Shown one piece after another: positions 1-64,000 of a DNA stretch of 64,000 bases (position 1 is its first letter; each line of letters starts with the position of its first letter). The stretch is from Pseudogemmobacter lacusdianii. Lineage in GTDB: Bacteria > Pseudomonadota > Alphaproteobacteria > Rhodobacterales > Rhodobacteraceae. The position numbers were made by a program, and so were the translations under genes. The notes under the pieces are model-generated. The model worked only from the letters and a program-made list of their open reading frames with translations, searched no databases and was not told the DNA's origin. Location: contig NZ_JAVDBT010000011.1 of NCBI RefSeq assembly GCF_030848395.1, forward strand, positions 1 to 64,000, read 5' to 3'.

Positions 1-114
1 TTGTCTAGCGCTCGGATACAGGCGATCTTCACCTCAAACGACACGCCACTTGGGGAATGCAGGCTCCTGGTCCGAACGAGATAGGCTTGATCTGAGTTTG
101 ATATTCGAGGCACG

Positions 115-1221
115 ATGCGGTTTACCATTTCCAGATCTGCGCACTTTCTTGCCGCGACGGTTCTCCTTGGCCTAAGTGCACCCGCATCAGCGATGCAGGA
201 TTGTTCAAGCACCAAACTGGAAGCGGGTCCGAATTTCATGACAGGTCCCGATTGCACGATCAGCTGGATCGAGCATGGGCGGCTCAATACGTTGATCTGG
301 CGGCCGGTGCAGGACGATTTCCAAGAGGCTTCGCTGGAGATTGTCGGCGATCGCCCTGTGCTGACGGCCAGCGGCCTGCCTGAGCTGATTGATGTCGATC
401 AAGATGGCTGGCTGGACCTTGTGACATTCACCCCGGTCGGGATGGTGAATGGGACCTTCGGGGTCTCGTTGCGGGGAGCGAATGGCGGGTCCTTCACTGC
501 CGCACAACAGATCTACGGTCACACGCTGTCGCGCGATCGCGATGGCTATATCGTAGCCGCCAGTCGCAATGGGCCCGGGCAGCTCTATCAGCTCTACATG
601 ATCGACGCTGGAGCCTTTGTCTTCCAAGTCGAGATCGACCCTTTCGCTGCGGCGGCGCCGGGCAGCGTAGATGCCTTTACCTGCTACATCAATTCCGCTC
701 GAAACGGCGGCGTGCCTCAGCCATTGCCGAGCGGGAAGGTTCCGGAAGACAAAGCAGTGCTGGAGCATTACTGCGATCCATCAGCCAATGAGCCGCGCCG
801 CGATGTCGATATCACCGTCCATGCCGCGAGCCCAAGCTATACTCCGACGGACACGGTCTTCTATTGTCGCTTGGAGGGCGGCACTCATGCGGTGTCGATC
901 AGCCAAACACCGAAGGGCATGCGTTATGCCTACGGCTATCTCAACGCAAAGCCCGAACTGATCCTGGAGCAGACCCACGAGGATACTGGCCTCGTGACGG
1001 AGGGGGGCGGCAACGCTGCACGCGTAAGTGCCATCACCTTTGGCAGCGGCCCATTCCTCTACATGGCCGGAACCAGATTGGACCCCAGCTCTGGCATTGC
1101 GCAGCCTGGGCTCACCGTGGTTCGGGCCGGCATAGCTGTTCCGATCTTCGACAAGGATTGTCTGCCAGAGCACAGCTACGATGGTCTTGCGGCCTTTTAT
1201 CAGGACTTTAACGGCGGGTGA
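115..1221 (+). CDS. Secreted protein with FG-GAP/VCBS-like repeat, unknown function
   Basis: The 368-residue product opens with a clear Sec signal peptide (basic MRFTISRS, then a hydrophobic run ending APASA before MQDC), so it should be exported. Around residues 95-105 it has DVDQDGWLDL, a DxDxDG calcium-loop pattern as in FG-GAP/VCBS beta-propeller repeats. Only one such repeat is clear, and no catalytic motif is visible. Several cysteines in the mature part suggest periplasmic disulfides. It stands alone, with a decayed region downstream. Being exported and FG-GAP-like is well supported; any role is unknown. Confidence 0.7.
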   Translation: MRFTISRSAHFLAATVLLGLSAPASAMQDCSSTKLEAGPNFMTGPDCTISWIEHGRLNTLIWRPVQDDFQEASLEIVGDRPVLTASGLPELIDVDQDGWLDLVTFTPVGMVNGTFGVSLRGANGGSFTAAQQIYGHTLSRDRDGYIVAASRNGPGQLYQLYMIDAGAFVFQVEIDPFAAAAPGSVDAFTCYINSARNGGVPQPLPSGKVPEDKAVLEHYCDPSANEPRRDVDITVHAASPSYTPTDTVFYCRLEGGTHAVSISQTPKGMRYAYGYLNAKPELILEQTHEDTGLVTEGGGNAARVSAITFGSGPFLYMAGTRLDPSSGIAQPGLTVVRAGIAVPIFDKDCLPEHSYDGLAAFYQDFNGG

Positions 1222-1370
1222 TACTCTTTGGCGGGGAACTTCTGCACAAATCTATGTTGTTTCAGTGTCTTGCCTGATCGTGCTACGCTGTTTGCATGAG
1301 CTGCTCATCCAAACCCCGCTAGAAGACCAGTAACTGGCGTGCCTATAATCAAGCGCTGAAGCAACATGAC

Positions 1371-1814
1371 TCACTGACCTGTCCGATGCCACCATTCCCC
1401 AAACAGGTTGAGCATGACGCTCATTCGATAAAACCAGGCGATGTTTTTCGATTTAAGCCTTTGGTTAAAAAGGGGTGAAACCTCGTCGATCAGCACATCG
1501 GCGCTGGCTTCCGACACAACGCAGGGGACCGGTGCGATTTTGGCGAGACGCTTTTGCTTGACCAGCAATTCCAGTGCCCGGAAACGGCGACCGCCGGCGG
1601 GCACCTCGAATATGCCGGTTTCCTTGCCCTCGGCATCCACGACCGGGCGGACATGCAGGGACTGGATCAGGCCGCGACGGGCGATGGATTCGGCCAGTTC
1701 CTCAACAGAGATGCCGGCCTTGACGCGCCGGACGTTGAACTGGCTGAGGACCAGCTTGTTGAAAGGAATGTCGCGTGAGGACGACAGGGTGATCTTCTGA
1801 ACGGCAGTGGCCAT
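1371..1814 (-). pseudogene. ParB N-terminal fragment fused to a WGR-like tail
   Basis: Residues 1-115 match the N-terminal domain of large plasmid ParB/RepB-type proteins (VLSQFNVRR, then VPAGGRRFRALE, the ParB box around a GxRR core). The frame then changes character: the last ~26 residues (SKNIAWFYRMSVMLNLFGEW) resemble the start of the WGR-domain protein at 42,377 (AKNIARFYRMAVMPNLFGEW), and the two DNA stretches are also nearly identical. The ParB helix-turn-helix and C-terminal regions are missing, while a ParB C-terminal scrap lies at 5,008. This looks like a rearranged remnant, probably not a working partition protein. Confidence 0.75.
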
Positions 1815-1839
1815 GTCAGTGACTCCATGACGGACGCCG

Positions 1840-2632
1840 GTGAGCCTCTCTCTCCGGCTATCAGCCCGTCACGAAGCGAAGCGCCGCCCTCTTCCTCTGA
1901 AGAGAGCGACGCCAGCCGCAGAACCTGAAACCCGGAAATCAGGCACTCCGGTTTTCTGTATCGGCGGATGTACGGGAAAAGCTCGCTCAGACGAAAAGCA
2001 GTTTTTTGCTGTGGATCATAATGGGAACACCATACTCCACCTCGCAGCCGAGAATGCAGCCGATCCGTTGGTTATCGACCAGATCCTAAAGTCTGCGGAG
2101 ACCCCTAAATTACTTGTAGAAAAACGAAACTCTTCCGGAAATACTCCCCTGCATCTTGTCGCTGAGACAGGAGAATCCGCTGAAGTTCTGCTGCAACTTC
2201 TCGCCTGGGGCGCCAATCCGAACACGCTTGCCAGCCCGACGGACAATTGGGTCGGTAAGAAGCGCGGCCTCACTCCCCTTCATATGGCCGCAACCCGGAA
2301 GGATGATCTCCGCGAAGACATGATCTTGGCGCTACTCGCCTTCGGGGCGGACACGATGGTTAAAGACACTAAGGAGGGCTGGACTGCTCTGCATCGCGCA
2401 CTCCTGGATCCAAACCCAACTGTTCTGCTTATGCTACTTGAAGGTCAGTTCCAGCAAGAGAACCTGATTGACAGGGCAGGATCGCGCTTATGCCAAATGT
2501 GTCTCTGATCGCATCGCAACCAAAGACCTCAACCCACCCAGCTGTGCCGGTTACGATCCTGCCTTACCTGTAATCGAAGACACTCCGGAAGAACCAGGCG
2601 CGCCGAGCGCCCTGCTCCCGAGGATCGAATAA
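1840..2632 (+). pseudogene. Ankyrin-repeat protein, frameshifted near its 3' end
   Basis: Residues 60-205 hold four ankyrin units with the TPLHLAA signature (NGNTILHLAAENA, GNTPLHLVAETG, GLTPLHMAATRK, GWTALHRALLDP). The first frame stops at 2,508, but another frame continues sensibly from about 2,477 to 2,632 (QDRAYAKCVSDRIATKDLNP, ending LLPRIE). Removing one G from the GGG at 2,474-2,476 joins the two. The only in-frame start is GTG at 1,840, and the first ~55 residues are low-complexity, so the true 5' end may be lost in the junction with the ParB scrap. Ankyrin proteins bind other proteins; the partner is unknown. Confidence 0.6.
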
Positions 2633-2830
2633 GGGGCGCAAAGCTGAAGGTTTAAAGCCTCGCTCGGAGCACTACTGCGCAGCCTGAGCTAGTATGCGCC
2701 CCATTTTCTCGTCAGTCGGAGATGTTAGAGGCGATCCCGAGCTCTGGAATACACCATTCCGGTGATGTGGCCGACGAGGCCGACGAGGCCGCTTTCCGGG
2801 CGCTGGTTGCGGAGAGCGCAGAACACCAGC

Positions 2831-3090
2831 GTGAACGGGCGGCGGGAGATCGTCTCTCGGGTCCATACGCCATGGGGCCATCGCAGGGCGCGTCAGTCTA
2901 TGATGAAGGTGTGCTTTGCCATTCCACCGCCGGGCATGGCGGATTCCAGCTTGCGCCAGAGCAGCATGCCCGTGTGCATCCGCTGCTGCGTTCCTCCTCG
3001 GGGTTTTACGAGGAGGACGCTGAATGGGCGGCGGTCGCGCTGGCGTTCCCGGAACTGTTCACAGCCTATGCTGTCACGCAAAGCTTCTGA
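2831..3090 (+). pseudogene. DUF7007-type plasmid protein fragment, frameshifted
   Basis: Two overlapping frames together give a family-like segment: REIVSRVHTPWG in one, then PSQGASVYDEGVLCHSTAGH and FYEEDAEWAAVALAFPELFT in the other. They join if one G is added to the GGGG at 2,874-2,877. The pattern TPWGPSQGA, HSTAGHGG, WYEED.AWA is what I know from DUF7007 proteins, which sit beside large ParB proteins on rhodobacterial plasmids. The C-terminus ends abruptly after ELFTAYAVTQSF. Its position among ParB scraps supports decay of a once-intact ParB/DUF7007 locus. Confidence 0.55.
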
Positions 3091-3249
3091 GCCTTCCAAC
3101 CCTGTGTCTCGGGCCGCCCGTTCGCGTTTCAAGAGAGGATCTTTCGCCTCTAACGCGATGAAAGCGCACGGTTTAACCCATTCGGGTTATTCATCGGCCC
3201 GGCGGGGCCGCCTAGAGCGAAGGGGTTAACAAACCCAAGGACCAGTCCC

Positions 3250-4035
3250 TTGCCAGTTCCAGCCCCATTCGCCCGTCTTTTCGGTTCTGCCGCTTTCGTC
3301 CTTTGCTTTGCGCCTTCGGCCTTCGCAGGCGGCCTCGGCGACGTCGTCGTGACGCCCCCGCCCGAGGCGCCGCGCGCCGCCCCGAGCTTCACGCCCGGCT
3401 GGGGCGGTGCCGTTCTGGGCATCGGGGTCGGCACCAGCAAGGCGCGCATCTCGTCGGAAAATGCGCCCGAGGCGCCCAACGTGGAGGAACCCTCGATAAC
3501 GATCCAAAGCCTGCCGTCCATTACGGACGAGATGCCCGTCCAGATCATGGCGGCCGTACAGGATTTCTCGTCGCTCGCCGCCGATGAGAGCGCCACGACC
3601 CTGACCCTGCGCGCCGGCTACAATTGGCAGTTCGGCCGCATCGTCGCCGGTGTGATGGGCGAATATACCTCGGCGGTCGACGCGTTCGGCGTCGCGACCA
3701 GCGACGGCTCGCCCGCCGAACTCGGGATCGCCGCGCAGAAGACGCTCTCGCTCCGCCTCGGGTACGACATGGGCCGCTTCATGCCCTATGCCATTGCCGG
3801 CCGCTCGTGGAGCGAGGCGGAGCTGACGCGTCTCGGCTTCGACGATGCGAGCACCTCGGTCTCCGGCACCACGCTCGGCCTCGGCGGCGCCTACCGTCTG
3901 GCCGATCACTTGAGCGTCTTCGCCGAGGCGACCGAGACGCGCTACGACGATTTCACCTTCGACGGCTTCACCGAGCCGACCTCGGTCTCGGCCAAGGTGC
4001 AACGCATCAGCCTCGGCCTCGATTACCGCTTCTAA
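3250..4035 (+). CDS. Outer-membrane beta-barrel protein
   Basis: The 261-residue product has a signal peptide (hydrophobic core FGSAAFVLCFAPSAFA) and ends in LGLDYRF, the terminal Phe expected for Bam-dependent barrel insertion. Alternating strands from residue ~115 onward (LTLRAGYNWQFGRIVAGVMG, LSLRLGYDMGRFMPYAIAGR, TLGLGGAYRLADHLSVFAEA) match the small OmpA/Opa-like porin fold common in alphaproteobacteria. The start is TTG with AAGG eight bases upstream; no in-frame ATG is present. A terminator follows at 4,068. Likely a surface structural or adhesion protein; substrate unknown. Confidence 0.8.
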   Translation: MPVPAPFARLFGSAAFVLCFAPSAFAGGLGDVVVTPPPEAPRAAPSFTPGWGGAVLGIGVGTSKARISSENAPEAPNVEEPSITIQSLPSITDEMPVQIMAAVQDFSSLAADESATTLTLRAGYNWQFGRIVAGVMGEYTSAVDAFGVATSDGSPAELGIAAQKTLSLRLGYDMGRFMPYAIAGRSWSEAELTRLGFDDASTSVSGTTLGLGGAYRLADHLSVFAEATETRYDDFTFDGFTEPTSVSAKVQRISLGLDYRF

Positions 4036-4067
4036 GTCTCCTCCCGCCTGCCGATGCAGGTCCCTTG

Positions 4068-4110
4068 CGGCAGCCGAGGATGCCCCTCCCCTCGGCTGCC
4101 GTCTTCGTTT
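4068..4110 (+). terminator. Rho-independent terminator after the barrel gene
   Basis: A perfect 12-bp stem (CGGCAGCCGAGG at 4,068-4,079 and its complement at 4,090-4,101) with a 10-base loop is followed by TCTTCGTTT. It ends the barrel transcript before the LysR gene. Confidence 0.8.
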
Positions 4111-4141
4111 AGGGATCGCGCAGGTCAGACGGGGGGCTGCG

Positions 4142-5011
4142 ATGTCGGACACAGGGTTGCGAGATCTCGACATCGACACCGCGCTGGACCTCAAGCTGAT
4201 GAAAGTGACGCTGCTCTTGCTCAAGGAGCGGTCGGTCACCCGCGTCGCGGGGCAATTGGCACAAAGCCAGCCGGCCGTCGCGGCGCTACTCAAACGCGCG
4301 CGGCAGGTGTTCGGCGATCCGCTTCTGGTGCGCGACGGCCAGCACATGGTGCTGACGACGCGCGGCGAAGAAATCTACCGCCAGCTCGAGCGCGCCATCG
4401 CGCCGCTTCTGGCCGCCATCAGCGACGGCGGAGCCTTCGAACCCTCCCTGTCGCAAAAACGCTTCCAAGTCTCGATCCTCAGCGCTTTCGCCGAATATCT
4501 CGTTCCCGACATCTGCCAGCGGCTGGCCCGCGAGGCGCCGCAGGCCAGCATCGTCTTCTCGACGCCGCGCTCGACCGAGCACATCACGCGCGACCTCGGC
4601 TCGGGGCAGTTGGACCTCGTCATCGGAAACAGCCCCGAACCGCCCGGCCATCTGCGCTTCGCGGCTCACTGTTCGCATCCGTTCGGCTGCCTGATGCGGG
4701 CCGACCACCCGCTCGCGGCCGAGCCCCTGACCACCGAGCGCTATCTTTCGGCCAAACATATTGCGCCGGATTCAAGTTCCGAGATGAACCTTGGGCCGGT
4801 GAAGGGCCGTCTGTCGCAACTCGGCCTGCGCCGCGAGGTCAGCATCAAGGTGGCTGACTTCCACCATGTGCCGGCGATTCTCGCGCAGACGGACGTCATT
4901 TTCACCAGCGCCGCGCCCTATGTGCAGGACCTCACGCGGCAAAGCGGCGGTCGGTTGGTCGCGCGCGAGGCACCCGCCGTTCTCAAGAAGATGGACCTCT
5001 ACGGCTGGTGA
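4142..5011 (+). CDS. LysR-family regulator, 3' end lost
   Basis: Residues 15-75 form a LysR winged helix-turn-helix (KLMKVTLLLLKERSVTRVAG, AQSQPAVAALLKRARQVFGD, then LLVRDGQHMVLTTRGEE). A periplasmic-binding-like effector domain follows (residues ~95-285). The protein stops right after AVLKKMDLYGW, where relatives continue for roughly 25-30 residues (a W-H-x-R-x-x-D-P segment). At that point the DNA switches to a ParB C-terminal scrap (from 5,008), so the 3' end was replaced by recombination. DNA binding could survive; effector-dependent folding is doubtful. No adjacent divergent target gene is visible. Confidence 0.75.
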   Translation: MSDTGLRDLDIDTALDLKLMKVTLLLLKERSVTRVAGQLAQSQPAVAALLKRARQVFGDPLLVRDGQHMVLTTRGEEIYRQLERAIAPLLAAISDGGAFEPSLSQKRFQVSILSAFAEYLVPDICQRLAREAPQASIVFSTPRSTEHITRDLGSGQLDLVIGNSPEPPGHLRFAAHCSHPFGCLMRADHPLAAEPLTTERYLSAKHIAPDSSSEMNLGPVKGRLSQLGLRREVSIKVADFHHVPAILAQTDVIFTSAAPYVQDLTRQSGGRLVAREAPAVLKKMDLYGW

Positions 5012-5139
5012 TCGAACTGACGGCGCATCGAACCCTCGCGCTGCGCGATGCCGTGGCCAACAACCCGCGCATCGCGATGACGGCGCTGCTGCACCGCCTG
5101 GTGCTCGACTGCTTCGGGATCCGCAGCTCGGGCAATGCG
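5008..5139 (+). pseudogene. ParB C-terminal fragment
   Basis: One frame gives IELTAHRTLALRDAVANNPR then IAMTALLHRLVLDCFG, the conserved tail of large rhodobacterial plasmid ParB proteins. It has no start context and ends where the RsuA remnant on the opposite strand begins (about 5,140). It complements the N-terminal ParB scrap at 1,371-1,814, which lies on the other strand, so the original parB was split and partly inverted. Confidence 0.65.
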
Positions 5140-5140
5140 C

Positions 5141-5495
5141 TGCCAGATGTTTCCTTGTCGAGCCTGCCGACCGTCGAAATCGCCGGATCCCGCCGCCGCC
5201 AGCGGGTCGGGAGCAGATCGTAAACCAGTGGCCCGGCATCGCTGTGCGAGCATGTCACCCCGGCGGGCTTGTTCAGGAGGATCACCAGTCCTGCAACGGG
5301 ATCAAGCTGTTCCCCGCCCACGGTCATGCGCCTGGGCAGCTCCGCCGTGACCGCAATACGCCGCGTCACGTCATTGACCTTCTCGCCGTCCAATATGATG
5401 CGGCCCGCTTGCGCCAGCCCGCCGATCTCGCGGCGCGATCCATAGCCCATCGAGGACAGCAACTTGTCGATACGGGCGTTTACCGCTTTCGACAT
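5141..5495 (-). pseudogene. RsuA/RluE-type pseudouridine synthase, 3'-truncated
   Basis: Starting at the ATG at 5,495, the frame encodes an S4 RNA-binding domain (ARIDKLLSSMGYGSRREI, then AGRIILDGEKV) and the beginning of the synthase domain (VILLNKPAGVTCSHSD, then GRLDKETSG with the catalytic Asp). After SG, about residue 118, the sequence becomes the complement of the ParB scrap and homology ends, so most of the catalytic domain is missing. Intact relatives are about 180-240 residues and modify a uridine in 16S or 23S rRNA. This copy should be inactive. Confidence 0.7.
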
Positions 5496-5541
5496 GACGC
5501 AGCCCTCCGATCTGGTTTGATGGTGCGTGGGATGCGGTTCG

Positions 5542-6414
5542 TCATGCCGTCCCCTCAACCAATGGCTTCAGGCTTATGCCCTTCTCACGCAGGGCCGCGT
5601 CGATCCGGCTGAATACCTCGTTGCGGCAGGCCATCTCGCGGTCATGCTGGGGAACCCAGTATTTCACGCGATAGGTGATGCCCTGAGGCCCGAACATCGC
5701 CACCTGTACTTCAGGCGATTTGCCGGTGGCGATGGTCTCCGCGCTGACAAGCGCTTCCGTTATCAGTGTCCGTGCCTCTGCGACTGGAAGCGTGGCCGGG
5801 AGTGTCAGTTCGGCATGGTCGCGATACTCTGGCCGAGGGGCGCTGTAGTTTGTGATCCTCTGGCGGGAAATCTGGCTGTTGGGCAGGATCACATGGGTGC
5901 TGTCGCGGGTAATCAGCCTTGTGCTGCGCCAGCCGATCTCCTGAACCCGACCCTGCGCCAGCCCATCGATCGCAACCCAGTCGCCGATGCGGAACGGTGC
6001 CTCGAGCCCAAGCGCGAGGCCCGAGAATGTGTCGGCGACCACATTGCGAATGGCAAATCCCAGCACCGCCAGCAGAAGGCCGGAGCCGGTCAGGATCCCC
6101 GACAGGTCCTGGCGGAAGAACAGCGACAGGCTGGCCAGCGTGGCTGCGGCAAAGAGGGCGAGGCGAAGCAGGTCCAGCGCGACTTTCGGCACGGGGCGTC
6201 TGCCCTTCCGTCGTCGTGTCAGGCGCGCGGAGGAAATGGCATGCAGAAGATGCGCGCCAAGGAACAATACGCCCGAAAGCGCGGTGTTGCGCAACGGCTC
6301 CCACCATGCCGCGCCACCCTCGACCATGGCAGGCAGGGCTTCGCCGAAAAGCGCGAACAACAGCAGTGCCAGCAATGCTCCGATCTGATTTTTAGGGATG
6401 TCGGGCCAGATCAT
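5542..6414 (-). CDS. MscS-family mechanosensitive channel
   Basis: This 290-residue protein has three hydrophobic segments near the N-terminus (ALLALLLFALFGEALPAM, LSGVLFLGAHLLHAI, LLRLALFAAATLASLSLFF), then the MscS pore helix and beta domain (GLLLAVLGFAIRNVVADTFS, LEAPFRIGDWVAIDG, VILPNSQI). MscS channels sit in the inner membrane and release solutes under hypo-osmotic stress. I place the start at 6,414 because this ATG overlaps the stop of the upstream zinc-ribbon gene (ATGA), implying translational coupling. A longer in-frame extension to 6,561 lies over that gene and looks non-coding. Confidence 0.85.
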   Translation of the reverse strand: MIWPDIPKNQIGALLALLLFALFGEALPAMVEGGAAWWEPLRNTALSGVLFLGAHLLHAISSARLTRRRKGRRPVPKVALDLLRLALFAAATLASLSLFFRQDLSGILTGSGLLLAVLGFAIRNVVADTFSGLALGLEAPFRIGDWVAIDGLAQGRVQEIGWRSTRLITRDSTHVILPNSQISRQRITNYSAPRPEYRDHAELTLPATLPVAEARTLITEALVSAETIATGKSPEVQVAMFGPQGITYRVKYWVPQHDREMACRNEVFSRIDAALREKGISLKPLVEGTA

Positions 6415-6587
6415 TCGCCGTCTCGGTGCATCGGCCGCCTGCGCATCTCTGGTTTGGGGCGCGTTCGCGTCTGATCCAGAGGCATGCGCGAAAACGGATT
6501 CAGGCAGATCGGGCAGCGGTGTGCTGCGGCGCGTGGGACTTCCTCGCCGCAGGCATGGCACTGGGCGGGCAAGAGATTACGATACAT
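6411..6587 (-). CDS. Small zinc-ribbon protein coupled to the MscS gene
   Basis: A 58-residue product with two CxxC knuckles (C10-x2-C13 and C25-x2-C28; QCHACGEEVP and HRCPICLNPF), expected to bind one zinc ion, and a basic tail. An AGGA ribosome site precedes the ATG by about 10 bases. Its TGA overlaps the MscS start by four bases, so the two are probably made together. The family is not known to me; it could be a rubredoxin-like or RNA/DNA-contacting ribbon. Reality of the gene is supported by the ribosome site and overlap. Confidence 0.6.
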   Translation of the reverse strand: MYRNLLPAQCHACGEEVPRAAAHRCPICLNPFSRMPLDQTRTRPKPEMRRRPMHRDGE

Positions 6588-6979
6588 GGGACTATCCTTT
6601 TGGCGGGACATTGAAACAGGGCATCCTCCCCGGTCCCTGTCGCCCGCCGAAAGGCAGGGGCTAACAGGGCCGGGGCGGGACATGCGCCTGTTCGGCGCGC
6701 AGGATCGCTGGCATGGGACGTGACCTGTTCATGGAGAAACCTTCATCAGGGGGCACCGCGTGGCAGAGCCTGAGTGTGATATGGATCTTTATAAAAATAT
6801 TTCAATAGGTTGGCTTCTGTCGTGTCCGCGACGTTCGGCCTTCTGCCGGAGAGGCTTTTCGGGGCGGAAAGATCAAGAGCCAGCAACAACAGCGGCTTTC
6901 TCCGGCCGCGTTGCCTGTTTCACCGTGATCGGTTTGTCGTAAAAGACGGCAGGATGATTTTTCTCGACAGGGGCTCAGC
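6588..6979. other. Intergenic region between divergent genes
   Basis: This 390-bp stretch separates the minus-strand zinc-ribbon/MscS pair from the plus-strand YecA gene and must carry both promoters. An AT-rich patch near 6,780-6,810 (TTTATAAAAATATTTCAATA) is the most promoter-like part. I see no convincing gene or repeat. Confidence 0.4.
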
Positions 6980-7690
6980 ATGACGATTGCACTTTGGCAT
7001 AGCGATGAAGACCTTGATCGCCTCGACGCGGTGCTTTCGGCGCTGCCCGAAGACAACGATCCGATGATCCTTGCCGAATTCGATGGCTTTTGTGCGGGTC
7101 TCATCACTTGTCCGGAAATGATTTCGCCGTCTGTCTGGCTTGCCAAGGTCTGGGGGACTGGCGGCCCGCCGGAGTTCGGCAGCGCCGAAGAGCTTCAGGC
7201 GGCTCTCGATCTCATCATGGCGCATTACAACCGCGTTGCCGGAATGCTGATGATCCCGGGGGAGTATTTCCCTGTCCTCGACGAGGATCAGCGCAACGGG
7301 GACATCATCTGGGAGTTCTGGATGATGGGTTTCGTCGCGGCGATGCGACTGCGGCCTGACGCCTGGGATCTGATTGAGGACAGCAAGGACCGGCGGGCGA
7401 AGAAGGCGCTGGATCTCGCAGGCAAACTCTCGCGTATCTCGACCGGGTTCGCCGAAGGGAAAGGCTGGAAGGCTACGAAATTGTCGCGCGAGGCCCATGA
7501 TCTGATCCCCGATATGGTCGAGGATCTGAACGCCTTCGCCAAGGCGCATACGGCTAAATCCATGCCCGGTCTGCCGCTGGCCGCCAATCTGACTGCTGCG
7601 CCCTCAGCTGCATCGAAGCCCGGTCGCAATGATGCGTGCAGCTGCGGTTCAGGGCGCAAGTACAAGAAATGCTGCGGCGCTGTTCACTGA
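6980..7690 (+). CDS. YecA/UPF0149-family protein with SEC-C zinc motif
   Basis: The 236-residue protein has an all-helical UPF0149-like body (LDRLDAVLSALPEDNDPMI, EFDGFCAGLITCPEMI, EYFPVLDEDQ) and ends in a SEC-C motif (NDACSCGSGRKYKKCCG), the CxC-x8-CC zinc site also found at the end of SecA. YecA proteins bind metal through this tail and may touch SecA or ribosomes; the actual role is not settled. The gene ends two bases before the convergent parE stop. Confident at family level. Confidence 0.85.
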   Translation: MTIALWHSDEDLDRLDAVLSALPEDNDPMILAEFDGFCAGLITCPEMISPSVWLAKVWGTGGPPEFGSAEELQAALDLIMAHYNRVAGMLMIPGEYFPVLDEDQRNGDIIWEFWMMGFVAAMRLRPDAWDLIEDSKDRRAKKALDLAGKLSRISTGFAEGKGWKATKLSREAHDLIPDMVEDLNAFAKAHTAKSMPGLPLAANLTAAPSAASKPGRNDACSCGSGRKYKKCCGAVH

Positions 7691-7692
7691 TC

Positions 7693-7992
7693 TCAGCCTT
7701 GCGGGAACAGGATCGCGTCAACGTCCATCGCGCCGTTCACGACATGAAGCACTGTCACCTGATCCCCGCGGATCTGGTAGAAGATCAGGTAGCGGCCATG
7801 AACGCGGCGCCGGATGCTTTGCGTCTCATAGCGTGGGACAATCGGCCAGGCCTCGGGGAACTCGGCGAGTTCCATGCAGCTTCGGCCGAGTTCACGCACG
7901 AAGCTGATAGCGCGTGCGGGATTGTCGCGTGCGATGTAGTCGCCGATGACTTCCAGATCCGCTTCGGCCTCTGCGGTGATCTCGACGATCAT
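7693..7992 (-). CDS. parE: ParE/RelE-superfamily toxin
   Basis: A 99-residue protein with the compact ParE fold: an N-terminal helix pair (EAEADLEVIGDYIARDNPAR), then strands RYLIFYQIRGDQVTVLHVVN. ParE toxins poison DNA gyrase, whereas RelE relatives cut mRNA; sequence alone does not fully separate them, but the ParD-like partner favours ParE. It is encoded after the antitoxin with a 4-base ATGA overlap. Such modules stabilise plasmids by post-segregational killing. Confidence 0.88.
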   Translation of the reverse strand: MIVEITAEAEADLEVIGDYIARDNPARAISFVRELGRSCMELAEFPEAWPIVPRYETQSIRRRVHGRYLIFYQIRGDQVTVLHVVNGAMDVDAILFPQG

Positions 7993-8246
7993 TTCGCAGG
8001 TTTGCCCATCGCCTGATACTTGGCCTCAAGCCGCGCGAATACGTCGCCGGCCGGTTTGACCCGCCCGGCATCAGCATCTGCAAGCCCCCTGGCCAGGGCC
8101 TGATCCAGGACAGCAAGGCGGGCTTCTCGCTCCTGGATCAGGCGGATGCCTTCGCGCAGGACCTCGCTCTTGGAATTGTAACGGCCGGTTTCGACCAGCT
8201 TTGTCACAAAGCTCTCCAGCTGTGTTCCCAGATCGGCACTGATCAT
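7989..8246 (-). CDS. parD: ParD-type ribbon-helix-helix antitoxin
   Basis: The ATG at 8,246 gives 85 residues beginning MISADLGTQLESFVTKLVET then GRYNSKSEVLREGIRLIQERE, the classical ParD/CopG ribbon-helix-helix. The C-terminal half (LDQALARGLADADAGRVKPA) is the flexible toxin-binding part. A longer frame reaches 8,489, but its extra N-terminus is not ParD-like. The gene comes first in the operon and overlaps parE, and ParD usually represses its own promoter through a palindrome such as that at 8,287. Confidence 0.88.
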   Translation of the reverse strand: MISADLGTQLESFVTKLVETGRYNSKSEVLREGIRLIQEREARLAVLDQALARGLADADAGRVKPAGDVFARLEAKYQAMGKPAK

Positions 8247-8286
8247 CGCGGCCTCCGCTATTGCTGGTTTCACAATGCCACGCTTA

Positions 8287-8297
8287 ATAACTGTTAT
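8287..8297 (-). promoter_or_regulatory. Candidate parDE operator
   Basis: ATAAC-T-GTTAT is a perfect 5-bp inverted repeat about 40 bases upstream of the parD start, in a locally AT-rich patch. Its position fits autorepression by ParD. Inferred from symmetry and location only. Confidence 0.45.
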
Positions 8298-8949
8298 CAA
8301 TCCTTGCGGTATAACGTTCATGGCGCGGCCTTCCTGCCTATCGCCGGGATCGGTGTTGGATTTCCCCGTCGTCATGAGCTCACAGGGATCAATCTTTCCC
8401 TCTTTCCGGCCACTTTGATCGCGGGGTTGGCAGATCGGTTGCATGCTGTGATCGCGCATCAGGCCCTGTCCCTTTTCCCTGTCGAGCACTTGGGCGGCAG
8501 GTGCCGATCAGGTGGCCCGCCCAGTATCCGGTCTGATGCGGTGCGGTGCCCGTGGCTGCAGGTCAGGGGGAAGGGCGCGCACTGACATGTTCGTGGTCTG
8601 GGTGATCATCGCCGGTGGTTGCCTGTCGGGTCTTCCTGCCGGATCCTTCAGGATCGCCGCTGTCTCCTGTCTCTCTGGAGGTGACGGGACCGCTCGCATG
8701 CGTCCTCTGTGATGGGCTGATCTGGCCGAAGATCAGCGCGCGGGAGCGCGCTTCGACGTCTCGGCGCAACAGCGTCGTTGAACTTTCTTCCCCTGCCGGC
8801 GGTGCCGTCATTCCTCGCGGAAGACAAGAAAGCCCTGCCTGTGCTGTCAGGGTCCCGGACGGGACTGCGCCGGCCGTCGTCCCCGGCCTCTAGATCGCCA
8901 TCGAGGCCGCAATGGAGCGGGCCGGAACACGAGAGAATGGAGACAGACA
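8298..8949. other. Intergenic region upstream of the DUF736 gene
   Basis: About 650 bp without a convincing gene. Several short frames exist on both strands, but they are GC-driven, lack ribosome sites and show no recognisable domain. The region should carry the promoter of the DUF736 gene; AGAGAATGGAGACAGACA just before 8,950 supplies a GGAG ribosome site. Confidence 0.4.
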
Positions 8950-9273
8950 ATGGCGACCATCGGCACCTTCAAGAAGACCGGCAACGAATACACCGGCGAA
9001 ATCGTTACCCTGAGCGTCCAGGCCAAGGGCGTGCGCATCGTCCCCGACCTGCGGGCCACCGGCGAGAATGCGCCCTCGCACCGGATCCTGGTAGGCCGCG
9101 CGGAGATCGGCGCCGCCTGGTCGAAGCGCTCGAACGAGGGGCGGGACTATCTGGGTCTGAAGCTGGACGATCCGAGCTTTGCGCACCCGATCTATGCCAA
9201 CCTCTTCGACGATGAGGACGGCGAGGGCTCGAGCCTGATCTGGTCGCGCCCCAACAGCCGCCGAGGGGAGTAA
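8950..9273 (+). CDS. DUF736-family protein
   Basis: The 107-residue product starts MATIGTFKKTGNEYTGEIVT and continues with a beta-rich body ending in YANLFDDEDGEGSSLIWSR, the pattern of DUF736. These small proteins are widespread next to conjugation genes on alphaproteobacterial plasmids and integrative elements; their biochemical role is unknown. GGAG lies about 10 bases before the ATG, and a strong terminator follows at 9,287. Identification at family level is secure. Confidence 0.9.
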   Translation: MATIGTFKKTGNEYTGEIVTLSVQAKGVRIVPDLRATGENAPSHRILVGRAEIGAAWSKRSNEGRDYLGLKLDDPSFAHPIYANLFDDEDGEGSSLIWSRPNSRRGE

Positions 9274-9286
9274 TCCCCCCAACCAG

Positions 9287-9314
9287 GGCCCCGGTCGAAA
9301 GGCCGGGGCCTTTC
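9287..9314 (+). terminator. Rho-independent terminator after the DUF736 gene
   Basis: GGCCCCGG at 9,287-9,294 pairs perfectly with CCGGGGCC at 9,303-9,310, with an 8-base loop, followed by TTTCATCTT. It ends the DUF736 transcript. Confidence 0.8.
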
Positions 9315-9337
9315 ATCTTGCCAGCGAGCAATCGCCC

Positions 9338-9532
9338 TCAGCGCAACTCTTCTGTCACGAAGCTGCGCTCGGCCTTGCCGAACCAGGCCGTCTGCGTCTC
9401 GCCCGTGTTCCATTCATAAACCAGGCCAATGACCCTGCCATCGTCCTTGTGGCGAAGCCGGGCGATTGGCCGGGCCTCGATGCGGTTGGTGCGGCATGAG
9501 CCGCCGCGATGGTCACTGGTCTGCACGTTCAT
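9338..9532 (-). CDS. Small hypothetical protein
   Basis: From the ATG at 9,532 the frame encodes 64 residues, with a plausible folded core (ARLRHKDDGRVIGLVYEWNT, then GETQTAWFGKAERSF) that looks like three or four strands. Base composition at codon positions resembles neighbouring genes. I recognise no family. It lies between DUF736 and the LuxR-type gene and is transcribed away from the latter. Moderate confidence that it is real. Confidence 0.5.
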   Translation of the reverse strand: MNVQTSDHRGGSCRTNRIEARPIARLRHKDDGRVIGLVYEWNTGETQTAWFGKAERSFVTEELR

Positions 9533-9719
9533 AATACTTGTCTCGACTGTCACAGAACTTCGCTGGCTGGCGATCGGAACCCTTTTCGCAAGGTCGCTTC
9601 ACGGTTGATTTGCGCGCGCTTTCATCACAACCTGACACAACGGTGGGGGAGCGGCCATGCCGTTACCCTTTTTGGTATCGCTGTTTGAGGACTGCACATT
9701 TTCTCGTGCGGGAGGGGTA

Positions 9720-10385
9720 ATGGTTTGGACTACTGTTCCGGAAATGGCCCATTTGGATGCCCGGCTGCGGGCGATTGCACCGATGGGCTATTCACTCGTC
9801 ATCCATGTGCGCAGTTTGACGCCAGAGCATTATGTCTCCACCTATCCGGAGCGTTGGGTCGAGATTTACACTGAGCGGCAATATGCGATGTTTGATCCGG
9901 TCAATCTCTGGGCCAGGACGCATTCAGGTCGCATCAGATGGAGTGAAGTGCCGGTCGAAAAGCTCTCGCCTGCTGGAACTCTGATCATGGATCACGCGCG
10001 CGAGTATGGCCTCAACTATGGTTGCGGCGTTTCTCGCAGTCGCATTGAAGAATATGGCACGCTCAGCTGCCTGTTTTGCGCCCGCGAGGATCGGGAACTG
10101 ACCGACGGTGAGCTGGACGAGGTTGAGGGCATATTCAAACAGCTGCTCGCCTCTATCGAGGCGGCAAGACCGCTTTCAGAGATGGAGCGTGCTATCCTTT
10201 CTGATCTGGCGAACGGTTTGCCCTATAAGGAAGTCGCGCATCGGCAGGGCGTCAGCACCGAGACCATAAAGAAGCGCCTGGAGCGGATAAGGGACCTGCT
10301 CGGGGCGCGGAACTCGGTACAGGCAGTGGCAATCGCTACCAAGCGCGGTCTGATCCTGAACCAGCCAGCGTCAGGGCCTGAATAG
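9720..10385 (+). CDS. LuxR-type regulator with autoinducer-binding domain (LuxR solo)
   Basis: Starting at the ATG at 9,720, five bases after a strong GGAGGGG site, the product has 221 residues. Residues ~1-150 match the acyl-homoserine-lactone-binding domain (WVEIYTERQYAMFDPVNLWA, then RIRWSEVP, with Y, W, D and P ligand-site residues). Residues ~155-215 are a LuxR helix-turn-helix (LSEMERAILSDLANGLPYKE, then STETIKKRLERIRDLLGARN). No luxI-like synthase is present in the window, so it would sense signals made elsewhere. Next to conjugation genes, control of transfer by cell density is likely but unproven. Confidence 0.85.
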   Translation: MVWTTVPEMAHLDARLRAIAPMGYSLVIHVRSLTPEHYVSTYPERWVEIYTERQYAMFDPVNLWARTHSGRIRWSEVPVEKLSPAGTLIMDHAREYGLNYGCGVSRSRIEEYGTLSCLFCAREDRELTDGELDEVEGIFKQLLASIEAARPLSEMERAILSDLANGLPYKEVAHRQGVSTETIKKRLERIRDLLGARNSVQAVAIATKRGLILNQPASGPE

Positions 10386-10401
10386 CCCGTGCCAGCGTGG
10401 G

Positions 10402-10959
10402 TCAGCGGACATCGTCGGAGTCGTCACTGAGCGATGCGAGGAGAGCATCGATTTCCGCCCAGACCAGCGGCTCCAGCTGACCCCGCACCAATGACCAGCG
10501 GCTGTCGACCCCCAGAGGGTCCTGATCGGCAAGCAGCCGATCAAAGATGGCGGCGGGCACTGCGACGCTGGTCCTGACGGTCCAGCTTGCCTGACTTGCC
10601 CGCCTGTCACTGGAGGGGATGGCATATGTTGCTGAGAGCCCCCACTTCTTGACGGCCTTCCGCAGGGCGGCCCGGATCACCTGTCGGGGGGCAATGCCGC
10701 AGGCAACCAGCCCTTGTTCCTGGCGCTTCAACGCGTTCACGCGCACGTCGACTTGGATCGAGGCTTTCGAGTCATCTCTTGAGGCTTGATCCTCCGATGC
10801 GATGCTGGCGCTCGGCTGCGCCGGCGCACGGGCCTCGGCCGTGCTGGCTGGTTCGTCTCTGTCTCGCGTCTGTGCCGGGTCGGTCCTGTTTTGTTGGGAC
10901 AGACTGAACGAATAGGCCTGATCCGGCCGTGTCACGAGGGGGATGCGTTTGCGGACCAT
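10402..10959 (-). CDS. VirC2-like ribbon-helix-helix DNA-binding protein
   Basis: The 185-residue product has a disordered, charged N-terminal third (residues 1-65) and two weakly related halves that could each give a ribbon-helix-helix: SIQVDVRVNALKRQEQGLVA with QVIRAALRKAVKKW, then WTVRTSVAVPAAIFDRLLAD with VRGQLEPLVWAEIDALL. Agrobacterium VirC2 has such a single-chain double fold and is encoded after virC1, as here (7 bp downstream of the ParA/VirC1-like gene). It would bind DNA near oriT, or a centromere if this is a partition pair. No family hit is certain. Confidence 0.55.
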   Translation of the reverse strand: MVRKRIPLVTRPDQAYSFSLSQQNRTDPAQTRDRDEPASTAEARAPAQPSASIASEDQASRDDSKASIQVDVRVNALKRQEQGLVACGIAPRQVIRAALRKAVKKWGLSATYAIPSSDRRASQASWTVRTSVAVPAAIFDRLLADQDPLGVDSRWSLVRGQLEPLVWAEIDALLASLSDDSDDVR

Positions 10960-10966
10960 GTCACTC

Positions 10967-11686
10967 TCAGCCGCTGATGATGGTGTTCAAGATGTCGGTG
11001 GCTTCTTCCAGCGCCTCGACGAGCGGGCGGGCATGGGGCTTCATCAGCGGGTTGGGATCATTCTGCCGCGCAAGAGCGATGGCATGAAGCAGACCAAGCC
11101 GATCCATCTCCTTGAAGGCGTTTCGGTGCATCATCACGGTCTCGATGACCGGGAAGCAGTTGACCGCCTGTGCGATCAGTTCCGCATCGGCCTTGGTCGG
11201 TTTCGCGGGGACCATGTTCAGAACCACATGATGCTGGGGTAGGGCGCTCGGGTCGTCCACACGGGTCCGCAGATGGGCGAACCAGTCTGCGGTCTGGATG
11301 CCGACCTTGAAGTCGGTCGTTGAGAGCATCACCGGGGTGACGATGTGATCGGCCAGCACCGCGACGCTGTCCGACCAGTCCGCTCCGACACCAGCGGTGT
11401 CGATGAAGATCAGATCGGCCAGATCCTCGTCGTAGATCCGCTCGATCTCCTGCTCGATGGCGGCAATGCTGAGCGCCCTGGTGCGGGTCAGCAGGGGTGA
11501 ACTGTACCCGGCACCCTCGGCCCGTTCATACCAGGCACCGAGTGCATCGGTCCCGTCGGTGTCCATGAGGGTGACCCGGCGACCGGCGGCGATAGCGGCG
11601 CTGATCAGGGCGCGGCTCAGCGTGGTTTTGCCCGACCCGCCTTTGCGGGCCATCGCGGCGATTACGCGCAAGGAGTCATTTGGCAT
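10967..11686 (-). CDS. ParA/VirC1-like ATPase
   Basis: From the ATG at 11,686 the protein has 239 residues: a deviant Walker A motif (ARKGGSGKTTLSRAL), Walker A' (VTLMDTDGTDALGAW), Walker B (DLIFIDTAG) and a C-terminal part (HLRTRVDDPSALPQHHVVLN) resembling VirC1. VirC1 brings relaxosomes to the coupling protein at the pole; ParA relatives segregate plasmids. Adjacent MobC/relaxase/VirD4 genes favour a VirC1-like role, and repABC already supplies partition. The frame stays open upstream to 12,100 only because the 21-bp repeat array contains no stop in that phase. Confidence 0.75.
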   Translation of the reverse strand: MPNDSLRVIAAMARKGGSGKTTLSRALISAAIAAGRRVTLMDTDGTDALGAWYERAEGAGYSSPLLTRTRALSIAAIEQEIERIYDEDLADLIFIDTAGVGADWSDSVAVLADHIVTPVMLSTTDFKVGIQTADWFAHLRTRVDDPSALPQHHVVLNMVPAKPTKADAELIAQAVNCFPVIETVMMHRNAFKEMDRLGLLHAIALARQNDPNPLMKPHARPLVEALEEATDILNTIISG

Positions 11687-11696
11687 GGCACACCTG

Positions 11697-11710
11697 CAAT
11701 AATGGTTACT
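11697..11710. promoter_or_regulatory. CAATAATGGT motif upstream of virC1-like gene
   Basis: CAATAATGGTTACT lies 11 bases upstream of the virC1-like start. The same core, CAATAATG[GT]T or a close form, occurs ahead of the secretion operon (36,751-36,768), the exported-protein gene at 37,245, the winged-helix gene at 38,145 and near 51,940. It may be a shared regulator site or promoter element. Confidence 0.35.
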
Positions 11711-11751
11711 CGTAAACATAAGAGCTTCATTGTCGTAGGGCGTTGACCGGG

Positions 11752-12003
11752 ATGCGTCAAGCGGGACGCAAGGCGCAGATCGCAGGAAGCGGCAAGCATT
11801 ATGCGGCTTCCAGAGGACGTGGCGCAGGCAACGTGATGCAGATCCCATTCCCCTTCCGGCACTTCCCACTCCGCAGGATGCAGGACGCAAAGAGCGCGAT
11901 GCAGGTGCCAGAAGACATGCTCCAGAGCGCAGATAACGGGAGGCATTTCGCATGGGACGGGATGCAAATCGCAAGGCGCGTGATGCATTCCGCAGACAAC
12001 GGG
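11752..12003. repeat. Array of twelve in-phase 21-bp degenerate repeats
   Basis: Twelve consecutive 21-bp units fit without any insertion or deletion. The consensus is roughly ATGCAN-NTC-GCA-NNN-NNC-GNG; units starting at 11,836, 11,878, 11,899, 11,962 and 11,983 keep ATGCA, and most keep GCA or CCA at offset 10-12. The 21-bp period equals two helical turns, so all units face one side of the DNA. It lies between the divergent virC1-like and mobC genes, beside a large hairpin. This fits a protein-binding array: an overdrive-like oriT enhancer for VirC1/C2, or a centromere. Confidence 0.65.
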
Positions 12004-12029
12004 AAACCGCCCCTTTGGGTCGGTTTTTC
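12003..12029 (+). terminator. Hairpin with T-run between repeat array and mobC
   Basis: AAACCG at 12,004-12,009 pairs with CGGTTT, with CCC/GGG stacked inside around a TTT loop, and TTTTC follows. It looks like a rho-independent terminator for plus-strand transcription leaving the repeat array. Confidence 0.5.
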
Positions 12030-12036
12030 ATAATGA

Positions 12037-12089
12037 GTACAAGCCCGTAGGCCCGAATCCGCTTGTGCTGGGATTCGGCGGGCTTGTAC
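12037..12089. other. Large bulged inverted repeat, candidate oriT element
   Basis: GTACAAGCCCG (12,037-12,047) is the perfect complement of the segment at 12,079-12,089, and CCGAATCC (12,053-12,060) that of GGATTCGG (12,071-12,078). This gives a 19-bp stem with a 5-base bulge (TAGGC) and a 10-base loop. It sits 35 bases upstream of the mobilisation operon, where oriT hairpins are usually found. I could not identify a nic sequence with confidence. Confidence 0.5.
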
Positions 12090-12123
12090 GATTTTGGCAA
12101 GAAATAGGAGCGTTAACTTCAAA

Positions 12124-12711
12124 ATGTCCCCGGCCCGCCGACTGACCGAAGAGGAGCGTCTGAGGATCGCCAAAGAGCGGTCTGAAGGCGTGCCCGCGGC
12201 CGATCTGGCACAACAGTTCGGGGTCAGCCTGAAGGCGGTCTACAACGCTGTGAACCATGCTCACGGACGGCGCACCTCGAACGGCAGTCGGCCTCAGGTG
12301 GTCGGATTGAGGCTCAGCGCGGCCGAGCTGCGCCAGTTTGATGCGGCGCTCTCGGCACGTGGCATCGGGCATCGTTCTGATGCTCTGCGCTGCATGATAC
12401 TGGCCGCCAGCGACCTGCTCGCGCCCGATGTGCACATGACGGAGGAACTGCGCGGTCTTGGCGCGGCGATGAACCGGGTCGGCAACAACATCAACCAGAT
12501 CGCCCGCCGCCTGAACGAGGGGCGTGTCCGTGGCGAGCAGGCGGTCCTGACCGGGTCGGAGAAGGCCGAGATCCGGGCTCTGGCCGGGCTGGTCTTCACC
12601 ATCGCGGATCAGGTCCAGGAGATGAGCCGCAACCGGCGGGCGTCCATCAAGCTGGAGGTGGACAAGGCGCTCGCGCCCTTGATCCGGGAGGCACGCGATG
12701 GCGCGGGCTGA
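12124..12711 (+). CDS. mobC: MobC-like relaxosome accessory protein with N-terminal HTH
   Basis: The 195-residue protein begins with a Hin/Myb-like helix-turn-helix (LTEEERLRIAKERSEG, then ADLAQQFGVSLKAVYNAVNH), followed by a ribbon-helix-helix region (VVGLRLSAAELRQFDAAL) and the MobC signature (LGAAMNRVGNNINQIARRLN). MobC helps melt oriT and loads the relaxase. I chose the ATG at 12,124 because GGAG lies about 12 bases upstream; a TTG at 12,094 is the alternative. It overlaps the relaxase start by 14 bases. The HTH-plus-MobC arrangement may let it read the neighbouring repeats. Confidence 0.8.
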   Translation: MSPARRLTEEERLRIAKERSEGVPAADLAQQFGVSLKAVYNAVNHAHGRRTSNGSRPQVVGLRLSAAELRQFDAALSARGIGHRSDALRCMILAASDLLAPDVHMTEELRGLGAAMNRVGNNINQIARRLNEGRVRGEQAVLTGSEKAEIRALAGLVFTIADQVQEMSRNRRASIKLEVDKALAPLIREARDGAG

Positions 12712-15070
12712 TGCCGTGAGGGCGGTCAATCCGGCGCTTTTTGATCGCGGCTGGAGCAAGGTTTCTGGCTCGGCCTCCGGGGGCTTTGGCAAACGGGCAC
12801 AGATGATCCGCGCGGCGCGCGGCCATTCCCCAGCGATATTCAAGGCGATCCGGCAAGGCGGTTGCCACACCGGGGCGCAGCTGCGCGCCCAGCTGTCCTA
12901 CCTCACCACCAAATCGAGCTTCATCCTCGATTCCCGTGGCACCCATGACGGCAAGAAGCTGCTCTCGCCCGGCGAGATCGAGCGCGTGGCGCGGCGCTTC
13001 GAGAACCAGTGGAACGAGCGGCATGCACCAAAGCTCGGCCATACCGCGCATCTCCTGATGGCTTTCCCCATCGGAACCCGCTCCTCTGAGGCACAGGAGA
13101 TCACGCGCGAGATCTGCGAGCGCTTCTTCGAAGGGGACGGCGCGCAGTTCGATTACATCGCGGCGATCCACGAGGATCGCGCCCATCCCCATGCCCATAT
13201 CGTGCTGAATCGCCGCAGCAAGGATGGCGAGATGTTCTTCCTCGGGAAGGATCATCACTTCAACTACGACGCCTTCCGCGAAGCCATGGTTGAGGCGGCC
13301 GAACGTCATGGGCTGCGGCTTGAAGCCACGCGTAGGCTGGATCGGGGTGTGCTCACCCGCGCTGCCAGCGACGTCGAGATCCGCAAAGCCATGGAAGAGG
13401 GCAGGTCACCGGTCGAGCGACATCGCACCGGCGCTGACCTTGATCAGGCTATCGCCGAGGTGGCGCGCAATGCCACGATCTATCGGGGCCTCGCTGCCGA
13501 GGCCTCGCGTTCGAACTTCCACGATGTTGCGGAAGCCCTGTCCCGGGCCGGGGATGTGCTTGCCCGGGGTGATCGTATCCAGTCAGACGGAGTGTTGTAT
13601 ATGAGTGATGAAGTTCATGATTTTGACCAACTGATAGATCGGTTCTCGCAGAACATCCGCCAGATCGAAGGGCTGATCGAACGCGCTCCTGCGTCCGAGC
13701 GCCCGGTGATCGAGCGCAAATTGACCGATGTGCTGCGCGAGGTCTCGCATCTGCGTCCCCTTGGCGAGCGCTCCGACACATTGCATGAACCCGCATCCCG
13801 GGACGGGATCTACGCCGCGCCCAACCTGGTAGAGGCCCACCGAGATCAGCTCGAGGATCCAGGTCTCAAAGCCCGCATCACCGAAGCGGTGCAGGGGACA
13901 GGGATCGACAGCGATGCGGTTCTGGCCCGGATGAGTGAGGGTGCGGGCAATGCCGCGCTGGAGCAGCAATGGCTCGCGCAGGATCTACGCGCCATCGCAA
14001 AGGAAGAGCAGCTTGATCTGCGCGACACCGCGCAGCGTGATCAGGCGATGGACCGGCTTGAGGCGGTTCATGGCAAGCTGGGCGATGTGCTGACCGAGGT
14101 CCGCGTCCTGCGGGTTGTGGAGGATGTGGAGAGGGAAGGGCCGGAAGGGGATGAGGGGGCGCGGCTGTCGGAGACCTCCGCCCACAGGGTTTCGGCTGAT
14201 AACGAAACCCTGCGCAGCGAGCCGGACATCTTCAGTCCCACTGAGCGTCAGGAATTCCGGGCGCTGGTCAAACAGTTCCAGCGGACTGATTTCAGCTATT
14301 CCTATTCCGATGACCCGCGGGCGCGGCGTGATGGCGAGAAGCAGGTGGCCGAGGCGAAAGAGGCCTTCGACCGCTTTGCCGAACGCTCGCCCCAGCATGC
14401 TGAAATTGCGACCATGGCATGGGAAAAGGCCACCGATGTCATTCAGCCTCCAGCCAACGGCATTCGGGCCGCACATCGAACCCTCCATGCCGGTGATATG
14501 GATATTGCGCAGCGTGATCCGTCGATCCACCTCGGCCCGATCACGGAAGAGGTCCGCGAGATGGCGCGCTTGCGGGCCGAGACCCCCCAAGAGCAGATCC
14601 GCGATGCCGTCAGCCAGGAGATCAACCAGCTCCATGCTGCAGGCGCATCCCGCGACCGCATCATCGAGAGGCTGGCCGAAGTTGAGGACGACACCCGCCA
14701 GGCCTATGCCGAACGCCGCAACCTTGATCTGACAGCTCCCCAGCTTGCCTCCGCCTTACGACAGGCCGCCGACGGCAAGGTCGATCTGGCCTCGGATGCG
14801 GCGCGCCAACGTTTTGTCGAACAGGTCAATGACCGCCTGACGCCAGCCGAAATCAATGATCTGCATCGCGGCGACGCCAAAGTGCTGGACCGGCTCACCC
14901 CAAATGCGCTGGAACAGCTGCAGCTGGCGCGGGCCTATCTCGAGGCCAGAGATGTCCACACCAATGATCCGGCGGTGGACCGGGTGCTCGAGCGGATCGT
15001 GGAAGAGCGCCATGGCGACGATCTGAGGCACTCCCTCTCCCATGGTGAGAAGGGGATCACCCATGGATAA
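12698..15070 (+). CDS. Relaxase (VirD2/MobA-type)
   Basis: The 790-residue protein carries the relaxase domain at residues ~35-230: a candidate nicking tyrosine in AQLRAQLSYLTTKSSFILD, and the histidine metal site AAIHEDRAHPHAHIVLNRR (HxDxxHPHAH). It nicks oriT, stays bound to the 5' end, and pilots the strand into the recipient. The remaining ~550 residues are charged, helical and probably coiled-coil, with no helicase motifs, so it is not TraA-like. It overlaps mobC and the coupling-protein gene, forming one operon. MOBP versus MOBQ cannot be settled by eye. Confidence 0.9.
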   Translation: MARADAVRAVNPALFDRGWSKVSGSASGGFGKRAQMIRAARGHSPAIFKAIRQGGCHTGAQLRAQLSYLTTKSSFILDSRGTHDGKKLLSPGEIERVARRFENQWNERHAPKLGHTAHLLMAFPIGTRSSEAQEITREICERFFEGDGAQFDYIAAIHEDRAHPHAHIVLNRRSKDGEMFFLGKDHHFNYDAFREAMVEAAERHGLRLEATRRLDRGVLTRAASDVEIRKAMEEGRSPVERHRTGADLDQAIAEVARNATIYRGLAAEASRSNFHDVAEALSRAGDVLARGDRIQSDGVLYMSDEVHDFDQLIDRFSQNIRQIEGLIERAPASERPVIERKLTDVLREVSHLRPLGERSDTLHEPASRDGIYAAPNLVEAHRDQLEDPGLKARITEAVQGTGIDSDAVLARMSEGAGNAALEQQWLAQDLRAIAKEEQLDLRDTAQRDQAMDRLEAVHGKLGDVLTEVRVLRVVEDVEREGPEGDEGARLSETSAHRVSADNETLRSEPDIFSPTERQEFRALVKQFQRTDFSYSYSDDPRARRDGEKQVAEAKEAFDRFAERSPQHAEIATMAWEKATDVIQPPANGIRAAHRTLHAGDMDIAQRDPSIHLGPITEEVREMARLRAETPQEQIRDAVSQEINQLHAAGASRDRIIERLAEVEDDTRQAYAERRNLDLTAPQLASALRQAADGKVDLASDAARQRFVEQVNDRLTPAEINDLHRGDAKVLDRLTPNALEQLQLARAYLEARDVHTNDPAVDRVLERIVEERHGDDLRHSLSHGEKGITHG

Positions 15071-17012
15071 GGGACGCATGCTTCTTGGCGCCGCAGTTCT
15101 GACGCTACTCGGGCTCGCCATCGGCTATGTGCTGGCGACGATCTATTTTGCCGTCCAATTCGGATACTCGACGCGCAGCTTCGATCTCACTCTGTTGGCG
15201 CGGAACTGGTTGGGGCTGAGAACCTCGGCTCCGCAGGATTTCCTCTGGGTGAACGGCATCATCCTTGGGACGGGTCTCGCTGCCCTCCTCCTGACCGCGA
15301 CCATGCTCGGCGATGCGCTGACCCGCTTCGGCACCACGCATTGGCAGAGCCGGGCCGAGATGAAGCGCAACGGCTTCTTTGCCGGACCCGGGGCCGGGTT
15401 CCTGCTCGGCAAGATGGGCTCGCCGAAATCGAAAAAGCCCTTCATTGTCTCACGCACCTTTCCGCATGCCCTGGTCGTGGCCCCGACAGGCCGAGGCAAA
15501 GGGGTCGGCTTCGTGATCCCTAACCTCCTGACCTATCGAGGCTCAGCCGTGGTGCTCGACGTCAAGGGCGAGAACTTCCGTGAGACCTCGCGCTTCAGGG
15601 CCTCGACCGGAGACAAGGTGTTCCGCTTCGCGCCCACCGATTGGGAGCGACCGACGCATCGCTACAACCCGCTGGCCCGGATCGCGGCTCTGAAAAACCC
15701 CGATCGCCAGCAGATGGAATTGAAGCTGACCGCCAAGCTCTTCCTGCAGACCGACAACGAAAAGCTCAGTGGTCTTCTCGCCGGCGGGATCGATCTTTTT
15801 GTGGCTGCGGGGCTGCTGGCCTTCGAGCGCGGGAACCCGACCATCGGCGAGATCTATCGCATCACGGCGTCGGGCGGAAACAAGCAGCTGGAGTTCCTGA
15901 AGCGGGCAGAGGAGGTGAAGAACCCATCGGCCAAGCTGATCTTCGAGCGCATGGCCTCGACCAACAACGACACGTTGACCTCTTACCTCTCACTCCTGAT
16001 GACCTCCGGTCTTGATACCTGGGACAACCGGGCGATTGACGCCGCCACAGCGACCTCGGATTTTTCGTTCCGAGACATCCGCCGGCAGCCGCATGCGATT
16101 TATCTGGTGGTGGAATCTGAGATGGTTGGGCCGCTGGCGCCGCTGATCCGGCTGTTCTTCTCGGATCTGATCGCCTCGCTGCAGGCCGCTGAACCCGGAA
16201 AGGATGAGCCCTGGCCGGTGATGATCATGCTTGATGAGTTTGATCGGCTCGGAAAGATGCCGATTGTGGCGGAAAGCATCAAGACGCTGCGCTCCTATGG
16301 CGGCAACCTCGCCATCGTCACCCAGACCATTCCGGCATTGGACGAGATCTATGGCGAGAACACGCGTCGCTCCCTTCAAGGCGGGGCGGGGGTTAAGCTC
16401 TATCTGACCCCATCCGACCAGAAGACCATTGAAGAGCTGAGCCAGGCTGTCGGCAAGACGACCAAACGGGTGGTCACGCGGTCTCGCTCGGTGGGACGTA
16501 ACCCGTTCGAGGGCCGCAGCGTCACCGAGCGTACAGAGGAAACTCCGCTCCTCAATGAGGATGAGGCGCGGCGGCTGGATCTGGAGGAGGTGATCCTCGT
16601 CGTCGATGCCCAGATGCCAATCCGGGCACGGCGCGTCAAATACTATGAGGATCCCGCCCTGAAGGCGATCCATGCCGCACAGAAGGGGGATCTTCCTTAT
16701 CCGGACGCCGAAAAGCGGCAATACGATGCACGGCTGCATGAGGCCGAGGCGGCGGTTGCGAAACTGGCGCAGCAGTTGCAGGCGGTGCAGCAGGGAGCGA
16801 CGCGAGGGCAGGGACCCGATACCCCACCCGACCCGAAGCCGGTGTTGCGAGCACCAGCCCGGCGTGGAACGCTGGCTCTCGCGCCAGAGCCGATCAGTTT
16901 GGACCTTTCCGCGCTTGGGCAGACTGAGCAAAGCCGCCTTGCGGTTCAGAAAGCTGTCGTCACGACCGCCGAGATCATCGCTGGACATGGAGGCCTGGGA
17001 GCCACTGACTAA
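15063..17012 (+). CDS. virD4: VirD4/TraG-family type IV coupling protein
   Basis: The 649-residue ATPase has two N-terminal membrane segments (LLGAAVLTLLGLAIGYVLA, LGTGLAALLLTATMLGDAL), Walker A (APTGRGKGVGFVIPNLL) and Walker B (PVMIMLDEFDRLGKM), then the TraG/VirD4 segment YGGNLAIVTQTIPALDEIYG. It connects the relaxosome to the secretion channel and powers transfer. The ATG at 15,063 overlaps the relaxase stop by 8 bases; a longer frame starting at 15,042 is less likely. The C-terminus is proline-rich and may contact substrates. It is about 8 kb from the VirB genes, on the opposite strand. Confidence 0.92.
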   Translation: MDKGRMLLGAAVLTLLGLAIGYVLATIYFAVQFGYSTRSFDLTLLARNWLGLRTSAPQDFLWVNGIILGTGLAALLLTATMLGDALTRFGTTHWQSRAEMKRNGFFAGPGAGFLLGKMGSPKSKKPFIVSRTFPHALVVAPTGRGKGVGFVIPNLLTYRGSAVVLDVKGENFRETSRFRASTGDKVFRFAPTDWERPTHRYNPLARIAALKNPDRQQMELKLTAKLFLQTDNEKLSGLLAGGIDLFVAAGLLAFERGNPTIGEIYRITASGGNKQLEFLKRAEEVKNPSAKLIFERMASTNNDTLTSYLSLLMTSGLDTWDNRAIDAATATSDFSFRDIRRQPHAIYLVVESEMVGPLAPLIRLFFSDLIASLQAAEPGKDEPWPVMIMLDEFDRLGKMPIVAESIKTLRSYGGNLAIVTQTIPALDEIYGENTRRSLQGGAGVKLYLTPSDQKTIEELSQAVGKTTKRVVTRSRSVGRNPFEGRSVTERTEETPLLNEDEARRLDLEEVILVVDAQMPIRARRVKYYEDPALKAIHAAQKGDLPYPDAEKRQYDARLHEAEAAVAKLAQQLQAVQQGATRGQGPDTPPDPKPVLRAPARRGTLALAPEPISLDLSALGQTEQSRLAVQKAVVTTAEIIAGHGGLGATD

Positions 17013-17188
17013 ACCCGAGCGGGTTCAAAGCATGCCATCTTTGATCGGGGCCGAGGCGTCAACAGTTTTGGCTCTTTTCGGTCGGTCGGCCTCGACCAAT
17101 GCTGCGTGGACGCATGACCGGAAACTACCGTTCGCCTTGCTCCGCAGAGATCTTCCCGTCAGAATGATATCGATGCGGGACAAAGCCG

Positions 17189-17731
17189 TCATCCTGCATT
17201 CAGGAGATCCAGGACGAAAGTAACACGCTCCTCGACTGTCACTTTGGAAAGCTCAACAAGCTGGTAGCCGAAGCGGGCGTAAGTATCAGCCATGACCCGG
17301 CCGGTTGCTTCGGCTTCCTCGTGATCCTGCCTTCTTTCTGCGTCCTGCCCGAAAATGGTCTCCCAATATGGAGCGATAAAGACTATCCTGTTGTAGCGAT
17401 ATGTCTTCGCGGCAGCCTCGACATGGGCGGGAACCCGAAGGCCAGACAGCGTCAGATAGCCGACGACATCGGGGACGCCCCTGTCCATGAAAACCGGATT
17501 TTCCAAAGCCGAAGCTTCATGCCACGACCGCAGCTCCCATCCGAGCATGAGTTCGGCAAACATGGCTTTGTCTGCCCATGGCAAAGCGGTGCCGCCAATC
17601 TGGACCTGATCGCGGATGATCGCCCGCCCGGCCTCGGGCATGGACGCAAATCCCCGTTCGTGCAGGGCGTCGATCAACGTGCTCTTGCCGGAACCGGGAC
17701 CACCAGTCACGACAAACATATGGCCACACAT
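17189..17731 (-). CDS. P-loop ATPase/kinase-like protein (AAA_28 type)
   Basis: A 180-residue protein with Walker A near the N-terminus (MFVVTGGPGSGKSTLIDALH) and FMDRGVPDVVGYL around residue 82-95, resembling small nucleotide- or coenzyme-kinase-like P-loop proteins of the AAA_28 group. AAGGA sits eight bases upstream of the ATG at 17,731. Substrate unknown. It lies alone between the conjugation genes and an accessory block. Confidence 0.75.
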   Translation of the reverse strand: MCGHMFVVTGGPGSGKSTLIDALHERGFASMPEAGRAIIRDQVQIGGTALPWADKAMFAELMLGWELRSWHEASALENPVFMDRGVPDVVGYLTLSGLRVPAHVEAAAKTYRYNRIVFIAPYWETIFGQDAERRQDHEEAEATGRVMADTYARFGYQLVELSKVTVEERVTFVLDLLNAG

Positions 17732-18057
17732 GTGCCATCCTTATTTTCCAATGGAGGGGGGCGCTGATGATCGACCCTGCAGGTCGATCTTTATGCGCGT
17801 CCCTACAGGCTAGCGTCGTCGACGAAGGTCAGCAATGGGCTCCAAGCGTTGCCAGTGGTTTCATGCGCTGACGGCCGTCCGGCACAAGCTCCACGATGGC
17901 TGCTCTGCGGGACAAAGCAGCCATTCGGCGGCAGCCAATTGGATACGCTTGCAATGCACAACCTCTAGGTGATCTCTACAACTTTCGAATACCACTGGGT
18001 TCCGAACTGAGCAGCAGGCTCAAGGTACACCTAGGCGCGCAAAGTTGTCGAATGCCG
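17732..18057. other. Intergenic region with dispersed short repeat
   Basis: No gene is supported in this 326-bp stretch. It contains GTCAGCAATGGGCTC (about 17,830), which recurs at about 18,901, and TGCGGGACAAAG at about 17,907, which recurs at about 17,174. These look like pieces of a decayed element shared between neighbouring spacers. Confidence 0.35.
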
Positions 18058-18702
18058 TCAGCTTATTTTAGGGGGCAACTCGCCGCCATCAAGATTGTCG
18101 AACATGTCCAGAACATCGACCACGCTTTTTCCTTTCGATTCCATTTCTTTTCGAATGGCCTCTATCATTGGGAGCATCTTCAAGAATGCATGATATATTC
18201 TTGACTTTTCTTCGAGCTTCTCAGCGTCGGGTAAGGTTTTTAACTTCTCTCGACGAGCAGCGTGCTCCCTAATGCGATCAGCATTTGTATCAATTTCCTC
18301 TACGCCGATATCTTCGTATGCTTGCTCTTCGATGATAAAGTCAAATCCCTTCATCTTCGAAGTGAGATCTCCAGAAATCCTCCTGTAAAGAACGGTCGCA
18401 ACACAAAGAACGGCTTCAATCTGAACGTAGCTTAACTCATGAAGAGTTGCATCATGGTCTCGATCCGCATGCTTCAGGAAATTTGCGGGATTAGCCAATA
18501 ATCTCCGAAAATCAGAAGGTAGCTTCTCCGATACTAACAGCAAGAAACCATCATCACGGTGATGGCTGTAAATATCGTTCAGAACTTGGTGCGCGGCAAA
18601 TGCGATGGTGTAGATGGCAAGAAAATCCCCACCCGAAAAATACAAATCAATCGCAGTATCTATTTGCCGCCTTGCAGCGTCCACCTTAGAAACTGCACCC
18701 AT
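18058..18702 (-). CDS. Uncharacterised helical protein (HEPN-like features)
   Basis: From the ATG at 18,702 the product has 214 residues, mostly helical: AARRQIDTAIDLYFSGGDFL, IYTIAFAAHQVLNDIYSHH, then PANFLKHADRDHDATLHEL. The last segment is the recurrent NFxKHADRD pattern of uncharacterised bacterial proteins with HEPN-like helices, though no strict RxxxxxH ribonuclease motif is seen. The C-terminal quarter is charged and probably coiled-coil. Its AT-rich DNA, unlike the neighbours, suggests recent transfer. It precedes a recombinase and a defence operon; a defence role is only a guess. Confidence 0.6.
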   Translation of the reverse strand: MGAVSKVDAARRQIDTAIDLYFSGGDFLAIYTIAFAAHQVLNDIYSHHRDDGFLLLVSEKLPSDFRRLLANPANFLKHADRDHDATLHELSYVQIEAVLCVATVLYRRISGDLTSKMKGFDFIIEEQAYEDIGVEEIDTNADRIREHAARREKLKTLPDAEKLEEKSRIYHAFLKMLPMIEAIRKEMESKGKSVVDVLDMFDNLDGGELPPKIS

Positions 18703-19114
18703 TATATGCTTCGTCTCCCTGCCAATGCTATAATGGGAGAATAGCCCTTTCGAAAAGTTGGGCAAGCTATTGCTGAGGACAGCAGATCAGCGGGCGAAAG
18801 CGCAGATTCAGGTGGCCACGCGGTGGAGAGATCATGCCCCGCGTTAGGTTGGAACAGCACCTCAGGGTCGAAAATCTCGGTGTACAGTGTCGGCGCTGAT
18901 CGTCAGCAATGGGCTCTTTGCACCAACGCACGCTACAGTAGGTGCGATCCGCATTGGCATGACGGACCTCGTCGGCCATTTGTCGCGAGCAGGCGTTCGC
19001 ACCTGCATCCGTGCGCACTCAGGTCGACGATGCCCATCTTGGCCCGAAACGTGATACAGTCTCGTGGTCGGCATGACCGAAGAAGGGTGGGGCCGGTGGA
19101 CTGGAGGTAGTCCC
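18703..19114. other. Intergenic region upstream of the recombinase
   Basis: About 410 bp. It holds the promoter of the minus-strand helical protein and a copy of GTCAGCAATGGGCTC near 18,901. Small frames on both strands lack recognisable domains and ribosome sites. Confidence 0.35.
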
Positions 19115-19747
19115 ATGCCCGTTGATTTTCTTCCTATCCTTCGTCCCGTCCGTTCGCCGTGGAACAAGGGACGTATTGTTGGCCAGAAACGCCCGCTTCT
19201 ACCCCGGCATGTCTGGTCCATACGCGTTCGCCTCGAGATGGCAGGCAATTTACGTGACCTAGCGCTGTTCAACATGGCCGTGGACAGCAAGTTGCGTGGT
19301 TGCGATCTCGTCAGTCTCAGGGTCCGGGATGTATTCGCTGCTGGGCGTGTCAAGGAACGAGCGTCGATGATCCAGAGCAAGACCGCGAAGCCGCTCCGGT
19401 TCGAAATCACCGAGACGACGCGGCTGTCTCTCGAGCGCTGGATCCACGACCCCGAAATGATCGGCCTGGAGTTCCTTTGGCCCAGCCGAATCCATGGCAG
19501 TCCGCATCTGTCGACGCGACAGTATGCCCGGATCGTCCGGGGATGGGTTGTATCGGTCGGACTGGAGCCTAGCGCCTACGGTACACATTCGATGCGGCGA
19601 ACCAAGGTCGCGCAGATCTACAAGAAGACCGGAAACCTACGGGCGGTCCAGCTGCTGCTTGGCCATACGAAGATGGACAGCACGGTGCGCTATCTCGGTG
19701 TCGACATCGAGGATGCTTTGACGCTCTCTGAGGGGATCGACCTTTAA
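19115..19747 (+). CDS. Short tyrosine recombinase
   Basis: The 210-residue protein is a catalytic-domain-only tyrosine recombinase. The first Arg lies in DSKLRGCDLVSLRVRDV, the HxxR box in YGTHSMRRTKVAQIYKK, and the second His with the nucleophile Tyr in LLGHTKMDSTVRYLGV. The usual N-terminal core-binding domain is absent; instead there is a short WNKGRIVGQKRP leader shared with the second copy at 41,744. Such short integrases are common in Rhodobacteraceae. It borders the reverse-transcriptase operon and may have brought it in. Confidence 0.85.
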   Translation: MPVDFLPILRPVRSPWNKGRIVGQKRPLLPRHVWSIRVRLEMAGNLRDLALFNMAVDSKLRGCDLVSLRVRDVFAAGRVKERASMIQSKTAKPLRFEITETTRLSLERWIHDPEMIGLEFLWPSRIHGSPHLSTRQYARIVRGWVVSVGLEPSAYGTHSMRRTKVAQIYKKTGNLRAVQLLLGHTKMDSTVRYLGVDIEDALTLSEGIDL

Positions 19748-19782
19748 AAAATAATCCGACCGGCGCATTCCGCGCTGGTCGG
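19746..19782 (-). terminator. Terminator at the end of the reverse-transcriptase operon
   Basis: An 11-bp stem (19,756-19,766 with 19,772-19,782, one G-T wobble, loop ATTCC) is followed on the minus strand by ATTATTTTTT. It would end transcripts coming leftward from the reverse-transcriptase operon and its candidate RNA, just before the convergent recombinase stop. Confidence 0.8.
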
Positions 19783-19934
19783 CCCATAGCCGCCGCTCAT
19801 GTCGATCGCAGCACATGACGGTAGCCTTGTTCGATCAAAATATTCATTTATGGCGAAGGGACTATTCAGACGTGTAGGCGCAAACGCTACCCACTCATAA
19901 TTGTACGAAAACTTTCATGGTGCCCTGCCGGAAT

Positions 19935-20300
19935 TCAGCAATGCTGAAGGTCACATGAATGAAGTAGCAAACCTAAGCACTCTGATCCTGCGCATCTAAA
20001 GGGATTAAGCCTTCCAGAGCGATCACCGAGTTGCCGGGGCAACCAGGCAATCGCTCCTTCCAGTACCAATCTTCGGTGTGTGCCCATTCGCTTCATAGGA
20101 GGGACGCATCTAGATGCGTCCCTCAACAGACGCTAGCGGGCTACCCCTTCCAGGGTTGACGACCCGCCCCAAAAGGGACGTGCCGTTTATGCAAACCACT
20201 TCCCCCTCGCACCTCTGGCTTCGCGAAGTAGTACCACCATCGGCTTCAGGAGCTTGATCGGTTGCCCAATCGTAGTCGGCACAATAAGACTGATGCGCGC
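19935..20300 (-). ncRNA. Candidate DRT3 non-coding RNA
   Basis: The 560 bp between the second reverse transcriptase and the terminator at 19,746 have no good gene but dense symmetry: a perfect 26-bp palindrome at 20,099-20,124, GAGCGAT/ATCGCTC enclosing a GTTGC-CCCG-GCAAC hairpin (about 20,012-20,056), and TTCAGCA-TGCTGAA at 19,935-19,949. On the minus strand, between the palindrome and these stems, lies CACACAC (20,076-20,082). From memory, DRT3 systems carry an RNA with an ACACAC template that one reverse transcriptase copies into GT repeats. Exact ends are guesses. Confidence 0.6.
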
Positions 20301-20309
20301 TATGTTAGA

Positions 20310-22379
20310 TTAAGAGTAGCCACTCCTCAACCGTTTCTTTTGGATGAGCCGCAGCAAATCGATCTTCTCCCAATCGACAAACCATGGATTCTTCTCCATG
20401 TATTCGAGCATATCGTCTATAGCTGCGTTGCTGGCCTTGTTGGGGAGGGACCGCCCTGGCTTCTCCGCACTCCTCATAAGTTCGTTGAACCTGCTGATGA
20501 CGTCCCTGTATAGTTGCCTGCGTTCTATGCGAGCAATGTGAGGGCAGGACAGTAAATCCAGAAATAGGTGCAAGTTTTCTGAATTAAGCCGCAAGTCTGC
20601 GTCGTTTAATATCTTTGTTTTCGCAGACTCAAACACCAATGATACCGCCTTCTCGCTCCCAGCCATCCTGCTTAACACGAAGATCTTTGTTATGAACTCG
20701 AAGTAGTTTAAAGAACTCTCAATTCCGACAGTTGCGGACACCAGCTCTTCAATATGTTTCGCATTGTAGTCGAAGGCAGTAAGAGCACAAAGAATATTCA
20801 AAACTTCAATCGGAACTGCGAAATTGTTTCCAACTAGTTCCGCAATGGCGGATGAAGTCATGAGCTTTGAGATGGCCAGTTGCAGCCTCTCTTGCATGTG
20901 AAGGAAATGGTCCAAGTCAGCTTTCTTTAATGCCTCTGCTGACAGAAGAAGAATTGTAGCGACATCTAGTGAGCTGGGAACTGAAGGTGCAAGGGTGTAC
21001 ATGTGCATGCACATGTCGACTGCTGTTGAGATGTATGAAGCTAGGTTTGACTTATATTCAAGACGTACCTCCTCTTCAGACTGGTCGCTCGTTGCTACTA
21101 GATGACTTTCAAAAACTCTTTGGGATTCTAGTACCCGCTGAATGCGTGATCTCAGGGCGGCAATGAGAAACCCAGTAACACTCGAGTAATCACTATTCGC
21201 CATGAAACATGCGCGACGGAGGCTATTAGGGAAGTCGCTGACAGGAGGAGTGGATCTGGCCTGTGACTTTACTCCCGAAATACGTCTTCCATCCCTCCAT
21301 ATAGTCTCAATAGGTGCATCGAAGAACCGATCTCTTATTTGCTTAGCCTCAGATATCGCCATTGATTTTCTTGTAAAGAAGGGACGGCGGGCAATCTCTG
21401 ACTTAGACTTGTTTAGGCTCATTTTGTAATCATCGAGGCTACGTTCAAAAGTCTCAATGATGTCTCTTCTTACGCGATCATTGTTATAGAAAATATATAT
21501 GTTGTCCACATACCTAAAGACGTCGTAGTCTTTTCCCCTAATGTAAGGGCCAGCGCCATTCGCTCCAGGGGCTCGACCTAATGCCGCCTCGACATCAACA
21601 TCAATCCTGTCTAGGATTATTTCCGCAAATATTCGGCTGACTTCAGGTCCGATGATGATCCCATTAGTCTCGTTGTAGTTCATAAGCTGCATTAATCGAT
21701 CAAAAGACCCGCCAAAAGTTTCCGCGTTAGTGTCGCTTTTAGCTTCATCTTTCGACTTGGTGGCCCATGCAATTGAATGGGTGTAGATGCTGTCGAAGCA
21801 TTTACTCACATCTATGGAGGCCATGCTGGAGTACTTAATTTCAAGATTGGAAAAAATTGATGAATCAAAAAACTCATGAAGTCGCCTAAAGCTTCGGTAG
21901 GAGAAAATACTTACGGGATGCTTCGCAGACTTATCACGATCTGCGATCTCGATCATTTGGGATCGGTAGGCGAATGCGTTTTCGTTGACACCTTCAACAT
22001 AGTAGTGGCTAGCGATCTGGTATGGGCGGCGAATTGAGAAATTGCCGCGATTACAATAGTGAGAAATAAGGCTGTGATACTTCCGATAGAAAGTCACTAC
22101 CTCAAGCTGTGAGCGTGGGTGGGGCAAGCTGAGCCGACGCAATGATCCTTCATCTTTTGAAATCTTGTAGCTAAAGGGAATTGAGAATTGCTTGGATTTT
22201 GATGGCGCCAGGAATTCGTCTATCAATACCTGTAGCGTCGCCGGAAAGTCTCCAGATCTCATATTTAAGTAGAAGCCATCATTCGAAATAAGTACTGGAA
22301 TCTCCGAGGGAGTGGTTTCGCTAAGAAGGGCGCGGTTCCAATCATTCTTTTGAATGATAATGTTCTTGGATTTTCTCAT
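20310..22379 (-). CDS. drt3b: Antiphage reverse transcriptase, Drt3b-like
   Basis: The 689-residue protein has a reverse-transcriptase core: motif A in SSMASIDVSKCFDSIYTHSI, a motif B-like GIIIGPEVSRIFAEIILDRI, and the catalytic box RYVDNIYIFYNND, with YVDN instead of YxDD. The C-terminal ~330 residues are helical and specific to the family. A second reverse transcriptase encoded directly upstream with a 4-base overlap fits the DRT3 pair (UG3 plus UG8). DRT systems block phage by making DNA. AT-rich codon use differs from the plasmid backbone, implying horizontal acquisition. Confidence 0.8.
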   Translation of the reverse strand: MRKSKNIIIQKNDWNRALLSETTPSEIPVLISNDGFYLNMRSGDFPATLQVLIDEFLAPSKSKQFSIPFSYKISKDEGSLRRLSLPHPRSQLEVVTFYRKYHSLISHYCNRGNFSIRRPYQIASHYYVEGVNENAFAYRSQMIEIADRDKSAKHPVSIFSYRSFRRLHEFFDSSIFSNLEIKYSSMASIDVSKCFDSIYTHSIAWATKSKDEAKSDTNAETFGGSFDRLMQLMNYNETNGIIIGPEVSRIFAEIILDRIDVDVEAALGRAPGANGAGPYIRGKDYDVFRYVDNIYIFYNNDRVRRDIIETFERSLDDYKMSLNKSKSEIARRPFFTRKSMAISEAKQIRDRFFDAPIETIWRDGRRISGVKSQARSTPPVSDFPNSLRRACFMANSDYSSVTGFLIAALRSRIQRVLESQRVFESHLVATSDQSEEEVRLEYKSNLASYISTAVDMCMHMYTLAPSVPSSLDVATILLLSAEALKKADLDHFLHMQERLQLAISKLMTSSAIAELVGNNFAVPIEVLNILCALTAFDYNAKHIEELVSATVGIESSLNYFEFITKIFVLSRMAGSEKAVSLVFESAKTKILNDADLRLNSENLHLFLDLLSCPHIARIERRQLYRDVISRFNELMRSAEKPGRSLPNKASNAAIDDMLEYMEKNPWFVDWEKIDLLRLIQKKRLRSGYS

Positions 22380-23593
22380 TTTTTCCAGCAGCTAGATAAG
22401 TTTTGGAGTGCTTCGGGCGAAAAATTAAAATGCTTCCGATCCTGAACGTGCCTTTGAAGGTCAAGGGATATAATTGCACGGCGGGTGTGTGTTGAAAGGT
22501 GTGATAATCTAAGCCTATGGTAAAGTTGAAACTTTTTGTTCATCATGCTTGCGCGGTAAAAATGCATAAGGCTTGATAGTGCTTCCGAGGGCAGATCGAT
22601 TTCAGAGTAAGTATTGCATAGTCCCGCGCTCATTTTGCGCCCCCTGCTACTGTCCCAAAAGGAGTACCCGCTGTTTAGAAGTAGAAACCTTTGTCGGAGA
22701 TCTTCCTCGTTTCCGTCTTTCAAGAACTGCAATAATGTATGGACGAAGCGCTTCTTTCTTTTGACGATCTTGGATGGTGCAACATCTAGATTCACTGGCC
22801 TATGGCCAGTCTTATTAATTTTCGCACCTATAGAGAACCTATATCCAAGATAATTAAAAGAGCCATGATCCTCAGGTACGTGCAACGTTATAATATCACG
22901 CTTTTCAGGCGCTGAGTTGAATTCAAGCTCCTCTGGCAGGATACACTTTAATTCGTCGATGTAATCTTTTGCAGGGCGTCGGCTGCTGCAAACCATAATT
23001 ATGTCATCGACGTAACGCCTGTAGAAGTGAACCCCAGGAAGTGAGTTGGCAAATTTATCAAGATGCTCCATAAGATAGTACTCGGCTAGCGAGGAGGATA
23101 GCGAGACTCCAGTTGGGACGCCTTTGACACGACTCCTTGACCAATTGATGTAGTGTTCCAGGTTCCTGCGTAGTGCATAGGTGCTTTTTGTTCCTCTACT
23201 GGCACAGTGAAGAATTTTATCTATATCAACGCTTTCATAAAATTTTTTGATGTCTAAGCGAATGATCGTCATAGGAAGCCCTTCTGAGCAGATGGACTTC
23301 AGGGCAGAAATCGTTTCAACACGATTCGTAACCCTTGCTTTGGTCAGGTCAGCAAAATCTTTGTTCACTTTTCTGATGAGAATTGCCGTTTCAAGATCAT
23401 CAGGTTTACACATCGTTCGACCGTTCTTCGTGAAGACCTTAAAGGAATACGGCTGTATATTGCTGTGAAGCCTTGACTGAATGCGGTCAATAACATCCGC
23501 TTGCTGCTGCGCGCTTGCGATCCCATATGCTGCCCAGTCGTCGCGGGTAATTAGATTTTCCAGGCTATATTTTGTGTAAGCGAAGGTTCTCAT
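22376..23593 (-). CDS. drt3a: Antiphage reverse transcriptase, Drt3a-like
   Basis: A 405-residue reverse transcriptase with all core motifs: LITRDDWAAYGI near the start, motif A in MTIIRLDIKKFYESVDIDKI, motif B GVPTGVSLSSSLAEYYLMEH, and the intact catalytic box HFYRRYVDDIIMVCSS. No maturase or integrase-like domain is attached, so it is not a group II intron protein. It leads the operon and overlaps the next gene by ATGA. In DRT3 this partner would copy the RNA template. A palindrome sits just upstream of the start (23,612). Confidence 0.82.
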   Translation of the reverse strand: MRTFAYTKYSLENLITRDDWAAYGIASAQQQADVIDRIQSRLHSNIQPYSFKVFTKNGRTMCKPDDLETAILIRKVNKDFADLTKARVTNRVETISALKSICSEGLPMTIIRLDIKKFYESVDIDKILHCASRGTKSTYALRRNLEHYINWSRSRVKGVPTGVSLSSSLAEYYLMEHLDKFANSLPGVHFYRRYVDDIIMVCSSRRPAKDYIDELKCILPEELEFNSAPEKRDIITLHVPEDHGSFNYLGYRFSIGAKINKTGHRPVNLDVAPSKIVKRKKRFVHTLLQFLKDGNEEDLRQRFLLLNSGYSFWDSSRGRKMSAGLCNTYSEIDLPSEALSSLMHFYRASMMNKKFQLYHRLRLSHLSTHTRRAIISLDLQRHVQDRKHFNFSPEALQNLSSCWKK

Positions 23594-23611
23594 TTTAAAG
23601 TATCCCTATGG

Positions 23612-23625
23612 TACTTTTAAAAGTA
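23612..23625. promoter_or_regulatory. Palindrome upstream of drt3a-like gene
   Basis: TACTTTTAAAAGTA is a perfect 14-bp palindrome 19 bases upstream of the drt3a-like start. Position and symmetry suggest an operator, or a promoter-overlapping site controlling the defence operon. Confidence 0.4.
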
Positions 23626-24029
23626 ACGTATTTGGGAGAAAGCCTTTTTCTGCCGTTGCTCATGCATAACAACGGCGCTTGCTCTTTGTTATTCTTTGCA
23701 AAGGATGCCAGTACAAGCAAATTCGAATTTTTCCTGGTTTTGGCGGCGAGGAATGCTCGCCAATCTTTGCAGGAAGGTTTGGAAGTGATCAAGGCGGCAC
23801 CACTGATATCCTGAAGGAGCACTTAACGCTGAACGTCTGCTACTCGTGGGCACATACGACATTAGTATGCTGTCGTGCCGTCAAAACCTGCGCCTTCGGA
23901 AACGGTTCCGTTGTTCTAGACAGTCGTTCGCGACGCGTGTGGGGGCGACCGCTTTCCGCCTTTCCCGCTCATCCGCAGAAGGCTGATCGACAAGATCTTC
24001 CGCCTTGACTTTAGTCGCAGGTTTCACAT
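23626..24029. other. Intergenic region upstream of the DRT3 operon
   Basis: No supported gene. The first ~200 bp are AT-rich like the reverse-transcriptase genes, and composition returns to GC-rich near 23,850, so the right edge of the acquired block is about here. No clear attachment site was found. Confidence 0.4.
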
Positions 24030-24045
24030 GTAGTAACGTGACTAC
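24030..24045 (+). promoter_or_regulatory. Candidate operator of the Phd/VapC module
   Basis: GTAGT-AACGTG-ACTAC is an inverted repeat 14 bases before the antitoxin ATG at 24,060. Antitoxins of this type bind such symmetric sites to repress their own operon. Confidence 0.5.
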
Positions 24046-24059
24046 AAATGGAGGCCGCG

Positions 24060-24314
24060 ATGACGATTCATACGATCAGCAGCCGTGAACTGAACCAGGA
24101 TCTGGCCCGGGCAAAACGTGCGGCGCTCGACGGGCCGGTGTTCATCACGGATAGGGGCCGACCGGCCCATGTGCTGATGAGCTTTGCGCAGTATCAGCAG
24201 ATGAGCGGCCAGCGCCGCAACATCCTCGATGCGCTTGCGGTGCCGGGGCTGTCGGACATCGAGTTCGAGCCGACAAAGGCTGAGATCGTGTCCCGACCGG
24301 CCGATCTGTCCTGA
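24060..24314 (+). CDS. Phd/YefM-type antitoxin
   Basis: From the ATG at 24,060, preceded by GGAGG, the product has 84 residues: TIHTISSRELNQDLARAKRA and GPVFITDRGRPAHVLMSFAQ, the classic Phd/YefM DNA-binding fold, then a tail that would wrap the toxin. Its stop overlaps the toxin start (TGATG). It neutralises the PIN toxin and represses the operon. Confidence 0.88.
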   Translation: MTIHTISSRELNQDLARAKRAALDGPVFITDRGRPAHVLMSFAQYQQMSGQRRNILDALAVPGLSDIEFEPTKAEIVSRPADLS

Positions 24315-24736
24315 TGTTCCTGCTCGATACCAATGTGATTTCCGAGTTGCGTAAGGCGGGGGATGGCAGAGCCGATGCCAATGTCACCGCCTGGCTGAGC
24401 GGTCAGGATGCCGGAGCACTGTTCATCTCGGCCATCACGGTGATGGAGCTGGATATCGGTGTACGCCGCATCGAGCGGCGCGATGCGGTGCAGGGAGCCA
24501 TGCTGCGGGCATGGTTCGCAGAACGGGTCATGCCGGAGTTCCAGGACCGGGTTTTGCCGTTAGATACAAGCGTGGCACTGCGATGCGCGGGTCTTCACGT
24601 TCCTGATCCGAGATCAGAACGGGACGCACTGATAACGGCGACGGGGCTCGTCCATGGTTTCACGGTCGTGACCCGAAACACCGGTGATTTCAAGGACACA
24701 GGGGTGATCTTGCTTAACCCTTGGGTCAGGGTTTGA
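24314..24736 (+). CDS. vapC: VapC-type PIN-domain toxin
   Basis: The 140-residue PIN domain has the acidic set expected for an RNase: MFLLDTNVISELRK (first Asp), AITVMELDIGVRR (Glu), and RSERDALITATGLVHGFTVV with the later acidic residues, then TRNTGDFKDTGV. VapC toxins cut initiator tRNA or rRNA. Paired with a Phd-type antitoxin, as in many alphaproteobacterial modules. It likely stabilises the plasmid or the neighbouring acquired block. Confidence 0.9.
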   Translation: MFLLDTNVISELRKAGDGRADANVTAWLSGQDAGALFISAITVMELDIGVRRIERRDAVQGAMLRAWFAERVMPEFQDRVLPLDTSVALRCAGLHVPDPRSERDALITATGLVHGFTVVTRNTGDFKDTGVILLNPWVRV

Positions 24737-24785
24737 CTGACAGCCAGCGCGCTCTGGTACAGGCTTTCGGGCCGAGCGCATATTA

Positions 24786-25043
24786 CTAGGACACCTGTTC
24801 AGGGGACGCCTTCTCCCGGTTCTCGGACGAAATGCAACCGGGATAGGGATTGGCGGGTCCGTAGCCTATCCCATTCTCAACGAAGAAGCCCAATCGCCCG
24901 AGCAGCCACGCCCGGCGCCAGCACGAGCCCGCCAGCAGCAGGCGCAGCCAGCGTGGCGGTTGGCGGCCCGAATAGCCAGCGAGATACATCTGGTTCAGAA
25001 GACCGCTGCGAAGGCGGGTTGCAGTGCAACCCTTACCCATCTT
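24786..25043 (-). CDS. Small hypothetical protein coupled to ssb
   Basis: The ATG at 25,043 lies within the last codons of the ssb gene (GGGAAAGATGGGTAA), giving an overlap typical of coupled genes. The 85-residue product is rich in Trp, Arg and Leu (RQPPRWLRLLLAGSCWRRAW, LLGRLGFFVENGIGYG), so it may touch membranes. I recall no named family. It is the last reading frame of the secretion operon. Confidence 0.45.
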   Translation of the reverse strand, partial: KMGKGCTATRLRSGLLNQMYLAGYSGRQPPRWLRLLLAGSCWRRAWLLGRLGFFVENGIGYGPANPYPGCISSENREKASPEQVS

Positions 25044-25374
25044 TCCCGACCGGCACGACTGCAAAGCGATCAGCCGTGAGTGAGGTCTCATAGACGGTCT
25101 GCCCGTCTTTGGCGTAATTGCTCTCGCCGATCCGCCCCCTCACATGGACGAGGTCGCCGGGTTTCAGGTTCTCCTTCAGCCAGGCGAAACCCGCCGTGCT
25201 GCGCTCAAAAAGGGTGACGGTGTTCCAGTCAGTGCGCTCGCGCAACTCGCCGCTGTCCTTGTCCTTCCAGCTGTCGGTTGCAGCGATGCTGACCTTCAGG
25301 ACCTTGCCGCCGCCAAGCTCGGTTCTACGGCCGACATAGCCCTGAATCTGGAATTCCGCAAAGGTGTACAACAT
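25033..25374 (-). CDS. ssb: Single-stranded DNA-binding protein (OB fold)
   Basis: The 113-residue protein has the SSB core: FQIQGYVGRRTELGGGKVLK, VSIAATDSWKDKDSGE with RTDWNTVTLF, and LKPGDLVHVRGRIGES. It lacks the long acidic tail of chromosomal SSB, as many plasmid SSB copies do. It coats incoming single strands after conjugation. It is encoded downstream of virB6 in the same orientation, 53 bp away. Confidence 0.85.
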   Translation of the reverse strand: MLYTFAEFQIQGYVGRRTELGGGKVLKVSIAATDSWKDKDSGELRERTDWNTVTLFERSTAGFAWLKENLKPGDLVHVRGRIGESNYAKDGQTVYETSLTADRFAVVPVGKDG

Positions 25375-25427
25375 CTTATCTTTCCTCGTTACGATACTGG
25401 ATTGAAGGCTCGCCCTCGAAAGGGCGC

Positions 25428-26453
25428 CTACTTCCCGAGCCTCCGTGCCCGCTCTGCGACCCGGACGATTTGCCCGCCGGCGGCAAGAGCCGCAGATTTC
25501 ACGGCGGGGGCATTCTGGGTGATCTGGCGGCCGACCATTTCGCCGGTGCTGAGATTTCCCATTCGCTCGCGCGCCTGCACGCCGCGCGTATTCAGCATCC
25601 CGCGGGTCATGGCCGCAGTCCCGGCTGCAACCGCTGGCCCAGCCACCACCATGAAGTTCCCCGACAGCCCGCGCACGATCAGAGGCGTTGCAGCGACGAA
25701 GCCCTTCGCAAGGAAGATCATCACGAAGAAGGGGATGAGTGAGCCGATGTTCGTGGCGGATGCTGGGTCCCCAACCTGGTCCAGCAAAGCATTTGCCATG
25801 CCGACCACGGTCGAGAACATCGCGGCGATGACGACGGGGTAGAAGGCGTAGCTGACGGTGGTCGAGACCCAGCGATGGAAGAAGTCCTTGGTCGCATCGA
25901 ACAGCGACAGCGCGATCATAACCGGGGCGAGGCCCAACATCAGCGAGAGCATCATCTTGGCGAAGATCAGCACGATCCCGGTCATGAAACCGAGGATGCT
26001 CAGCAGGATCAGGCCGATGCCGCCAAGGATCGCACCGGTCATCCAGCCGAGATTGTTGCCTATCGCGTTCAGATAGGCCGAGAACTGTTCGATCAGATTG
26101 TCGAACTCGCCGGCAAAGTGGGTCGCGCCAGCCCCGCCGCCTCCGACCGATGCGACTAGTGCGCCCGCAATGTAGTCCAGGCCGCCAATCACAGCGTTCG
26201 CAACCGCGTTGAAGCGGGTCCAGTTGAAGGCGAAGAACCCGATCAGGGTCAGCTTCAGCAGGTACCAGAAGAAGGTCGCGCCATCCATGCTGCGGTACTG
26301 AAAGGCCATGTTGATGCAGAGGCCGATGAGGGAGAGTGTGACCATCAGCAGGGTGATCGTGCCGATATTGCTCGCCATGGCCCCAAACTGCGATTCCGCA
26401 GCCGAGGCGAGGAAGCTATCGGCCGAACCGACCATCCAGCTGACGACGCCCAT
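25428..26453 (-). CDS. virB6: VirB6-type inner-membrane channel protein
   Basis: The 341-residue protein is strongly hydrophobic, with about six to eight membrane segments (NIGTITLLMVTLSLIGLCI, FFWYLLKLTLIGFFAF, MMLSLMLGLAPVMIALSLF, FVMIFLAKGFVAATPLIV) and the conserved VirB6/TrbL pattern around LGLAPVMIALSLF. VirB6 forms part of the inner-membrane DNA path of the secretion channel. The start overlaps the preceding stop by one base (TAATG). Confidence 0.9.
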   Translation of the reverse strand: MGVVSWMVGSADSFLASAAESQFGAMASNIGTITLLMVTLSLIGLCINMAFQYRSMDGATFFWYLLKLTLIGFFAFNWTRFNAVANAVIGGLDYIAGALVASVGGGGAGATHFAGEFDNLIEQFSAYLNAIGNNLGWMTGAILGGIGLILLSILGFMTGIVLIFAKMMLSLMLGLAPVMIALSLFDATKDFFHRWVSTTVSYAFYPVVIAAMFSTVVGMANALLDQVGDPASATNIGSLIPFFVMIFLAKGFVAATPLIVRGLSGNFMVVAGPAVAAGTAAMTRGMLNTRGVQARERMGNLSTGEMVGRQITQNAPAVKSAALAAGGQIVRVAERARRLGK

Positions 26454-26866
26454 TACCAGTTGCCCTGCGCTTCGCAGATCACGCGCACTTGGTCTTCAAG
26501 CAACCGCTGCGCTGCCATGAATTCGCTGCGCAAGGCAGTCTGCTCGCCTTGGCTGAGCGGGAAGTAGCGCGCTCGGTATTCTTCATCGGCCAGCGTCCAG
26601 TCAGGGAAGCGGGTCCCGCATGAACAGTCTTGGCTCGACACGATGTTTTCCCAGGCACGCAGCTCATAAAGGTGTCGCAATGTCAGAGCCTTCCATGCCT
26701 CCCGAATATGGAGCTCATCCGCCCATGCCGGGCGCTCGGGCCTGTCATTGCAGATCCGGTAGCGCTGCGGCTGAAGCGTGGGTGTCAGATCGTTGTTTAC
26801 CGGCGTCTGGCCGATCGCCGGGAGGGCGGCGGCGCAGATGGCAGCGGCGAGAACAAGAACACGCAT
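26453..26866 (-). CDS. Exported small protein of the secretion operon
   Basis: The ATG at 26,866 follows AAAGGA by eight bases and gives 137 residues with a signal peptide (RVLVLAAAICAAALPAIGQ). Mature features are a conserved Cys-containing segment (SQDCSCGTRFPDW) and C-terminal helices. It sits between virB11 and virB6 and is probably a periplasmic component or chaperone of the channel. I do not recognise a VirB assignment. Confidence 0.7.
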   Translation of the reverse strand: MRVLVLAAAICAAALPAIGQTPVNNDLTPTLQPQRYRICNDRPERPAWADELHIREAWKALTLRHLYELRAWENIVSSQDCSCGTRFPDWTLADEEYRARYFPLSQGEQTALRSEFMAAQRLLEDQVRVICEAQGNW

Positions 26867-26880
26867 GGGGTTTCCTTTCA

Positions 26881-27885
26881 TCATTCAGCGGCAAGGCGTG
26901 AGGGGGCATCATCAGGACCAATGCCGGGCAGGTAGAATTCGGTGATGCCTCTGGCCCCCTCATGGCGGCCGGCCTGAATGATCACGTCGATGGAGCCCTC
27001 GATGTAGGTGATCATGTCAGCATAGGTCATCGGAAGGTCCGTCTTCAGGGCGGCAATGGCAAGACGGCGGACGGCGAGTTGCGGTGTCTCGGCGTGAAGC
27101 GTGGTCAGAGAGCCGCCATGGCCAGTGTTGATCGCCTCGAGGAAGGTCATCGCCTCCTTGCCTCGCACCTCGCCTAGAACGATCCGATCCGGCCGCATGC
27201 GCAGAGTCGAGGTCAGGAGCGCGTCGGCGCTGCGGACGTCAGATTCCCGGTCCGAAATCAGCGTCACGACATTGAGCTGCTCGGGCCTGAGTTCGGCAGC
27301 TTCCTCAATGGTCAGGATGCGCTCTTCATCCGGGATGAGGGAGATGATCTTGCGGGCGGCGACAGTCTTTCCGGTGGAGGTGCCTCCGGAGACGATCATG
27401 TTCAGCTTGTTCTCGACGCAAAAGCGCAGGGCAGCTTCGATCTCGCCCGACGCCACCACCTTTCGAAGCGCGAGATTGCGTTCCCGGCGCAGGCCCTCAA
27501 GACTGCGCTCGCGCCCATAGAGAAATCCGAGCCTGATCTGCTCGAGGGGGAGCGTCGAGAAGAACCGCAGCGAGATAGAAAACCCGCCCTCGACTGCTGG
27601 CGGCTGGATGACCTGGGCTCGGATCGGTCGGTCTCCCCATAGGATGCTGACCGAGACGATGGGCTTTCGGTTACTGAGCGTGGTGTTCGCCGCCGAGGCG
27701 ATCTGGTTGCCAAGGTCCCTGATCTCGATCTGCGTGAGCGGCTGACCCAGGTCTCGCATGAAGTGATCGCCCTGGAACTCGCCCCAGACCCGGCCATCGG
27801 GGTTGATGCAGATCTCGATCACATCAGGGCGGCGGATCGGATCCCCCAGCCGTGCCAGCGAGGCTTCGAGATAGCTTGCCGCCAT
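26881..27885 (-). CDS. virB11: VirB11 secretion ATPase
   Basis: The 334-residue protein has the secretion-ATPase layout: an N-terminal domain (residues 1-130), Walker A (VSGGTSTGKTVAARKII), Asp box (ERILTIEEAAEL), Walker B (LRMRPDRIVLGEVRGKEAM) and His box (INTGHGGSLTTLHAE). VirB11 hexamers switch the channel between pilus building and substrate transport. It overlaps virB10 by one base. Confidence 0.94.
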   Translation of the reverse strand: MAASYLEASLARLGDPIRRPDVIEICINPDGRVWGEFQGDHFMRDLGQPLTQIEIRDLGNQIASAANTTLSNRKPIVSVSILWGDRPIRAQVIQPPAVEGGFSISLRFFSTLPLEQIRLGFLYGRERSLEGLRRERNLALRKVVASGEIEAALRFCVENKLNMIVSGGTSTGKTVAARKIISLIPDEERILTIEEAAELRPEQLNVVTLISDRESDVRSADALLTSTLRMRPDRIVLGEVRGKEAMTFLEAINTGHGGSLTTLHAETPQLAVRRLAIAALKTDLPMTYADMITYIEGSIDVIIQAGRHEGARGITEFYLPGIGPDDAPSRLAAE

Positions 27886-29198
27886 CAGAGGATCTCCAGA
27901 TCCCGGTCGACCATCACGGTGATGCGCGTTCCCTGCGGCACGCGGATCACCGGACGGATCGAAAGGTAGTCCTGCATCACGCTGCGGCTGGCATCGCGCA
28001 GGTCCGTCGCCACATCGCCTGCCGCATCTGAGGTCCTGTCATCATCGATGCTTGCCGCGACGGCCGCGGGAACCGCGCCGATCAGGGAAATGAGTGCGGC
28101 AGAGCCAAACCGCGTGCCAAATCGGCTGTCGACACCGCCTGTAACGCCAGAGCGGCCGAGTTCATCCCCGCCAAAGGCGCTGATCTGGACAGTCTGGTTG
28201 TCGGGAAGGATGATCCGATCCCAGCCGACCATCACCCGGGATTGCGCGAGCGAGACCTCAGAGCGGTAGCGCCCGATCAACTGGGCACCGCGCGGGATCA
28301 GGATACGGGTGCCGTCAAAGGAATGTACATCTTCTGAGACGACCGCCCGGATCACGCCGGGTAGGGTGCTGTCCATCGCGGTTTCCAAGACGGCCTGGAT
28401 CATCGTGCCTTGCACCACGGTATGACCGGGGTTCACGATGATCTCGGCGCGGGTCATGGGCGCCGCCGCCGCGCCACCCCGCACGAAGGCCTCGTCGGCG
28501 CTCAGCCGGGCTGCTTCGACCTCGGATTCCCCGTTCGCTCCCCCACCCACACCAGACCAGGCTAGCATGGGGGAGGTGATGCGGGCCTCGCGCGCGGCTG
28601 CCTCGGCGGCCCGCCGGCGTTCGACTTCGGCAAGCCTTGCATCTTCCTCGCCGGTGCCGGGCGCTCCAAGCCGGGCAATCTCAAGATCCATGCGGATGCG
28701 CTCCAACTCGCGGTCGCGCTCGACGATCTGCCGCTCAAGAGCGCTGCGGGCTTCCGCGTTCGAGGCATCCAGTGCCACCAGCTGCGCCGTCAGATCCGCG
28801 ATTGCCGCCTGCGCCGCTGGATCTCCGGTCTCGACGGGACGCGCGCGTAATTCGGCCAGTTCGGCTTGCAATCTGCCGAGCGTTTCTCGCAACTCGAGCT
28901 CTGCAGCGCTTGGCCCTTCAGGAACCGGCGCGGGTGCCGGAGCAGGTTCTGGCGCCGGCGCTGTCGGGAATTCGCCGAAGCCTGACCCGGTGCTTTGGAA
29001 CTCCTCAGCCGCCGCCGTGGGCAAGCTGGGCTCGGGCTTTGGCTGCATCAGCATCCATCCCAAGCCGCCTGCCATCAGAATGGCGGCGCTGCCGAGCAGG
29101 GCCGCAAAGAGAGAGGGGCGTGCGGGCGCTTTACGCTTTCCCGTCGAGGCCTCTATGGCTTTGAGGCGAGCGGAAAGATCGTCAGGATCACTGCTCAT
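27885..29198 (-). CDS. virB10: VirB10 channel scaffold
   Basis: The 437-residue protein has one membrane segment (residues ~28-50, LFAALLGSAAILMAGGLGWM), a proline/alanine-rich periplasmic stretch, a coiled-coil part (residues ~95-210), and the VirB10/TrbI C-terminal barrel (ILIPRGAQLIGRYRSEVSLA, VGWDRIILPDNQTVQISAFG). It spans both membranes and senses ATP use. It overlaps virB9 by four bases. Confidence 0.93.
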   Translation of the reverse strand: MSSDPDDLSARLKAIEASTGKRKAPARPSLFAALLGSAAILMAGGLGWMLMQPKPEPSLPTAAAEEFQSTGSGFGEFPTAPAPEPAPAPAPVPEGPSAAELELRETLGRLQAELAELRARPVETGDPAAQAAIADLTAQLVALDASNAEARSALERQIVERDRELERIRMDLEIARLGAPGTGEEDARLAEVERRRAAEAAAREARITSPMLAWSGVGGGANGESEVEAARLSADEAFVRGGAAAAPMTRAEIIVNPGHTVVQGTMIQAVLETAMDSTLPGVIRAVVSEDVHSFDGTRILIPRGAQLIGRYRSEVSLAQSRVMVGWDRIILPDNQTVQISAFGGDELGRSGVTGGVDSRFGTRFGSAALISLIGAVPAAVAASIDDDRTSDAAGDVATDLRDASRSVMQDYLSIRPVIRVPQGTRITVMVDRDLEIL

Positions 29199-29920
29199 GA
29201 CGATGCCGCGCCCTCAGCGCCTGACATATCCTGGATGCAGATGACCTCCTCCCCGAGGCGCAACACCCATTGGCGGTGAACGCCGGAGACACGGATCACG
29301 CCTTCTTCCTGCGCGACGGAATTCACAATTCTCTCGCGGCCGCCGGTCCAGCGGAAAATCGCGGGGATTGGCGCATTCCGCGGGAAGCGGAAGTACGTGA
29401 AGGTGCCATCGTCCCAGACGGCAGTTGGTGTGAACTCGGCCTGGCTGCTGACAGCATAATTGCTGTTCGGCACACCTGCAGCAACGGCATTGACGGCGGG
29501 CGTGGCGGCATCCGGATAACGGAACTGCACGACATAGTGCGGGGTCTCGCGCGCCTCCACGACATGGAAATAGTAAGAACGCCGGTTGGTATAGACGGTG
29601 ATATTGGTGGCCACATTCGACGCCACCGGCTTGATGGCAAAGGCCCGGCCGCCGGGCACGCCGTCGAATTGGAATCCCGCCGTGTCGCCCGCGATGATCG
29701 AGCGGATGGTTTCCCCCTCACCGAACTCGATCGAGGTCACGCGGGTCAGATTGGTGACCACGCGGTAAACTTGACCCTCGGTCCAGGTTGCCACGCGCAC
29801 CCGGCTGTCATGCGATCCGGGGCGCGGTGTGGTCTCGGCGAATGCTGGCAGGGCCGCGACGATCAGGATTGCGGAAAGAAGCCGGGAGGGGAGGAGTAGG
29901 CGGGGCAGGGCGAGCTTCAT
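29195..29920 (-). CDS. virB9: VirB9 outer-membrane complex protein
   Basis: From the ATG at 29,920 the protein has 241 residues: a signal peptide (LLSAILIVAALPAFAE), the N-terminal VirB9 domain (EGQVYRVVTNLTRVTSIEFG), and the C-terminal VirB10-binding domain (TAVWDDGTFTYFRFPRNAPI, then HRQWVLRLGEEVICI). A longer frame to 30,196 reads through virB8 and is not coding. It forms the outer-membrane ring with VirB7 and VirB10. Confidence 0.92.
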   Translation of the reverse strand: MKLALPRLLLPSRLLSAILIVAALPAFAETTPRPGSHDSRVRVATWTEGQVYRVVTNLTRVTSIEFGEGETIRSIIAGDTAGFQFDGVPGGRAFAIKPVASNVATNITVYTNRRSYYFHVVEARETPHYVVQFRYPDAATPAVNAVAAGVPNSNYAVSSQAEFTPTAVWDDGTFTYFRFPRNAPIPAIFRWTGGRERIVNSVAQEEGVIRVSGVHRQWVLRLGEEVICIQDMSGAEGAASS

Positions 29921-30582
29921 TCCGACCGGTCCGATCTGATGGCATATTGGGTGACGGTGAAGCCGAAGGGGTTTTGCCAGACATCGTCGATGCTGCGGGC
30001 GCGCTCCGGGCGGAATTCGAACATCAGCGTTGCGGTGAAGAGGCCGACCTGGCCCCCCTGCGGGCTTGTCAGGCGCTTGCGCAGCCGGACCTGGGCGCGG
30101 TTCTCGCCGATCAGAGTGATGCTGGCGATCTCGACTGCCATCTCGGATGTCGCGCCGTAGCGGGTGGGAGGGAAACTCTCCTGGCCGCTGGTCCACATCG
30201 CCCGCATGCTAGCCTCGGCCGCGCCGATAGACTGCGCCAGCACCCGGTTCACCCGCAGGTCGTTGTCGAGCTGGTTATAGGTCTCGCGGTCGAGAATGTA
30301 GCGATAGATCTGGGACTCGATCACCGCCGGACGCTCGGACAGCCGCACCGGCTGGACAGTGGCGTTGGGTAAGGCGAGGCCGCTTTCCGGGTCATAGGGC
30401 ACAACCACGGGCAGGGGCGGCTCGACAAGGATCGCGACTGCCGCAGCCGCGAGGCAGCCCAGAACACCGAAACTGGCTCCGGACAGACCGATCACCCGCC
30501 ACTGGCGCTCCCGGCGCAGCGCACCGTAAACCAGCTCTTCCTCGACGACTTCGCGCAGGGCCATACTCGCGCCCGCCGTCAT
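29917..30582 (-). CDS. virB8: VirB8 inner-membrane assembly factor
   Basis: A 221-residue protein with a short cytoplasmic lead, one membrane helix (residues ~30-52, FGVLGCLAAAAVAILVEPPL) and the NTF2-like periplasmic VirB8 domain (ESQIYRYILDRETYNQLDND, VEIASITLIGENRAQVRLRK). VirB8 nucleates channel assembly. It overlaps both neighbours by four bases. Confidence 0.92.
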   Translation of the reverse strand: MTAGASMALREVVEEELVYGALRRERQWRVIGLSGASFGVLGCLAAAAVAILVEPPLPVVVPYDPESGLALPNATVQPVRLSERPAVIESQIYRYILDRETYNQLDNDLRVNRVLAQSIGAAEASMRAMWTSGQESFPPTRYGATSEMAVEIASITLIGENRAQVRLRKRLTSPQGGQVGLFTATLMFEFRPERARSIDDVWQNPFGFTVTQYAIRSDRSE

Positions 30583-31349
30583 TCGAGGCTCGGCATGGTG
30601 AAATCCATGTAACGCCGTTCCTCAGCAATGGTCGCGGCATCGACCACCCCGGCGTTGCCCGCACCAATGGTCTGGATCGCTTCCAGCTCCCACATGCGTG
30701 TCATGGCGATGGCCAGTTCCGCAGTGACGCGGGTGTTGTGATCCATCGAGGCCTTGAGATCGTCCATGTCGGGGATCATCGCGACCAGTCGCTCGACCCG
30801 TGCCAAGGACTGCGCAGCCTCCTCATGGCTGTTCTGCGCTGCAGCCGAGAGCACCGCGCCTGTGGTGGCCCGCGTGGCGATGCCTTCGGCCCCTGGGTTC
30901 CCGCTCGTGGCGATCTCACGCAGCGAGTTCTCGTCGAAACCCGCGCTCGCGAGCGCCTGCTCCATCTGGGTGCGCATCGGCCCGGCGGTGGCCCCGAGCA
31001 GATTGCTCCAGTCGCCTTGCTGGATGCCGCGGATCAGGCCGAGGATGTTCTCGAACTTTGCCTCGAGAAGCTGGTCCAACTCACCGCCCATGATGAGACC
31101 GAGGATTTCGCGCGGGCCGGTCAGCGAGGCATACATGCTCTGCAACTGGTCGAACTGCTGCTGGAGCATGTCCAGCTGCTCGAGCGCATTCTCGAAGATG
31201 TCGCTCTGGATCCCGAAATCCTCCAGCATCTGCTGCAGCTGGCGGATTTCCTGGGCGATGTTCTGAGTATCGACCGTCGGCACGCCCTGGGCCGAGGCGC
31301 CGCTGGCGAGACCAAGGCAAAGTGCCGTGCTGATCAGAAACCGTCTCAT
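30579..31349 (-). CDS. virB5: VirB5-type pilus-tip protein
   Basis: The 256-residue product has a signal peptide (FLISTALCLGLASGASAQG) and a long helical body (EIRQLQQMLEDFGIQSDIFE, LEQLDMLQQQFDQLQSMYAS) like VirB5/TrbJ. It ends ERRYMDFTMPSLE, matching the end of the adjacent fusion protein (ERRFMDFRLEDLR), so the two are paralogous at their termini. VirB5 sits at the pilus tip and contributes to adhesion. Confidence 0.85.
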   Translation of the reverse strand: MRRFLISTALCLGLASGASAQGVPTVDTQNIAQEIRQLQQMLEDFGIQSDIFENALEQLDMLQQQFDQLQSMYASLTGPREILGLIMGGELDQLLEAKFENILGLIRGIQQGDWSNLLGATAGPMRTQMEQALASAGFDENSLREIATSGNPGAEGIATRATTGAVLSAAAQNSHEEAAQSLARVERLVAMIPDMDDLKASMDHNTRVTAELAIAMTRMWELEAIQTIGAGNAGVVDAATIAEERRYMDFTMPSLE

Positions 31350-32503
31350 CGCAAATCCTCCAATCGGAAATCCATGAACCGCCGCTCGGCCGCCTGTGCA
31401 GCGGCCAGCGCGATCTGTTCGTCACTCAAGGGTTGGGTCTGCGCCGCTTTGAGCCGGGTGCGGATCGCGACAATCCGGGCCAGCTCGGCACGCGCATAGG
31501 TGTTCAGGGCGATGGACGCCTGCACGTCTTCAATCGTTCCGATAAGACTAATTATGTCATGCAAGCGCTGCGCCGCAGCCCGGACCGACACCATGGAATA
31601 GTCGCCGTAGACGCCGGATCCATGCGCCGAGAGGCTGAAACTCGCATTGGCCAGCAGCACGGGATCGATGGTGCCAAGCGCATCGGGGCCGCCCACCATC
31701 GCGAGGTACCGATTGTATTGCGCCGGGATGACCACGACATAGTTCTGGGTCTCGGCAAAGGGTGGCACGCCGCTGTATTGCTGCACACGGCCGGGCCCGG
31801 CGTTATAGGCGGCGAGCGCATGGATGATGTTGCCATCGAACATGCCGAGCATCTGTGCGAGGTAGCGCGCGCCGCCGGTCACCTGCAAATAGGGATCATC
31901 GTAATAGGCCGGGTAGATACCGAGGTCACCTGCGGTGCCGGGCATGATCTGCGTCAGGCCAAAGGCACCGACACCAGACTGCGCTCCGATCTGGAAGCGG
32001 CTTTCCTGCCAGATCAGCGCCTGCAGCAGGCAGCGCCATTGCACCGGCGTCAGCCCTGCGCGCGACACGCCGGAAAGAGAGTAGGTGTCGCGAGCCCCGC
32101 GGATGATCAATTCCTCGACCGTTTCGCGGGCGTCGCCGAACAGTCGGGTCGCGGCGGGGTTGCCGTCTTCGGTCGCAAAGAGCGCCGATGCAGCCGTCTC
32201 TCCCCCGTTCCCGGCCTCCAGCGCGGCCACACTCGCACCAACGGACACACTGGCGCCGACAGTCATGGCGCCAAGGATGTTCTCCAATGAGGCCAATTGC
32301 TGGCGCTCGATTTCGGCCAGTTGCTCTTCCCGGCTCAGCCGATCCCGCTGCAGCGCGATGTCCAGATCTCGCTGTGCAATCGTCGCCGCCGTCCTGGCAA
32401 AGCCCTGAGCGTCAAAGGTCGGTACGCCCTGCGCGCCCAAAGGCTGTGCCAGAGAAATGCCGATCAGAACCTGTGGCAGGATCGGTGCCAGAACCCGGGC
32501 CAT
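31346..32503 (-). CDS. Lytic transglycosylase embedded in a VirB5-like protein
   Basis: This 385-residue exported protein has a VirB5-like N-terminus (GVPTFDAQGFARTAATIAQ with coiled-coil DRLSREEQLAEIERQQL), then a lysozyme-like transglycosylase at residues ~155-275 (ALIWQESRFQIGAQSGVGAF, GLTQIMPGTAGDLG, HALAAYNAGPGRVQQYSG; Glu in IWQES is the likely catalyst), and a VirB5-like C-terminus. A separate VirB1 exists at 35,680. It would open peptidoglycan while tied to the pilus base or tip. An in-frame start at 32,521 is possible but overlaps the lipoprotein gene. Confidence 0.85.
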   Translation of the reverse strand: MARVLAPILPQVLIGISLAQPLGAQGVPTFDAQGFARTAATIAQRDLDIALQRDRLSREEQLAEIERQQLASLENILGAMTVGASVSVGASVAALEAGNGGETAASALFATEDGNPAATRLFGDARETVEELIIRGARDTYSLSGVSRAGLTPVQWRCLLQALIWQESRFQIGAQSGVGAFGLTQIMPGTAGDLGIYPAYYDDPYLQVTGGARYLAQMLGMFDGNIIHALAAYNAGPGRVQQYSGVPPFAETQNYVVVIPAQYNRYLAMVGGPDALGTIDPVLLANASFSLSAHGSGVYGDYSMVSVRAAAQRLHDIISLIGTIEDVQASIALNTYARAELARIVAIRTRLKAAQTQPLSDEQIALAAAQAAERRFMDFRLEDLR

Positions 32504-32507
32504 AGCG

Positions 32508-32717
32508 TCAGTCCGCCACACCGATCAGGGTGAATGCGCAGGGGTCCGCCACTCGCGAGACCTCGCCGCCCATGGTCGAGACCGTGACGCCAGTTGAGCG
32601 ATCAGCGAAACTGAAGCAATTGGCTCGTGGGGCCTGCCCACCTGCACAAGCGGCAAGGAGCAGAAGACTGCTGAAGACGGGAAGATGAATAGACCGGGCA
32701 CCATTTACACCAAACAA
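32508..32717 (-). CDS. VirB7-like lipoprotein
   Basis: The 69-residue product has a lipoprotein signal (HLPVFSSLLLLAACAGG; lipobox LAAC) and a short mature part. I start it at the TTG at 32,717, which is preceded by GGAAGGTG at proper distance right after the virB4 stop; no ATG or GTG in frame fits. Small lipoproteins in this position act as VirB7 and anchor the outer-membrane ring through VirB9. The mature part shows no strict VirB7 motif, so the name rests on position and lipobox. Confidence 0.65.
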   Translation of the reverse strand: MFGVNGARSIHLPVFSSLLLLAACAGGQAPRANCFSFADRSTGVTVSTMGGEVSRVADPCAFTLIGVAD

Positions 32718-32721
32718 GACA

Positions 32722-35112
32722 CTACACCTTCCAGAAATCAGGGCGGTCGCGGTAATCCGCCCCCACGAGTTGCTCGCCCTTCTCCATCCCACCAAGGACG
32801 GTCACGAGAGGGCCGAGGGCTGAGAGATCGGCATCGATGACGACCGAGCCACGGTCGTCGCGCACCAGCGCAAGGCGCGAGGCGGTGCCCACGCCCAGAA
32901 GGACATCGAGTTCCTTCTCGCTGAGACCGAGCATCGCGTAATCGGCTGCGCTGGCGCGGATGTTTGGCAGCAGGATCTGCGTCGGCACCGCTTCGACGAT
33001 GGTCTTGCCGGTGCGGGTGCGCTCGAGCTGGCTCGCATATTGCGTCATCATCACAACGACCGCGTTTTGTTTCCGGGCTGTGACGAGCCAGTTGCTCAAT
33101 CGGTCCGCGAAATAGCCATTGTCGAGCGCCTTCCAGGCTTCATCAATCAGGATCACCGTCGGGCGGCGATCCTCGATCACCCGCTCGACCCGGCGGAAAA
33201 GGTAGGAGAGGACGGCCATCCGCTCGCGCTCACTCTCGGAATCGAGGATGCCCGTCAGATCGAACCCGGAGACTTCACCGCCGAGCGAGAAGCTGTCTTG
33301 CGGGTTGGCCCCGAAGATCCAGCCATAGCGGCCGGTCTCGGTCCATTCCTGCATTCGCTCGAAGAGATCGCCGTCATCATCGGTCGAGACCAGCAGTGAG
33401 GCGAAGTCTGACCAGTTGCGAAGCCCCGCGTGGTCGGCACCGGCGTTCTGGCGCACGACTTCCTGCAGGCGGTTGGTCTGAACAGGGGTCAGCGGCCGGT
33501 CGCGGCGTTCAAGGAGCGTTGCCAACCAATCGGCAAGCCAGGCCTGACCTCGATTGTCGATCTCGGTCTGAAGTGGGTTCAGCCCGGTGGGTTTGCCCGC
33601 GCGTACGGTGGCATAGCTGCCGCCGAGAGCGCGGACCGCCATTTCCATGCCGGCGCGGTAATCAAAGATGAAGAGCCGGGCGCCGGCCCGGCGGGCCATG
33701 GTCATCAGAAACGCAGCCAGCACCGATTTGCCGGAACCGGGACGTCCGAGGATCAGAGTGTGCCCGCCGGTCGGCTCTTTCAGAGGCGAGCCCTGTTCAT
33801 GGAAACTGAACCGGAAACCGCTGCGCTCCGGGGTTGGAAACAGCGTGATCGGCACGCCCCAGGGCAGTTCCTCACCGGTCTTCCCAAGTGGGGTGCGGTG
33901 GAATGTCGCCAGATCCGCGAAATTGTGATTGGTGATCGCCGCCTTGCGGCTCCGCGCGCCGGTGTTCCCCGGGTGCTGCGCCATGTAATGCGCGCGCGAA
34001 CCAAAGCCTTCCGAGATGAGGTTGATGCCGGAACTGGCCGAGATGTTGCGGATCTCGGCGCAGATATCGTCGAGATGGGCCCGGGATCTGGCATAGACCG
34101 CCACGGTCATATGGTGTTCGCCGAAGATCAGGCGCTTCGATTCCAGATCGTCCTGTGCCAGCTCCAATTCCTGCGCGAGGCTGACCGCGCCATCATTCGC
34201 GGCCTGCATCAGCCGTAGCTGGCGTTTGATCCGGCCGGCCATGATGTTCGAATTGATCGGTACGAAGGAATGGGTGACGACCATATCGACCGGCAGGTTC
34301 AACTCATCGAGCATCAGACTGTCGGTCTTGGCCGGGTAGTTCTTGACGGCAAAGATCGCGCCGAACTTGTCGCCCACGGCGCCATCAGTCAGATGGATCT
34401 CTGCGCTGCGGAAGGTCACGCGCGTGTTGGCCACGTCCTCGGCGAGGATGCCGAGGCGCGAGGCCGGGAAGAGAGGGTGCTCCTCGCCCGTGTTCAGGCT
34501 GCCGAGGAAGCCCAGCAATTCGCCGCTTTCGGCGGTCAGCAGGCGGGGCTTCAGATCGGAGAAGCTGGAGAGCATGAAGCCCACCACCTCATCGAGCTTG
34601 CGTAGGCGCCGCACAGTTTCAGCGGCCAGCCGGGCGCGAGAGGCCGCCGCAACGAAGGGGATCCGGCTGCCTGGGTCTGGGCGTTTCAGGATTGAGAGCG
34701 TCAGGGTCTTGTCGCGCAGCCCACTCTTCGCAAGCTGTGCCTGCCAGCGGGCGTCGACTGCCGCTGCAAACCCATCACCCGGGATCGGTGGCAGCCGCGT
34801 GTCCACCGCTTTTGACACCTTGTGCAGATAGAAGGAGAACTCCGTCCCGACCTGCGCCACCACACCAGCAAGCAGTGCCCCGATCCGGTCGAGATAGCTA
34901 TCCTCAGACGTGGTGCTGTTCACCCCCTCAAGGCGGATGCATTGCATCAACTCGTTGCCCCGGGTGCGGATCGTGTTGCCGGCGACCAAGCTGACATAGG
35001 GCAGCATATGTGCGAGCCGCTTTTCCTTCCCGGTCCATTCCGGCAGCGCCGAGATCGGGTCGAGTGCGAGATCGGCGCTATATATTGCTTTGGTCGCAGC
35101 ATCACGGGGCAT
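32722..35112 (-). CDS. virB4: VirB4 secretion ATPase
   Basis: The 796-residue ATPase has the CagE/VirB4 N-terminal domain (LDRIGALLAGVVAQVGTEFS), Walker A (LILGRPGSGKSVLAAFLMT) near residue 460, and Walker B (RRPTVILIDEAWKALDNGYF) near 650. The C-terminus ends in a conserved GADYRDRPDFW segment. VirB4 drives pilus assembly and substrate passage at the inner membrane. It overlaps virB3 by 11 bases. Confidence 0.95.
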   Translation of the reverse strand: MPRDAATKAIYSADLALDPISALPEWTGKEKRLAHMLPYVSLVAGNTIRTRGNELMQCIRLEGVNSTTSEDSYLDRIGALLAGVVAQVGTEFSFYLHKVSKAVDTRLPPIPGDGFAAAVDARWQAQLAKSGLRDKTLTLSILKRPDPGSRIPFVAAASRARLAAETVRRLRKLDEVVGFMLSSFSDLKPRLLTAESGELLGFLGSLNTGEEHPLFPASRLGILAEDVANTRVTFRSAEIHLTDGAVGDKFGAIFAVKNYPAKTDSLMLDELNLPVDMVVTHSFVPINSNIMAGRIKRQLRLMQAANDGAVSLAQELELAQDDLESKRLIFGEHHMTVAVYARSRAHLDDICAEIRNISASSGINLISEGFGSRAHYMAQHPGNTGARSRKAAITNHNFADLATFHRTPLGKTGEELPWGVPITLFPTPERSGFRFSFHEQGSPLKEPTGGHTLILGRPGSGKSVLAAFLMTMARRAGARLFIFDYRAGMEMAVRALGGSYATVRAGKPTGLNPLQTEIDNRGQAWLADWLATLLERRDRPLTPVQTNRLQEVVRQNAGADHAGLRNWSDFASLLVSTDDDGDLFERMQEWTETGRYGWIFGANPQDSFSLGGEVSGFDLTGILDSESERERMAVLSYLFRRVERVIEDRRPTVILIDEAWKALDNGYFADRLSNWLVTARKQNAVVVMMTQYASQLERTRTGKTIVEAVPTQILLPNIRASAADYAMLGLSEKELDVLLGVGTASRLALVRDDRGSVVIDADLSALGPLVTVLGGMEKGEQLVGADYRDRPDFWKV

Positions 35113-35380
35113 AACTGTCGCCCCCGTGATGCTTGCGGTTCCGCGTCGGCGGGGTTTCCTGAAGCGTGATCACCAGTACGTCGAGGAAGTTCGGGTCCCA
35201 GTCCGCCGCCTTCCACAAGAGCGGCCAGGCAATCCCGGCCGCAACCACGATGATCCAGCTCTGGACCCAGAGGAACAGCATCGACGAGCCAAAGAGCCAG
35301 ACCATGGCATACATGACCGGCAGCCCCATCAGCTTGGGGGGCCGCAAGAGGCCGATGAAGACGCGCGACTGTTCCGCCAT
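35102..35380 (-). CDS. virB3: VirB3 inner-membrane protein
   Basis: The 92-residue protein starts VFIGLLRPPKLMGLPVMYAM and has two closely spaced membrane helices (VMYAMVWLFGSSMLFLWV, SWIIVVAAGIAWPLLW), the standard VirB3 layout. VirB3 works with VirB4 in pilin handling. It lies 12 bp after virB2. Confidence 0.9.
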   Translation of the reverse strand: MAEQSRVFIGLLRPPKLMGLPVMYAMVWLFGSSMLFLWVQSWIIVVAAGIAWPLLWKAADWDPNFLDVLVITLQETPPTRNRKHHGGDSYAP

Positions 35381-35392
35381 GATGCCCTGGCC

Positions 35393-35683
35393 TCAGGTGG
35401 TCCAGATCGCGGCAACGATGGTCGGTGCGGCGGCAATCCCAGCGATCGCCACCAGCACCCAAAGCGCCTGACGAAAATCGAGAATGCCGAAAAGCCAGGA
35501 CAGGAAGACCCCGATCAGCGCCAGTGTGCCAATCACGATGCCCAGAGGGCCGGTGATCGCATCAACGATGCCTTGCAGCAGTGTCTGCACCGGCGAGAGG
35601 TCGATACTCTGTGCTAGCGCAGGACCTGCGAGCACCACAAAGGCCATCGTTATGACGGCCGTGACGGAAGGGGACTTCATCAA
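35393..35683 (-). CDS. virB2: VirB2 major pilin
   Basis: The 96-residue prepilin has a cleavable signal (VITMAFVVLAGPALAQS) and two hydrophobic helices (ITGPLGIVIGTLALIGVFLS, LWVLVAIAGIAAAPTIVAAI) around a short loop, as in VirB2/TrbC. It forms the conjugative pilus. It overlaps virB1 by four bases. Confidence 0.9.
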   Translation of the reverse strand: MMKSPSVTAVITMAFVVLAGPALAQSIDLSPVQTLLQGIVDAITGPLGIVIGTLALIGVFLSWLFGILDFRQALWVLVAIAGIAAAPTIVAAIWTT

Positions 35684-36402
35684 CTCGTTCCTTTCAGCCG
35701 CGCAAAAACGGCCTGCACTCGGGCCACATGGCCCTGGGTCTCAACGTAAGGGGGGATGCCACCGTGGCGGCTGACGGCCTCGGGTCCGGCGTTATAGGCG
35801 GCAAGCGCCAGTTCCGGCGTGCCGAAGGTCTCGAGCATCAGGAGGAGATAACGGGCCGATCCATCGAGATTCTGCCGCCAGTCGTTCGGATCGACCCCGA
35901 GAAAGCTGGCGGTATCGGGCATCAGCTGGCCAAGGCCGATTGCACCGGCATGGCTCAGGGCCACCGGGTTATAGGCGCTCTCGACCTCGATATTGGCCCG
36001 GTAGAAAAGTGCCCAGTCGGTGACAGAAAGGCCCGCCCGCCTCAGCGCGGCATGGCCACCATAGCGCAAGGCGGTGTCTTCGATGCCTTGGAGTATTTCG
36101 GGACTAGCAGAAGCAGGCCGTGGCGCGACGACACTGGCACCAGTGTCACCATCAGTTTGCGGAGTGCTGAAGAGGAAAAGGCGATCCGGCGTCTCGGTGC
36201 CGAACTGACGCATGAAGCCCGCGTCGGATGACACCGAGGCCAGTTGGCCGTCCAGCGCCACCCGAAACACAAAGCCCTCGGCCCTCACACCGGCAGGGGT
36301 GAACCCGGCTAGGGCGCAGAGGGCCAGAATAAGGGATGAAGCGTCAGCCCTGCTGCGCGGGCGCGGATTCCGGCAGTTGGTGGAGAGAGCGGCCGCCCTC
36401 AT
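35680..36402 (-). CDS. virB1: VirB1-type lytic transglycosylase
   Basis: The ATG at 36,402 gives 240 residues with a signal peptide (SSLILALCALAGFTPAGVRA) and a lysozyme-like domain (WALFYRANIEVESAYNPVAL, GAIGLGQLMPDTASFLGV, LALAAYNAGPEAVSRHGG; Glu in NIEVES is the likely catalyst). It opens peptidoglycan for channel assembly. The start overlaps the upstream gene by 59 bases; a non-ATG start just after that gene's stop is possible and would remove the overlap. Frames further upstream are not coding. Confidence 0.88.
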   Translation of the reverse strand: MRAAALSTNCRNPRPRSRADASSLILALCALAGFTPAGVRAEGFVFRVALDGQLASVSSDAGFMRQFGTETPDRLFLFSTPQTDGDTGASVVAPRPASASPEILQGIEDTALRYGGHAALRRAGLSVTDWALFYRANIEVESAYNPVALSHAGAIGLGQLMPDTASFLGVDPNDWRQNLDGSARYLLLMLETFGTPELALAAYNAGPEAVSRHGGIPPYVETQGHVARVQAVFARLKGTS

Positions 36403-36679
36403 CGAGCGGAATATGCGCCGTGCGCATTCCGATATCCGAGAGGAAGCTGACAAGCCCAGCGACGGTTTTGAACTCACGGGCCTTGATGTAATTGCGGCTG
36501 GTGACAACGATCTTCTCATCGCCGCCCGAAGGGCCGATGGCCCGCACATACCAGGAGCCGTACCAGGCGTTGAGGCGCTTCTCGGCCGCGGTCCGACAGA
36601 CCACTTCGGCCGAATAGCCCTGGGCGAGCAGCTGTCGCAATCCGTCTTCTGTAACCACATTCGGGGCGTCTTCTAGCAT
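36344..36679 (-). CDS. Hypothetical protein leading the secretion operon
   Basis: The 111-residue product (EDGLRQLLAQGYSAEVVCRT, then WYGSWYVRAIGPSGGDEKIV) is soluble and alpha/beta, with a two-strand segment around WYVRAIGP. No family is recognised. It is first in the operon, 70-85 bp after the CAATAATG motif, and overlaps virB1, so it is likely co-expressed with the channel. Codon use matches the neighbours. Confidence 0.6.
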   Translation of the reverse strand: MLEDAPNVVTEDGLRQLLAQGYSAEVVCRTAAEKRLNAWYGSWYVRAIGPSGGDEKIVVTSRNYIKAREFKTVAGLVSFLSDIGMRTAHIPLDEGGRSLHQLPESAPAQQG

Positions 36680-36750
36680 GGTCTCCCCGCGGCTCCTCTC
36701 CATAGAATGGGTCAGGCCATGGGGAATCAAATCACCATAGCCGTAGCATT

Positions 36751-36768
36751 ACACCATTATTGATGGCA
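36751..36768 (-). promoter_or_regulatory. CAATAATGGT motif before the secretion operon
   Basis: On the minus strand CAATAATGGTGTAATG lies about 75 bases upstream of the operon's first ATG. Its core matches sites at 37,181, 38,073, 51,940 and 11,697, so it may be the operator or promoter core of a transfer regulon. Confidence 0.4.
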
Positions 36769-36866
36769 ATGACTATTTGATGCCTTGACGGCAGATCATC
36801 GCTCCATAAAGGTGGATAGCCCAAGTCTGTGGCAAATCAAAGCAATGACGGGGCCTCGTCCGAAAC

Positions 36867-37142
36867 ATGGTGAAGCTGCGCCTGATATCCTGCCTTGTCG
36901 CCATCATGGTGAGTTGCTCCGCCGCCTTAGCATCATGCGATCCCCCTGAACGGCCATGGTTGCCAAGCGACCCGGCCGATGTACGGGCCTATGCCGATCT
37001 GATCCGGGACGACTTCGAGGACTACATCTCCGCAGTGCAGGACTACTTCCGCTGCCTCGATGCCGAGCGTGCCCGGGCCTTCTCCGAGGCACAGGAGGTC
37101 AGTCAGGATTACGGGCGTTTCCAGAGCGTGGTGGGACACTGA
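36867..37142 (+). CDS. Small exported protein
   Basis: The 91-residue protein has a signal peptide (LISCLVAIMVSCSAALASC) and an acidic helical body (VRAYADLIRDDFEDYISAVQ, YFRCLDAERARAFSEAQEV) with two or three cysteines. A lipobox is not clear. It is transcribed divergently from the secretion operon and looks like a periplasmic transfer accessory, but no family is recognised. Confidence 0.65.
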   Translation: MVKLRLISCLVAIMVSCSAALASCDPPERPWLPSDPADVRAYADLIRDDFEDYISAVQDYFRCLDAERARAFSEAQEVSQDYGRFQSVVGH

Positions 37143-37176
37143 GCCGAAGATCGGACGCGTCAGCCATGCGATAAGC

Positions 37177-37195
37177 AATGCAATAATGTTGCATT
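37177..37195 (+). promoter_or_regulatory. Inverted repeat with CAATAATGTT core
   Basis: AATGCAA-TAATG-TTGCATT is a perfect 7-bp inverted repeat containing CAATAATGTTGCATT, 50 bases upstream of the exported protein at 37,245. It is the most symmetric copy of the motif shared with sites at 36,751, 38,073 and 51,940. Confidence 0.5.
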
Positions 37196-37244
37196 CAATA
37201 GTGGTGTATCGTAGCGATAGGGGGTAACTGAGCGAGTCGCCTCC

Positions 37245-37916
37245 ATGTACCCTGCCTTTCGAACCATCGTTTTGACAGCCTCTCTGGCCATGACCGCCGC
37301 AGTCTCGAGCCCTGCCCCCGTTCAGGCGCAGACCTACCAGATCGACTGTGCCATCCTCCTTTGCCTCGCCGGCGGCTGGCCAGCCTCCGTCCCCTGCGCA
37401 CGGGCCCGCGCCGAGTTCATTCGCCGCATCACGCCCTGGCCGGTCGAGCCGCCCCTACAAATCTGGCGCTGCCCGATGGGCGCATCCTTCGGCGGTCAAG
37501 CGCCGCTCAGCCCGATGGAGCGGCTCTATGACATTGCGTTCCGCGAGCTACAGGAAAGCGCTCTGTCCACTCCTGCCGAGGCTGTACCCGGGTTGATCCT
37601 CGCGCAGACCCAGGAGCAGGCCGATATCGACATTTCCGGGGATGCTTTTGATTTCGTGCGCAGCATCCGGGTCTACCACATCCAGTTCAGCCAGCATCAG
37701 AACCGCGATGGCGACTGCATTCGCAGCGATTCCACCCGTCTCGGCTCCTATGGCACGCAAGGCGACTATGGCTGGGCCAGATCCTCGGTTTCCGCTGTCC
37801 CGGAGGCATCGAGCCTCGCGTTGCCGGAGCATTGCCGAAGCTATTCCTGGCGCTCGGTCTTCGTGGACTGGCGCGACCATGCCGGAAACTATGGATCGGA
37901 AGAGGTCCGCTATTGA
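37245..37916 (+). CDS. TrbM-like exported conjugation protein
   Basis: The 223-residue protein has a signal peptide (LTASLAMTAAVSSPAPVQAQ) and then DCAILLCLAGGWPASVPCA, a cysteine-spaced segment like the TrbM pattern (CxAILCLSxG), followed by ITPWPVEPPLQIWRCPMG. The rest is uncharacterised, with conserved-looking Trp/Tyr near the end. TrbM proteins are periplasmic and needed for pilus function in some systems. It is monocistronic, ending at a hairpin. Confidence 0.65.
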   Translation: MYPAFRTIVLTASLAMTAAVSSPAPVQAQTYQIDCAILLCLAGGWPASVPCARARAEFIRRITPWPVEPPLQIWRCPMGASFGGQAPLSPMERLYDIAFRELQESALSTPAEAVPGLILAQTQEQADIDISGDAFDFVRSIRVYHIQFSQHQNRDGDCIRSDSTRLGSYGTQGDYGWARSSVSAVPEASSLALPEHCRSYSWRSVFVDWRDHAGNYGSEEVRY

Positions 37917-37918
37917 GA

Positions 37919-37948
37919 AGCCGCCGGGGCATTGCGGCCCCGGCGGCT
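37919..37948 (+). terminator. Terminator-like hairpin
   Basis: AGCCGCCGGGGC (37,919-37,930) pairs perfectly with GCCCCGGCGGCT (37,937-37,948), loop ATTGCG, directly after the stop codon. The T-run is poor, so termination may be partial. Confidence 0.6.
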
Positions 37949-38061
37949 CTCTGTGTCGGGGACGGTCGATCCCCTTTTTGAAGACGACGCCAGACCAAAG
38001 GTCCAACACCAAAACCTCAAAGAACACTCACCTAGCCAGAGTATTCTAGACCATCCTTTGA

Positions 38062-38088
38062 GGTTGCGCAACCAATAATGTTTGATTG
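38062..38088 (+). promoter_or_regulatory. Palindrome plus CAATAATGTT motif upstream of winged-helix gene
   Basis: GGTTGCGCAACC (38,062-38,073) is a perfect 12-bp palindrome, immediately joined to CAATAATGTTTGATTG (from 38,073). Both lie 57-83 bases before the ATG at 38,145 and could be operator and promoter parts, perhaps for autoregulation. Confidence 0.45.
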
Positions 38089-38144
38089 ATTGCGATGGTG
38101 TATTTTTGCTTTGTGTCTGCGACGTCGCCCTGGAGACGACGATC

Positions 38145-38978
38145 ATGGAACTCACCACCGGCGCCATCCTTCGCCGCATCACCCACACCGAACTTTCCTG
38201 TGCCGCGCACAAGCTTGCGACTGTCATCCTTGACGCCATTGCCTGGAAGGACGGCTACAATGGCCTGCCGCATGGCACAGCAGCCTTTACCCTCGGTGAT
38301 CTGGCCGATCGCATGACGGTATCGCGACAGCACCTGCACGCTCTTCTGGCAGAACTGGCAGCCTCAGGGCTGCGCCTACTGCGTCAGCGGGGTAAGGGCC
38401 GGTTTGCGCCATGGCTCTTCCGCTTCGGGTGCTGTGACCAACCTGATGCAGATGGCGAAGTGTCAACCACAGCTGACACCACCCCTTATATAAGAGATTC
38501 AAACAAAAATGTATTCTCAGGAACGATAGTGGTTGATCGTGAAGAGCCTGAGAAAGCGGCACGCTGGCTGGCTTTGATCGGAAAGGCCAAGACCGCCCTG
38601 CCTTGTCGCGCCGCAGACAGCCGGCACATCTGGGAACGATTCAGGGAGTTCAACCGTGGACGAGGTCATGACGCCGTGCCAGCCCGGTATCTGCTGGGGT
38701 TCATGCGGAAGTGGCGAGGTGGTGACGTTTCCGGGTCCGACCCTTCCCTCGCAAGCGGCAAACCAATCACGCGACAGGCTGACAAATTGCAGCGCCTGAT
38801 GGCGCCAGCGCCGTTCATCAATCGATATTTCCACGAAAGTGATCTGAAGCGGAAACTCGGGGTGGATCGCTATGAGAAGCGAGTAGAAGATCTGCGCAGC
38901 AGGTTCGGCTGTTCGGTGTTCCAGGCACAGCTGGCTGTGCACGGAATGGCCGTAGCAGAAGGAGTGATCCAGCGATGA
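38145..38978 (+). CDS. Winged-helix DNA-binding protein
   Basis: From the ATG at 38,145, with GGAG nine bases upstream, the product has 277 residues. Residues ~40-85 form a winged helix (AAFTLGDLADRMTVSRQHLH, ALLAELAASGLRLLRQRGK). The C-terminal half is helical and basic (FHESDLKRKLGVDRYEKRVE). The layout fits a plasmid regulator or a helix-turn-helix replication accessory; repABC already provides replication. With motif copies upstream of it and of transfer genes, a transfer regulator is a reasonable guess. Confidence 0.65.
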   Translation: MELTTGAILRRITHTELSCAAHKLATVILDAIAWKDGYNGLPHGTAAFTLGDLADRMTVSRQHLHALLAELAASGLRLLRQRGKGRFAPWLFRFGCCDQPDADGEVSTTADTTPYIRDSNKNVFSGTIVVDREEPEKAARWLALIGKAKTALPCRAADSRHIWERFREFNRGRGHDAVPARYLLGFMRKWRGGDVSGSDPSLASGKPITRQADKLQRLMAPAPFINRYFHESDLKRKLGVDRYEKRVEDLRSRFGCSVFQAQLAVHGMAVAEGVIQR

Positions 38979-39268
38979 GACAAAACCGCGTCTCGGGCTT
39001 CGTCCGCAATGATCTTCCGGCCGAGATATCAATGTCGAATGTCGGCAGAAACCACATGTTCCAGACGTTATGTCAGCAGAGTTCAGCGACCCTGACCGCT
39101 AGAAAGGGCGGGAAGCGGACTTTCGCCACACCGCCCATAAACGACAGCGCAACGCAGAAAGCGGACCTTAGCGTCTGCAGAATGGTAGGCCGCCGGGCAT
39201 AGGTAGCTCCCGGTGAACGCCGCCCTGACGGGGTAGCACTGCGCAGGTAGGCGCTCCTTCAGACGCCG

Positions 39269-41371
39269 TTACTGTGCGTCTTGAGGCGAGAATGCCTCGA
39301 ATAATCCGACCCAGCGATCCACCACATCCTGCGGAATCGCATTCAATCCTCGTGTCAGCATTCGCTGTTTGACTCTGATCGACAGCGGCACTTTCCAGTG
39401 CTCGTCAAGGTTTACGCCCTGCGCCCGCGCCCAGGCTTCGATCTGGCCAACAATCGGCTGGCCTGCCTGCACAACATCCGCAAACCTTACGTCTGGATCG
39501 CGCTCCATTCGGTCCAACTCATCGGCGATGATGTCGAACGGTATTAGGTCTTCAATCTCTGCACGCTCGTAGCCAACGTGGTCTGCCACGTTCAGCACCT
39601 TCTCCGGGCTTTCCGCATACAGGCCCTGAGCCAAGTTGCCGCGCATCTGGCGGCCAGGCCCATCATCGTCCAACAGCATCATCGGCAGCACTTCATCGCG
39701 ACCGGTGAGGATGCTTGCCACCACCCGCGCCGTTTTCGTTCCTCCAGACGGTGGGAAAACCAGCTCTCGCTTCGGTGTGATTTTTGCTCCGGAGACCAAC
39801 AGCGCCTTGATTGCGGTCAGGTAGTGCTGGTCTGACGGGCCCTCAACCAGCACGGGTCGACAACCAACAAGCAGGCTTTCTGCAACGCTCAGGTTCAGTG
39901 CGGAATGGACGGCATACGCCGCCCCTGCCTGTTCGTCGCGGCCCTCGCTGTGGCGCAGGTTTGGCGTTGCCTTCGTGGTCCCGTCTGCTGACACATACAC
40001 CTTCCGAGCCCGCTCAAGTCGATCCGCATCGACAAGGAAGGGCGAATGGGACGTATAGATGATCTGGTTTGTCTTGGAGAGACTCTCAAAGAACGCGGAA
40101 AGGTCACGTTGGGCAAGCGGGTGCAGCGACACGCCTGGTTCGTCTAAAAGTAGGACCGCCTTTTTGTGGTCGCCCCGGCTTTCGACGAGAAAGACGAGAT
40201 AGAAACTCAGGAACCATTGCAAACCCGTGCTCCGGTTCTCAAGTTCGACCTCCGTCGGACGCCGGTCGTCAGCAACCCAAATGCGAAAGTGATTTCCGTC
40301 TGCCTCGAACCGGAACCGGTAGTCTCCTTGCTTCCACCAATCCCGAAAACGAGTGGTCAGCGTTGCACCCGCTGATTGAAGCAAGATTGAGCGTGTCCGC
40401 TTCTGCTCCGCGATTACCGCAATCTCATCAGCGGTTGGTTCTCGGTTCTCGCCATTCACCTCTTTAAAGTCACGACCGAGTTCGAGGATTTCCTTTGCCT
40501 CCAACTTCACGAAGCTAAACAGCACCCGCAGCGTTCTCGTCTTTGCTGCTTCTTTCGCACCCAAATCCAAGCGCGCGAGGTTCTCAACGACATGCGGCAG
40601 GTAGATTTCTGAGTCGAGATTGCCGTAGTTGGAGTAGTAGACAAAAGGCGGGATGGCTTTGACCACCGCGTCGGTGACGCCCTCGACCTCACCTGGCGGC
40701 AGCGTCGTGAGGACGTGAAGTTGGTCGCCTAGCTCCGAAGACAGTTGACGGACCATAGGGACAATAACGCTAGTCTCTGCCGGTTCTGCTGGTATCAGCG
40801 CATCGACGGCAGTTATGGCAGCGCTCAACGGAGCCGCGCTAAGGTTCTCAGCCTCGGGCAGCGCGTCGGCGGCCGCCCTGAGGCCGTGGACCAACTGAGG
40901 CTGCAACTCGGCTTCTTTCTTGAGTGCCTGTGCTGCCCCAACAGCATCTGCTGCCCCGGTGAGTTTGCTTGCGAGCCACGCTCGCGCGACAGTCGTTGTC
41001 CGTTGGTGCTTTGGAAACTCGATGTAGTAGGTACCATCGAAAAAACGCGTAACACGGACTGTCTCGGCAATCTCGGGCGAGACACCGGCGGCACGCGCGA
41101 TGGCAGCGCCAGAGACCCCGGTACTAAATTCTGCCTCGATGAAGTGATAGTCGCCCGGCGCGTTACGGATTTCTCCGAACATTGTTTTTGGGTAATCTGA
41201 AGTAGGTTGAATCTCACCGTCTTGGGCAGGCTTGAGTTTCCAAAGTGGCAGTAGCAAGTTCGTCTTGCCAGACTCATTGACCCCAATCAGCGCTGTCACA
41301 TCGTCGGCATCAAGCCAGCCGCTGTCCGACACGGACCGGAAATTGGTGACTCTGAACCTGGTCAACTTCAT
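39269..41371 (-). CDS. OLD-family ATPase/TOPRIM nuclease
   Basis: The 700-residue protein begins MKLTRFRVTNFRSVSDS and has an SMC/ABC-type Walker A (ALIGVNESGKTNLLLPLW), Walker B with D-loop (KKAVLLLDEPGVSLHPLAQR) near residue 405, and H-loop (QIIYTSHSPFLVDADRL). A TOPRIM domain follows (GCRPVLVEGPSDQHYLTAIK near 510; MLLDDDGPGRQMR near 570). This is the overcoming-lysogenization-defect architecture, as in P2 Old and GajA. No UvrD-like GajB partner is adjacent, so it is a class 1 stand-alone enzyme. A nuclease role against phage DNA is likely. Confidence 0.85.
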   Translation of the reverse strand: MKLTRFRVTNFRSVSDSGWLDADDVTALIGVNESGKTNLLLPLWKLKPAQDGEIQPTSDYPKTMFGEIRNAPGDYHFIEAEFSTGVSGAAIARAAGVSPEIAETVRVTRFFDGTYYIEFPKHQRTTTVARAWLASKLTGAADAVGAAQALKKEAELQPQLVHGLRAAADALPEAENLSAAPLSAAITAVDALIPAEPAETSVIVPMVRQLSSELGDQLHVLTTLPPGEVEGVTDAVVKAIPPFVYYSNYGNLDSEIYLPHVVENLARLDLGAKEAAKTRTLRVLFSFVKLEAKEILELGRDFKEVNGENREPTADEIAVIAEQKRTRSILLQSAGATLTTRFRDWWKQGDYRFRFEADGNHFRIWVADDRRPTEVELENRSTGLQWFLSFYLVFLVESRGDHKKAVLLLDEPGVSLHPLAQRDLSAFFESLSKTNQIIYTSHSPFLVDADRLERARKVYVSADGTTKATPNLRHSEGRDEQAGAAYAVHSALNLSVAESLLVGCRPVLVEGPSDQHYLTAIKALLVSGAKITPKRELVFPPSGGTKTARVVASILTGRDEVLPMMLLDDDGPGRQMRGNLAQGLYAESPEKVLNVADHVGYERAEIEDLIPFDIIADELDRMERDPDVRFADVVQAGQPIVGQIEAWARAQGVNLDEHWKVPLSIRVKQRMLTRGLNAIPQDVVDRWVGLFEAFSPQDAQ

Positions 41372-41743
41372 CTGCGGGCACTCCTAATCAGGCACCATAC
41401 TACTGGTTGTGCTACCACAAAGCAATGAAACACCATGTGCCGCCATCGACGACAAGAAGGGGAGCACACGAGGATAAGATCGCTGCGGCAAGTCTGAGTG
41501 TCCGTTCTGGAGAAGTCGTACTGTGGCATCGCTGCGCACTCGACCGACCGCTTAGGGCCGAATGCGTCAACCCCTGCTACTTCGTGCGCGTCATCTTCAT
41601 GCGAGCTTTTGGTTAGAAGCTTGCATGAAGATGGCGGCTAAAATCCCAATAGAATAAAGAGAAATTCTCAAGGACGAGAGTTTTCCTTTCCCTGATGCAA
41701 GCTTTCTCGCCATATTCATCTGATAGCCTGCAAGGAAGAAGCC
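41372..41743. other. Intergenic region before the second recombinase
   Basis: No supported gene in 370 bp. It holds the OLD gene promoter (minus) and the recombinase ribosome site (AAGGAAG). AGCTTGCATGAAGATGGC and ATGCAAGCTTTCTCGCC near 41,620 and 41,697 share an inverted AGCTTGCAT, which could be part of a recombination or operator site. Confidence 0.35.
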
Positions 41744-42373
41744 GTGTCAGAGACGTCAGAAACGACATGGAACAAGGGGCGTGTGGTCGGAAAAAAGCCT
41801 CCCCTGACGCCGGATCAGGTTGCCCTGATCCGGCTGCTCCTGCGCCAGGAGAAGGCGCAGCGCGATCTGGCATTGTTCAACACCGCCCTCGATACCAGCT
41901 TCCGAGGCTCGGACTTGGTGCGCCTGCGGGTCTCGGACGTCGCCACCGCGGCAGGGGTGCGCGAGATCATCGAAATCCGGCAGAAGAAAACCGAAAGCCG
42001 CAACGTCCGCCCGGTTCAGGTTCGGCTGTCCGAGAATACACGTGACAGCCTACGCGCCTATCTCGCTGCCGCTGATAAACCTCTGCACGACTGGCTCTTT
42101 ACCGGACAGGGGCCCAGATGGTCCCACAACCATCTCAGCGAAAGCCAGCTCTGGCGGCTGTTCAAATCCTGGCTCGAAAAAGCACGTCTCGATCCCAGTC
42201 TCTATGGGCTGCACTCCCTGCGCCGGACCTTCCCAACCCATATCTATCAGCAAACCGGCAACCTACGGGCAGCCCAACTTCTACTCGGCCATGCCAGCAT
42301 CGAGAGCACCAAGGATTACATCGGTACGGAGCAGGCTGAAGCTCTAGAAATTGCGCGGAGGCATCACCTCTGA
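41744..42373 (+). CDS. Short tyrosine recombinase (second copy type)
   Basis: Starting at GTG 41,744, after AAGGAAG, the product has 209 residues: TTWNKGRVVGKKPPLTPDQV leader, first Arg in LDTSFRGSDLVRLRVSDV, HxxR in GLHSLRRTFPTHIYQQ, and LLGHASIESTKDYIGT with the second His and nucleophile Tyr. It is paralogous to the recombinase at 19,115 and likewise lacks the core-binding domain. It lies between the OLD gene and the methylase cassette, as a marker of island insertion. Confidence 0.85.
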   Translation: MSETSETTWNKGRVVGKKPPLTPDQVALIRLLLRQEKAQRDLALFNTALDTSFRGSDLVRLRVSDVATAAGVREIIEIRQKKTESRNVRPVQVRLSENTRDSLRAYLAAADKPLHDWLFTGQGPRWSHNHLSESQLWRLFKSWLEKARLDPSLYGLHSLRRTFPTHIYQQTGNLRAAQLLLGHASIESTKDYIGTEQAEALEIARRHHL

Positions 42374-42376
42374 GCC

Positions 42377-42628
42377 ATGCAGACCTATCTCGAAAAGCGC
42401 CATCCAGCAAAAAACATCGCCCGGTTTTATCGGATGGCCGTCATGCCCAACCTGTTTGGGGAATGGTCGCTTTATCGGGAATGGGGTCGCATCGGACAGG
42501 ACGGTCAGGTCCGCTTGGACTGGTTTGAAGAAGAGCACCACGCCATCGCCGCCCTGCTCGCGTTAGAAAAGTCCAAACGACAGCGCGGATATTGGGTCAT
42601 GCCTCAGCAGCTTTCAATGTTTGATTGA
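42377..42628 (+). CDS. WGR-domain protein
   Basis: The 83-residue protein is essentially one WGR domain (RFYRMAVMPNLFGEWSLYRE, WGRIGQDGQVRLDWFEEEHH), a fold thought to contact nucleic acid; in PARP enzymes it links DNA ends to catalysis. It starts three bases after the recombinase stop, so the two are probably co-expressed. Part of the same sequence is fused to the ParB scrap at 1,371-1,445. Confidence 0.85.
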   Translation: MQTYLEKRHPAKNIARFYRMAVMPNLFGEWSLYREWGRIGQDGQVRLDWFEEEHHAIAALLALEKSKRQRGYWVMPQQLSMFD

Positions 42629-42674
42629 TAACTGCCCATTATCACCGTACATCCAGACTAAACGGGGAGATATT

Positions 42675-42953
42675 ATGATCCATCCTGGAATCCTGGTCCG
42701 GCGAGAATGCCTTGGCCCCAATGCTCTTTCCGTCACTGAGGCTGCGCAAGTGCTCGGGTGTAACCGGCAGACCCTTAGCAATCTCCTCAATGGACGATCT
42801 GGTATTTCTCCGGAGATGGCCCTGCGTTTGGAGAAAGCCTTCGGCACATCCGCCCGCGCTTGGATGGAACGGCAACTGAATTACGAACTGGAAACGGTCA
42901 TGGCACGTGCCGATGAGATCGAAGTCCAGCCATTTACGAGGCAGACCCCATGA
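42675..42953 (+). CDS. HigA-like XRE-family regulator
   Basis: From the ATG at 42,675 the product has 92 residues: IHPGILVRRECLGPNALSVT, EAAQVLGCNRQTLSNLLNGR, SGISPEMALRLEKAFGTSAR, the HigA/VapA-type helix-turn-helix. No HigB toxin is adjacent; instead the gene overlaps the methylase start by four bases (ATGA). This suggests a role as the controller of the methylase cassette, like C proteins of restriction-modification systems. Confidence 0.85.
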   Translation: MIHPGILVRRECLGPNALSVTEAAQVLGCNRQTLSNLLNGRSGISPEMALRLEKAFGTSARAWMERQLNYELETVMARADEIEVQPFTRQTP

Positions 42954-45673
42954 ACCCGGTTGAAATTGAACAGGCCATTTCGGACCTCGCCGAAGCGCCC
43001 TTCGACGCCACAGAATTCCCCTACGCCTTCCTTGAAGCCTTCGGCCGCAAGGAAACGGAAATTAAGAAGCTGCGCAAAGGCGATTCCAACAAGTCGGACC
43101 TCGGCGGCGTTCTGCAACGCAACAACATCCACATCGCGACCTGCGCGCCTGGTGAGGTGTCTCAGACCCTCGCGGCACTCAAGGCCAGCCCCGCCACGGC
43201 CAAGCACAAGGCCAAGTTCATCCTCGCAACCGATGGGCAGACCTTCGAAGCGGAAGATCTGATCGGCGGCGACACGGTGGCTTGCGCCTACCCAGATTTT
43301 CCGGACAGCTTTGGCGTTTTCCTGCCGCTCGCGGGCATCTCGACCGTCAAGCAAATCAAAGAAAGTGCCTTCGACATCAAGGCAACTGGCCGCCTGAATC
43401 GGCTCTATATGGAGTTGCTGAAGGACAACCCGGACTGGGGGAAAATCGATCGGCGGCCCGATATGAACCATTTCATGGCACGACTGATCTTCTGCTTCTT
43501 CGCCGAAGACACCGATATCTTTGCCTCATCTCGGCTGTTCACCGGCACGATCGAGCAGATGTCGAACCGTGATGGCACCAACACGCATGAGATCATCAGC
43601 GAAATCTTCCGCGCAATGAACGTGCCGCTAGCAGACCGAGCCGATGCCAATCTACCTCGGTGGGCCGATGCCTTCCCCTATGTGAACGGCGGGCTGTTCT
43701 CTGGCTCTACCGAAGTGCCGCGCTTCTCCAAGATCGCTCAACGTTATCTTAGCCATATCGGTGGGCTGGACTGGACCAAGATCAACCCCGACATCTTCGG
43801 CTCGATGATTCAGGCTGTGGCGGACGAAAGCGAACGTTCTGCCCTCGGCATGCACTACACCTCCGTTCCTAACATTCTGAAGGTGCTGAACCCACTGTTT
43901 CTCGACGACTTGAACGCGGCGCTGGAAGAGGCGGGCGACAATGCTCGCAAGCTCCTGAACTTGCGTAACCGCATCGCGAAAATTCGGGTGTTCGATCCAG
44001 CTTGTGGGTCCGGAAACTTTCTGGTCATTGCCTACAAGCAACTTCGTGCGATCGAGGCTGAGATCAACCGCCGTCGTGGCGAGGCCGATCGTAAGACAGA
44101 CATCCCCCTGACAAACTTCCGAGGCATTGAGCTCCGGGATTTTTCCGCCGAGATCGCTCGTCTGGCGCTAATCATTGCGGAATATCAGTGCGATGTGACT
44201 TATCGCGGACAGAAAGAAGCTCTGGCCGAGTTTCTGCCGCTAGACAGCCAAAACTGGATCACCTGCGGTAACGCGCTGCGGCTGGATTGGTTGTCAATCT
44301 GCCCGCCGACTGGGACCGGTGTGAAGTTCCAAGCCGAAGATCTGTTTCAAACACCACTGGATCAAGCTCAGATTGATTTTGAGAACGCAGGTGGAGAAAC
44401 CTATATTTGCGGAAACCCACCATATGTCGGTGATAAAAATCAAACTATAGACCAAAAATCAGATTTAAAGCACATTGCAGGTGGTCGTAAAGACTATAAA
44501 GCCGCAGATTATGTCACCGGGTGGATATGGAAGGCATCTGATTTCATAAAGGTTGAAGGATCTTTTGCGTTCGTCACAACGAATTCGATTTGTCAAGGTG
44601 TGCAAGTTCCAATAGTGTGGGGGGATTTGGAAAGCAAGGGTCAAGAAATATATTTTGCACACAGAAGCTTTTATTGGAAGAACAATGCAAGCAATAATGC
44701 AAACGTAATTTGTGTTATTGTGGGCGTGCGAAACAAGAGCTCTCAAAAAAAATATATCTATGATGCGGGAATAAAAAGAGAAGTTTCAAACATCAACGCA
44801 TATTTAGTTGATGGTCCGAGCCTTATAGTTTTGAAGCATCCCTCCCCAATTGCCGCGTTACCTCAAATGGTGGCAGGAAATATTCCAAGGGACCAAGCAA
44901 ATTTCATGCTTAGCCATGAGGAGCGTAATCATATTATCGCTTCCCACCCGGGAGCTGAGGCTATTATTCGGAGAATTCAAGGCTCAAGAGAATTTATAAA
45001 TGGTATTGAGAGGTACTGTTTGTGGATTCCCGATCACTTAAGTCAATTTGCATGGGAAATACCAGAGGTTGCTGAGCGTCTGAAAAGAATTGTAGAGTAT
45101 AGACGATACGGAAGTGAAAGGGGGAAACTTGGCTTGGACACACCACATCGCTTTGAAAGGACAATAGTCGCTAAAGAAAGAACTATTATTGTTCCGAGAG
45201 TTTCATCCGAACGTAGAGAATATCTTCCTGTCGGCGTCCTTGAAAAGGATATAATTGTATCCGATGCTGCGCAGGCAATTTACGATGCGCCGTTATATGT
45301 CATTTCAATAGTCGGGTCTAAGTTGCATCGTGCGTGGGTCGATGTCACTGCTGGGAGAATGAAGTCAGATTTTCGGTATTCTAGTGGAGTATGTTATAAT
45401 AGCTTCCCTATACCTAAACTTACCGAGAAAAACCGCAAAGACCTAACCCGCTGCGCCGAAGATATTCTTCTGGCGCGCGAGGCGCATTTCCCAGCCACAA
45501 TTGCTGATCTCTATGATCCTGAGAAGATGCCGGCCAACCTCCGTGCTGCCCATGATCGCAACGACGAGACACTAGAGCGCATCTACATCGGTCGCCGTTT
45601 TAAGAACGATACCGAACGACTCGAAAAGCTCTTCGATATGTATACGAAGATGACTATGAAGGTGCCCGCCTGA
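42950..45673 (+). CDS. MmeI-like class I adenine DNA methyltransferase
   Basis: The 907-residue protein has an N-terminal helical domain, SAM-binding motif I (VFDPACGSGNFLVIAYKQLR, ~residue 350) and catalytic motif IV (YICGNPPYVGDKNQ, ~residue 490), the N6-adenine type. A target-recognition region follows (~470-825). The layout resembles MmeI/YeeA-type enzymes, but I see no D...ExK nuclease in the N-terminus, so cutting must come from a partner. DNA from about 44,360 to 45,420 is strikingly AT-rich against GC-rich flanks, a sign that the recognition region was exchanged. It should mark host DNA for the cassette. Confidence 0.85.
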   Translation: MNPVEIEQAISDLAEAPFDATEFPYAFLEAFGRKETEIKKLRKGDSNKSDLGGVLQRNNIHIATCAPGEVSQTLAALKASPATAKHKAKFILATDGQTFEAEDLIGGDTVACAYPDFPDSFGVFLPLAGISTVKQIKESAFDIKATGRLNRLYMELLKDNPDWGKIDRRPDMNHFMARLIFCFFAEDTDIFASSRLFTGTIEQMSNRDGTNTHEIISEIFRAMNVPLADRADANLPRWADAFPYVNGGLFSGSTEVPRFSKIAQRYLSHIGGLDWTKINPDIFGSMIQAVADESERSALGMHYTSVPNILKVLNPLFLDDLNAALEEAGDNARKLLNLRNRIAKIRVFDPACGSGNFLVIAYKQLRAIEAEINRRRGEADRKTDIPLTNFRGIELRDFSAEIARLALIIAEYQCDVTYRGQKEALAEFLPLDSQNWITCGNALRLDWLSICPPTGTGVKFQAEDLFQTPLDQAQIDFENAGGETYICGNPPYVGDKNQTIDQKSDLKHIAGGRKDYKAADYVTGWIWKASDFIKVEGSFAFVTTNSICQGVQVPIVWGDLESKGQEIYFAHRSFYWKNNASNNANVICVIVGVRNKSSQKKYIYDAGIKREVSNINAYLVDGPSLIVLKHPSPIAALPQMVAGNIPRDQANFMLSHEERNHIIASHPGAEAIIRRIQGSREFINGIERYCLWIPDHLSQFAWEIPEVAERLKRIVEYRRYGSERGKLGLDTPHRFERTIVAKERTIIVPRVSSERREYLPVGVLEKDIIVSDAAQAIYDAPLYVISIVGSKLHRAWVDVTAGRMKSDFRYSSGVCYNSFPIPKLTEKNRKDLTRCAEDILLAREAHFPATIADLYDPEKMPANLRAAHDRNDETLERIYIGRRFKNDTERLEKLFDMYTKMTMKVPA

Positions 45674-45674
45674 A

Positions 45675-46088
45675 ATGTTTGCGCGTGTGCCATATACAGC
45701 CCTCAATGCCAGGCAGCGCGAGAACTACAATTTTCATAAGTTCGCAGCTCGCATGGCAGACTACGGGTTCAATTGCATAAGATTGACGGATGATTGGCAG
45801 GGTGCCGATTTCATCGCGATCCACATCGACGGCGAAACGTTCTTGAAGGTCCAGTTGAAAGGGCGGCTCATTATCGACAGGAAATATCTCGGCAAAAAAA
45901 TCTACGTTGCCTTTCTAAACGGCAACGACGCCTACCTTTATGATCATGATGCTTTTGTCCGACACCTTGAAGTGAATGGGCTGATCGGAGATGGCAGCGT
46001 GAGCTGGCATGTTCAGGGCTTCCGCAGCTGGCCCAGCCCTCCTTCTTGGGCCATTTCTTATTTGCAAGATTTCAGGATTTCCACATGA
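45675..46088 (+). CDS. Small PD-(D/E)XK-like nuclease candidate
   Basis: The 137-residue protein starts NARQRENYNFHKFAARMADY and contains DDWQGADFIAIHIDGETF followed by LKVQLKGRLIIDRKYLGKKI. The D-x(n)-QxK arrangement (Asp in GADFIA, then VQLKGR) is the core of PD-(D/E)XK nucleases with Gln replacing Glu, as in some restriction enzymes. It begins one base after the methylase stop and overlaps the helicase by four bases. Nuclease activity is inferred from motif and context only. Confidence 0.6.
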   Translation: MFARVPYTALNARQRENYNFHKFAARMADYGFNCIRLTDDWQGADFIAIHIDGETFLKVQLKGRLIIDRKYLGKKIYVAFLNGNDAYLYDHDAFVRHLEVNGLIGDGSVSWHVQGFRSWPSPPSWAISYLQDFRIST

Positions 46089-48127
46089 CCAAATCCATTC
46101 CTTCTGTCTCCGTTTCCTATCCAGCAAATGGAAGCTCCACCAAGTCCAACGAGCTTGGAATGCGCACTATGCAGGAGCGCGCCTATGAAAAGCGCGGCGA
46201 GCAATACCTACTGATCAAGTCGCCGCCCGCCTCTGGGAAAAGCCGGGCACTGATGTTCATCGCGCTCGACAAGCTGCACAATCAGGGCCTGAAGCAGGCG
46301 ATCATTGTCGTCCCGGAAAAGTCAATCGGATCCAGCTTTGCTAATGAGCCTCTGTCTAAGTTCGGGTTTTATTGGGACTGGACCGTGGAACCGCGCTGGA
46401 ATCTGTGCAACGCGCCGGGAGGCGACAGCGGCAAAGTCGGCGCACTTGGCAAGTTTTTAGAAGGTGACGATCGTATCCTCGTCTGCACCCATGCAACCTT
46501 CCGCTTCGCCGTAGACAAGTTTGGCATCGAAGCATTCGATGACCGCCTTATCGCCGTTGACGAGTTCCACCACGTCTCAGCCAACCCAGATAACAAGCTG
46601 GGGGCGCACCTAGGCACGCTTATCACACGCGATAAGGTGCATGTGGTTGCCATGACCGGATCGTATTTCCGAGGTGATACTGAAGCCGTGCTGTCGCCCG
46701 AAGATGAGGCGCGCTTTGAGACTGTTACCTATACCTATTATGAGCAGCTCAGCGGCTACACATGGCTGAAGACGCTCGACATCGGATATTTCTTTTACAG
46801 TGGCTCCTACGCCGACGAGCTTCTCAAAGTTTTGGATCCGAACGAGAAGACCATCCTGCACATCCCGAATGTCAACTCGCGTGAAAGCACGAAGGACAAG
46901 CATCGGGAAGTCGAGCATATCATCGACGCCTTAGGTGACTGGCAGGGTACCGATCCTGCTACGGGTTTCCAGCTGGTGAAGCGTCCCGATGGCAAAGTGC
47001 TGCGAATTGCGGACCTCGTGGATGATGATACCGCCAAGCGGGACAAGGTCTCGGCGTCACTGAAAGATCCAGCCCAAAAGAACAATCGTGACCATGTCGA
47101 CATCATCATCGCGCTTGGCATGGCGAAGGAAGGCTTCGACTGGATTTGGTGTGAACATGCGCTGACCGTGGGCTATCGCTCCAGCCTAACCGAGATCGTT
47201 CAGATCATCGGACGCGCCACACGCGACGCCAAAGGCAAAACACGTGCTCGCTTCACCAACTTGATTGCAGAACCTGACGCGTCTGAAGAGGCGGTGCGTG
47301 AGGCCGTCAACGACACATTGAAGGCTATCGCCGCCAGTCTGTTGATGGAGCAGGTGCTGACACCGAAGTTCGAGTTCAAACCAAAGATGCCTGCAAACAC
47401 TGCGCAGGATGGCTTCGACTATGGCGAAAACGGCTACGATGACAGCAAGTGCAACGTAGGATTCAATCAACAAAAGGGCATCTTCCAGATCGAGATCAAA
47501 GGGCTCATCCAGCCCAAGAGCCCAGAAGCAAATCGCATCTGTCAGAATGACCTGAACGAGGTCATCACCACCTTCTTACAGGATAAGACCGCGATCGAGC
47601 GTGGGCTTTTTGACGCCGAAATGGTGCCGGAGGAGCTGACCCAGGTGAAAATGGGGAAGATCGTTCGCGACAAGTATCCTGAGCTGGACGAAGCCGACCA
47701 GGAGGCGGTGCGTCAGCACGCCATTGCTGCGATGAACTTCACGCAACAGGCCAAGAAGACTCTTCTTGGTGATGGCACGGACGCCCCCTCAAACACAGCT
47801 TTTGTTGACGGTGTTCGCCAGTTCGCTATGAGCGTCAAAGAGCTCGATATTGACCTGATCGACCGGATCAACCCGTTCAGCGAAGCCTATGCGATCCTCG
47901 CCAAAACCATGAGCGAAGAAAGCCTCAAAGAGGTTGCCGCCGTGATCGAGGCCAAGAAGATCAAACTGTCGCCGGAAGAGGCGCGTGACCTCGTCAAGCG
48001 CGCCGTGAAGTTCAAGCAAGAACGCGGGCGGCTTCCGTCTTTGACTTCCGCTGACGCGTGGGAGAAACGCATGGCCGAAGGCGTGGCCTTCCTTGCCCGG
48101 ATGAAGCAGGAGGCGATGAATGGCTAA
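46085..48127 (+). CDS. SF2 DEAD/DEAH-type helicase
   Basis: The 680-residue protein has Walker A (LLIKSPPASGKSRALMFIAL), motif II as DEFH (LIAVDEFHHVSANPD), motif III (VVAMTGSYFRGD) and motif VI (EIVQIIGRATRDAKGKTRAR), the layout of restriction-type SF2 translocases. A helical C-terminal ~230 residues is family-specific. I start it at the ATG at 46,085 (ATGA overlap). In the cassette it would translocate on unmodified DNA and bring a nuclease to it. Confidence 0.88.
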   Translation: MTKSIPSVSVSYPANGSSTKSNELGMRTMQERAYEKRGEQYLLIKSPPASGKSRALMFIALDKLHNQGLKQAIIVVPEKSIGSSFANEPLSKFGFYWDWTVEPRWNLCNAPGGDSGKVGALGKFLEGDDRILVCTHATFRFAVDKFGIEAFDDRLIAVDEFHHVSANPDNKLGAHLGTLITRDKVHVVAMTGSYFRGDTEAVLSPEDEARFETVTYTYYEQLSGYTWLKTLDIGYFFYSGSYADELLKVLDPNEKTILHIPNVNSRESTKDKHREVEHIIDALGDWQGTDPATGFQLVKRPDGKVLRIADLVDDDTAKRDKVSASLKDPAQKNNRDHVDIIIALGMAKEGFDWIWCEHALTVGYRSSLTEIVQIIGRATRDAKGKTRARFTNLIAEPDASEEAVREAVNDTLKAIAASLLMEQVLTPKFEFKPKMPANTAQDGFDYGENGYDDSKCNVGFNQQKGIFQIEIKGLIQPKSPEANRICQNDLNEVITTFLQDKTAIERGLFDAEMVPEELTQVKMGKIVRDKYPELDEADQEAVRQHAIAAMNFTQQAKKTLLGDGTDAPSNTAFVDGVRQFAMSVKELDIDLIDRINPFSEAYAILAKTMSEESLKEVAAVIEAKKIKLSPEEARDLVKRAVKFKQERGRLPSLTSADAWEKRMAEGVAFLARMKQEAMNG

Positions 48128-49310
48128 TACATTCACGGACGAAGATGATGCCCTCTTGTCAGAGCTTGGCATCGAAATCGAGAAAAAGACGCAAGCTTTA
48201 CGGACCCCACGTGAAGAGCGGATCATCGCTGGATTCGAAGATATCCAGAAGTTCGTATCCGACCATGGACGTGTCCCGCAGCATTCAGAAGATGGAGATA
48301 TCTTCGAACGGCTTTATGCTGTTCGTTTGCAGCGCCTGCGGGAGCTGCCCGAAGCCGTCGATCTTCTCACGGGGCTGGACACTGGCGGCCTGCTAACGGG
48401 AAATAACTTCGCGCCGATCTCTGAAGATCTGGATGATGACGCACTGCTTGCGGCACTCGGTATCACGGTTGAAGCATCGCCCCTCACTCAGCTGAAGCAT
48501 GTCCGATCGAACGCAGAGAGAAAAGCTGTGGACGACATTGCCAGTCGGCAACGCTGCACGGATTTTGAGACTTTCAAGCCGCTTTTCGAAAAGGTTCAGC
48601 GTGAGCTGGATTCCGGCGAGCGTGAAACCCGCCCGTTCGAACTGAAAGCCGAAATTCAAAAAGGCCGCTTCTTCATCGTAGAAGGTCAAAAGGCATATGT
48701 CGCCGAGATGGGCGAACAGACCCTGACCGACCAAGGCCGAACTGATGCGCGCTTGCGCGTCATCTTCGACAACGGCACCGAAAGCAACATGCTGATGCGA
48801 TCGCTTCAGCGCGCCTTGAATAAGGATGAATCTGGGCGGCGGATCACCGAGTCTGTGGCGGGACCGCTCTTCGCAGACGCGCCGGAAGAGGGCGACAGCA
48901 CCACTGGCACAATCTACGTTTTGCGCAGCAAATCCGACCATCCCATGGTGGCTGAGAACCGGGAGCTGGTCCACAAAATTGGCGTCACTACCTTGGGAGT
49001 CGAAAAGCGGATTGCGGGTGCACAGCTACAGCCCACATTCCTCATGGCTCCAGTGGAAGTTGTCGCGACCTATGAGCTCTACAATATCAACCAAACTCGG
49101 CTTGAGAACCTGATCCATCGGATTTTCGGCAGTGCACAGCTCGACATCGAGATTGCCGATCGGTTCGGAAGACCCGTAATTCCGCGCGAATGGTTCCTGG
49201 TACCGCTCTTCGTGATTGATGAGGCCGTTCAGAAGATCAAGGACGGAACGATCACAAAGTTTCACTATGACCCAGAGACGGCCAGTCTCGTCCTGCGGCC
49301 AGACAAATAA
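48120..49310 (+). CDS. GIY-YIG/T5orf172-family nuclease
   Basis: The 396-residue protein has an N-terminal helical part (residues 1-150) and a GIY-YIG-type domain at ~265-370: GTIYVLRSKSDHPMVAENRE, LVHKIGVTTLGVEKRIAGAQ and NQTRLENLIHRIFGSAQLD, with the conserved Arg and Glu of the fold, then PREWFLVPL. This is the T5orf172 variant. It overlaps the helicase by eight bases and ends the operon. It is probably the second nuclease or the DNA-cutting subunit. Confidence 0.8.
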   Translation: MANTFTDEDDALLSELGIEIEKKTQALRTPREERIIAGFEDIQKFVSDHGRVPQHSEDGDIFERLYAVRLQRLRELPEAVDLLTGLDTGGLLTGNNFAPISEDLDDDALLAALGITVEASPLTQLKHVRSNAERKAVDDIASRQRCTDFETFKPLFEKVQRELDSGERETRPFELKAEIQKGRFFIVEGQKAYVAEMGEQTLTDQGRTDARLRVIFDNGTESNMLMRSLQRALNKDESGRRITESVAGPLFADAPEEGDSTTGTIYVLRSKSDHPMVAENRELVHKIGVTTLGVEKRIAGAQLQPTFLMAPVEVVATYELYNINQTRLENLIHRIFGSAQLDIEIADRFGRPVIPREWFLVPLFVIDEAVQKIKDGTITKFHYDPETASLVLRPDK

Positions 49311-49401
49311 AGCCTACAGACATCTGTCTCCCAAGGCGGCATAAATTCTGAAGTCACATCGCCGGTTTGGATTATAAAACTCGTTGACCAGCCGCTGCCC
49401 T

Positions 49402-49431
49402 CGCCCTGCCTGCTAAATCGCAGGCAGGGCG
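49402..49431. terminator. Strong hairpin after the methylase cassette
   Basis: CGCCCTGCCTGC (49,402-49,413) pairs perfectly with 49,420-49,431 around TAAATC. There is no T-run, so it may stabilise RNA ends rather than terminate alone. It lies 90 bases after the cassette. Confidence 0.5.
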
Positions 49432-49470
49432 CAACCTACAGCATGGCAGTCCGCACATAGTGCCCAAATT

Positions 49471-49500
49471 AGAAAACCCGCCGCGAACGCGACGGGCTTT
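49471..49500 (+). terminator. Probable terminator
   Basis: CCCGCCGCG (49,477-49,485) pairs with CGCGACGGG (49,488-49,496) with one mismatch, flanked by AAAA and CTTTCTG. It could terminate in either direction, between the methylase cassette and the Abi-like gene. Confidence 0.55.
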
Positions 49501-49613
49501 CTGCAGATCTTACGACGATGAGGGAAGGCAGATGCCCGCGAACCTCAAAGCCTTGCCTACTCTAGATAGGTCACTATGGTCTTCTGGTCAATATCGCTAT
49601 ACCGCAACGCCCC

Positions 49614-50276
49614 ATGCACACACGATTTTCGAACCAGTTGATTTTTGATCTTGAGGCCGTGCTGTCACCTCCACGGTTCAGCTCTTATCTGCGTGAAACC
49701 GCGGGCGATCGCCAGAGAGCGATGGATCTCTACTGCTGGAACACCGATGTGTCTGCCGCTTTCTACGTCATGCTGCAGTACTGCGAACTGTCGATCCGAA
49801 ACGGAGCAGTCGAGGCGATTGAGGCGGTTTTCGGGGGCAACTGGCATCTCAACCGCGGTTTCGTCTACACGCTCCCAGCACCAGCAAGGGGCTACAGGCC
49901 CAGAGAAGATCTGACAGATTGCGCAGCGAAGCTTCCCACAGCGGGAAAGGTCGTCGCCGAGCTGAAGTTCGCCTTTTGGCGCTTCCTGTTCTTGAAAGGC
50001 CAGCAGCCTCGGATCTGGGATCCCCACCTCGCGGCGACATTTCCGGGATATGACAAAGCACTGACGCTGTCAGAAGCCCGCGCCAGATTGTTCGATGACA
50101 TCGACGAGGTCCGGAAGCTGAGAAACCGGATCGCGCATCACGAGCCCATCTTCGCTCGAAATCTGCATGAAGATCACCAGCGCATTCGCAGGATCATAGA
50201 ATGGCGCCGTCCAGACGTGGCCGCCTGGCTGGACAGCACGCAGCAGATCACGGCTCTCCTCTCCCGTCGGCCTTGA
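49614..50276 (+). CDS. Abi-like/HEPN-domain protein
   Basis: The 220-residue helical protein matches the Abi_2-like pattern: ETAGDRQRAMDLYCWNTDVS, AFYVMLQYCELSIRNGAVEA, a WxF patch (LKFAFWRFLFLKGQQPRIWD) and DEVRKLRNRIAHHEPIFARN. The last contains RNRIAH, the Rx4H ribonuclease motif of HEPN domains. Such proteins act in abortive infection by cutting RNA. It follows the methylase cassette in the same orientation but behind its terminator. Confidence 0.7.
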   Translation: MHTRFSNQLIFDLEAVLSPPRFSSYLRETAGDRQRAMDLYCWNTDVSAAFYVMLQYCELSIRNGAVEAIEAVFGGNWHLNRGFVYTLPAPARGYRPREDLTDCAAKLPTAGKVVAELKFAFWRFLFLKGQQPRIWDPHLAATFPGYDKALTLSEARARLFDDIDEVRKLRNRIAHHEPIFARNLHEDHQRIRRIIEWRRPDVAAWLDSTQQITALLSRRP

Positions 50277-50302
50277 ACAGTTAGCGTCCTGAGCAGGCGC
50301 AA

Positions 50303-50944
50303 TCATTCCTGCTCAGCGGCGATGGGCATGTCCAGATCGACATCAGCCACCGGTTTCAGCAGTCCGGCATCCTGCAGCGCCTCGATATCCGGAAGATCGC
50401 GCAGGGTTTCCAAACCGAACTGAATGAGGAAACCCGGCGTGGTGACATAGGTGTAGGGCGCGCCTGGTTCCGGGCTGCGCGGACCTCGGGCGATCAGGGC
50501 CTGGCGGTGCAGCCGTGCGATCAGATCACGGCTGACCTCACGGCCCGTCAACCGCGCGATCGCACCACGGGTCACCGGCTGCATATAGGCAATAATGGTC
50601 AAGACGAGGGCCTCATTCGGGGTAAAATCGCGACCCTCTTCCCCCTCCTTGCGGGCGGCGCGGATCGCCGCCGCGTGTTGCGGCTTGGTGCGAAACTGCC
50701 AACCTCCCGCAATACGCGCAATCTCGTAAGGCCTACCCGCCAGTTCAGCAGAAATATCCTCGATCAGGAGATCAAGCGCACAGTCCCGGCCCACCACACG
50801 CGCCAGCACCTCCCGGCCCACAGGCTCGGAGGAGGCGAACAGCACGGCCTCGACCCGCGCCATCCACTCCCGCCAGCGCAAAGCCTGTGGCAGATCGGCG
50901 AGTTCCGCGTCCAGCGGCTCAGATGATTTAGGGGCCATGGTCAT
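50303..50944 (-). CDS. scpB: ScpB-like segregation/condensation protein
   Basis: The 213-residue protein has the ScpB tandem winged helices: MARVEAVLFASSEPVGREVL, LAGRPYEIARIAGGWQFRTK, NEALVLTIIAYMQPVTRGAI and GPRSPEPGAPYTYVTTPGFL. ScpB normally joins ScpA and SMC in condensin. No scpA or smc is nearby; instead a DUF1403 gene overlaps it. It may be a plasmid-specific partner of the host condensin or a regulator with the same fold. Confidence 0.85.
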   Translation of the reverse strand: MTMAPKSSEPLDAELADLPQALRWREWMARVEAVLFASSEPVGREVLARVVGRDCALDLLIEDISAELAGRPYEIARIAGGWQFRTKPQHAAAIRAARKEGEEGRDFTPNEALVLTIIAYMQPVTRGAIARLTGREVSRDLIARLHRQALIARGPRSPEPGAPYTYVTTPGFLIQFGLETLRDLPDIEALQDAGLLKPVADVDLDMPIAAEQE

Positions 50945-51858
50945 AACCCATACAGCCGGAACGTCGGGCGGCCGGTCAGCTCGCGCACCAGCCCGAGCGA
51001 TGTCAGCCTGCCGAGCAAGCGCCGCGCCGCACGATCACTGGCCTCCTTCCCCGCCTGTGCCGCCAGCGCATCCTCGGACTGAAGGGCGGTGATGATCGCG
51101 GCCGTGTCCTTTCCCGGCCGCCGCAGGTTTGCAGCACGCAGGGCATCGGCACGGCGGGCCAGATCGACGTGGAGATCAATAGCCGCAACCGCTGCCCTGC
51201 CCCAGGCGCGCGCGCAGGCGGCAAGCCATGCGTCTCCCTCCAGCCGAAAAGCCGAACGCGGCAGATGGGGCGCGAGCAGTGGCACAGGACGATCCTGTCC
51301 AAGCGCCCGGGCCAAAGCTGCATCCGCCAGCCAGAGGGCGAGACCGCGATAGGCCGGGCCCAGGGCAAGAACGTCCCTGGCCGCCTGAGCCGCAAAGCGC
51401 ATCGGATGGGCGCGACCAACAAACCGCGCCCCAAGGTCCTGCAAGAGCACTGATACGGGCTCAGGCGACAGATCAAAGAAGCCGGGCAGCCGCGCCGGCC
51501 ATTCCGCCGAGCGCAGGGCACGCGCCTCGCCCAAAGCACGCCAGCCGATCAGCATTCGCCCGGCCGGGCCAGGGTCATCTCCAGATTTACAAAGAGCCAG
51601 GACATCGCGTAGTTCTGCTTCCCCTTCCCGGCGACCCTCAAACCCTGAGATCGCCGCTGCAGCAGTAAGCGCCAACCGCTTGCGCCAGAGCATCCCAACG
51701 AGATCGTCAGAACGCACGAACGGATCCAAAGTGGCGAGCGCTGCCCCGGCAGAAAGCATTGCAATTTCAGGGTCATCACGACCCACGGCCTGCCGTATCC
51801 ATCGCGGCACGGCCGGTGGGATTAGGGCAGGCGGAGGAGGTTTCACGGCACGGTACAT
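50941..51858 (-). CDS. DUF1403-family protein
   Basis: A 305-residue, alanine- and arginine-rich helical protein (PEIAMLSAGAALATLDPFVR, RKRLALTAAAAISGFEGRRE, ending LTGRPTFRLYGL) that fits DUF1403. DUF1403 genes are found before scpB-like genes on alphaproteobacterial plasmids, as here with a 4-base overlap. By position it could replace ScpA as the ScpB partner, but no kleisin motif is visible. Function unknown. Confidence 0.8.
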   Translation of the reverse strand: MYRAVKPPPPALIPPAVPRWIRQAVGRDDPEIAMLSAGAALATLDPFVRSDDLVGMLWRKRLALTAAAAISGFEGRREGEAELRDVLALCKSGDDPGPAGRMLIGWRALGEARALRSAEWPARLPGFFDLSPEPVSVLLQDLGARFVGRAHPMRFAAQAARDVLALGPAYRGLALWLADAALARALGQDRPVPLLAPHLPRSAFRLEGDAWLAACARAWGRAAVAAIDLHVDLARRADALRAANLRRPGKDTAAIITALQSEDALAAQAGKEASDRAARRLLGRLTSLGLVRELTGRPTFRLYGL

Positions 51859-51938
51859 GCGGTAACGCTAGCAAGGAGCGGCGCTTTATACCAGTATATT
51901 TTAACTTATCCGCCGCACCTGTCTTCTCTCTATAATGT

Positions 51939-51955
51939 CCAATAAGGTTGCATTA
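51939..51955 (+). promoter_or_regulatory. CAATAAGGTTGCATT motif
   Basis: TATAATGTCCAATAAGGTTGCATTA spans a -10-like TATAAT and a copy of the CAATAANGTTGCATT motif. It lies between the DUF1403/scpB operon (80 bases upstream of its start) and the recombinase at 52,140. Confidence 0.35.
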
Positions 51956-52139
51956 TCGGACTAATTGTTCTTCTATCCAGAGATGCGCTCCAGAACGCTA
52001 AAAATGACCCGGAACCCTGCCCGAGACGCGCCAGAAAGGCCGTGCGGAGCGCGTGCATCTGTCTGGGGTCCTGCGGCGGCTACGTCCGCATCTCGCAACA
52101 GAGCCCCCGCGCCAGTGCCTGCCGCCCAAGGAGATCGCC

Positions 52140-53198
52140 ATGACAGATGAGACAGCCGATCAGGAGGAGTTGACGCGGGACGCCCCCACCCCTGCCCTGC
52201 TCGACCACCAGCCCCCTGCCCTGCGGGATCTGGCCGAACGGGCGCGCATCTATGCCGTGGCGGCCAGTTCCGTCAACACCCGCAAGGCCTATGCCGCCGA
52301 CTGGAAGCACTTTGCCGGATGGTGTCGGCGCGAGGGGTTGGATGCGCTGAGGCCCGAGCCGCAGGTCGTCGGTCTCTATATCACCGCCTGTGCTTCCGGG
52401 GCGAAATCGGTCGGCGGGCGCAAGAACGCGGTCTCGACTATCGAGCGGCGTCTCTCGGCGCTGGTCTGGGCCTATGCCCAACGCGGCCTGACCCTCGACC
52501 GGCGCGACCGCCATATCGCCACCGTCCTCGCCGGCATCCGCAACAGCCATGCCGCCCCGCCGCGCCAGAAGGAGGCGATCCTGCCCGAGGATCTGCTGGC
52601 CATGCTCGAGACCTGCGACCGGGGCACCCTGAGAGGGCTGCGCGACCGAGCGATGCTGTTGGTCGGATTCGCCGGAGGCCTGCGCCGATCCGAGATTACC
52701 GGGCTAGATGTGGGCCGAGGCCAGACCGAGGATGGGCGCGGCTGGATCGAGGTTCTTCCCGGCGGGCTGCTTCTCACCTTGCGCGGTAAGACCGGCTGGC
52801 GCGAGGTCGAGATCGGTCGCGGGTCGTCACCCGCAACCTGCCCGGTCGAAGCGCTGGAACTCTGGCTGAAGTTCGCCCGCATCAGCCAGGGACCGCTGTT
52901 CCGTCGGGTCACCGGCGGGGGCAAGGAACCGGGGCCGTTCCGTCTCAATGACCGCGAGGTCGCGAGACTGGTCAAGCGGGCCGCTCAAACAGCGGGACTG
53001 CGGGGCGATCTGCCCGAGAAGGACCGCCCTGCCCTCTTCTCCGGCCACAGCCTTCGCGCCGGTCTCGCCTCCTCAGCCGAGGTCGACGAGCGGCATGTGC
53101 AAAAGCAGCTCGGCCACGCCAGCGCCGAGATGACCCGCAGGTATCAGCGCCGCCGCGATAGGTTCAGGGTGAACCTGACCAAGGCGGCGGGCCTGTGA
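52140..53198 (+). CDS. Tyrosine recombinase with full core-binding domain
   Basis: From the ATG at 52,140 the product has 352 residues. It has an N-terminal core-binding domain (ASSVNTRKAYAADWKHFAGW) and a catalytic domain with Arg in GFAGGLRRSEITGLDV, HxxR in SGHSLRAGLASSAEV, and KQLGHASAEMTRRYQRRR with the nucleophile Tyr. It resembles plasmid XerC/D-like or phage integrases and may resolve plasmid multimers, as its position beside repABC suggests. It differs from the two short recombinases in this window. Confidence 0.85.
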   Translation: MTDETADQEELTRDAPTPALLDHQPPALRDLAERARIYAVAASSVNTRKAYAADWKHFAGWCRREGLDALRPEPQVVGLYITACASGAKSVGGRKNAVSTIERRLSALVWAYAQRGLTLDRRDRHIATVLAGIRNSHAAPPRQKEAILPEDLLAMLETCDRGTLRGLRDRAMLLVGFAGGLRRSEITGLDVGRGQTEDGRGWIEVLPGGLLLTLRGKTGWREVEIGRGSSPATCPVEALELWLKFARISQGPLFRRVTGGGKEPGPFRLNDREVARLVKRAAQTAGLRGDLPEKDRPALFSGHSLRAGLASSAEVDERHVQKQLGHASAEMTRRYQRRRDRFRVNLTKAAGL

Positions 53199-53660
53199 CC
53201 GCCGCGAAGGCATCGAGCACCGGGATTGGCGGTTCCCGGTCTGTTTTGGCAACGAGACCTTCGCAAGAGCAGGAGAACGCGAGACCTGAAGTGCAGATGA
53301 GAATCGCAACCCGTCCAGTCGGCTTCATCGGACGGCGCTCCACTCACTATCGAGAAAATGCCGTTCCGGTGCCTCATGTAGCGAACAGGGACACTTTCGG
53401 GCAGAATGGTTGGACACCAGCCCCTGTTGGCAACATTGTGGATAAAATTAAGTCTTCTAAATCAGTTATTTATGGCACTATGTTGATATAATCTGTAAGC
53501 TGTCGGAACGGTTTCTAACCACTATATCTATGAACTTCCGTTCCGACAGCCGCAAAATTTTCTTGCGCTCCGACCATCCTATCAGCATAGAGTGGACGCA
53601 ATAATCGAAAAATTCGGGCGGTTACCGTTCCTAACCCCACCGAACAGCGAGAGCGGACAG
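53199..53660 (+). promoter_or_regulatory. repABC leader with long inverted repeat
   Basis: Upstream of repA lies TATAAT at 53,487-53,492 and a perfect 13-bp inverted repeat, GCTGTCGGAACGG (53,499-53,511) with its complement at 53,538-53,550, spaced 26 bp. It probably is the autoregulatory operator for RepA/RepB, or a partition site. The first ~250 bp contain no supported gene. Confidence 0.55.
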
Positions 53661-54857
53661 ATGCCACAGGCGCTACACGAGCACCTTTTGGGCTTCGCAA
53701 AGGATCTTACCACAGCGCTCAAAGCGCTGTCAGAGAGTTCATTTGCGCCCCACGAAGTCAAAACGCTTCGGACCTTTTCGGCCGGGGAAGCAAGCTATTA
53801 CCTTACCGTCGCGGACGGTTATCTGAGGAAGGCCCACCACGAGGGCCGGATCCCTGAAGTTGAGATGGGCCCGGGCGGGCGCAGAAAGTATACCGCCGAA
53901 CAGATCCATGAGATCCGGCGGGTATTGGCTTCCTCAGCAAAGAACCCCGATCAATTCCGCCCCGGTCGACGCAGCGCTGATGACCCGACGCAGGTCATTG
54001 CCTTCGTCAACTTTAAGGGCGGTTCGGGGAAGACCTCCACCGCCATTCACGCGGCCCAGGACCTCGCGTTGCGCGGCTATCGGGTGCTCGCCGTGGACTG
54101 CGACCCGCAAGCCTCGCTAACGACCTTTTTTGGCTATCAGCCGGAGCTCGATTTTTTCGATGGCGGATCGCTCTACGATGTCATCCGTTACCGTGATCGG
54201 GAGACGGGGGAAGGGCCTAGGCCGATCACAGACGTGATCAAGCGCAGCTATTTTCCAAATCTTGATCTGGTGCCGGGCGGCATACAGGTAGCAGAGTTCG
54301 AACATGAAACGCCTGCGGCACTTAGCAAGGGTGAACTGCCCGTATTCTTCGACAAGATCCGCTCGGCTTTGCAGGTGGTGAAGGATGACTATGATGTGGT
54401 CATCCTCGACTGCCCGCCGCAACTTGGCTACGTGACCCTCTCTGCTATCTGCGCCGCGCAGAACATCGTGATGACGATCATCCCGGAGCGCGTCGACCTC
54501 GCCTCCGCGGCTCAGTTCCTCAACATGGCGTCGTCGTTGACCGAGGTCTTGCACGAAAGTGCCGGAGTGGGCCTGTTCGACAACTTCCGCTTCTTGCTAA
54601 GCCGCTTCGACACGAATGTGTCGACCCAGGTCGATTTCGCGTCGTTCATTCGCGACCTATTCGGCGATGCCGTCATGAAATCATCCTTCCTGAAGTCGGC
54701 CGCAATCAGCGAGGCCGGGGTTTCGCAGCAGACCGTGCTCGAGGTCGAGCTCGGCGAGATGCGCAACCGGAAGACCTACGAGCGGGCAATACAGTCGGTG
54801 CATGAAGTGACCGAAGAACTGCACGCTATGCTTCAGCAGAGTTGGGGGAGAGCGTGA
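53661..54857 (+). CDS. repA: RepA, ParA-type partition ATPase of repABC
   Basis: The ATG at 53,661 gives 398 residues, the usual RepA length; an in-frame GTG at 53,592 would add 23. Residues 40-110 are a helix-turn-helix (AGEASYYLTVADGYLRKAHH). The ATPase has FVNFKGGSGKTSTAIHAAQD (~115), Walker A' (VLAVDCDPQASLTTFFG) and VVILDCPPQLGYVT. RepA segregates the plasmid and represses the operon with RepB. Its stop overlaps the repB start (TGATG). Confidence 0.93.
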   Translation: MPQALHEHLLGFAKDLTTALKALSESSFAPHEVKTLRTFSAGEASYYLTVADGYLRKAHHEGRIPEVEMGPGGRRKYTAEQIHEIRRVLASSAKNPDQFRPGRRSADDPTQVIAFVNFKGGSGKTSTAIHAAQDLALRGYRVLAVDCDPQASLTTFFGYQPELDFFDGGSLYDVIRYRDRETGEGPRPITDVIKRSYFPNLDLVPGGIQVAEFEHETPAALSKGELPVFFDKIRSALQVVKDDYDVVILDCPPQLGYVTLSAICAAQNIVMTIIPERVDLASAAQFLNMASSLTEVLHESAGVGLFDNFRFLLSRFDTNVSTQVDFASFIRDLFGDAVMKSSFLKSAAISEAGVSQQTVLEVELGEMRNRKTYERAIQSVHEVTEELHAMLQQSWGRA

Positions 54858-55786
54858 TGCGAAAGAACTTGCTTGCCAACAGCCTGAAGGCAGTCCGCGA
54901 CGGCAAGGCCGCAGCTGCCGAAGACGAACAGAAGCCTCGGAAACTCTCGGGTGTGCTCGACGTTCAGCGCGGCCTGGATCAGCTCAGCGCCGGTGCGGCC
55001 CGTCAGATCGATCCGGCTCAGATTTCAGAAAGCGCCGTCAAGGACCGCTTCGACCTTCAGGATGGCTTGGAGGATCTGATAAACTCGATAAAGGCGTCGG
55101 GGCAGAAGCTTCCGGTACTGCTCCGACGCACACCTCAGGGTCCCCTGCCCTATGAAGTGGTTTACGGTCGGCGCCGTATCGAGGCATGTCGGCAGCTCGG
55201 CATTCAGGTTCTTGCCCATATCGCAGAGCTCAGCGATCGCGAGGCGTTGATCTCCCAAGGGCTCGAGAACGCGGCGCGCCTCCAGCGCAGCTTCATTGAA
55301 CAGTCAGTCTACGCAGAGCAGCTGCTACACCACGAGTTTTCGCGCGAAGACATCATGGAGGTACTCGCGGTCGACAAAACCACGATTAGCAGGATGCTGG
55401 GCGTGGTATCTGATGTGCCCCGCTCCATCATCGAGCGGATCGGACCGGCACATGACTCTGGCCGCCGACCATGGCAGCAGCTGCGAGAGCTTCTGAAAGA
55501 GCGTGCGGACCTCGATGAGCCCGCAGTCAAAAGTTTGATCCCGACGGACGCCGCCGACAGCAATGAACGTCTGCAGGGGCTGATCCGAGCACTCTGTCAC
55601 AAGCCTACCCCCGCCCCGCAGATCAGCGCCAAGCGCACACTCGCGGACGGCAGAATAAAGGTTGAGACAACACGCGGCAGGATCCTCGTGAAGGCATCGG
55701 ACGAAGAGATGCTTGGCTTTGCCGCTTTCCTCGATGAGAGGCTCGAACAGCTACTCGCCGAGTTTGGAAGTCTCAAGCACAGCTGA
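54857..55786 (+). CDS. repB: RepB, ParB-type centromere-binding protein
   Basis: The 309-residue protein begins MRKNLLANSLKAVRDGKAA and has the ParB box (YEVVYGRRRIEACRQLG), the ENAARLQRSFIEQSVYAEQL segment, and a helix-turn-helix (DIMEVLAVDKTTISRMLGV). It binds parS, possibly the palindromes just after this gene. The C-terminal ~90 residues are the dimerisation region. It works with RepA in plasmid segregation. Confidence 0.93.
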   Translation: MRKNLLANSLKAVRDGKAAAAEDEQKPRKLSGVLDVQRGLDQLSAGAARQIDPAQISESAVKDRFDLQDGLEDLINSIKASGQKLPVLLRRTPQGPLPYEVVYGRRRIEACRQLGIQVLAHIAELSDREALISQGLENAARLQRSFIEQSVYAEQLLHHEFSREDIMEVLAVDKTTISRMLGVVSDVPRSIIERIGPAHDSGRRPWQQLRELLKERADLDEPAVKSLIPTDAADSNERLQGLIRALCHKPTPAPQISAKRTLADGRIKVETTRGRILVKASDEEMLGFAAFLDERLEQLLAEFGSLKHS

Positions 55787-55787
55787 G

Positions 55788-55802
55788 TTGACCACCGGTC
55801 AA
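55788..55802. promoter_or_regulatory. Candidate parS/RepB site 1
   Basis: TTGACC-ACC-GGTCAA is a 6-bp inverted repeat right after the repB stop, nearly identical to site 2 at 55,827. The pair, 39 bp apart, fits RepB-binding centromere or operator sites in the repB-repC gap. Confidence 0.55.
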
Positions 55803-55826
55803 AATAGGTCCGGATTGATACATAAA

Positions 55827-55841
55827 TTGACCAGTGGTCAA
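55827..55841. promoter_or_regulatory. Candidate parS/RepB site 2
   Basis: TTGACCA-G-TGGTCAA is a perfect 7-bp inverted repeat with a one-base centre, the better copy of the site at 55,788. Likely bound by RepB. Confidence 0.6.
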
Positions 55842-55906
55842 CAATCCGATGCCAGTGGCTGGAAGGCTAAACTAGAAACGAGCAGAAAAGGGAGCAGACT
55901 CTAGGC

Positions 55907-55985
55907 AAAAAGAAACCCCCCGAAAGCGGTGATGCTTCCAGAGGGCTCCGATAGCTTGAACACCTATTTCGTAGCCCGAAAAACG
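55907..55985 (-). ncRNA. repABC counter-transcribed RNA
   Basis: In repABC plasmids a small antisense RNA in the repB-repC gap controls RepC. Here the minus strand has a 12-bp wobble-paired stem (55,916-55,927 with 55,934-55,945) followed by TTTCTTTTT, a strong terminator. A weak promoter (TTGCGC, 17 bp, TACGAA) lies near 55,970-56,000. The 5' end is uncertain by about 20 bases. The RNA also determines incompatibility. Confidence 0.65.
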
Positions 55986-56039
55986 AATCAGCGCAACACC
56001 GATTTCGGTGAACGGATCTCGTTTGCCGTCTGAAATCGC

Positions 56040-57251
56040 ATGAAGCACATCACATCCACGGCCATTCAGGCCGGGGCGCAGGCGAACTGTGCCAAATCCG
56101 CGGAGCACACGCTCCCCGGCATGGGTTCGATCACTCTGCAGCCAGCATTCCGACCGATTTCGCGTCGTGACATCATGGCTGCGGTCAATACATGCAGCCG
56201 CGATCTCGGCATCCGGCAAGGCGCGGTCATTGTCTTGGACGCTCTGTTGAGCTGTCTTCCCTGCAAGAGCGCAGATGGCCGAGAAATGCCAATCTCCCCG
56301 ACCACCCTGCTCACGGTCTATGCCAGCAACGAAACCCTGTGCTTCCGCGCCAAGGGCCTCACCGACCGTCAGTTGCGGCGGCATCTTGAGACACTCGAAG
56401 CCGCCGGCTTGATCCGGCGCCGTGACAGTGCAAATGGTAAGCGCTTCCCTGTGATGCAGCACGGCAAACCGATCGGCGCCTTCGGGCTGGACCTGTCCCC
56501 CCTCTTCGCGCAGTCCGACGAGTTGCTCGCCCTTGCCCTGCGCCGCCGCGAGGAGGCAGACGAGTTGCGCGGGCTGCGGGCCCAGATCCTCAGACTTCGC
56601 GCGGCCTGCGCTGAACTCCACTTGAGCGACACTGTCGCCACATTCATCGAAGGGTTGCGCAACCTCGTGCGGCGTACCTCACTAACCCTCATTGAGGCTC
56701 GAGCAGCTCTCTCGCAGCTGACCGCGGTCCTCTCATCACATGCAGCCCCACAAGCAATAATCCATTGCGAGGTCGAAGAGGTTGAGAAGCGCCTGCCCTC
56801 CAAAGCGGAAGCCGCTGATGCGACATCCTGCGCAGAGGCCACCATGGACCACGCTCCAGGCCAAGCGGTCCCCCAAACCTTTCAGGCCCTCACCGCAGAA
56901 ACCTGCCGCTTGCCGCCAACCGAGCAAAAGCCCGCCTCTGACGGACAGAATGTCCGCCACATAGAGCAAGACTCAGATACAAAAAAAAGAAAGCGAGAAG
57001 CCGAGGACCTTCCCAGTTGGGCGGCCCTGACCGAGGTCAGCACTTTCTATAAAGAGCCTACCAGTGCTCATGAAGCCACACGCATCGCATTCGAGTTCGG
57101 GAAGATGCTGAGAATAAGCCAGGACATCCTCGCAAGCGCGGCGAACAGGCTCGGGCTTTGGGAACTTCTCAAGCTTGAAAACCGCATGGCAAAGCAGATC
57201 GGAACCATCCTCAACCCTGATGCCTATGTGAGATCCGTCCTACGAGCGTGA
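56040..57251 (+). CDS. repC: RepC replication initiator
   Basis: The 403-residue protein matches RepC: an N-terminal winged-helix domain (FRPISRRDIMAAVNTCSRDL, TLLTVYASNETLCFRAKGLT, RQLRRHLETLEAAGLIRRRD) and a variable C-terminal half ending LGLWELLKLENRMAKQIGTI with NPDAYVRSVL. RepC opens the origin, which in this family lies inside repC, so oriV is probably within this gene. Translation is limited by the antisense RNA upstream. Confidence 0.92.
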   Translation: MKHITSTAIQAGAQANCAKSAEHTLPGMGSITLQPAFRPISRRDIMAAVNTCSRDLGIRQGAVIVLDALLSCLPCKSADGREMPISPTTLLTVYASNETLCFRAKGLTDRQLRRHLETLEAAGLIRRRDSANGKRFPVMQHGKPIGAFGLDLSPLFAQSDELLALALRRREEADELRGLRAQILRLRAACAELHLSDTVATFIEGLRNLVRRTSLTLIEARAALSQLTAVLSSHAAPQAIIHCEVEEVEKRLPSKAEAADATSCAEATMDHAPGQAVPQTFQALTAETCRLPPTEQKPASDGQNVRHIEQDSDTKKRKREAEDLPSWAALTEVSTFYKEPTSAHEATRIAFEFGKMLRISQDILASAANRLGLWELLKLENRMAKQIGTILNPDAYVRSVLRA

Positions 57252-57314
57252 TCTCTGACCGCGGTCGCATGACCATGAAACACCCAGATAGACCGCTCGA
57301 GAGGAATCGGATAA

Positions 57315-57329
57315 GTTCGTTGATTGTTC
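57315..57329 (+). promoter_or_regulatory. LexA box (SOS operator)
   Basis: GTTC-GTTGATT-GTTC is an exact GTTC-N7-GTTC direct repeat, the alphaproteobacterial LexA site, 26 bases before the HMCES-like gene. It places the following imuAB-dnaE2 operon under SOS control. Confidence 0.8.
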
Positions 57330-57354
57330 TCATGCGGAACTGCTGCGAGGTTGA

Positions 57355-58038
57355 GTGATATGCAATCTTTACGCCCAGACGAAAAGCCAGGACGCGATGC
57401 GTCAGGTCTTTCGGGGCGTGCTCGAAGACGGTGAGGATCTGATCGATACCGCAGGCAATCTCGCGCCTGCATCCGGCATCTTCCCCGACTATGACGCGCC
57501 GATCATTCCCCGCAGTGAAGGACGGGATTGGACTTTGACCACGGCCCGATGGGGGATGCCGACGCCACCCGTCTATCTGGCTGGCAAGCGCACAGACCCC
57601 GGCGTCACAAATATCCGCAATGTCAGCTCACCCCATTGGCGCAGATGGCTTGGCATGGAACATCGCTGTCTCGTTCCATTCACCAGCTTTTCCGAACTCG
57701 ACGCCCGACCCGGCGCACCTCGCAACAACCCGGTCTGGTTTGCCCTCGGCAAGGACCGCCCGATCGCCTTCTTCGCTGGCATCCACACCGAGTGGACTTC
57801 GGTCAGAAAGCTGAAGGAGGGCGAGGTGACAGCTGAGCTCTTCGGGTTTCTGACCTGTGAACCAAATGATGTGGCTCGCCCCATACATCCCAAAGCCATG
57901 CCGGTGATCCTCACGCGCCCGGATGAATGGCGCTGCTGGCTGACCGCGGATACGAGCGAGGCTTTGAAGCTTCAACGGCCGCTGGCCAATGGTCTTCTCG
58001 AAATAGTCGCGGAGGGAACACGTGCGGACCCTGCGTGA
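57355..58038 (+). CDS. HMCES/YedK-family abasic-site protein with altered start
   Basis: The protein of about 226 residues matches SOS-response-associated peptidases: CNLYAQTKSQDAMRQVF, TTARWGMPTPP, NVSSPHWRRWLGMEHRCLVP, and PKAMPVILTRPDEW with the active-site His nearby (ARPIHPKAMP). These proteins trap abasic sites in single-stranded DNA through Cys2, exposed once Met1 is removed. Here Cys is preceded by GTG ATA, not ATG: GTG start puts Cys at position 3 after Ile, and ATA is a poor start. Function may be lost. It heads the SOS mutagenesis operon. Confidence 0.8.
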   Translation: MICNLYAQTKSQDAMRQVFRGVLEDGEDLIDTAGNLAPASGIFPDYDAPIIPRSEGRDWTLTTARWGMPTPPVYLAGKRTDPGVTNIRNVSSPHWRRWLGMEHRCLVPFTSFSELDARPGAPRNNPVWFALGKDRPIAFFAGIHTEWTSVRKLKEGEVTAELFGFLTCEPNDVARPIHPKAMPVILTRPDEWRCWLTADTSEALKLQRPLANGLLEIVAEGTRADPA

Positions 58039-58621
58039 CCGGCTGCAGGCCGGAAGTCATGATCAGCTTCACCTGGTGAAGGGCCGCGTCCACGAAGTAG
58101 AGGGCCGGGGCCGAACCGGCTTTGCGTTGTATCACGCCGCCAGACTAGCGGGGCCGATCTTCTGGATCCTTCTGACGCATGACCGCGATCGGCCAATGCC
58201 AGCAGCCTTGCCAGACGGTGTTGCCGAGCGGCTGCACTTCATAGAAGCGAGAGACGAGACGAATCTGCTCTGGACCGTCGAAGAAGCGCTACGGGCGCGG
58301 CCTGTGTCCTTGGTCATCGCCGCTCTAGGGAAACCAATCTCACTGACCGCGGGCAGACGGCTCCAGCTGGCAGCCGAGGCCGGGGACACAACGGGCATCG
58401 TGCTGATCCATGAGGGCAAGGGGAGCAATGCCGCCGAGACCCGCTGGAAATGTGATCCGCTGCCGTCACCTCCGGACTCGACTCGTCATCGTTGGGTCCT
58501 TAATAAGAACAAAAGAGGAACAATTGGAATCTATGATGTGAGTTGGAATGGCGCGACGGCTGCTGTCCATCTGGTTCCCCAGGCTGGCGAGCGACATCAG
58601 CCTGAGGGCCCGCCCCGTTGA
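58022..58621 (+). CDS. imuA: ImuA-like protein of the mutagenesis cassette
   Basis: A 199-residue RecA/SulA-like protein (LHLVKGRVHEVEGRGRTGFA, FWILLTHDRDRPMPAALPDG, VSLVIAALGKPISLTAGRRL), as in ImuA, which supports ImuB and DnaE2 in error-prone repair. It lacks a strict Walker A, as expected for ImuA. It overlaps the gene before by 17 bases and imuB by 74. Confidence 0.8.
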   Translation: MRTLRDRLQAGSHDQLHLVKGRVHEVEGRGRTGFALYHAARLAGPIFWILLTHDRDRPMPAALPDGVAERLHFIEARDETNLLWTVEEALRARPVSLVIAALGKPISLTAGRRLQLAAEAGDTTGIVLIHEGKGSNAAETRWKCDPLPSPPDSTRHRWVLNKNKRGTIGIYDVSWNGATAAVHLVPQAGERHQPEGPPR

Positions 58622-60003
58622 GGGGCCTTTCGCGTTGACGCTTCGGGCGTCGAACGCGGAACATCTGCATTGTCTCAACAGCATTGCAGGTGCTGCCGGT
58701 CTCCATCGCGGCATGCCGCTGGCTGATGCCCGCGCCGTCTGTCCGGTGCTCTCCACGCGGCCAGCCGATCTGATCCGCGAGGGCAGGGCGCTTGAAAGGC
58801 TGCGCAGATGGGCCAGCCGTTATGGACCACATGCCGCCAAAGACGGAAGGGATGGCCTGATCGTCGATGTCTCGGGCGTGCCGCATCTCTTTGGCGGTGA
58901 GGTTGAGGTGCGCCTCGAGAGGGCAGGGGTCTATTCGAAAAGCGCCATTGCCGAGACCCGGGGCGGAGCCTGGGCACTTGCCCGACGTGGAGGGGGCGTG
59001 ATCCCGGAAGGCGGGTTGCTCGCCCGTCTCGGCCCGATGCCGGTGAGTGCGCTGCGGATTGGCGCCGGTCGCCGAAGGACTGACCCGCCTCGGGCTACAC
59101 AAGATTGTCGACCTGACCGCTGTGCCCCGGGCACCGCTGGCGCGGCGGTTCGGCGCGGAACTTCTTCGCCGTCTGGATCAGGCGCTTGGCACCCAGGCCG
59201 AGCCTGTCGCAGCCGAAGCGGATGCGCCGCATTTCGGGGTGCGGATGACTCTGCCCGAGCCGCTCGGCCTGACTACGGATGTCATGGGGGTGTTGGACCG
59301 GCTGCTTGTGCGGCTGTGCGACAAGGTGGCGTCGGCCCAGATGGGGGCGCGAGCTGTCCGATTGGAACTGCAGCGCGTGGATCGCTCGGCCGCCGTGGTC
59401 GATGTCGGTCTCGCCCGCGCAATGCGCGACCCGGTCCGGATCTCGGCCCTGTTCCTCAAAGGGGTGGACGAGGTCGATTCCGGTTTTGGGATCGACGGCC
59501 TGCGCCTGACCGCCACGGTAACCGAGGCGCTGGCGCCTGCGCAGATCGGCAACGCGCAAGCGCGGGCCGAAGATGAGCTTTCCGACCTGATCTTCCGGAT
59601 CGGCAACCGGCTGGGCTTTGAGGCGGTGCAGCGTTTCCTGCCGGCCAGCAGCCGCATTCCAGAGCGCAGCTTCCTGACCGTCCCGGCCGCCTATGCCGCA
59701 TCGGAGCCGTTTCCGCCAAAGCGCCGTCCGCGCCGTCCCATCACCCTCTTTCCGGCGGAAGCCCTGGCTCAGGTCTCTGGCAGCCCGCCCGCCCGCTTCA
59801 GCTGGCGCCGGATGGGTTTTACCACCCTTCGGGCGCATGGCCCCGAGCGGATCACCCCGGAATGGTGGTTCGATGATCCGGCATGGCGCAGCGGCGTTCG
59901 CGACTATTGGCGGATCGAGACCAATGAGGGGCCCCGGCTTTGGCTCTTTCGCACCCCACAGTCGGGATCTCGGGACTGGTATGCGCAGGGAGTGTTCCTG
60001 TGA
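58548..60003 (+). pseudogene. imuB: ImuB Y-family polymerase-like protein, frameshifted
   Basis: The first frame (from ATG 58,548) encodes the ImuB N-terminus: RRLLSIWFPRLASDISLRAR, GLIVDVSGVPHLFGGEVEVR, then AIAETRGGAWALARRG up to ALRIG. Homology then jumps to another frame (APVAEGLTRLGLHKIVDLTA through YWRIETNEGPRLWLFR, ending 60,003). Deleting one G of GG at 59,061-59,062 restores a single protein of about 484 residues. ImuB recruits DnaE2 to the sliding clamp. Unless this is a sequencing error, the gene is broken. Confidence 0.8.
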
Positions 60004-61307
60004 CCGCCTATGCCGAGCTTTGCGTGACCTCGAACTTCACCTTCTTGCGCGGTGCCTCGCATCCCGAGGAACTGGTGAAGCGCGCAACTGAGTTGGGCCT
60101 GACGGCCATCGCCATCACCGACCGAAACTCGGTTGCCGGAGTGGTACGGGCGTTTTCTGCGCTGAAGGAACTGGCGCGCGTCGCGGAGGACGCGGGGCAG
60201 GGGGCGTCCTTGCCCCGGCTGATCCCGGGAGCGCGGCTCGTGCTGACCGACAGCGAGGTGGAATGGGTCGCGCTGCCCACCGATCTGGCGGCCTGGTCGC
60301 GGCTGACCCGTCTTTTGTCGCTTGGCAAAAGGCGCGCCGAAAAGGGCAGCTGCCACATAGGCCTCGCCGATCTGGAGGAGTGGGGCAGGGGGATGGTTCT
60401 GATCGCCCTGCCGCCCGATCCGTTGGACGCGACGGGCTTCGAGCGGGATCTGCACCGGATCGCAGCCCGCTTTGCGGGTCAATGCTTCCTCGGCGCGGCC
60501 CCCCTCTATGACGGACAGGATCAGGAGCGGCTGGACCGGCTGGCCGAGATTTCGCAGGCGACAGGACTGCCCAAAGTCGCGGTCGGCGATGTGCTGATGC
60601 ACCGCTCCAACCGTCGACCGCTCGCAGATGTGCTGACCTGCATCCGCGAGGGCTGCACCATTGACGCCATTGGCGACCGGCGCCTTGCCAATGGCGAGCG
60701 TCGCCTCAAATCTGGTGAGGAACTGGCTCGCATCTTCCATCGCTATCCGGCCGCCCTGCGTCGTACGGTCGAGATCGCCGACCGCTGCGCCTTCCGCATG
60801 GATCAACCGCGCTACCAATACCCCGACGAGGCCCAGGACGGGGAGCCGGCCCAGTCCCGCCTTGAGCGGCTGACGCGTGAAGGCCTGCACTGGCGCTATC
60901 CGGGCGGGCCGCCGCCGAAGGTCACAGCCCGCGTCGAGAAAGAGCTGCGCCTGATTGCCGAGGTGGAGTATGCGCCCTACTTCCTGACCGTCCATGACAT
61001 TGTCAGTTTCGCGCGCTCGAAAGGCATCCTCTGTCAGGGCCGGGGATCGGCCGCGAACTCCGTCGTCTGCTACCTCGTGGGCATCACCGAAGTGCCGCCC
61101 GAGAGTATCACCCTCATCTTCGAGCGCTTCATCTCCAAGGAACGCGGCGAGCCGCCGGATATCGACGTCGATTTCGAGCACGAGCGCCGCGAAGAGGTGA
61201 TCCAGTGGATCTATGAGCGCTACACCCGGGAGCGCGCGGGCCTGACCGCCGTGGTGATCCACTTCCGCTCACGGGCCGCGATCCGTGAGGTCGGCAAAGT
61301 CATGGGG
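60000..61307 (+). pseudogene. dnaE2: DnaE2 error-prone polymerase, 3'-truncated
   Basis: The GTG at 60,000 overlaps the imuB stop (GTGA). The 436 residues present include the PHP domain (YAELCVTSNFTFLRGASHPE, GLTAIAITDRNSVAGVVRAF) and the start of the polymerase domain (GILCQGRGSAANSVVCYLVG, then GEPPDIDVDFEHERREEV, with catalytic Asp residues). It breaks off after REVGKVMG, where an IS21 transposase piece begins. Intact DnaE2 is about 1,000-1,100 residues, so more than half is gone. Confidence 0.88.
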
Positions 61308-61465
61308 CGTGCTTTTGACGGGTTCGTCGAGCACACCAAGCGTGTTTCCCCAACGTGTCTGATCCACCTGGAACGCAATCGCTACAGCGTGCCGGCCTCT
61401 TTCGCCTGTCAATCGGCATCCAAACGTGCCCCCCGATCGGCGTCCAAAAGTGGCTCTGACTCAGA
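61308..61465 (+). mobile_element. IS21-family istA remnant
   Basis: The frame continuing from dnaE2 reads AFDGFVEHTKRVSPTCLIHL then ERNRYSVPASFA, the conserved C-terminal part of IS21 transposases. It is followed by an AATCGGCATCCAAA / GATCGGCGTCCAAA direct pair as at IS21 ends. Only about 150 bp remain. Its insertion or recombination cut off dnaE2. Confidence 0.75.
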
Positions 61466-61483
61466 TTTGGTGCACCTGCATGT

Positions 61484-61909
61484 TCATGATGTTGCGACGA
61501 GGCGCGCGCGGAGCAGATCGATGTTGGCGCGGCCATACATCTGGCGTTTTATCGTCTTCAGCCGATTGATCTGGCCTTCGGTCTGTCCGTTTGACCACGG
61601 TTCCCGAAGCGCGGCGGCGACGGCGCTGTAGTCGCTTCGAAGGCCGCGAGCGAAGGGCGCAATCATGCTGCTCTCGGCGTCGTCGAGCCAGTCAGCCAAT
61701 GCATCGTCACGAGCATTACGCACCATGTCCGTGAACTGATCGGTGAGTTCTCGGGCGACTGCTAGGGCGGGCAACGCCTCTTCGATCCGCGCGACCTGAA
61801 CTGCGTCAGCACTCGATAGGTGGTTGCGACCCACTGTCAGGAGCCGCGCAATCCTGCGGGCGGGCGGTGACTTTCCAGTCCCGCTAGGCACCGACCTTGT
61901 CGCCTTCAT
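61484..61909 (-). pseudogene. ISL3-family transposase C-terminal fragment
   Basis: The minus-strand frame encodes about 140 residues: ADWLDDAESSMIAPFARGLR, SDYSAVAAALREPWSNGQTE, GQINRLKTIKRQMYGRANID, the C-terminal DDE region of ISL3 transposases. The N-terminal two-thirds, including the zinc and first catalytic Asp regions, are missing. It lies next to the IS21 scrap. Confidence 0.8.
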
Positions 61910-62454
61910 GGCCTCGCCACCCCAAACTATGATGATGCAGCCGCCGATCTTCACCTGGCCACTGGCATCTGTAGATGCCTTCGCCTTGGACAGTTGCCGA
62001 TGTAGAGGCACCTTTCATTCTGTTTAACCCTGCGAGATGCAGTTTTTGAGCAACAGGTCGAGCCTAAGATGATGGATCTACTTGATTTTGCACACATCTT
62101 GAGCACCGGTATGTATGGGTATTTTTGTCCCTCAAAGTGGGTCACTTGAATATGTGTGATCACTGGTGGACGAGTGTTTTTATCAGAAGATGTGATCGTC
62201 GACTTGATTATTGGAAGTCCGTGGGGGAGCGCCCGAAGGCCTCTCAGATTGATCTCCCGTTGTTAGGCTCGACGTGTCTCATCCTTGAGAGTGGGTGATT
62301 TCCACATCACCACTCACATGGGGCAAAATTTTGATTACCTTGAAGACTTTGACAGAAGAAACGAAGTTAATTCGTTCAGCGTGTGTCGACTGTCGAGCAA
62401 AATGATGCCTGCATCATATGGGCGCGCAAGAAAAAAGAAGCTTAGAGGGTAAAG
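61910..62454. other. Intergenic region upstream of the surface protein
   Basis: No supported gene in about 545 bp. GAGTGGGTGAT (62,289) and ATCACCACTC (62,306) form a near-perfect hairpin. Composition changes to AT-rich from about 62,330, matching the following gene. The gene's GAGGG ribosome site is at 62,445-62,449. Confidence 0.4.
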
Positions 62455-64000
62455 ATGAAAAAAGCGATAGCACATGTTGCAAAAGCTATTCGGCTATTTA
62501 TATTGGCGATGGCCGTCACTCTTTCAGCCTCTTTAGGCTTGATTTCATCTGCATACGCGCAAGGCGTCATCATTCTTGAAGATTTCGAGGGCGCTTCAAA
62601 TCCACTCGCGATCGGATACGATAGCCTCGCAACAGCTTTTGGTGCAGCTAGTAGTACTGTTGTAAACTACAGAGGCACCGCGGGTTACTTCCGTAACGGT
62701 ACAGGAACTTACCCCGGGGCTGGGTTCTCTGCGGTAATTCGTGACACACCGTTTGGGCAAGCCTACTCTGCGTTCCATCGTGGGGAAGTTGTTTTTGCTG
62801 ATATCACAGCACAGGGAGGGTTGGTTCAAAATACTGCGTACCAGATGGTTATTCCATCTTATCAACTGCAGTTAACCAATGTCTCTGGCCCTTCAGGACT
62901 TATATTCAACACACCCGGTGTGATAAACGTATATGGCGTACGGACAGGGACAACTATACCTCCCGCCAGTAATACTTTTGTATCCGCGGACGATATTGAT
63001 GCTATCTCTGGAGTCGATTACCTAGGATCGACTACTTTGGTGAATAATACTGATGCGTTTGCAAACTATAATATTTCATTTACGGCGACACAGAACTACG
63101 ATCGCTTGCTTTTAACGGTGATGAATAATGCGACTGATTTTGGATCGAGCTTTGTTAGTACTGGTCTACCTTCTGATCAAAACAATGCTTTCTTGGCGAT
63201 TGATAGGGTGCAATATAACGCTGTTGCAACTCTGCAAATTCAAAAATCTGTCCTGAGCACCAATCTAAGTCCAGTCCCGACAGCAGGGGACACAATAGAA
63301 TATCAATTTGTGGTTACCAACACGGGAAATGTGACGCTGAATAATGTCACGCCTGTCGATAACGGACCACTCTTTAATGGAATACCTCGCACTGGCAGCG
63401 CTCTCGTGTTCACGCCGACTGGTCCAAGTGGACCGGTAACACTGGTTGCTAATGCCGCAAGGACATTCACGGCAACATACACGCTGACAGCGCAAGATGC
63501 ACTGAACCTCTCAAATTCGGCCAATCCACTACAATCTATTTCGAACAGCGCTACGGCCTCCGGTAATCCGATTGCAGGCGTATTGGCTCCCGTAACTCCA
63601 AGTACAGCGGTGACAGGATTTACTGGAAATGCGGAGATCCGCGTCGTTAAGGCTGCGAATGTCGCAGGTCTGTCAAACCCGCCGGTCGCAGGTCAGACGA
63701 TCAGCTATACGATGACGGTGCAAAACACCGGCAACCTCACGCTGAATAACGTGACGCTGGCGGACACGCTCTATCGCTATGATGCGGACAATACGAACCT
63801 TGCCGATAACCTTAGCCAGGCCTTGAGCGTAACGCCCCCTGCTGGCTTCACCGGCACGCTGGCGCCGAATGCAACCGCGGTCTTCACGGTCGACTATCAG
63901 ATTACGCAAGCGGATATCGATGCAGGCGGCGTGCTGAACACCGCCCTAGTGACGGGTATAACGCCTGCTGGTGCGAATGTTTCAGACGAGTCTGGTACAG
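62455..64000 (+). CDS. Large secreted DUF11-repeat surface protein (partial)
   Basis: The ATG at 62,455, after GAGGGTAAAG, opens a frame still running at the window end (515 codons). It has a long signal peptide (AIRLFILAMAVTLSASLGLI, ISSAYAQG) and an N-terminal beta-rich domain (VIILEDFEGASNPLAIGYDS). Repeats begin near residue 265: TIEYQFVVTNTGNVTLNNVT, and again TISYTMTVQNTGNLTLNNVT near 425, the DUF11-type bacterial Ig-like unit. Such proteins are exported adhesins or S-layer-like components. The first 380 codons are AT-rich and the repeats become GC-rich. Confidence 0.85.
   Translation, partial: MKKAIAHVAKAIRLFILAMAVTLSASLGLISSAYAQGVIILEDFEGASNPLAIGYDSLATAFGAASSTVVNYRGTAGYFRNGTGTYPGAGFSAVIRDTPFGQAYSAFHRGEVVFADITAQGGLVQNTAYQMVIPSYQLQLTNVSGPSGLIFNTPGVINVYGVRTGTTIPPASNTFVSADDIDAISGVDYLGSTTLVNNTDAFANYNISFTATQNYDRLLLTVMNNATDFGSSFVSTGLPSDQNNAFLAIDRVQYNAVATLQIQKSVLSTNLSPVPTAGDTIEYQFVVTNTGNVTLNNVTPVDNGPLFNGIPRTGSALVFTPTGPSGPVTLVANAARTFTATYTLTAQDALNLSNSANPLQSISNSATASGNPIAGVLAPVTPSTAVTGFTGNAEIRVVKAANVAGLSNPPVAGQTISYTMTVQNTGNLTLNNVTLADTLYRYDADNTNLADNLSQALSVTPPAGFTGTLAPNATAVFTVDYQITQADIDAGGVLNTALVTGITPAGANVSDESGT

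Follow-up and report, generated by a model that had tools for sequence, protein, structure and literature searches.

The closest described relative of the locus analysed here is the dnmA(yeeA)-yeeB-yeeC cluster, known from Bacillus subtilis and its relatives, which has been suggested to form a Type I-like restriction system (PMC9973331, PMC7261158). The role of this trio is disputed: deletion of yeeB or yeeC in B. subtilis left infection by three phages unchanged, the DnmA motif was not depleted in phages, dnmA had no effect on transformation, and the authors called the cluster a non-functional relic or an inactive system (PMC9973331, PMC7261158), whereas deletion of the homologues in Vibrio crassostreae is reported to have made cells phage-sensitive, as cited in PMC9973331. 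The excerpted text of both dnmA papers names only an uncharacterised family as a possible extra member in some bacteria. Foreign defence genes embedded in restriction operons are described for two islands with a Type I chassis. The RptR island with embedded DarTG2 (PMC12255303) starts with a repressor gene and has a palindromic promoter site, but it is built on hsd genes, and RptR, which recognises 6-bp palindromes, is not presented as HigA-like in the excerpted text. VPI-2 carries TgvAB inside its Type I operon (PMC11411939), where the embedded pair protects without HsdR activity.

Positions 42675-49310 of the window, i.e. of the whole 64,000-nucleotide stretch analysed, hold five closely spaced genes in the same orientation (Table 1). 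The HigA-like gene overlaps the methylase gene by 4 bases, a 1-base gap separates the latter from the gene of a 137-residue protein, and the helicase gene overlaps this small gene by 4 bases and the GIY-YIG gene by 8. An earlier note on this DNA had given the same gene positions and spacings, which we re-derived, and HMM searches place the HigA-like protein, the helicase, and the GIY-YIG protein above their cut-offs and find five MmeI domains in the methylase, bearing out its family assignments and the restriction-type make-up that it described. The same five-gene order is found in L002, L128, L129, and L152, giving five loci with the exact set and indicating that the arrangement goes beyond chance; the note had asked whether these genes co-occur elsewhere, and they do. 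The five genes are a genuine operon, of a restriction or anti-virus type judging by the gene families, with presumed roles in defence and DNA cleavage.

Table 1 Coordinates of the operon genes and associated features in the window
Feature	Position	Strand	Basis
HigA-like HTH protein	42675..42953	+	TIGR02607 (HigA equivalog), 78.6 bits vs cut-off 47.7
MmeI-like adenine methylase, DnmA type, 907 aa	42950..45673	+	Pfam MmeI_N, hel, Mtase, TRD, C
Predicted PD-(D/E)XK protein, 137 aa	45675..46088	+	Fold model and invariant residues; methylase-helicase slot cargo
SF2 helicase, YeeB-like, 680 aa	46085..48127	+	Pfam DEAD and ResIII
T5orf172/MUG113 GIY-YIG protein, YeeC-like, 396 aa	48120..49310	+	Pfam MUG113 and T5orf172
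Palindrome TTGATAA-N6-ATTATCAC, candidate HigA operator	42625..42645	+	Ahead of the operon; recurrence at other loci
Exchanged methylase-gene stretch, NPPY codons through TRD	44424..45403	+	BLAST ends vs five relatives

In its methylase-helicase-GIY core, the operon reproduces the published dnmA-yeeB-yeeC arrangement, in identical order: a methylase with five MmeI domains and no conserved D...(E/Q)xK motif, an SF2 helicase downstream of it, and a T5orf172/GIY-YIG gene directly 3' of the helicase. What sets the window apart is a HigA gene in front and one cargo gene, of PD-(D/E)XK type, that separates methylase from helicase; both are exchangeable extras on a widespread trio. The core order is found across Pseudomonadota, Bacillota, and Actinomycetota. 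The note's proposal that the system may be undescribed accordingly does not hold for the core (PMC9973331, PMC7261158); its statement that no named system matches stands in part, as literature searches led to the dnmA papers and yielded no formal name for the trio. At the level of the family, a B. subtilis control genome also contains MmeI_Mtase matches. In PADLOC 2.0.0, the methylase matches REase_MTase_IIG (951 bits, among the best 25 of 44 matches), the helicase is closest to PbeA (E 1.8e-5), and the GIY-YIG protein to PDC-S57 (E 0.0015); at the level of protein models, no single named system covers all three. DISARM, BREX, and MADS were rejected as methylase cross-matches only. Among the families listed for the five proteins, HsdRMS is represented by one low Type I methylase match (18.6 bits), with HsdS and HsdR absent.

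We consider it fairly probable that the locus is a restriction operon of dnmA-yeeB-yeeC type, methylase-guided and translocase-dependent, that begins with a repressor gene and carries an exchangeable cargo gene. The core order, the tight packing, the conserved putative catalytic residues, and the palindrome recurring before HigA are established in the sequences compared. In such a system, the methylase would read and mark a short site, probably by m6A methylation of a single strand, the mode reported for DnmA and MmeI, and on unmarked DNA it would engage the helicase, which would travel along the DNA while its GIY-YIG partner cuts. HigA would bind the palindrome and keep the operon down, much like RptR on its Type I island, and the PD-(D/E)XK protein would be an extra nuclease that widens or backs up the defence and is dispensable for the core reaction. 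The unchanged phage infection after yeeB or yeeC deletion in B. subtilis counts against this reading, as do the undepleted DnmA motif in phages and the lack of a dnmA effect on transformation.

The methylase is MmeI-like (Pfam MmeI_Mtase, E 4.1e-113; solved structure 5hr4, E 3.3e-144, with the alignment beginning at residue 87), and the NPPY and DPACGSG motifs that it carries are consistent with an adenine methylase. Core alignments were built from stop-free matches covering at least 85% of the model, giving 81 methylases, 100 helicases, and 98 GIY-YIG proteins; the last NPPY position is Tyr in 70 of the 81 methylases and Phe in the other 11. Of the charged or amide residues that more than 85% of these homologues retain within residues 30-124, none form a D...(E/Q)xK motif, which agrees, at the sequence level, with the claim that the methylase lacks a visible nuclease domain. 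The protein shares the methylase and target recognition domains of Type IIL MmeI but not, in the aligned region, the nuclease motif that the latter carries in the N-terminal domain of a single protein, and its helicase and GIY-YIG partners are separate genes.

The target recognition domain (TRD, residues 621-824 approximately) is far more divergent than the rest of the methylase, with a mean identity of 41.6% over 1950 methylase pairs, compared to 83.2% for the C, 70.3% for the N, and 68.5% for the Mtase domain. In L128, the closest relative of the window, the helicase is 98% identical and the TRD only 28%. DNA similarity to five relatives ends at 44424 (three of them), 44476, or 44727 and returns at 45399-45403 in all five, these borders being BLAST ends rather than mapped crossovers. 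The comparison establishes that the recognition domain is exchanged, with breaks at the NPPY codons. This exchange is also compatible with a regulatory methylase, and in that respect it was counted against the main reading.

The helicase frame is intact, with Walker A and DEFHH motifs, and its DEAD and ResIII matches lie slightly above the Pfam cut-offs. Because its structural model is poor (pLDDT 67.3) and allows no assignment beyond SF2, translocation is argued only from the motifs; a search of solved structures gave two matches (E 0.032). In the GIY-YIG protein, whose MUG113 and T5orf172 matches exceed the Pfam cut-offs, Y266, K286, R297, E329, and W358 are kept in all 98 homologues, whereas the second tyrosine of the GIY motif is kept in 7 and replaced by His in 84. 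The suggestion that this protein cuts is favoured by Y266, R297, and E329 and weakened by the second tyrosine, whose replacement by His counts against the main reading. Its profile gave only an insignificant match among solved structures.

These residues also bear on the proposal, made for B. subtilis, that the methylase is kept for gene regulation and that the helicase and GIY-YIG protein no longer form a restriction machine. The negative phage and transformation tests in that species favour it (PMC9973331, PMC7261158), but we judge it improbable for the present family, given the fully conserved putative GIY catalytic residues, the intact helicase frame and motifs, the Vibrio crassostreae phenotype cited in PMC9973331, and the combination of recognition-domain exchange with defence-gene cargo. 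The disputed trio, with no effect in B. subtilis and an effect reported in Vibrio, becomes testable through this family, which combines ongoing recognition-domain exchange with a cargo bay inside the operon and with a probable repressor-operator pair.

The census of gene order comprises 57 helicase loci, all with helicase matches at E <= 1e-100. The GIY match lies directly 3' of the helicase in all 57 (in L102 as the first 61 residues only), with a gap of -4 to 183 nt. The methylase-helicase gap, on the other hand, is below 100 nt in 25 loci and at least 100 nt in 31, including L114, where the methylase end of the gap is a remnant of 37 residues; one locus lacks the methylase. Genes in this slot include Abi_2, AlbA_2, GmrSD_N, DarT, RhuM, YhcG, Zeta, and PDDEXK_4, among others, as well as groups of 259, 294, 208, 195, and 238 residues without a Pfam match, which, placed beside known defence and toxin genes, are candidates for screening. 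Among the twenty slot proteins scanned, four are from loci chosen via the small protein (the examples of Fic and NucS_C, and L183 and L133, which gave no match), and L114 supplied the HTH_3/M78 example. On the helicase tree, with L116 excluded, the slot changed between occupied and empty at least 12 times, 8 of them forced. A Falsirhodobacter plasmid shares HigA and a 96% identical helicase with the window but holds a different slot gene, and in a Klebsiella plasmid, whose helicase is 75% identical, the slot is empty. The methylase-helicase junction is therefore a variable slot with cargo turnover, established by these comparisons, and the 137-residue protein is one of its several cargoes, present in 5 of the 57 core loci; among plasmid records, it was found in 8 and the helicase in 264, under differing E limits.

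Production and action of the anticodon nuclease PrrC are tied to its Type I host system. By analogy, the junction could conceivably be a dedicated cargo bay whose toxin or nuclease is co-made with the methylase-helicase machine, and perhaps fired by it when phages escape or block restriction, though we hold this only tentatively. If true, the 137-residue nuclease would be one of many swappable second strikes.

The model of the 137-residue protein (pLDDT 93.2, pTM 0.86) confidently predicts a PD-(D/E)XK core fold. Its nearest folds are the homing endonuclease I-Ssp6803I (best Foldseek match, E 2.7e-4; Z 8.7) and the Hjc resolvase (Z 8.9), with SPARDA, Eco15I, NhoI, and PvuII also among the matches. 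It has no match in Pfam, PADLOC, or NCBIfam (E <= 0.1) or in PHROGs (E <= 0.001), and its profile gave one insignificant match among solved structures (E 0.71). Two alignments were made, A5 with 75 rows and A6 with 67 (the window and 66 of 80 loci), near-copies and broken copies being removed by hand; the collection was scanned with six closer rows, since a nine-row alignment had no sufficiently conserved stretch. None of E16, D45, Q60, and K62 varies across the 67 aligned sequences, and the protein is a putative nuclease. Solitary relatives occur without the trio core, behind genes for RuvA, RecG, NadA, topoisomerase A-type, biotin carboxylase, AlaRS-type, C5 methylase, and UDG proteins.

The earlier note had assigned cutting to the small protein and/or the GIY-YIG protein within a self-contained five-gene system. 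That cutting in such a system requires the small protein, as the sole or one of several cutting subunits, is quite improbable in our view: its predicted nuclease fold and invariant residues, the overlapping stop and start codons of the packed operon, and the identical set in four other loci favour such a role, but it is absent from 52 of the 57 core loci, the close Falsirhodobacter helicase stands beside another slot gene and the Klebsiella one beside none, and its solitary relatives lack the core. As most core loci lack it and its position is taken by a different gene in a close relative, the protein is unlikely to be the general cutter, although the nuclease prediction itself stands. An intron-type origin was rejected, as neither an intron scan of 13 solitary loci nor a tRNA check of 42 supported it. 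That the gene is a free-standing, homing-like mobile endonuclease settled in the junction by chance, without a role in defence, is very improbable despite the I-Ssp6803I match and the varied genes preceding solitary copies, since no group I intron was found in the 13 solitary loci scanned of 42, tRNAs occur at only 5 of the 42 and none within 1 kb, Hjc fits equally well, in-operon copies retain overlapping stop and start codons, and the slot also accepts many unrelated defence genes.

Returning to the restriction-operon reading, the HigA-like protein is the likely repressor of the operon. A HigBA toxin-antitoxin pair was rejected, as no HigB lies beside HigA, whose neighbours are a WGR-domain protein upstream and the methylase downstream. 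The palindrome is seen in six loci, recurring before HigA as an exact copy in L013, L128, L129, and L152 and with one mismatch in L002, and a half-site occurs in the distant L096 and L100; this recurrence suggests operon repression, in line with the earlier view of HigA as controller. With up to 2 mismatches allowed, 0.02 matches are expected in the window, for a pattern derived from the 42625-42645 site itself, which is the sole exact copy in its genome, two further copies having 2 mismatches. Counted against the main reading are the promoter scan, which did not list the promoter that overlaps the palindrome, and the presence of HigA immediately 5' of the methylase in only 3 of the 57 loci. 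The same plan on a Type I chassis, as in RptR with DarTG2 (PMC12255303) and TgvAB (PMC11411939), was counted in its favour. The L086 slot holds a DarT-like gene, which parallels the DarTG2 embedded in the RptR island (PMC12255303), together with a GmrSD-type gene, a cargo that recalls TgvAB (PMC11411939).

The five genes are co-directional and closely packed; three of their four junctions overlap, by 4, 4, and 8 bases, and the remaining one is a 1-base gap, which bears out the head-to-tail arrangement described in the earlier note. The 137-residue protein found no match in four family libraries (Pfam, PADLOC, NCBIfam, and PHROGs).

Genes of the operon, with family matches from Pfam, PADLOC, and NCBIfam
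Gene	Coordinates	Direction	Family match
HigA	42675-42953	same as other four genes	HigA
Methylase	42950-45673	co-directional	MmeI-like
137-aa protein	45675-46088	co-directional	none
Helicase	46085-48127	co-directional	SF2 helicase
GIY-YIG	48120-49310	co-directional	T5orf172/MUG113

The methylase-helicase-GIY core is an already known arrangement, dnmA-yeeB-yeeC, and the system, which the earlier note thought possibly undescribed, can thus not be called so with respect to this core. In the parts of PMC9973331 consulted, yeeB-like (helicase) and yeeC-like (T5orf172/GIY-YIG) genes are the commonest neighbour families of dnmA, at downstream positions 1 and 2; single deletions in B. subtilis left infection by three phages unchanged, and a Vibrio crassostreae study is cited in which deletion of dnmA or yeeB homologues raised sensitivity to some phages. 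The consulted parts of PMC7261158 group DnmA with MmeI homologues devoid of a nuclease motif and quote the suggestion that it belongs to a Type I-like system. The core order is also kept on plasmids of Pseudomonadota and of Staphylococcus, Rhodococcus, and Ligilactobacillus. The helicase profile (E <= 1e-100) was found in 23 of 295, 17 of 385, and 22 of 398 genomes of the family, class, and phylum samples, respectively, which share a few genomes.

For a census of 57 helicase loci, longer stretches were taken for 56 places outside the window, and genes were mapped with profiles from window and plasmid proteins. A GIY match stands immediately behind the helicase in all 57 (only its first 61 residues in L102), with a gap of -4 to 183 nt. 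An upstream methylase match is present in 56, as a 37-residue remnant in L114; L116 has none inside the stretch examined. The methylase-helicase gap is below 100 nt in 25 loci and larger in 31, and 30 of these larger gaps, here called the slot, hold an ORF of at least 60 residues. The distance from the methylase match to the start of the first slot gene is no more than 50 nt in 24 of the 31, and that from the end of the last slot gene to the helicase match is likewise at most 50 nt in 22. Slot genes fall into many clusters unrelated to one another, and 12 of 20 scanned representatives match Pfam at E <= 0.01: SLFN_AlbA_2, PDDEXK_4, T5orf172 (below its cut-off), RhuM, YhcG, DarT, GmrSD_N, Abi_2, Zeta toxin, HTH_3 with Peptidase_M78 (from the degenerate L114), and NucS_C and Fic (both only from loci picked via the small protein). 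On a 62-row helicase tree, the occupied or empty state changes at least 12 times, with eight changes forced by supported branches. In L146 and L148, a stretch between the small gene and an AlbA-type gene matches the N-terminal 37-39 helicase residues, and L014 carries a similar remnant by reading of the sequence; these look like traces of insertion.

The 137-residue protein is the slot's cargo in the window and occurs in five of the 57 census loci (window, L073, L076, L084, and L106). A genome scan with six of its relatives gave 144 loci; among the best 80, which were kept, 37 have the helicase core, and one more, L140, carries the methylase and the small gene where its contig ends. A tree built from 75 relatives has poor resolution and requires eight changes of the in-cassette label, three of them forced. 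The structure model is confident (pLDDT 93.2, pTM 0.86) and has a PD-(D/E)XK fold closest to I-Ssp6803I and Hjc resolvases, at a modest best Z of 8.9, followed by SPARDA nucleases and the N-terminal domains of Eco15I and NhoI, with PvuII lower. All 67 aligned sequences share E16, D45, Q60, and K62. Beside solitary relatives, eight of ten scanned neighbours match families above cut-offs, namely C5 methylase, UDG, and the housekeeping families RuvA, RecG, NadA, topoisomerase A-type, biotin carboxylase, and AlaRS-type; in L169, L175, L179, L180, L181, and L202 the relative lies, near position 7000, directly 3' of one of these housekeeping genes, with a 4-base overlap in L179 and L181. On a Sphingopyxis plasmid (L009, 1083-6459), the annotated order is an AbrB-VapC pair, a type ISP restriction enzyme, and then a distant relative of the 137-residue protein, a similar plan on another chassis.

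Falsirhodobacter algicola carries other cargo on the same chassis: its helicase is 96% identical to that of the window, HigA and the palindrome before it are both retained, and its slot, which extends across the start of the record, contains a relative of a 294-residue family (55% identity across 232 residues). Its record is not among the eight listed by the small-protein plasmid search.

The exact five-gene set, on whose recurrence elsewhere the earlier note made its reading depend, is present in the window, L002, L128, L129, and L152, the last four all Rhodobacterales. HigA stands immediately before the methylase in three of the 57 census loci (window, L096, and L100), and the neighbouring genes in the window include no HigB. 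The palindrome, a candidate HigA operator (TTGATAA-N6-ATTATCAC), is common to six HigA-methylase loci, 30-50 nt 5' of the start codon, with one mismatch in L002; L128 does not differ from the window in the 200 nt compared and the other four diverge further upstream, while the distant L096 and L100 retain GATTATCACTATAC. A promoter-like -35, a 17-nt spacer, and a weak -10 overlap the palindrome; a stricter scan did not list a promoter there. Other loci have VapC-like (named in records), ribbon-helix-helix-like, or other HTH genes at the front, by reading, so this position, too, is exchangeable.

Comparison of relatives indicates that the methylase target specificity has been exchanged. Between the window and L128 (Pseudogemmobacter faecipullorum), identity is 98% for the helicase, 100% and 92% for the methylase N- and C-domains, and 28% for the target recognition domain (TRD). 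In the 1950 pairs whose helicases are 70-98% identical, mean identity is 41.6% for the TRD, compared with 70.3% for the N-domain, 68.5% for Mtase, 83.2% for the C-domain, and 64.1% for GIY. DNA similarity breaks off at 44424, at the NPPY codons, in three of five relatives and at 44476 or 44727 in the other two; in each of the five it picks up again at 45399-45403, these positions being BLAST ends rather than mapped crossovers. In L216 (Ligilactobacillus salivarius plasmid, 2289-4985), two annotated MmeI fragments, one on the opposite strand, precede the methylase gene and might be an invertible recognition domain.

The methylase keeps the DPACGSG and NPPY/F motifs; in the helicase, Walker A and DEFHH are present. 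Y266, K286, R297, E329, and W358 of the GIY protein are kept in 98 of 98 sequences, in which the second tyrosine position is His (84), Tyr (7), Leu (6), or Phe (1). The families present, the conserved residues, and the packing of the genes lead us to infer an operon in which the methylase would guide restriction, the helicase would translocate, the GIY protein would cleave DNA, HigA would act as operon repressor, and a nuclease would be carried as cargo. Type I systems include regulated restriction operons that house embedded defences (PMC12255303 and PMC11411939, consulted in part), and an earlier survey covered toxins embedded in R-M operons (PMC3710099, likewise); the literature searched, seen in part, yielded no description of a cargo slot or HigA controller on the dnmA-yeeB-yeeC chassis.

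The operon is flanked by defence-like genes, an AAA_15/OLD-type ATPase (39269-41371, minus strand) and an Abi_2-like protein (49614-50276, plus strand; below the Pfam cut-off, PADLOC PD-T4-5 E 1.1e-16); an Abi_2 gene also lies behind the GIY gene in Falsirhodobacter. Two overlapping reverse-transcriptase genes (20310-23593, minus strand; PADLOC Drt3b E 2e-181, Drt3a E 2.8e-84) are probably a DRT3 defence system. At 15-37 kb and 53.5-57 kb, genes that by reading encode type IV secretion components, ParA, ParB, and a replication protein point to a conjugative plasmid or an element of that sort. Two short genes for tyrosine recombinases (Phage_integrase) lie at 19064-19747 and at 41744-42373, the latter just 5' of the operon, and may be relevant to the operon's mobility.
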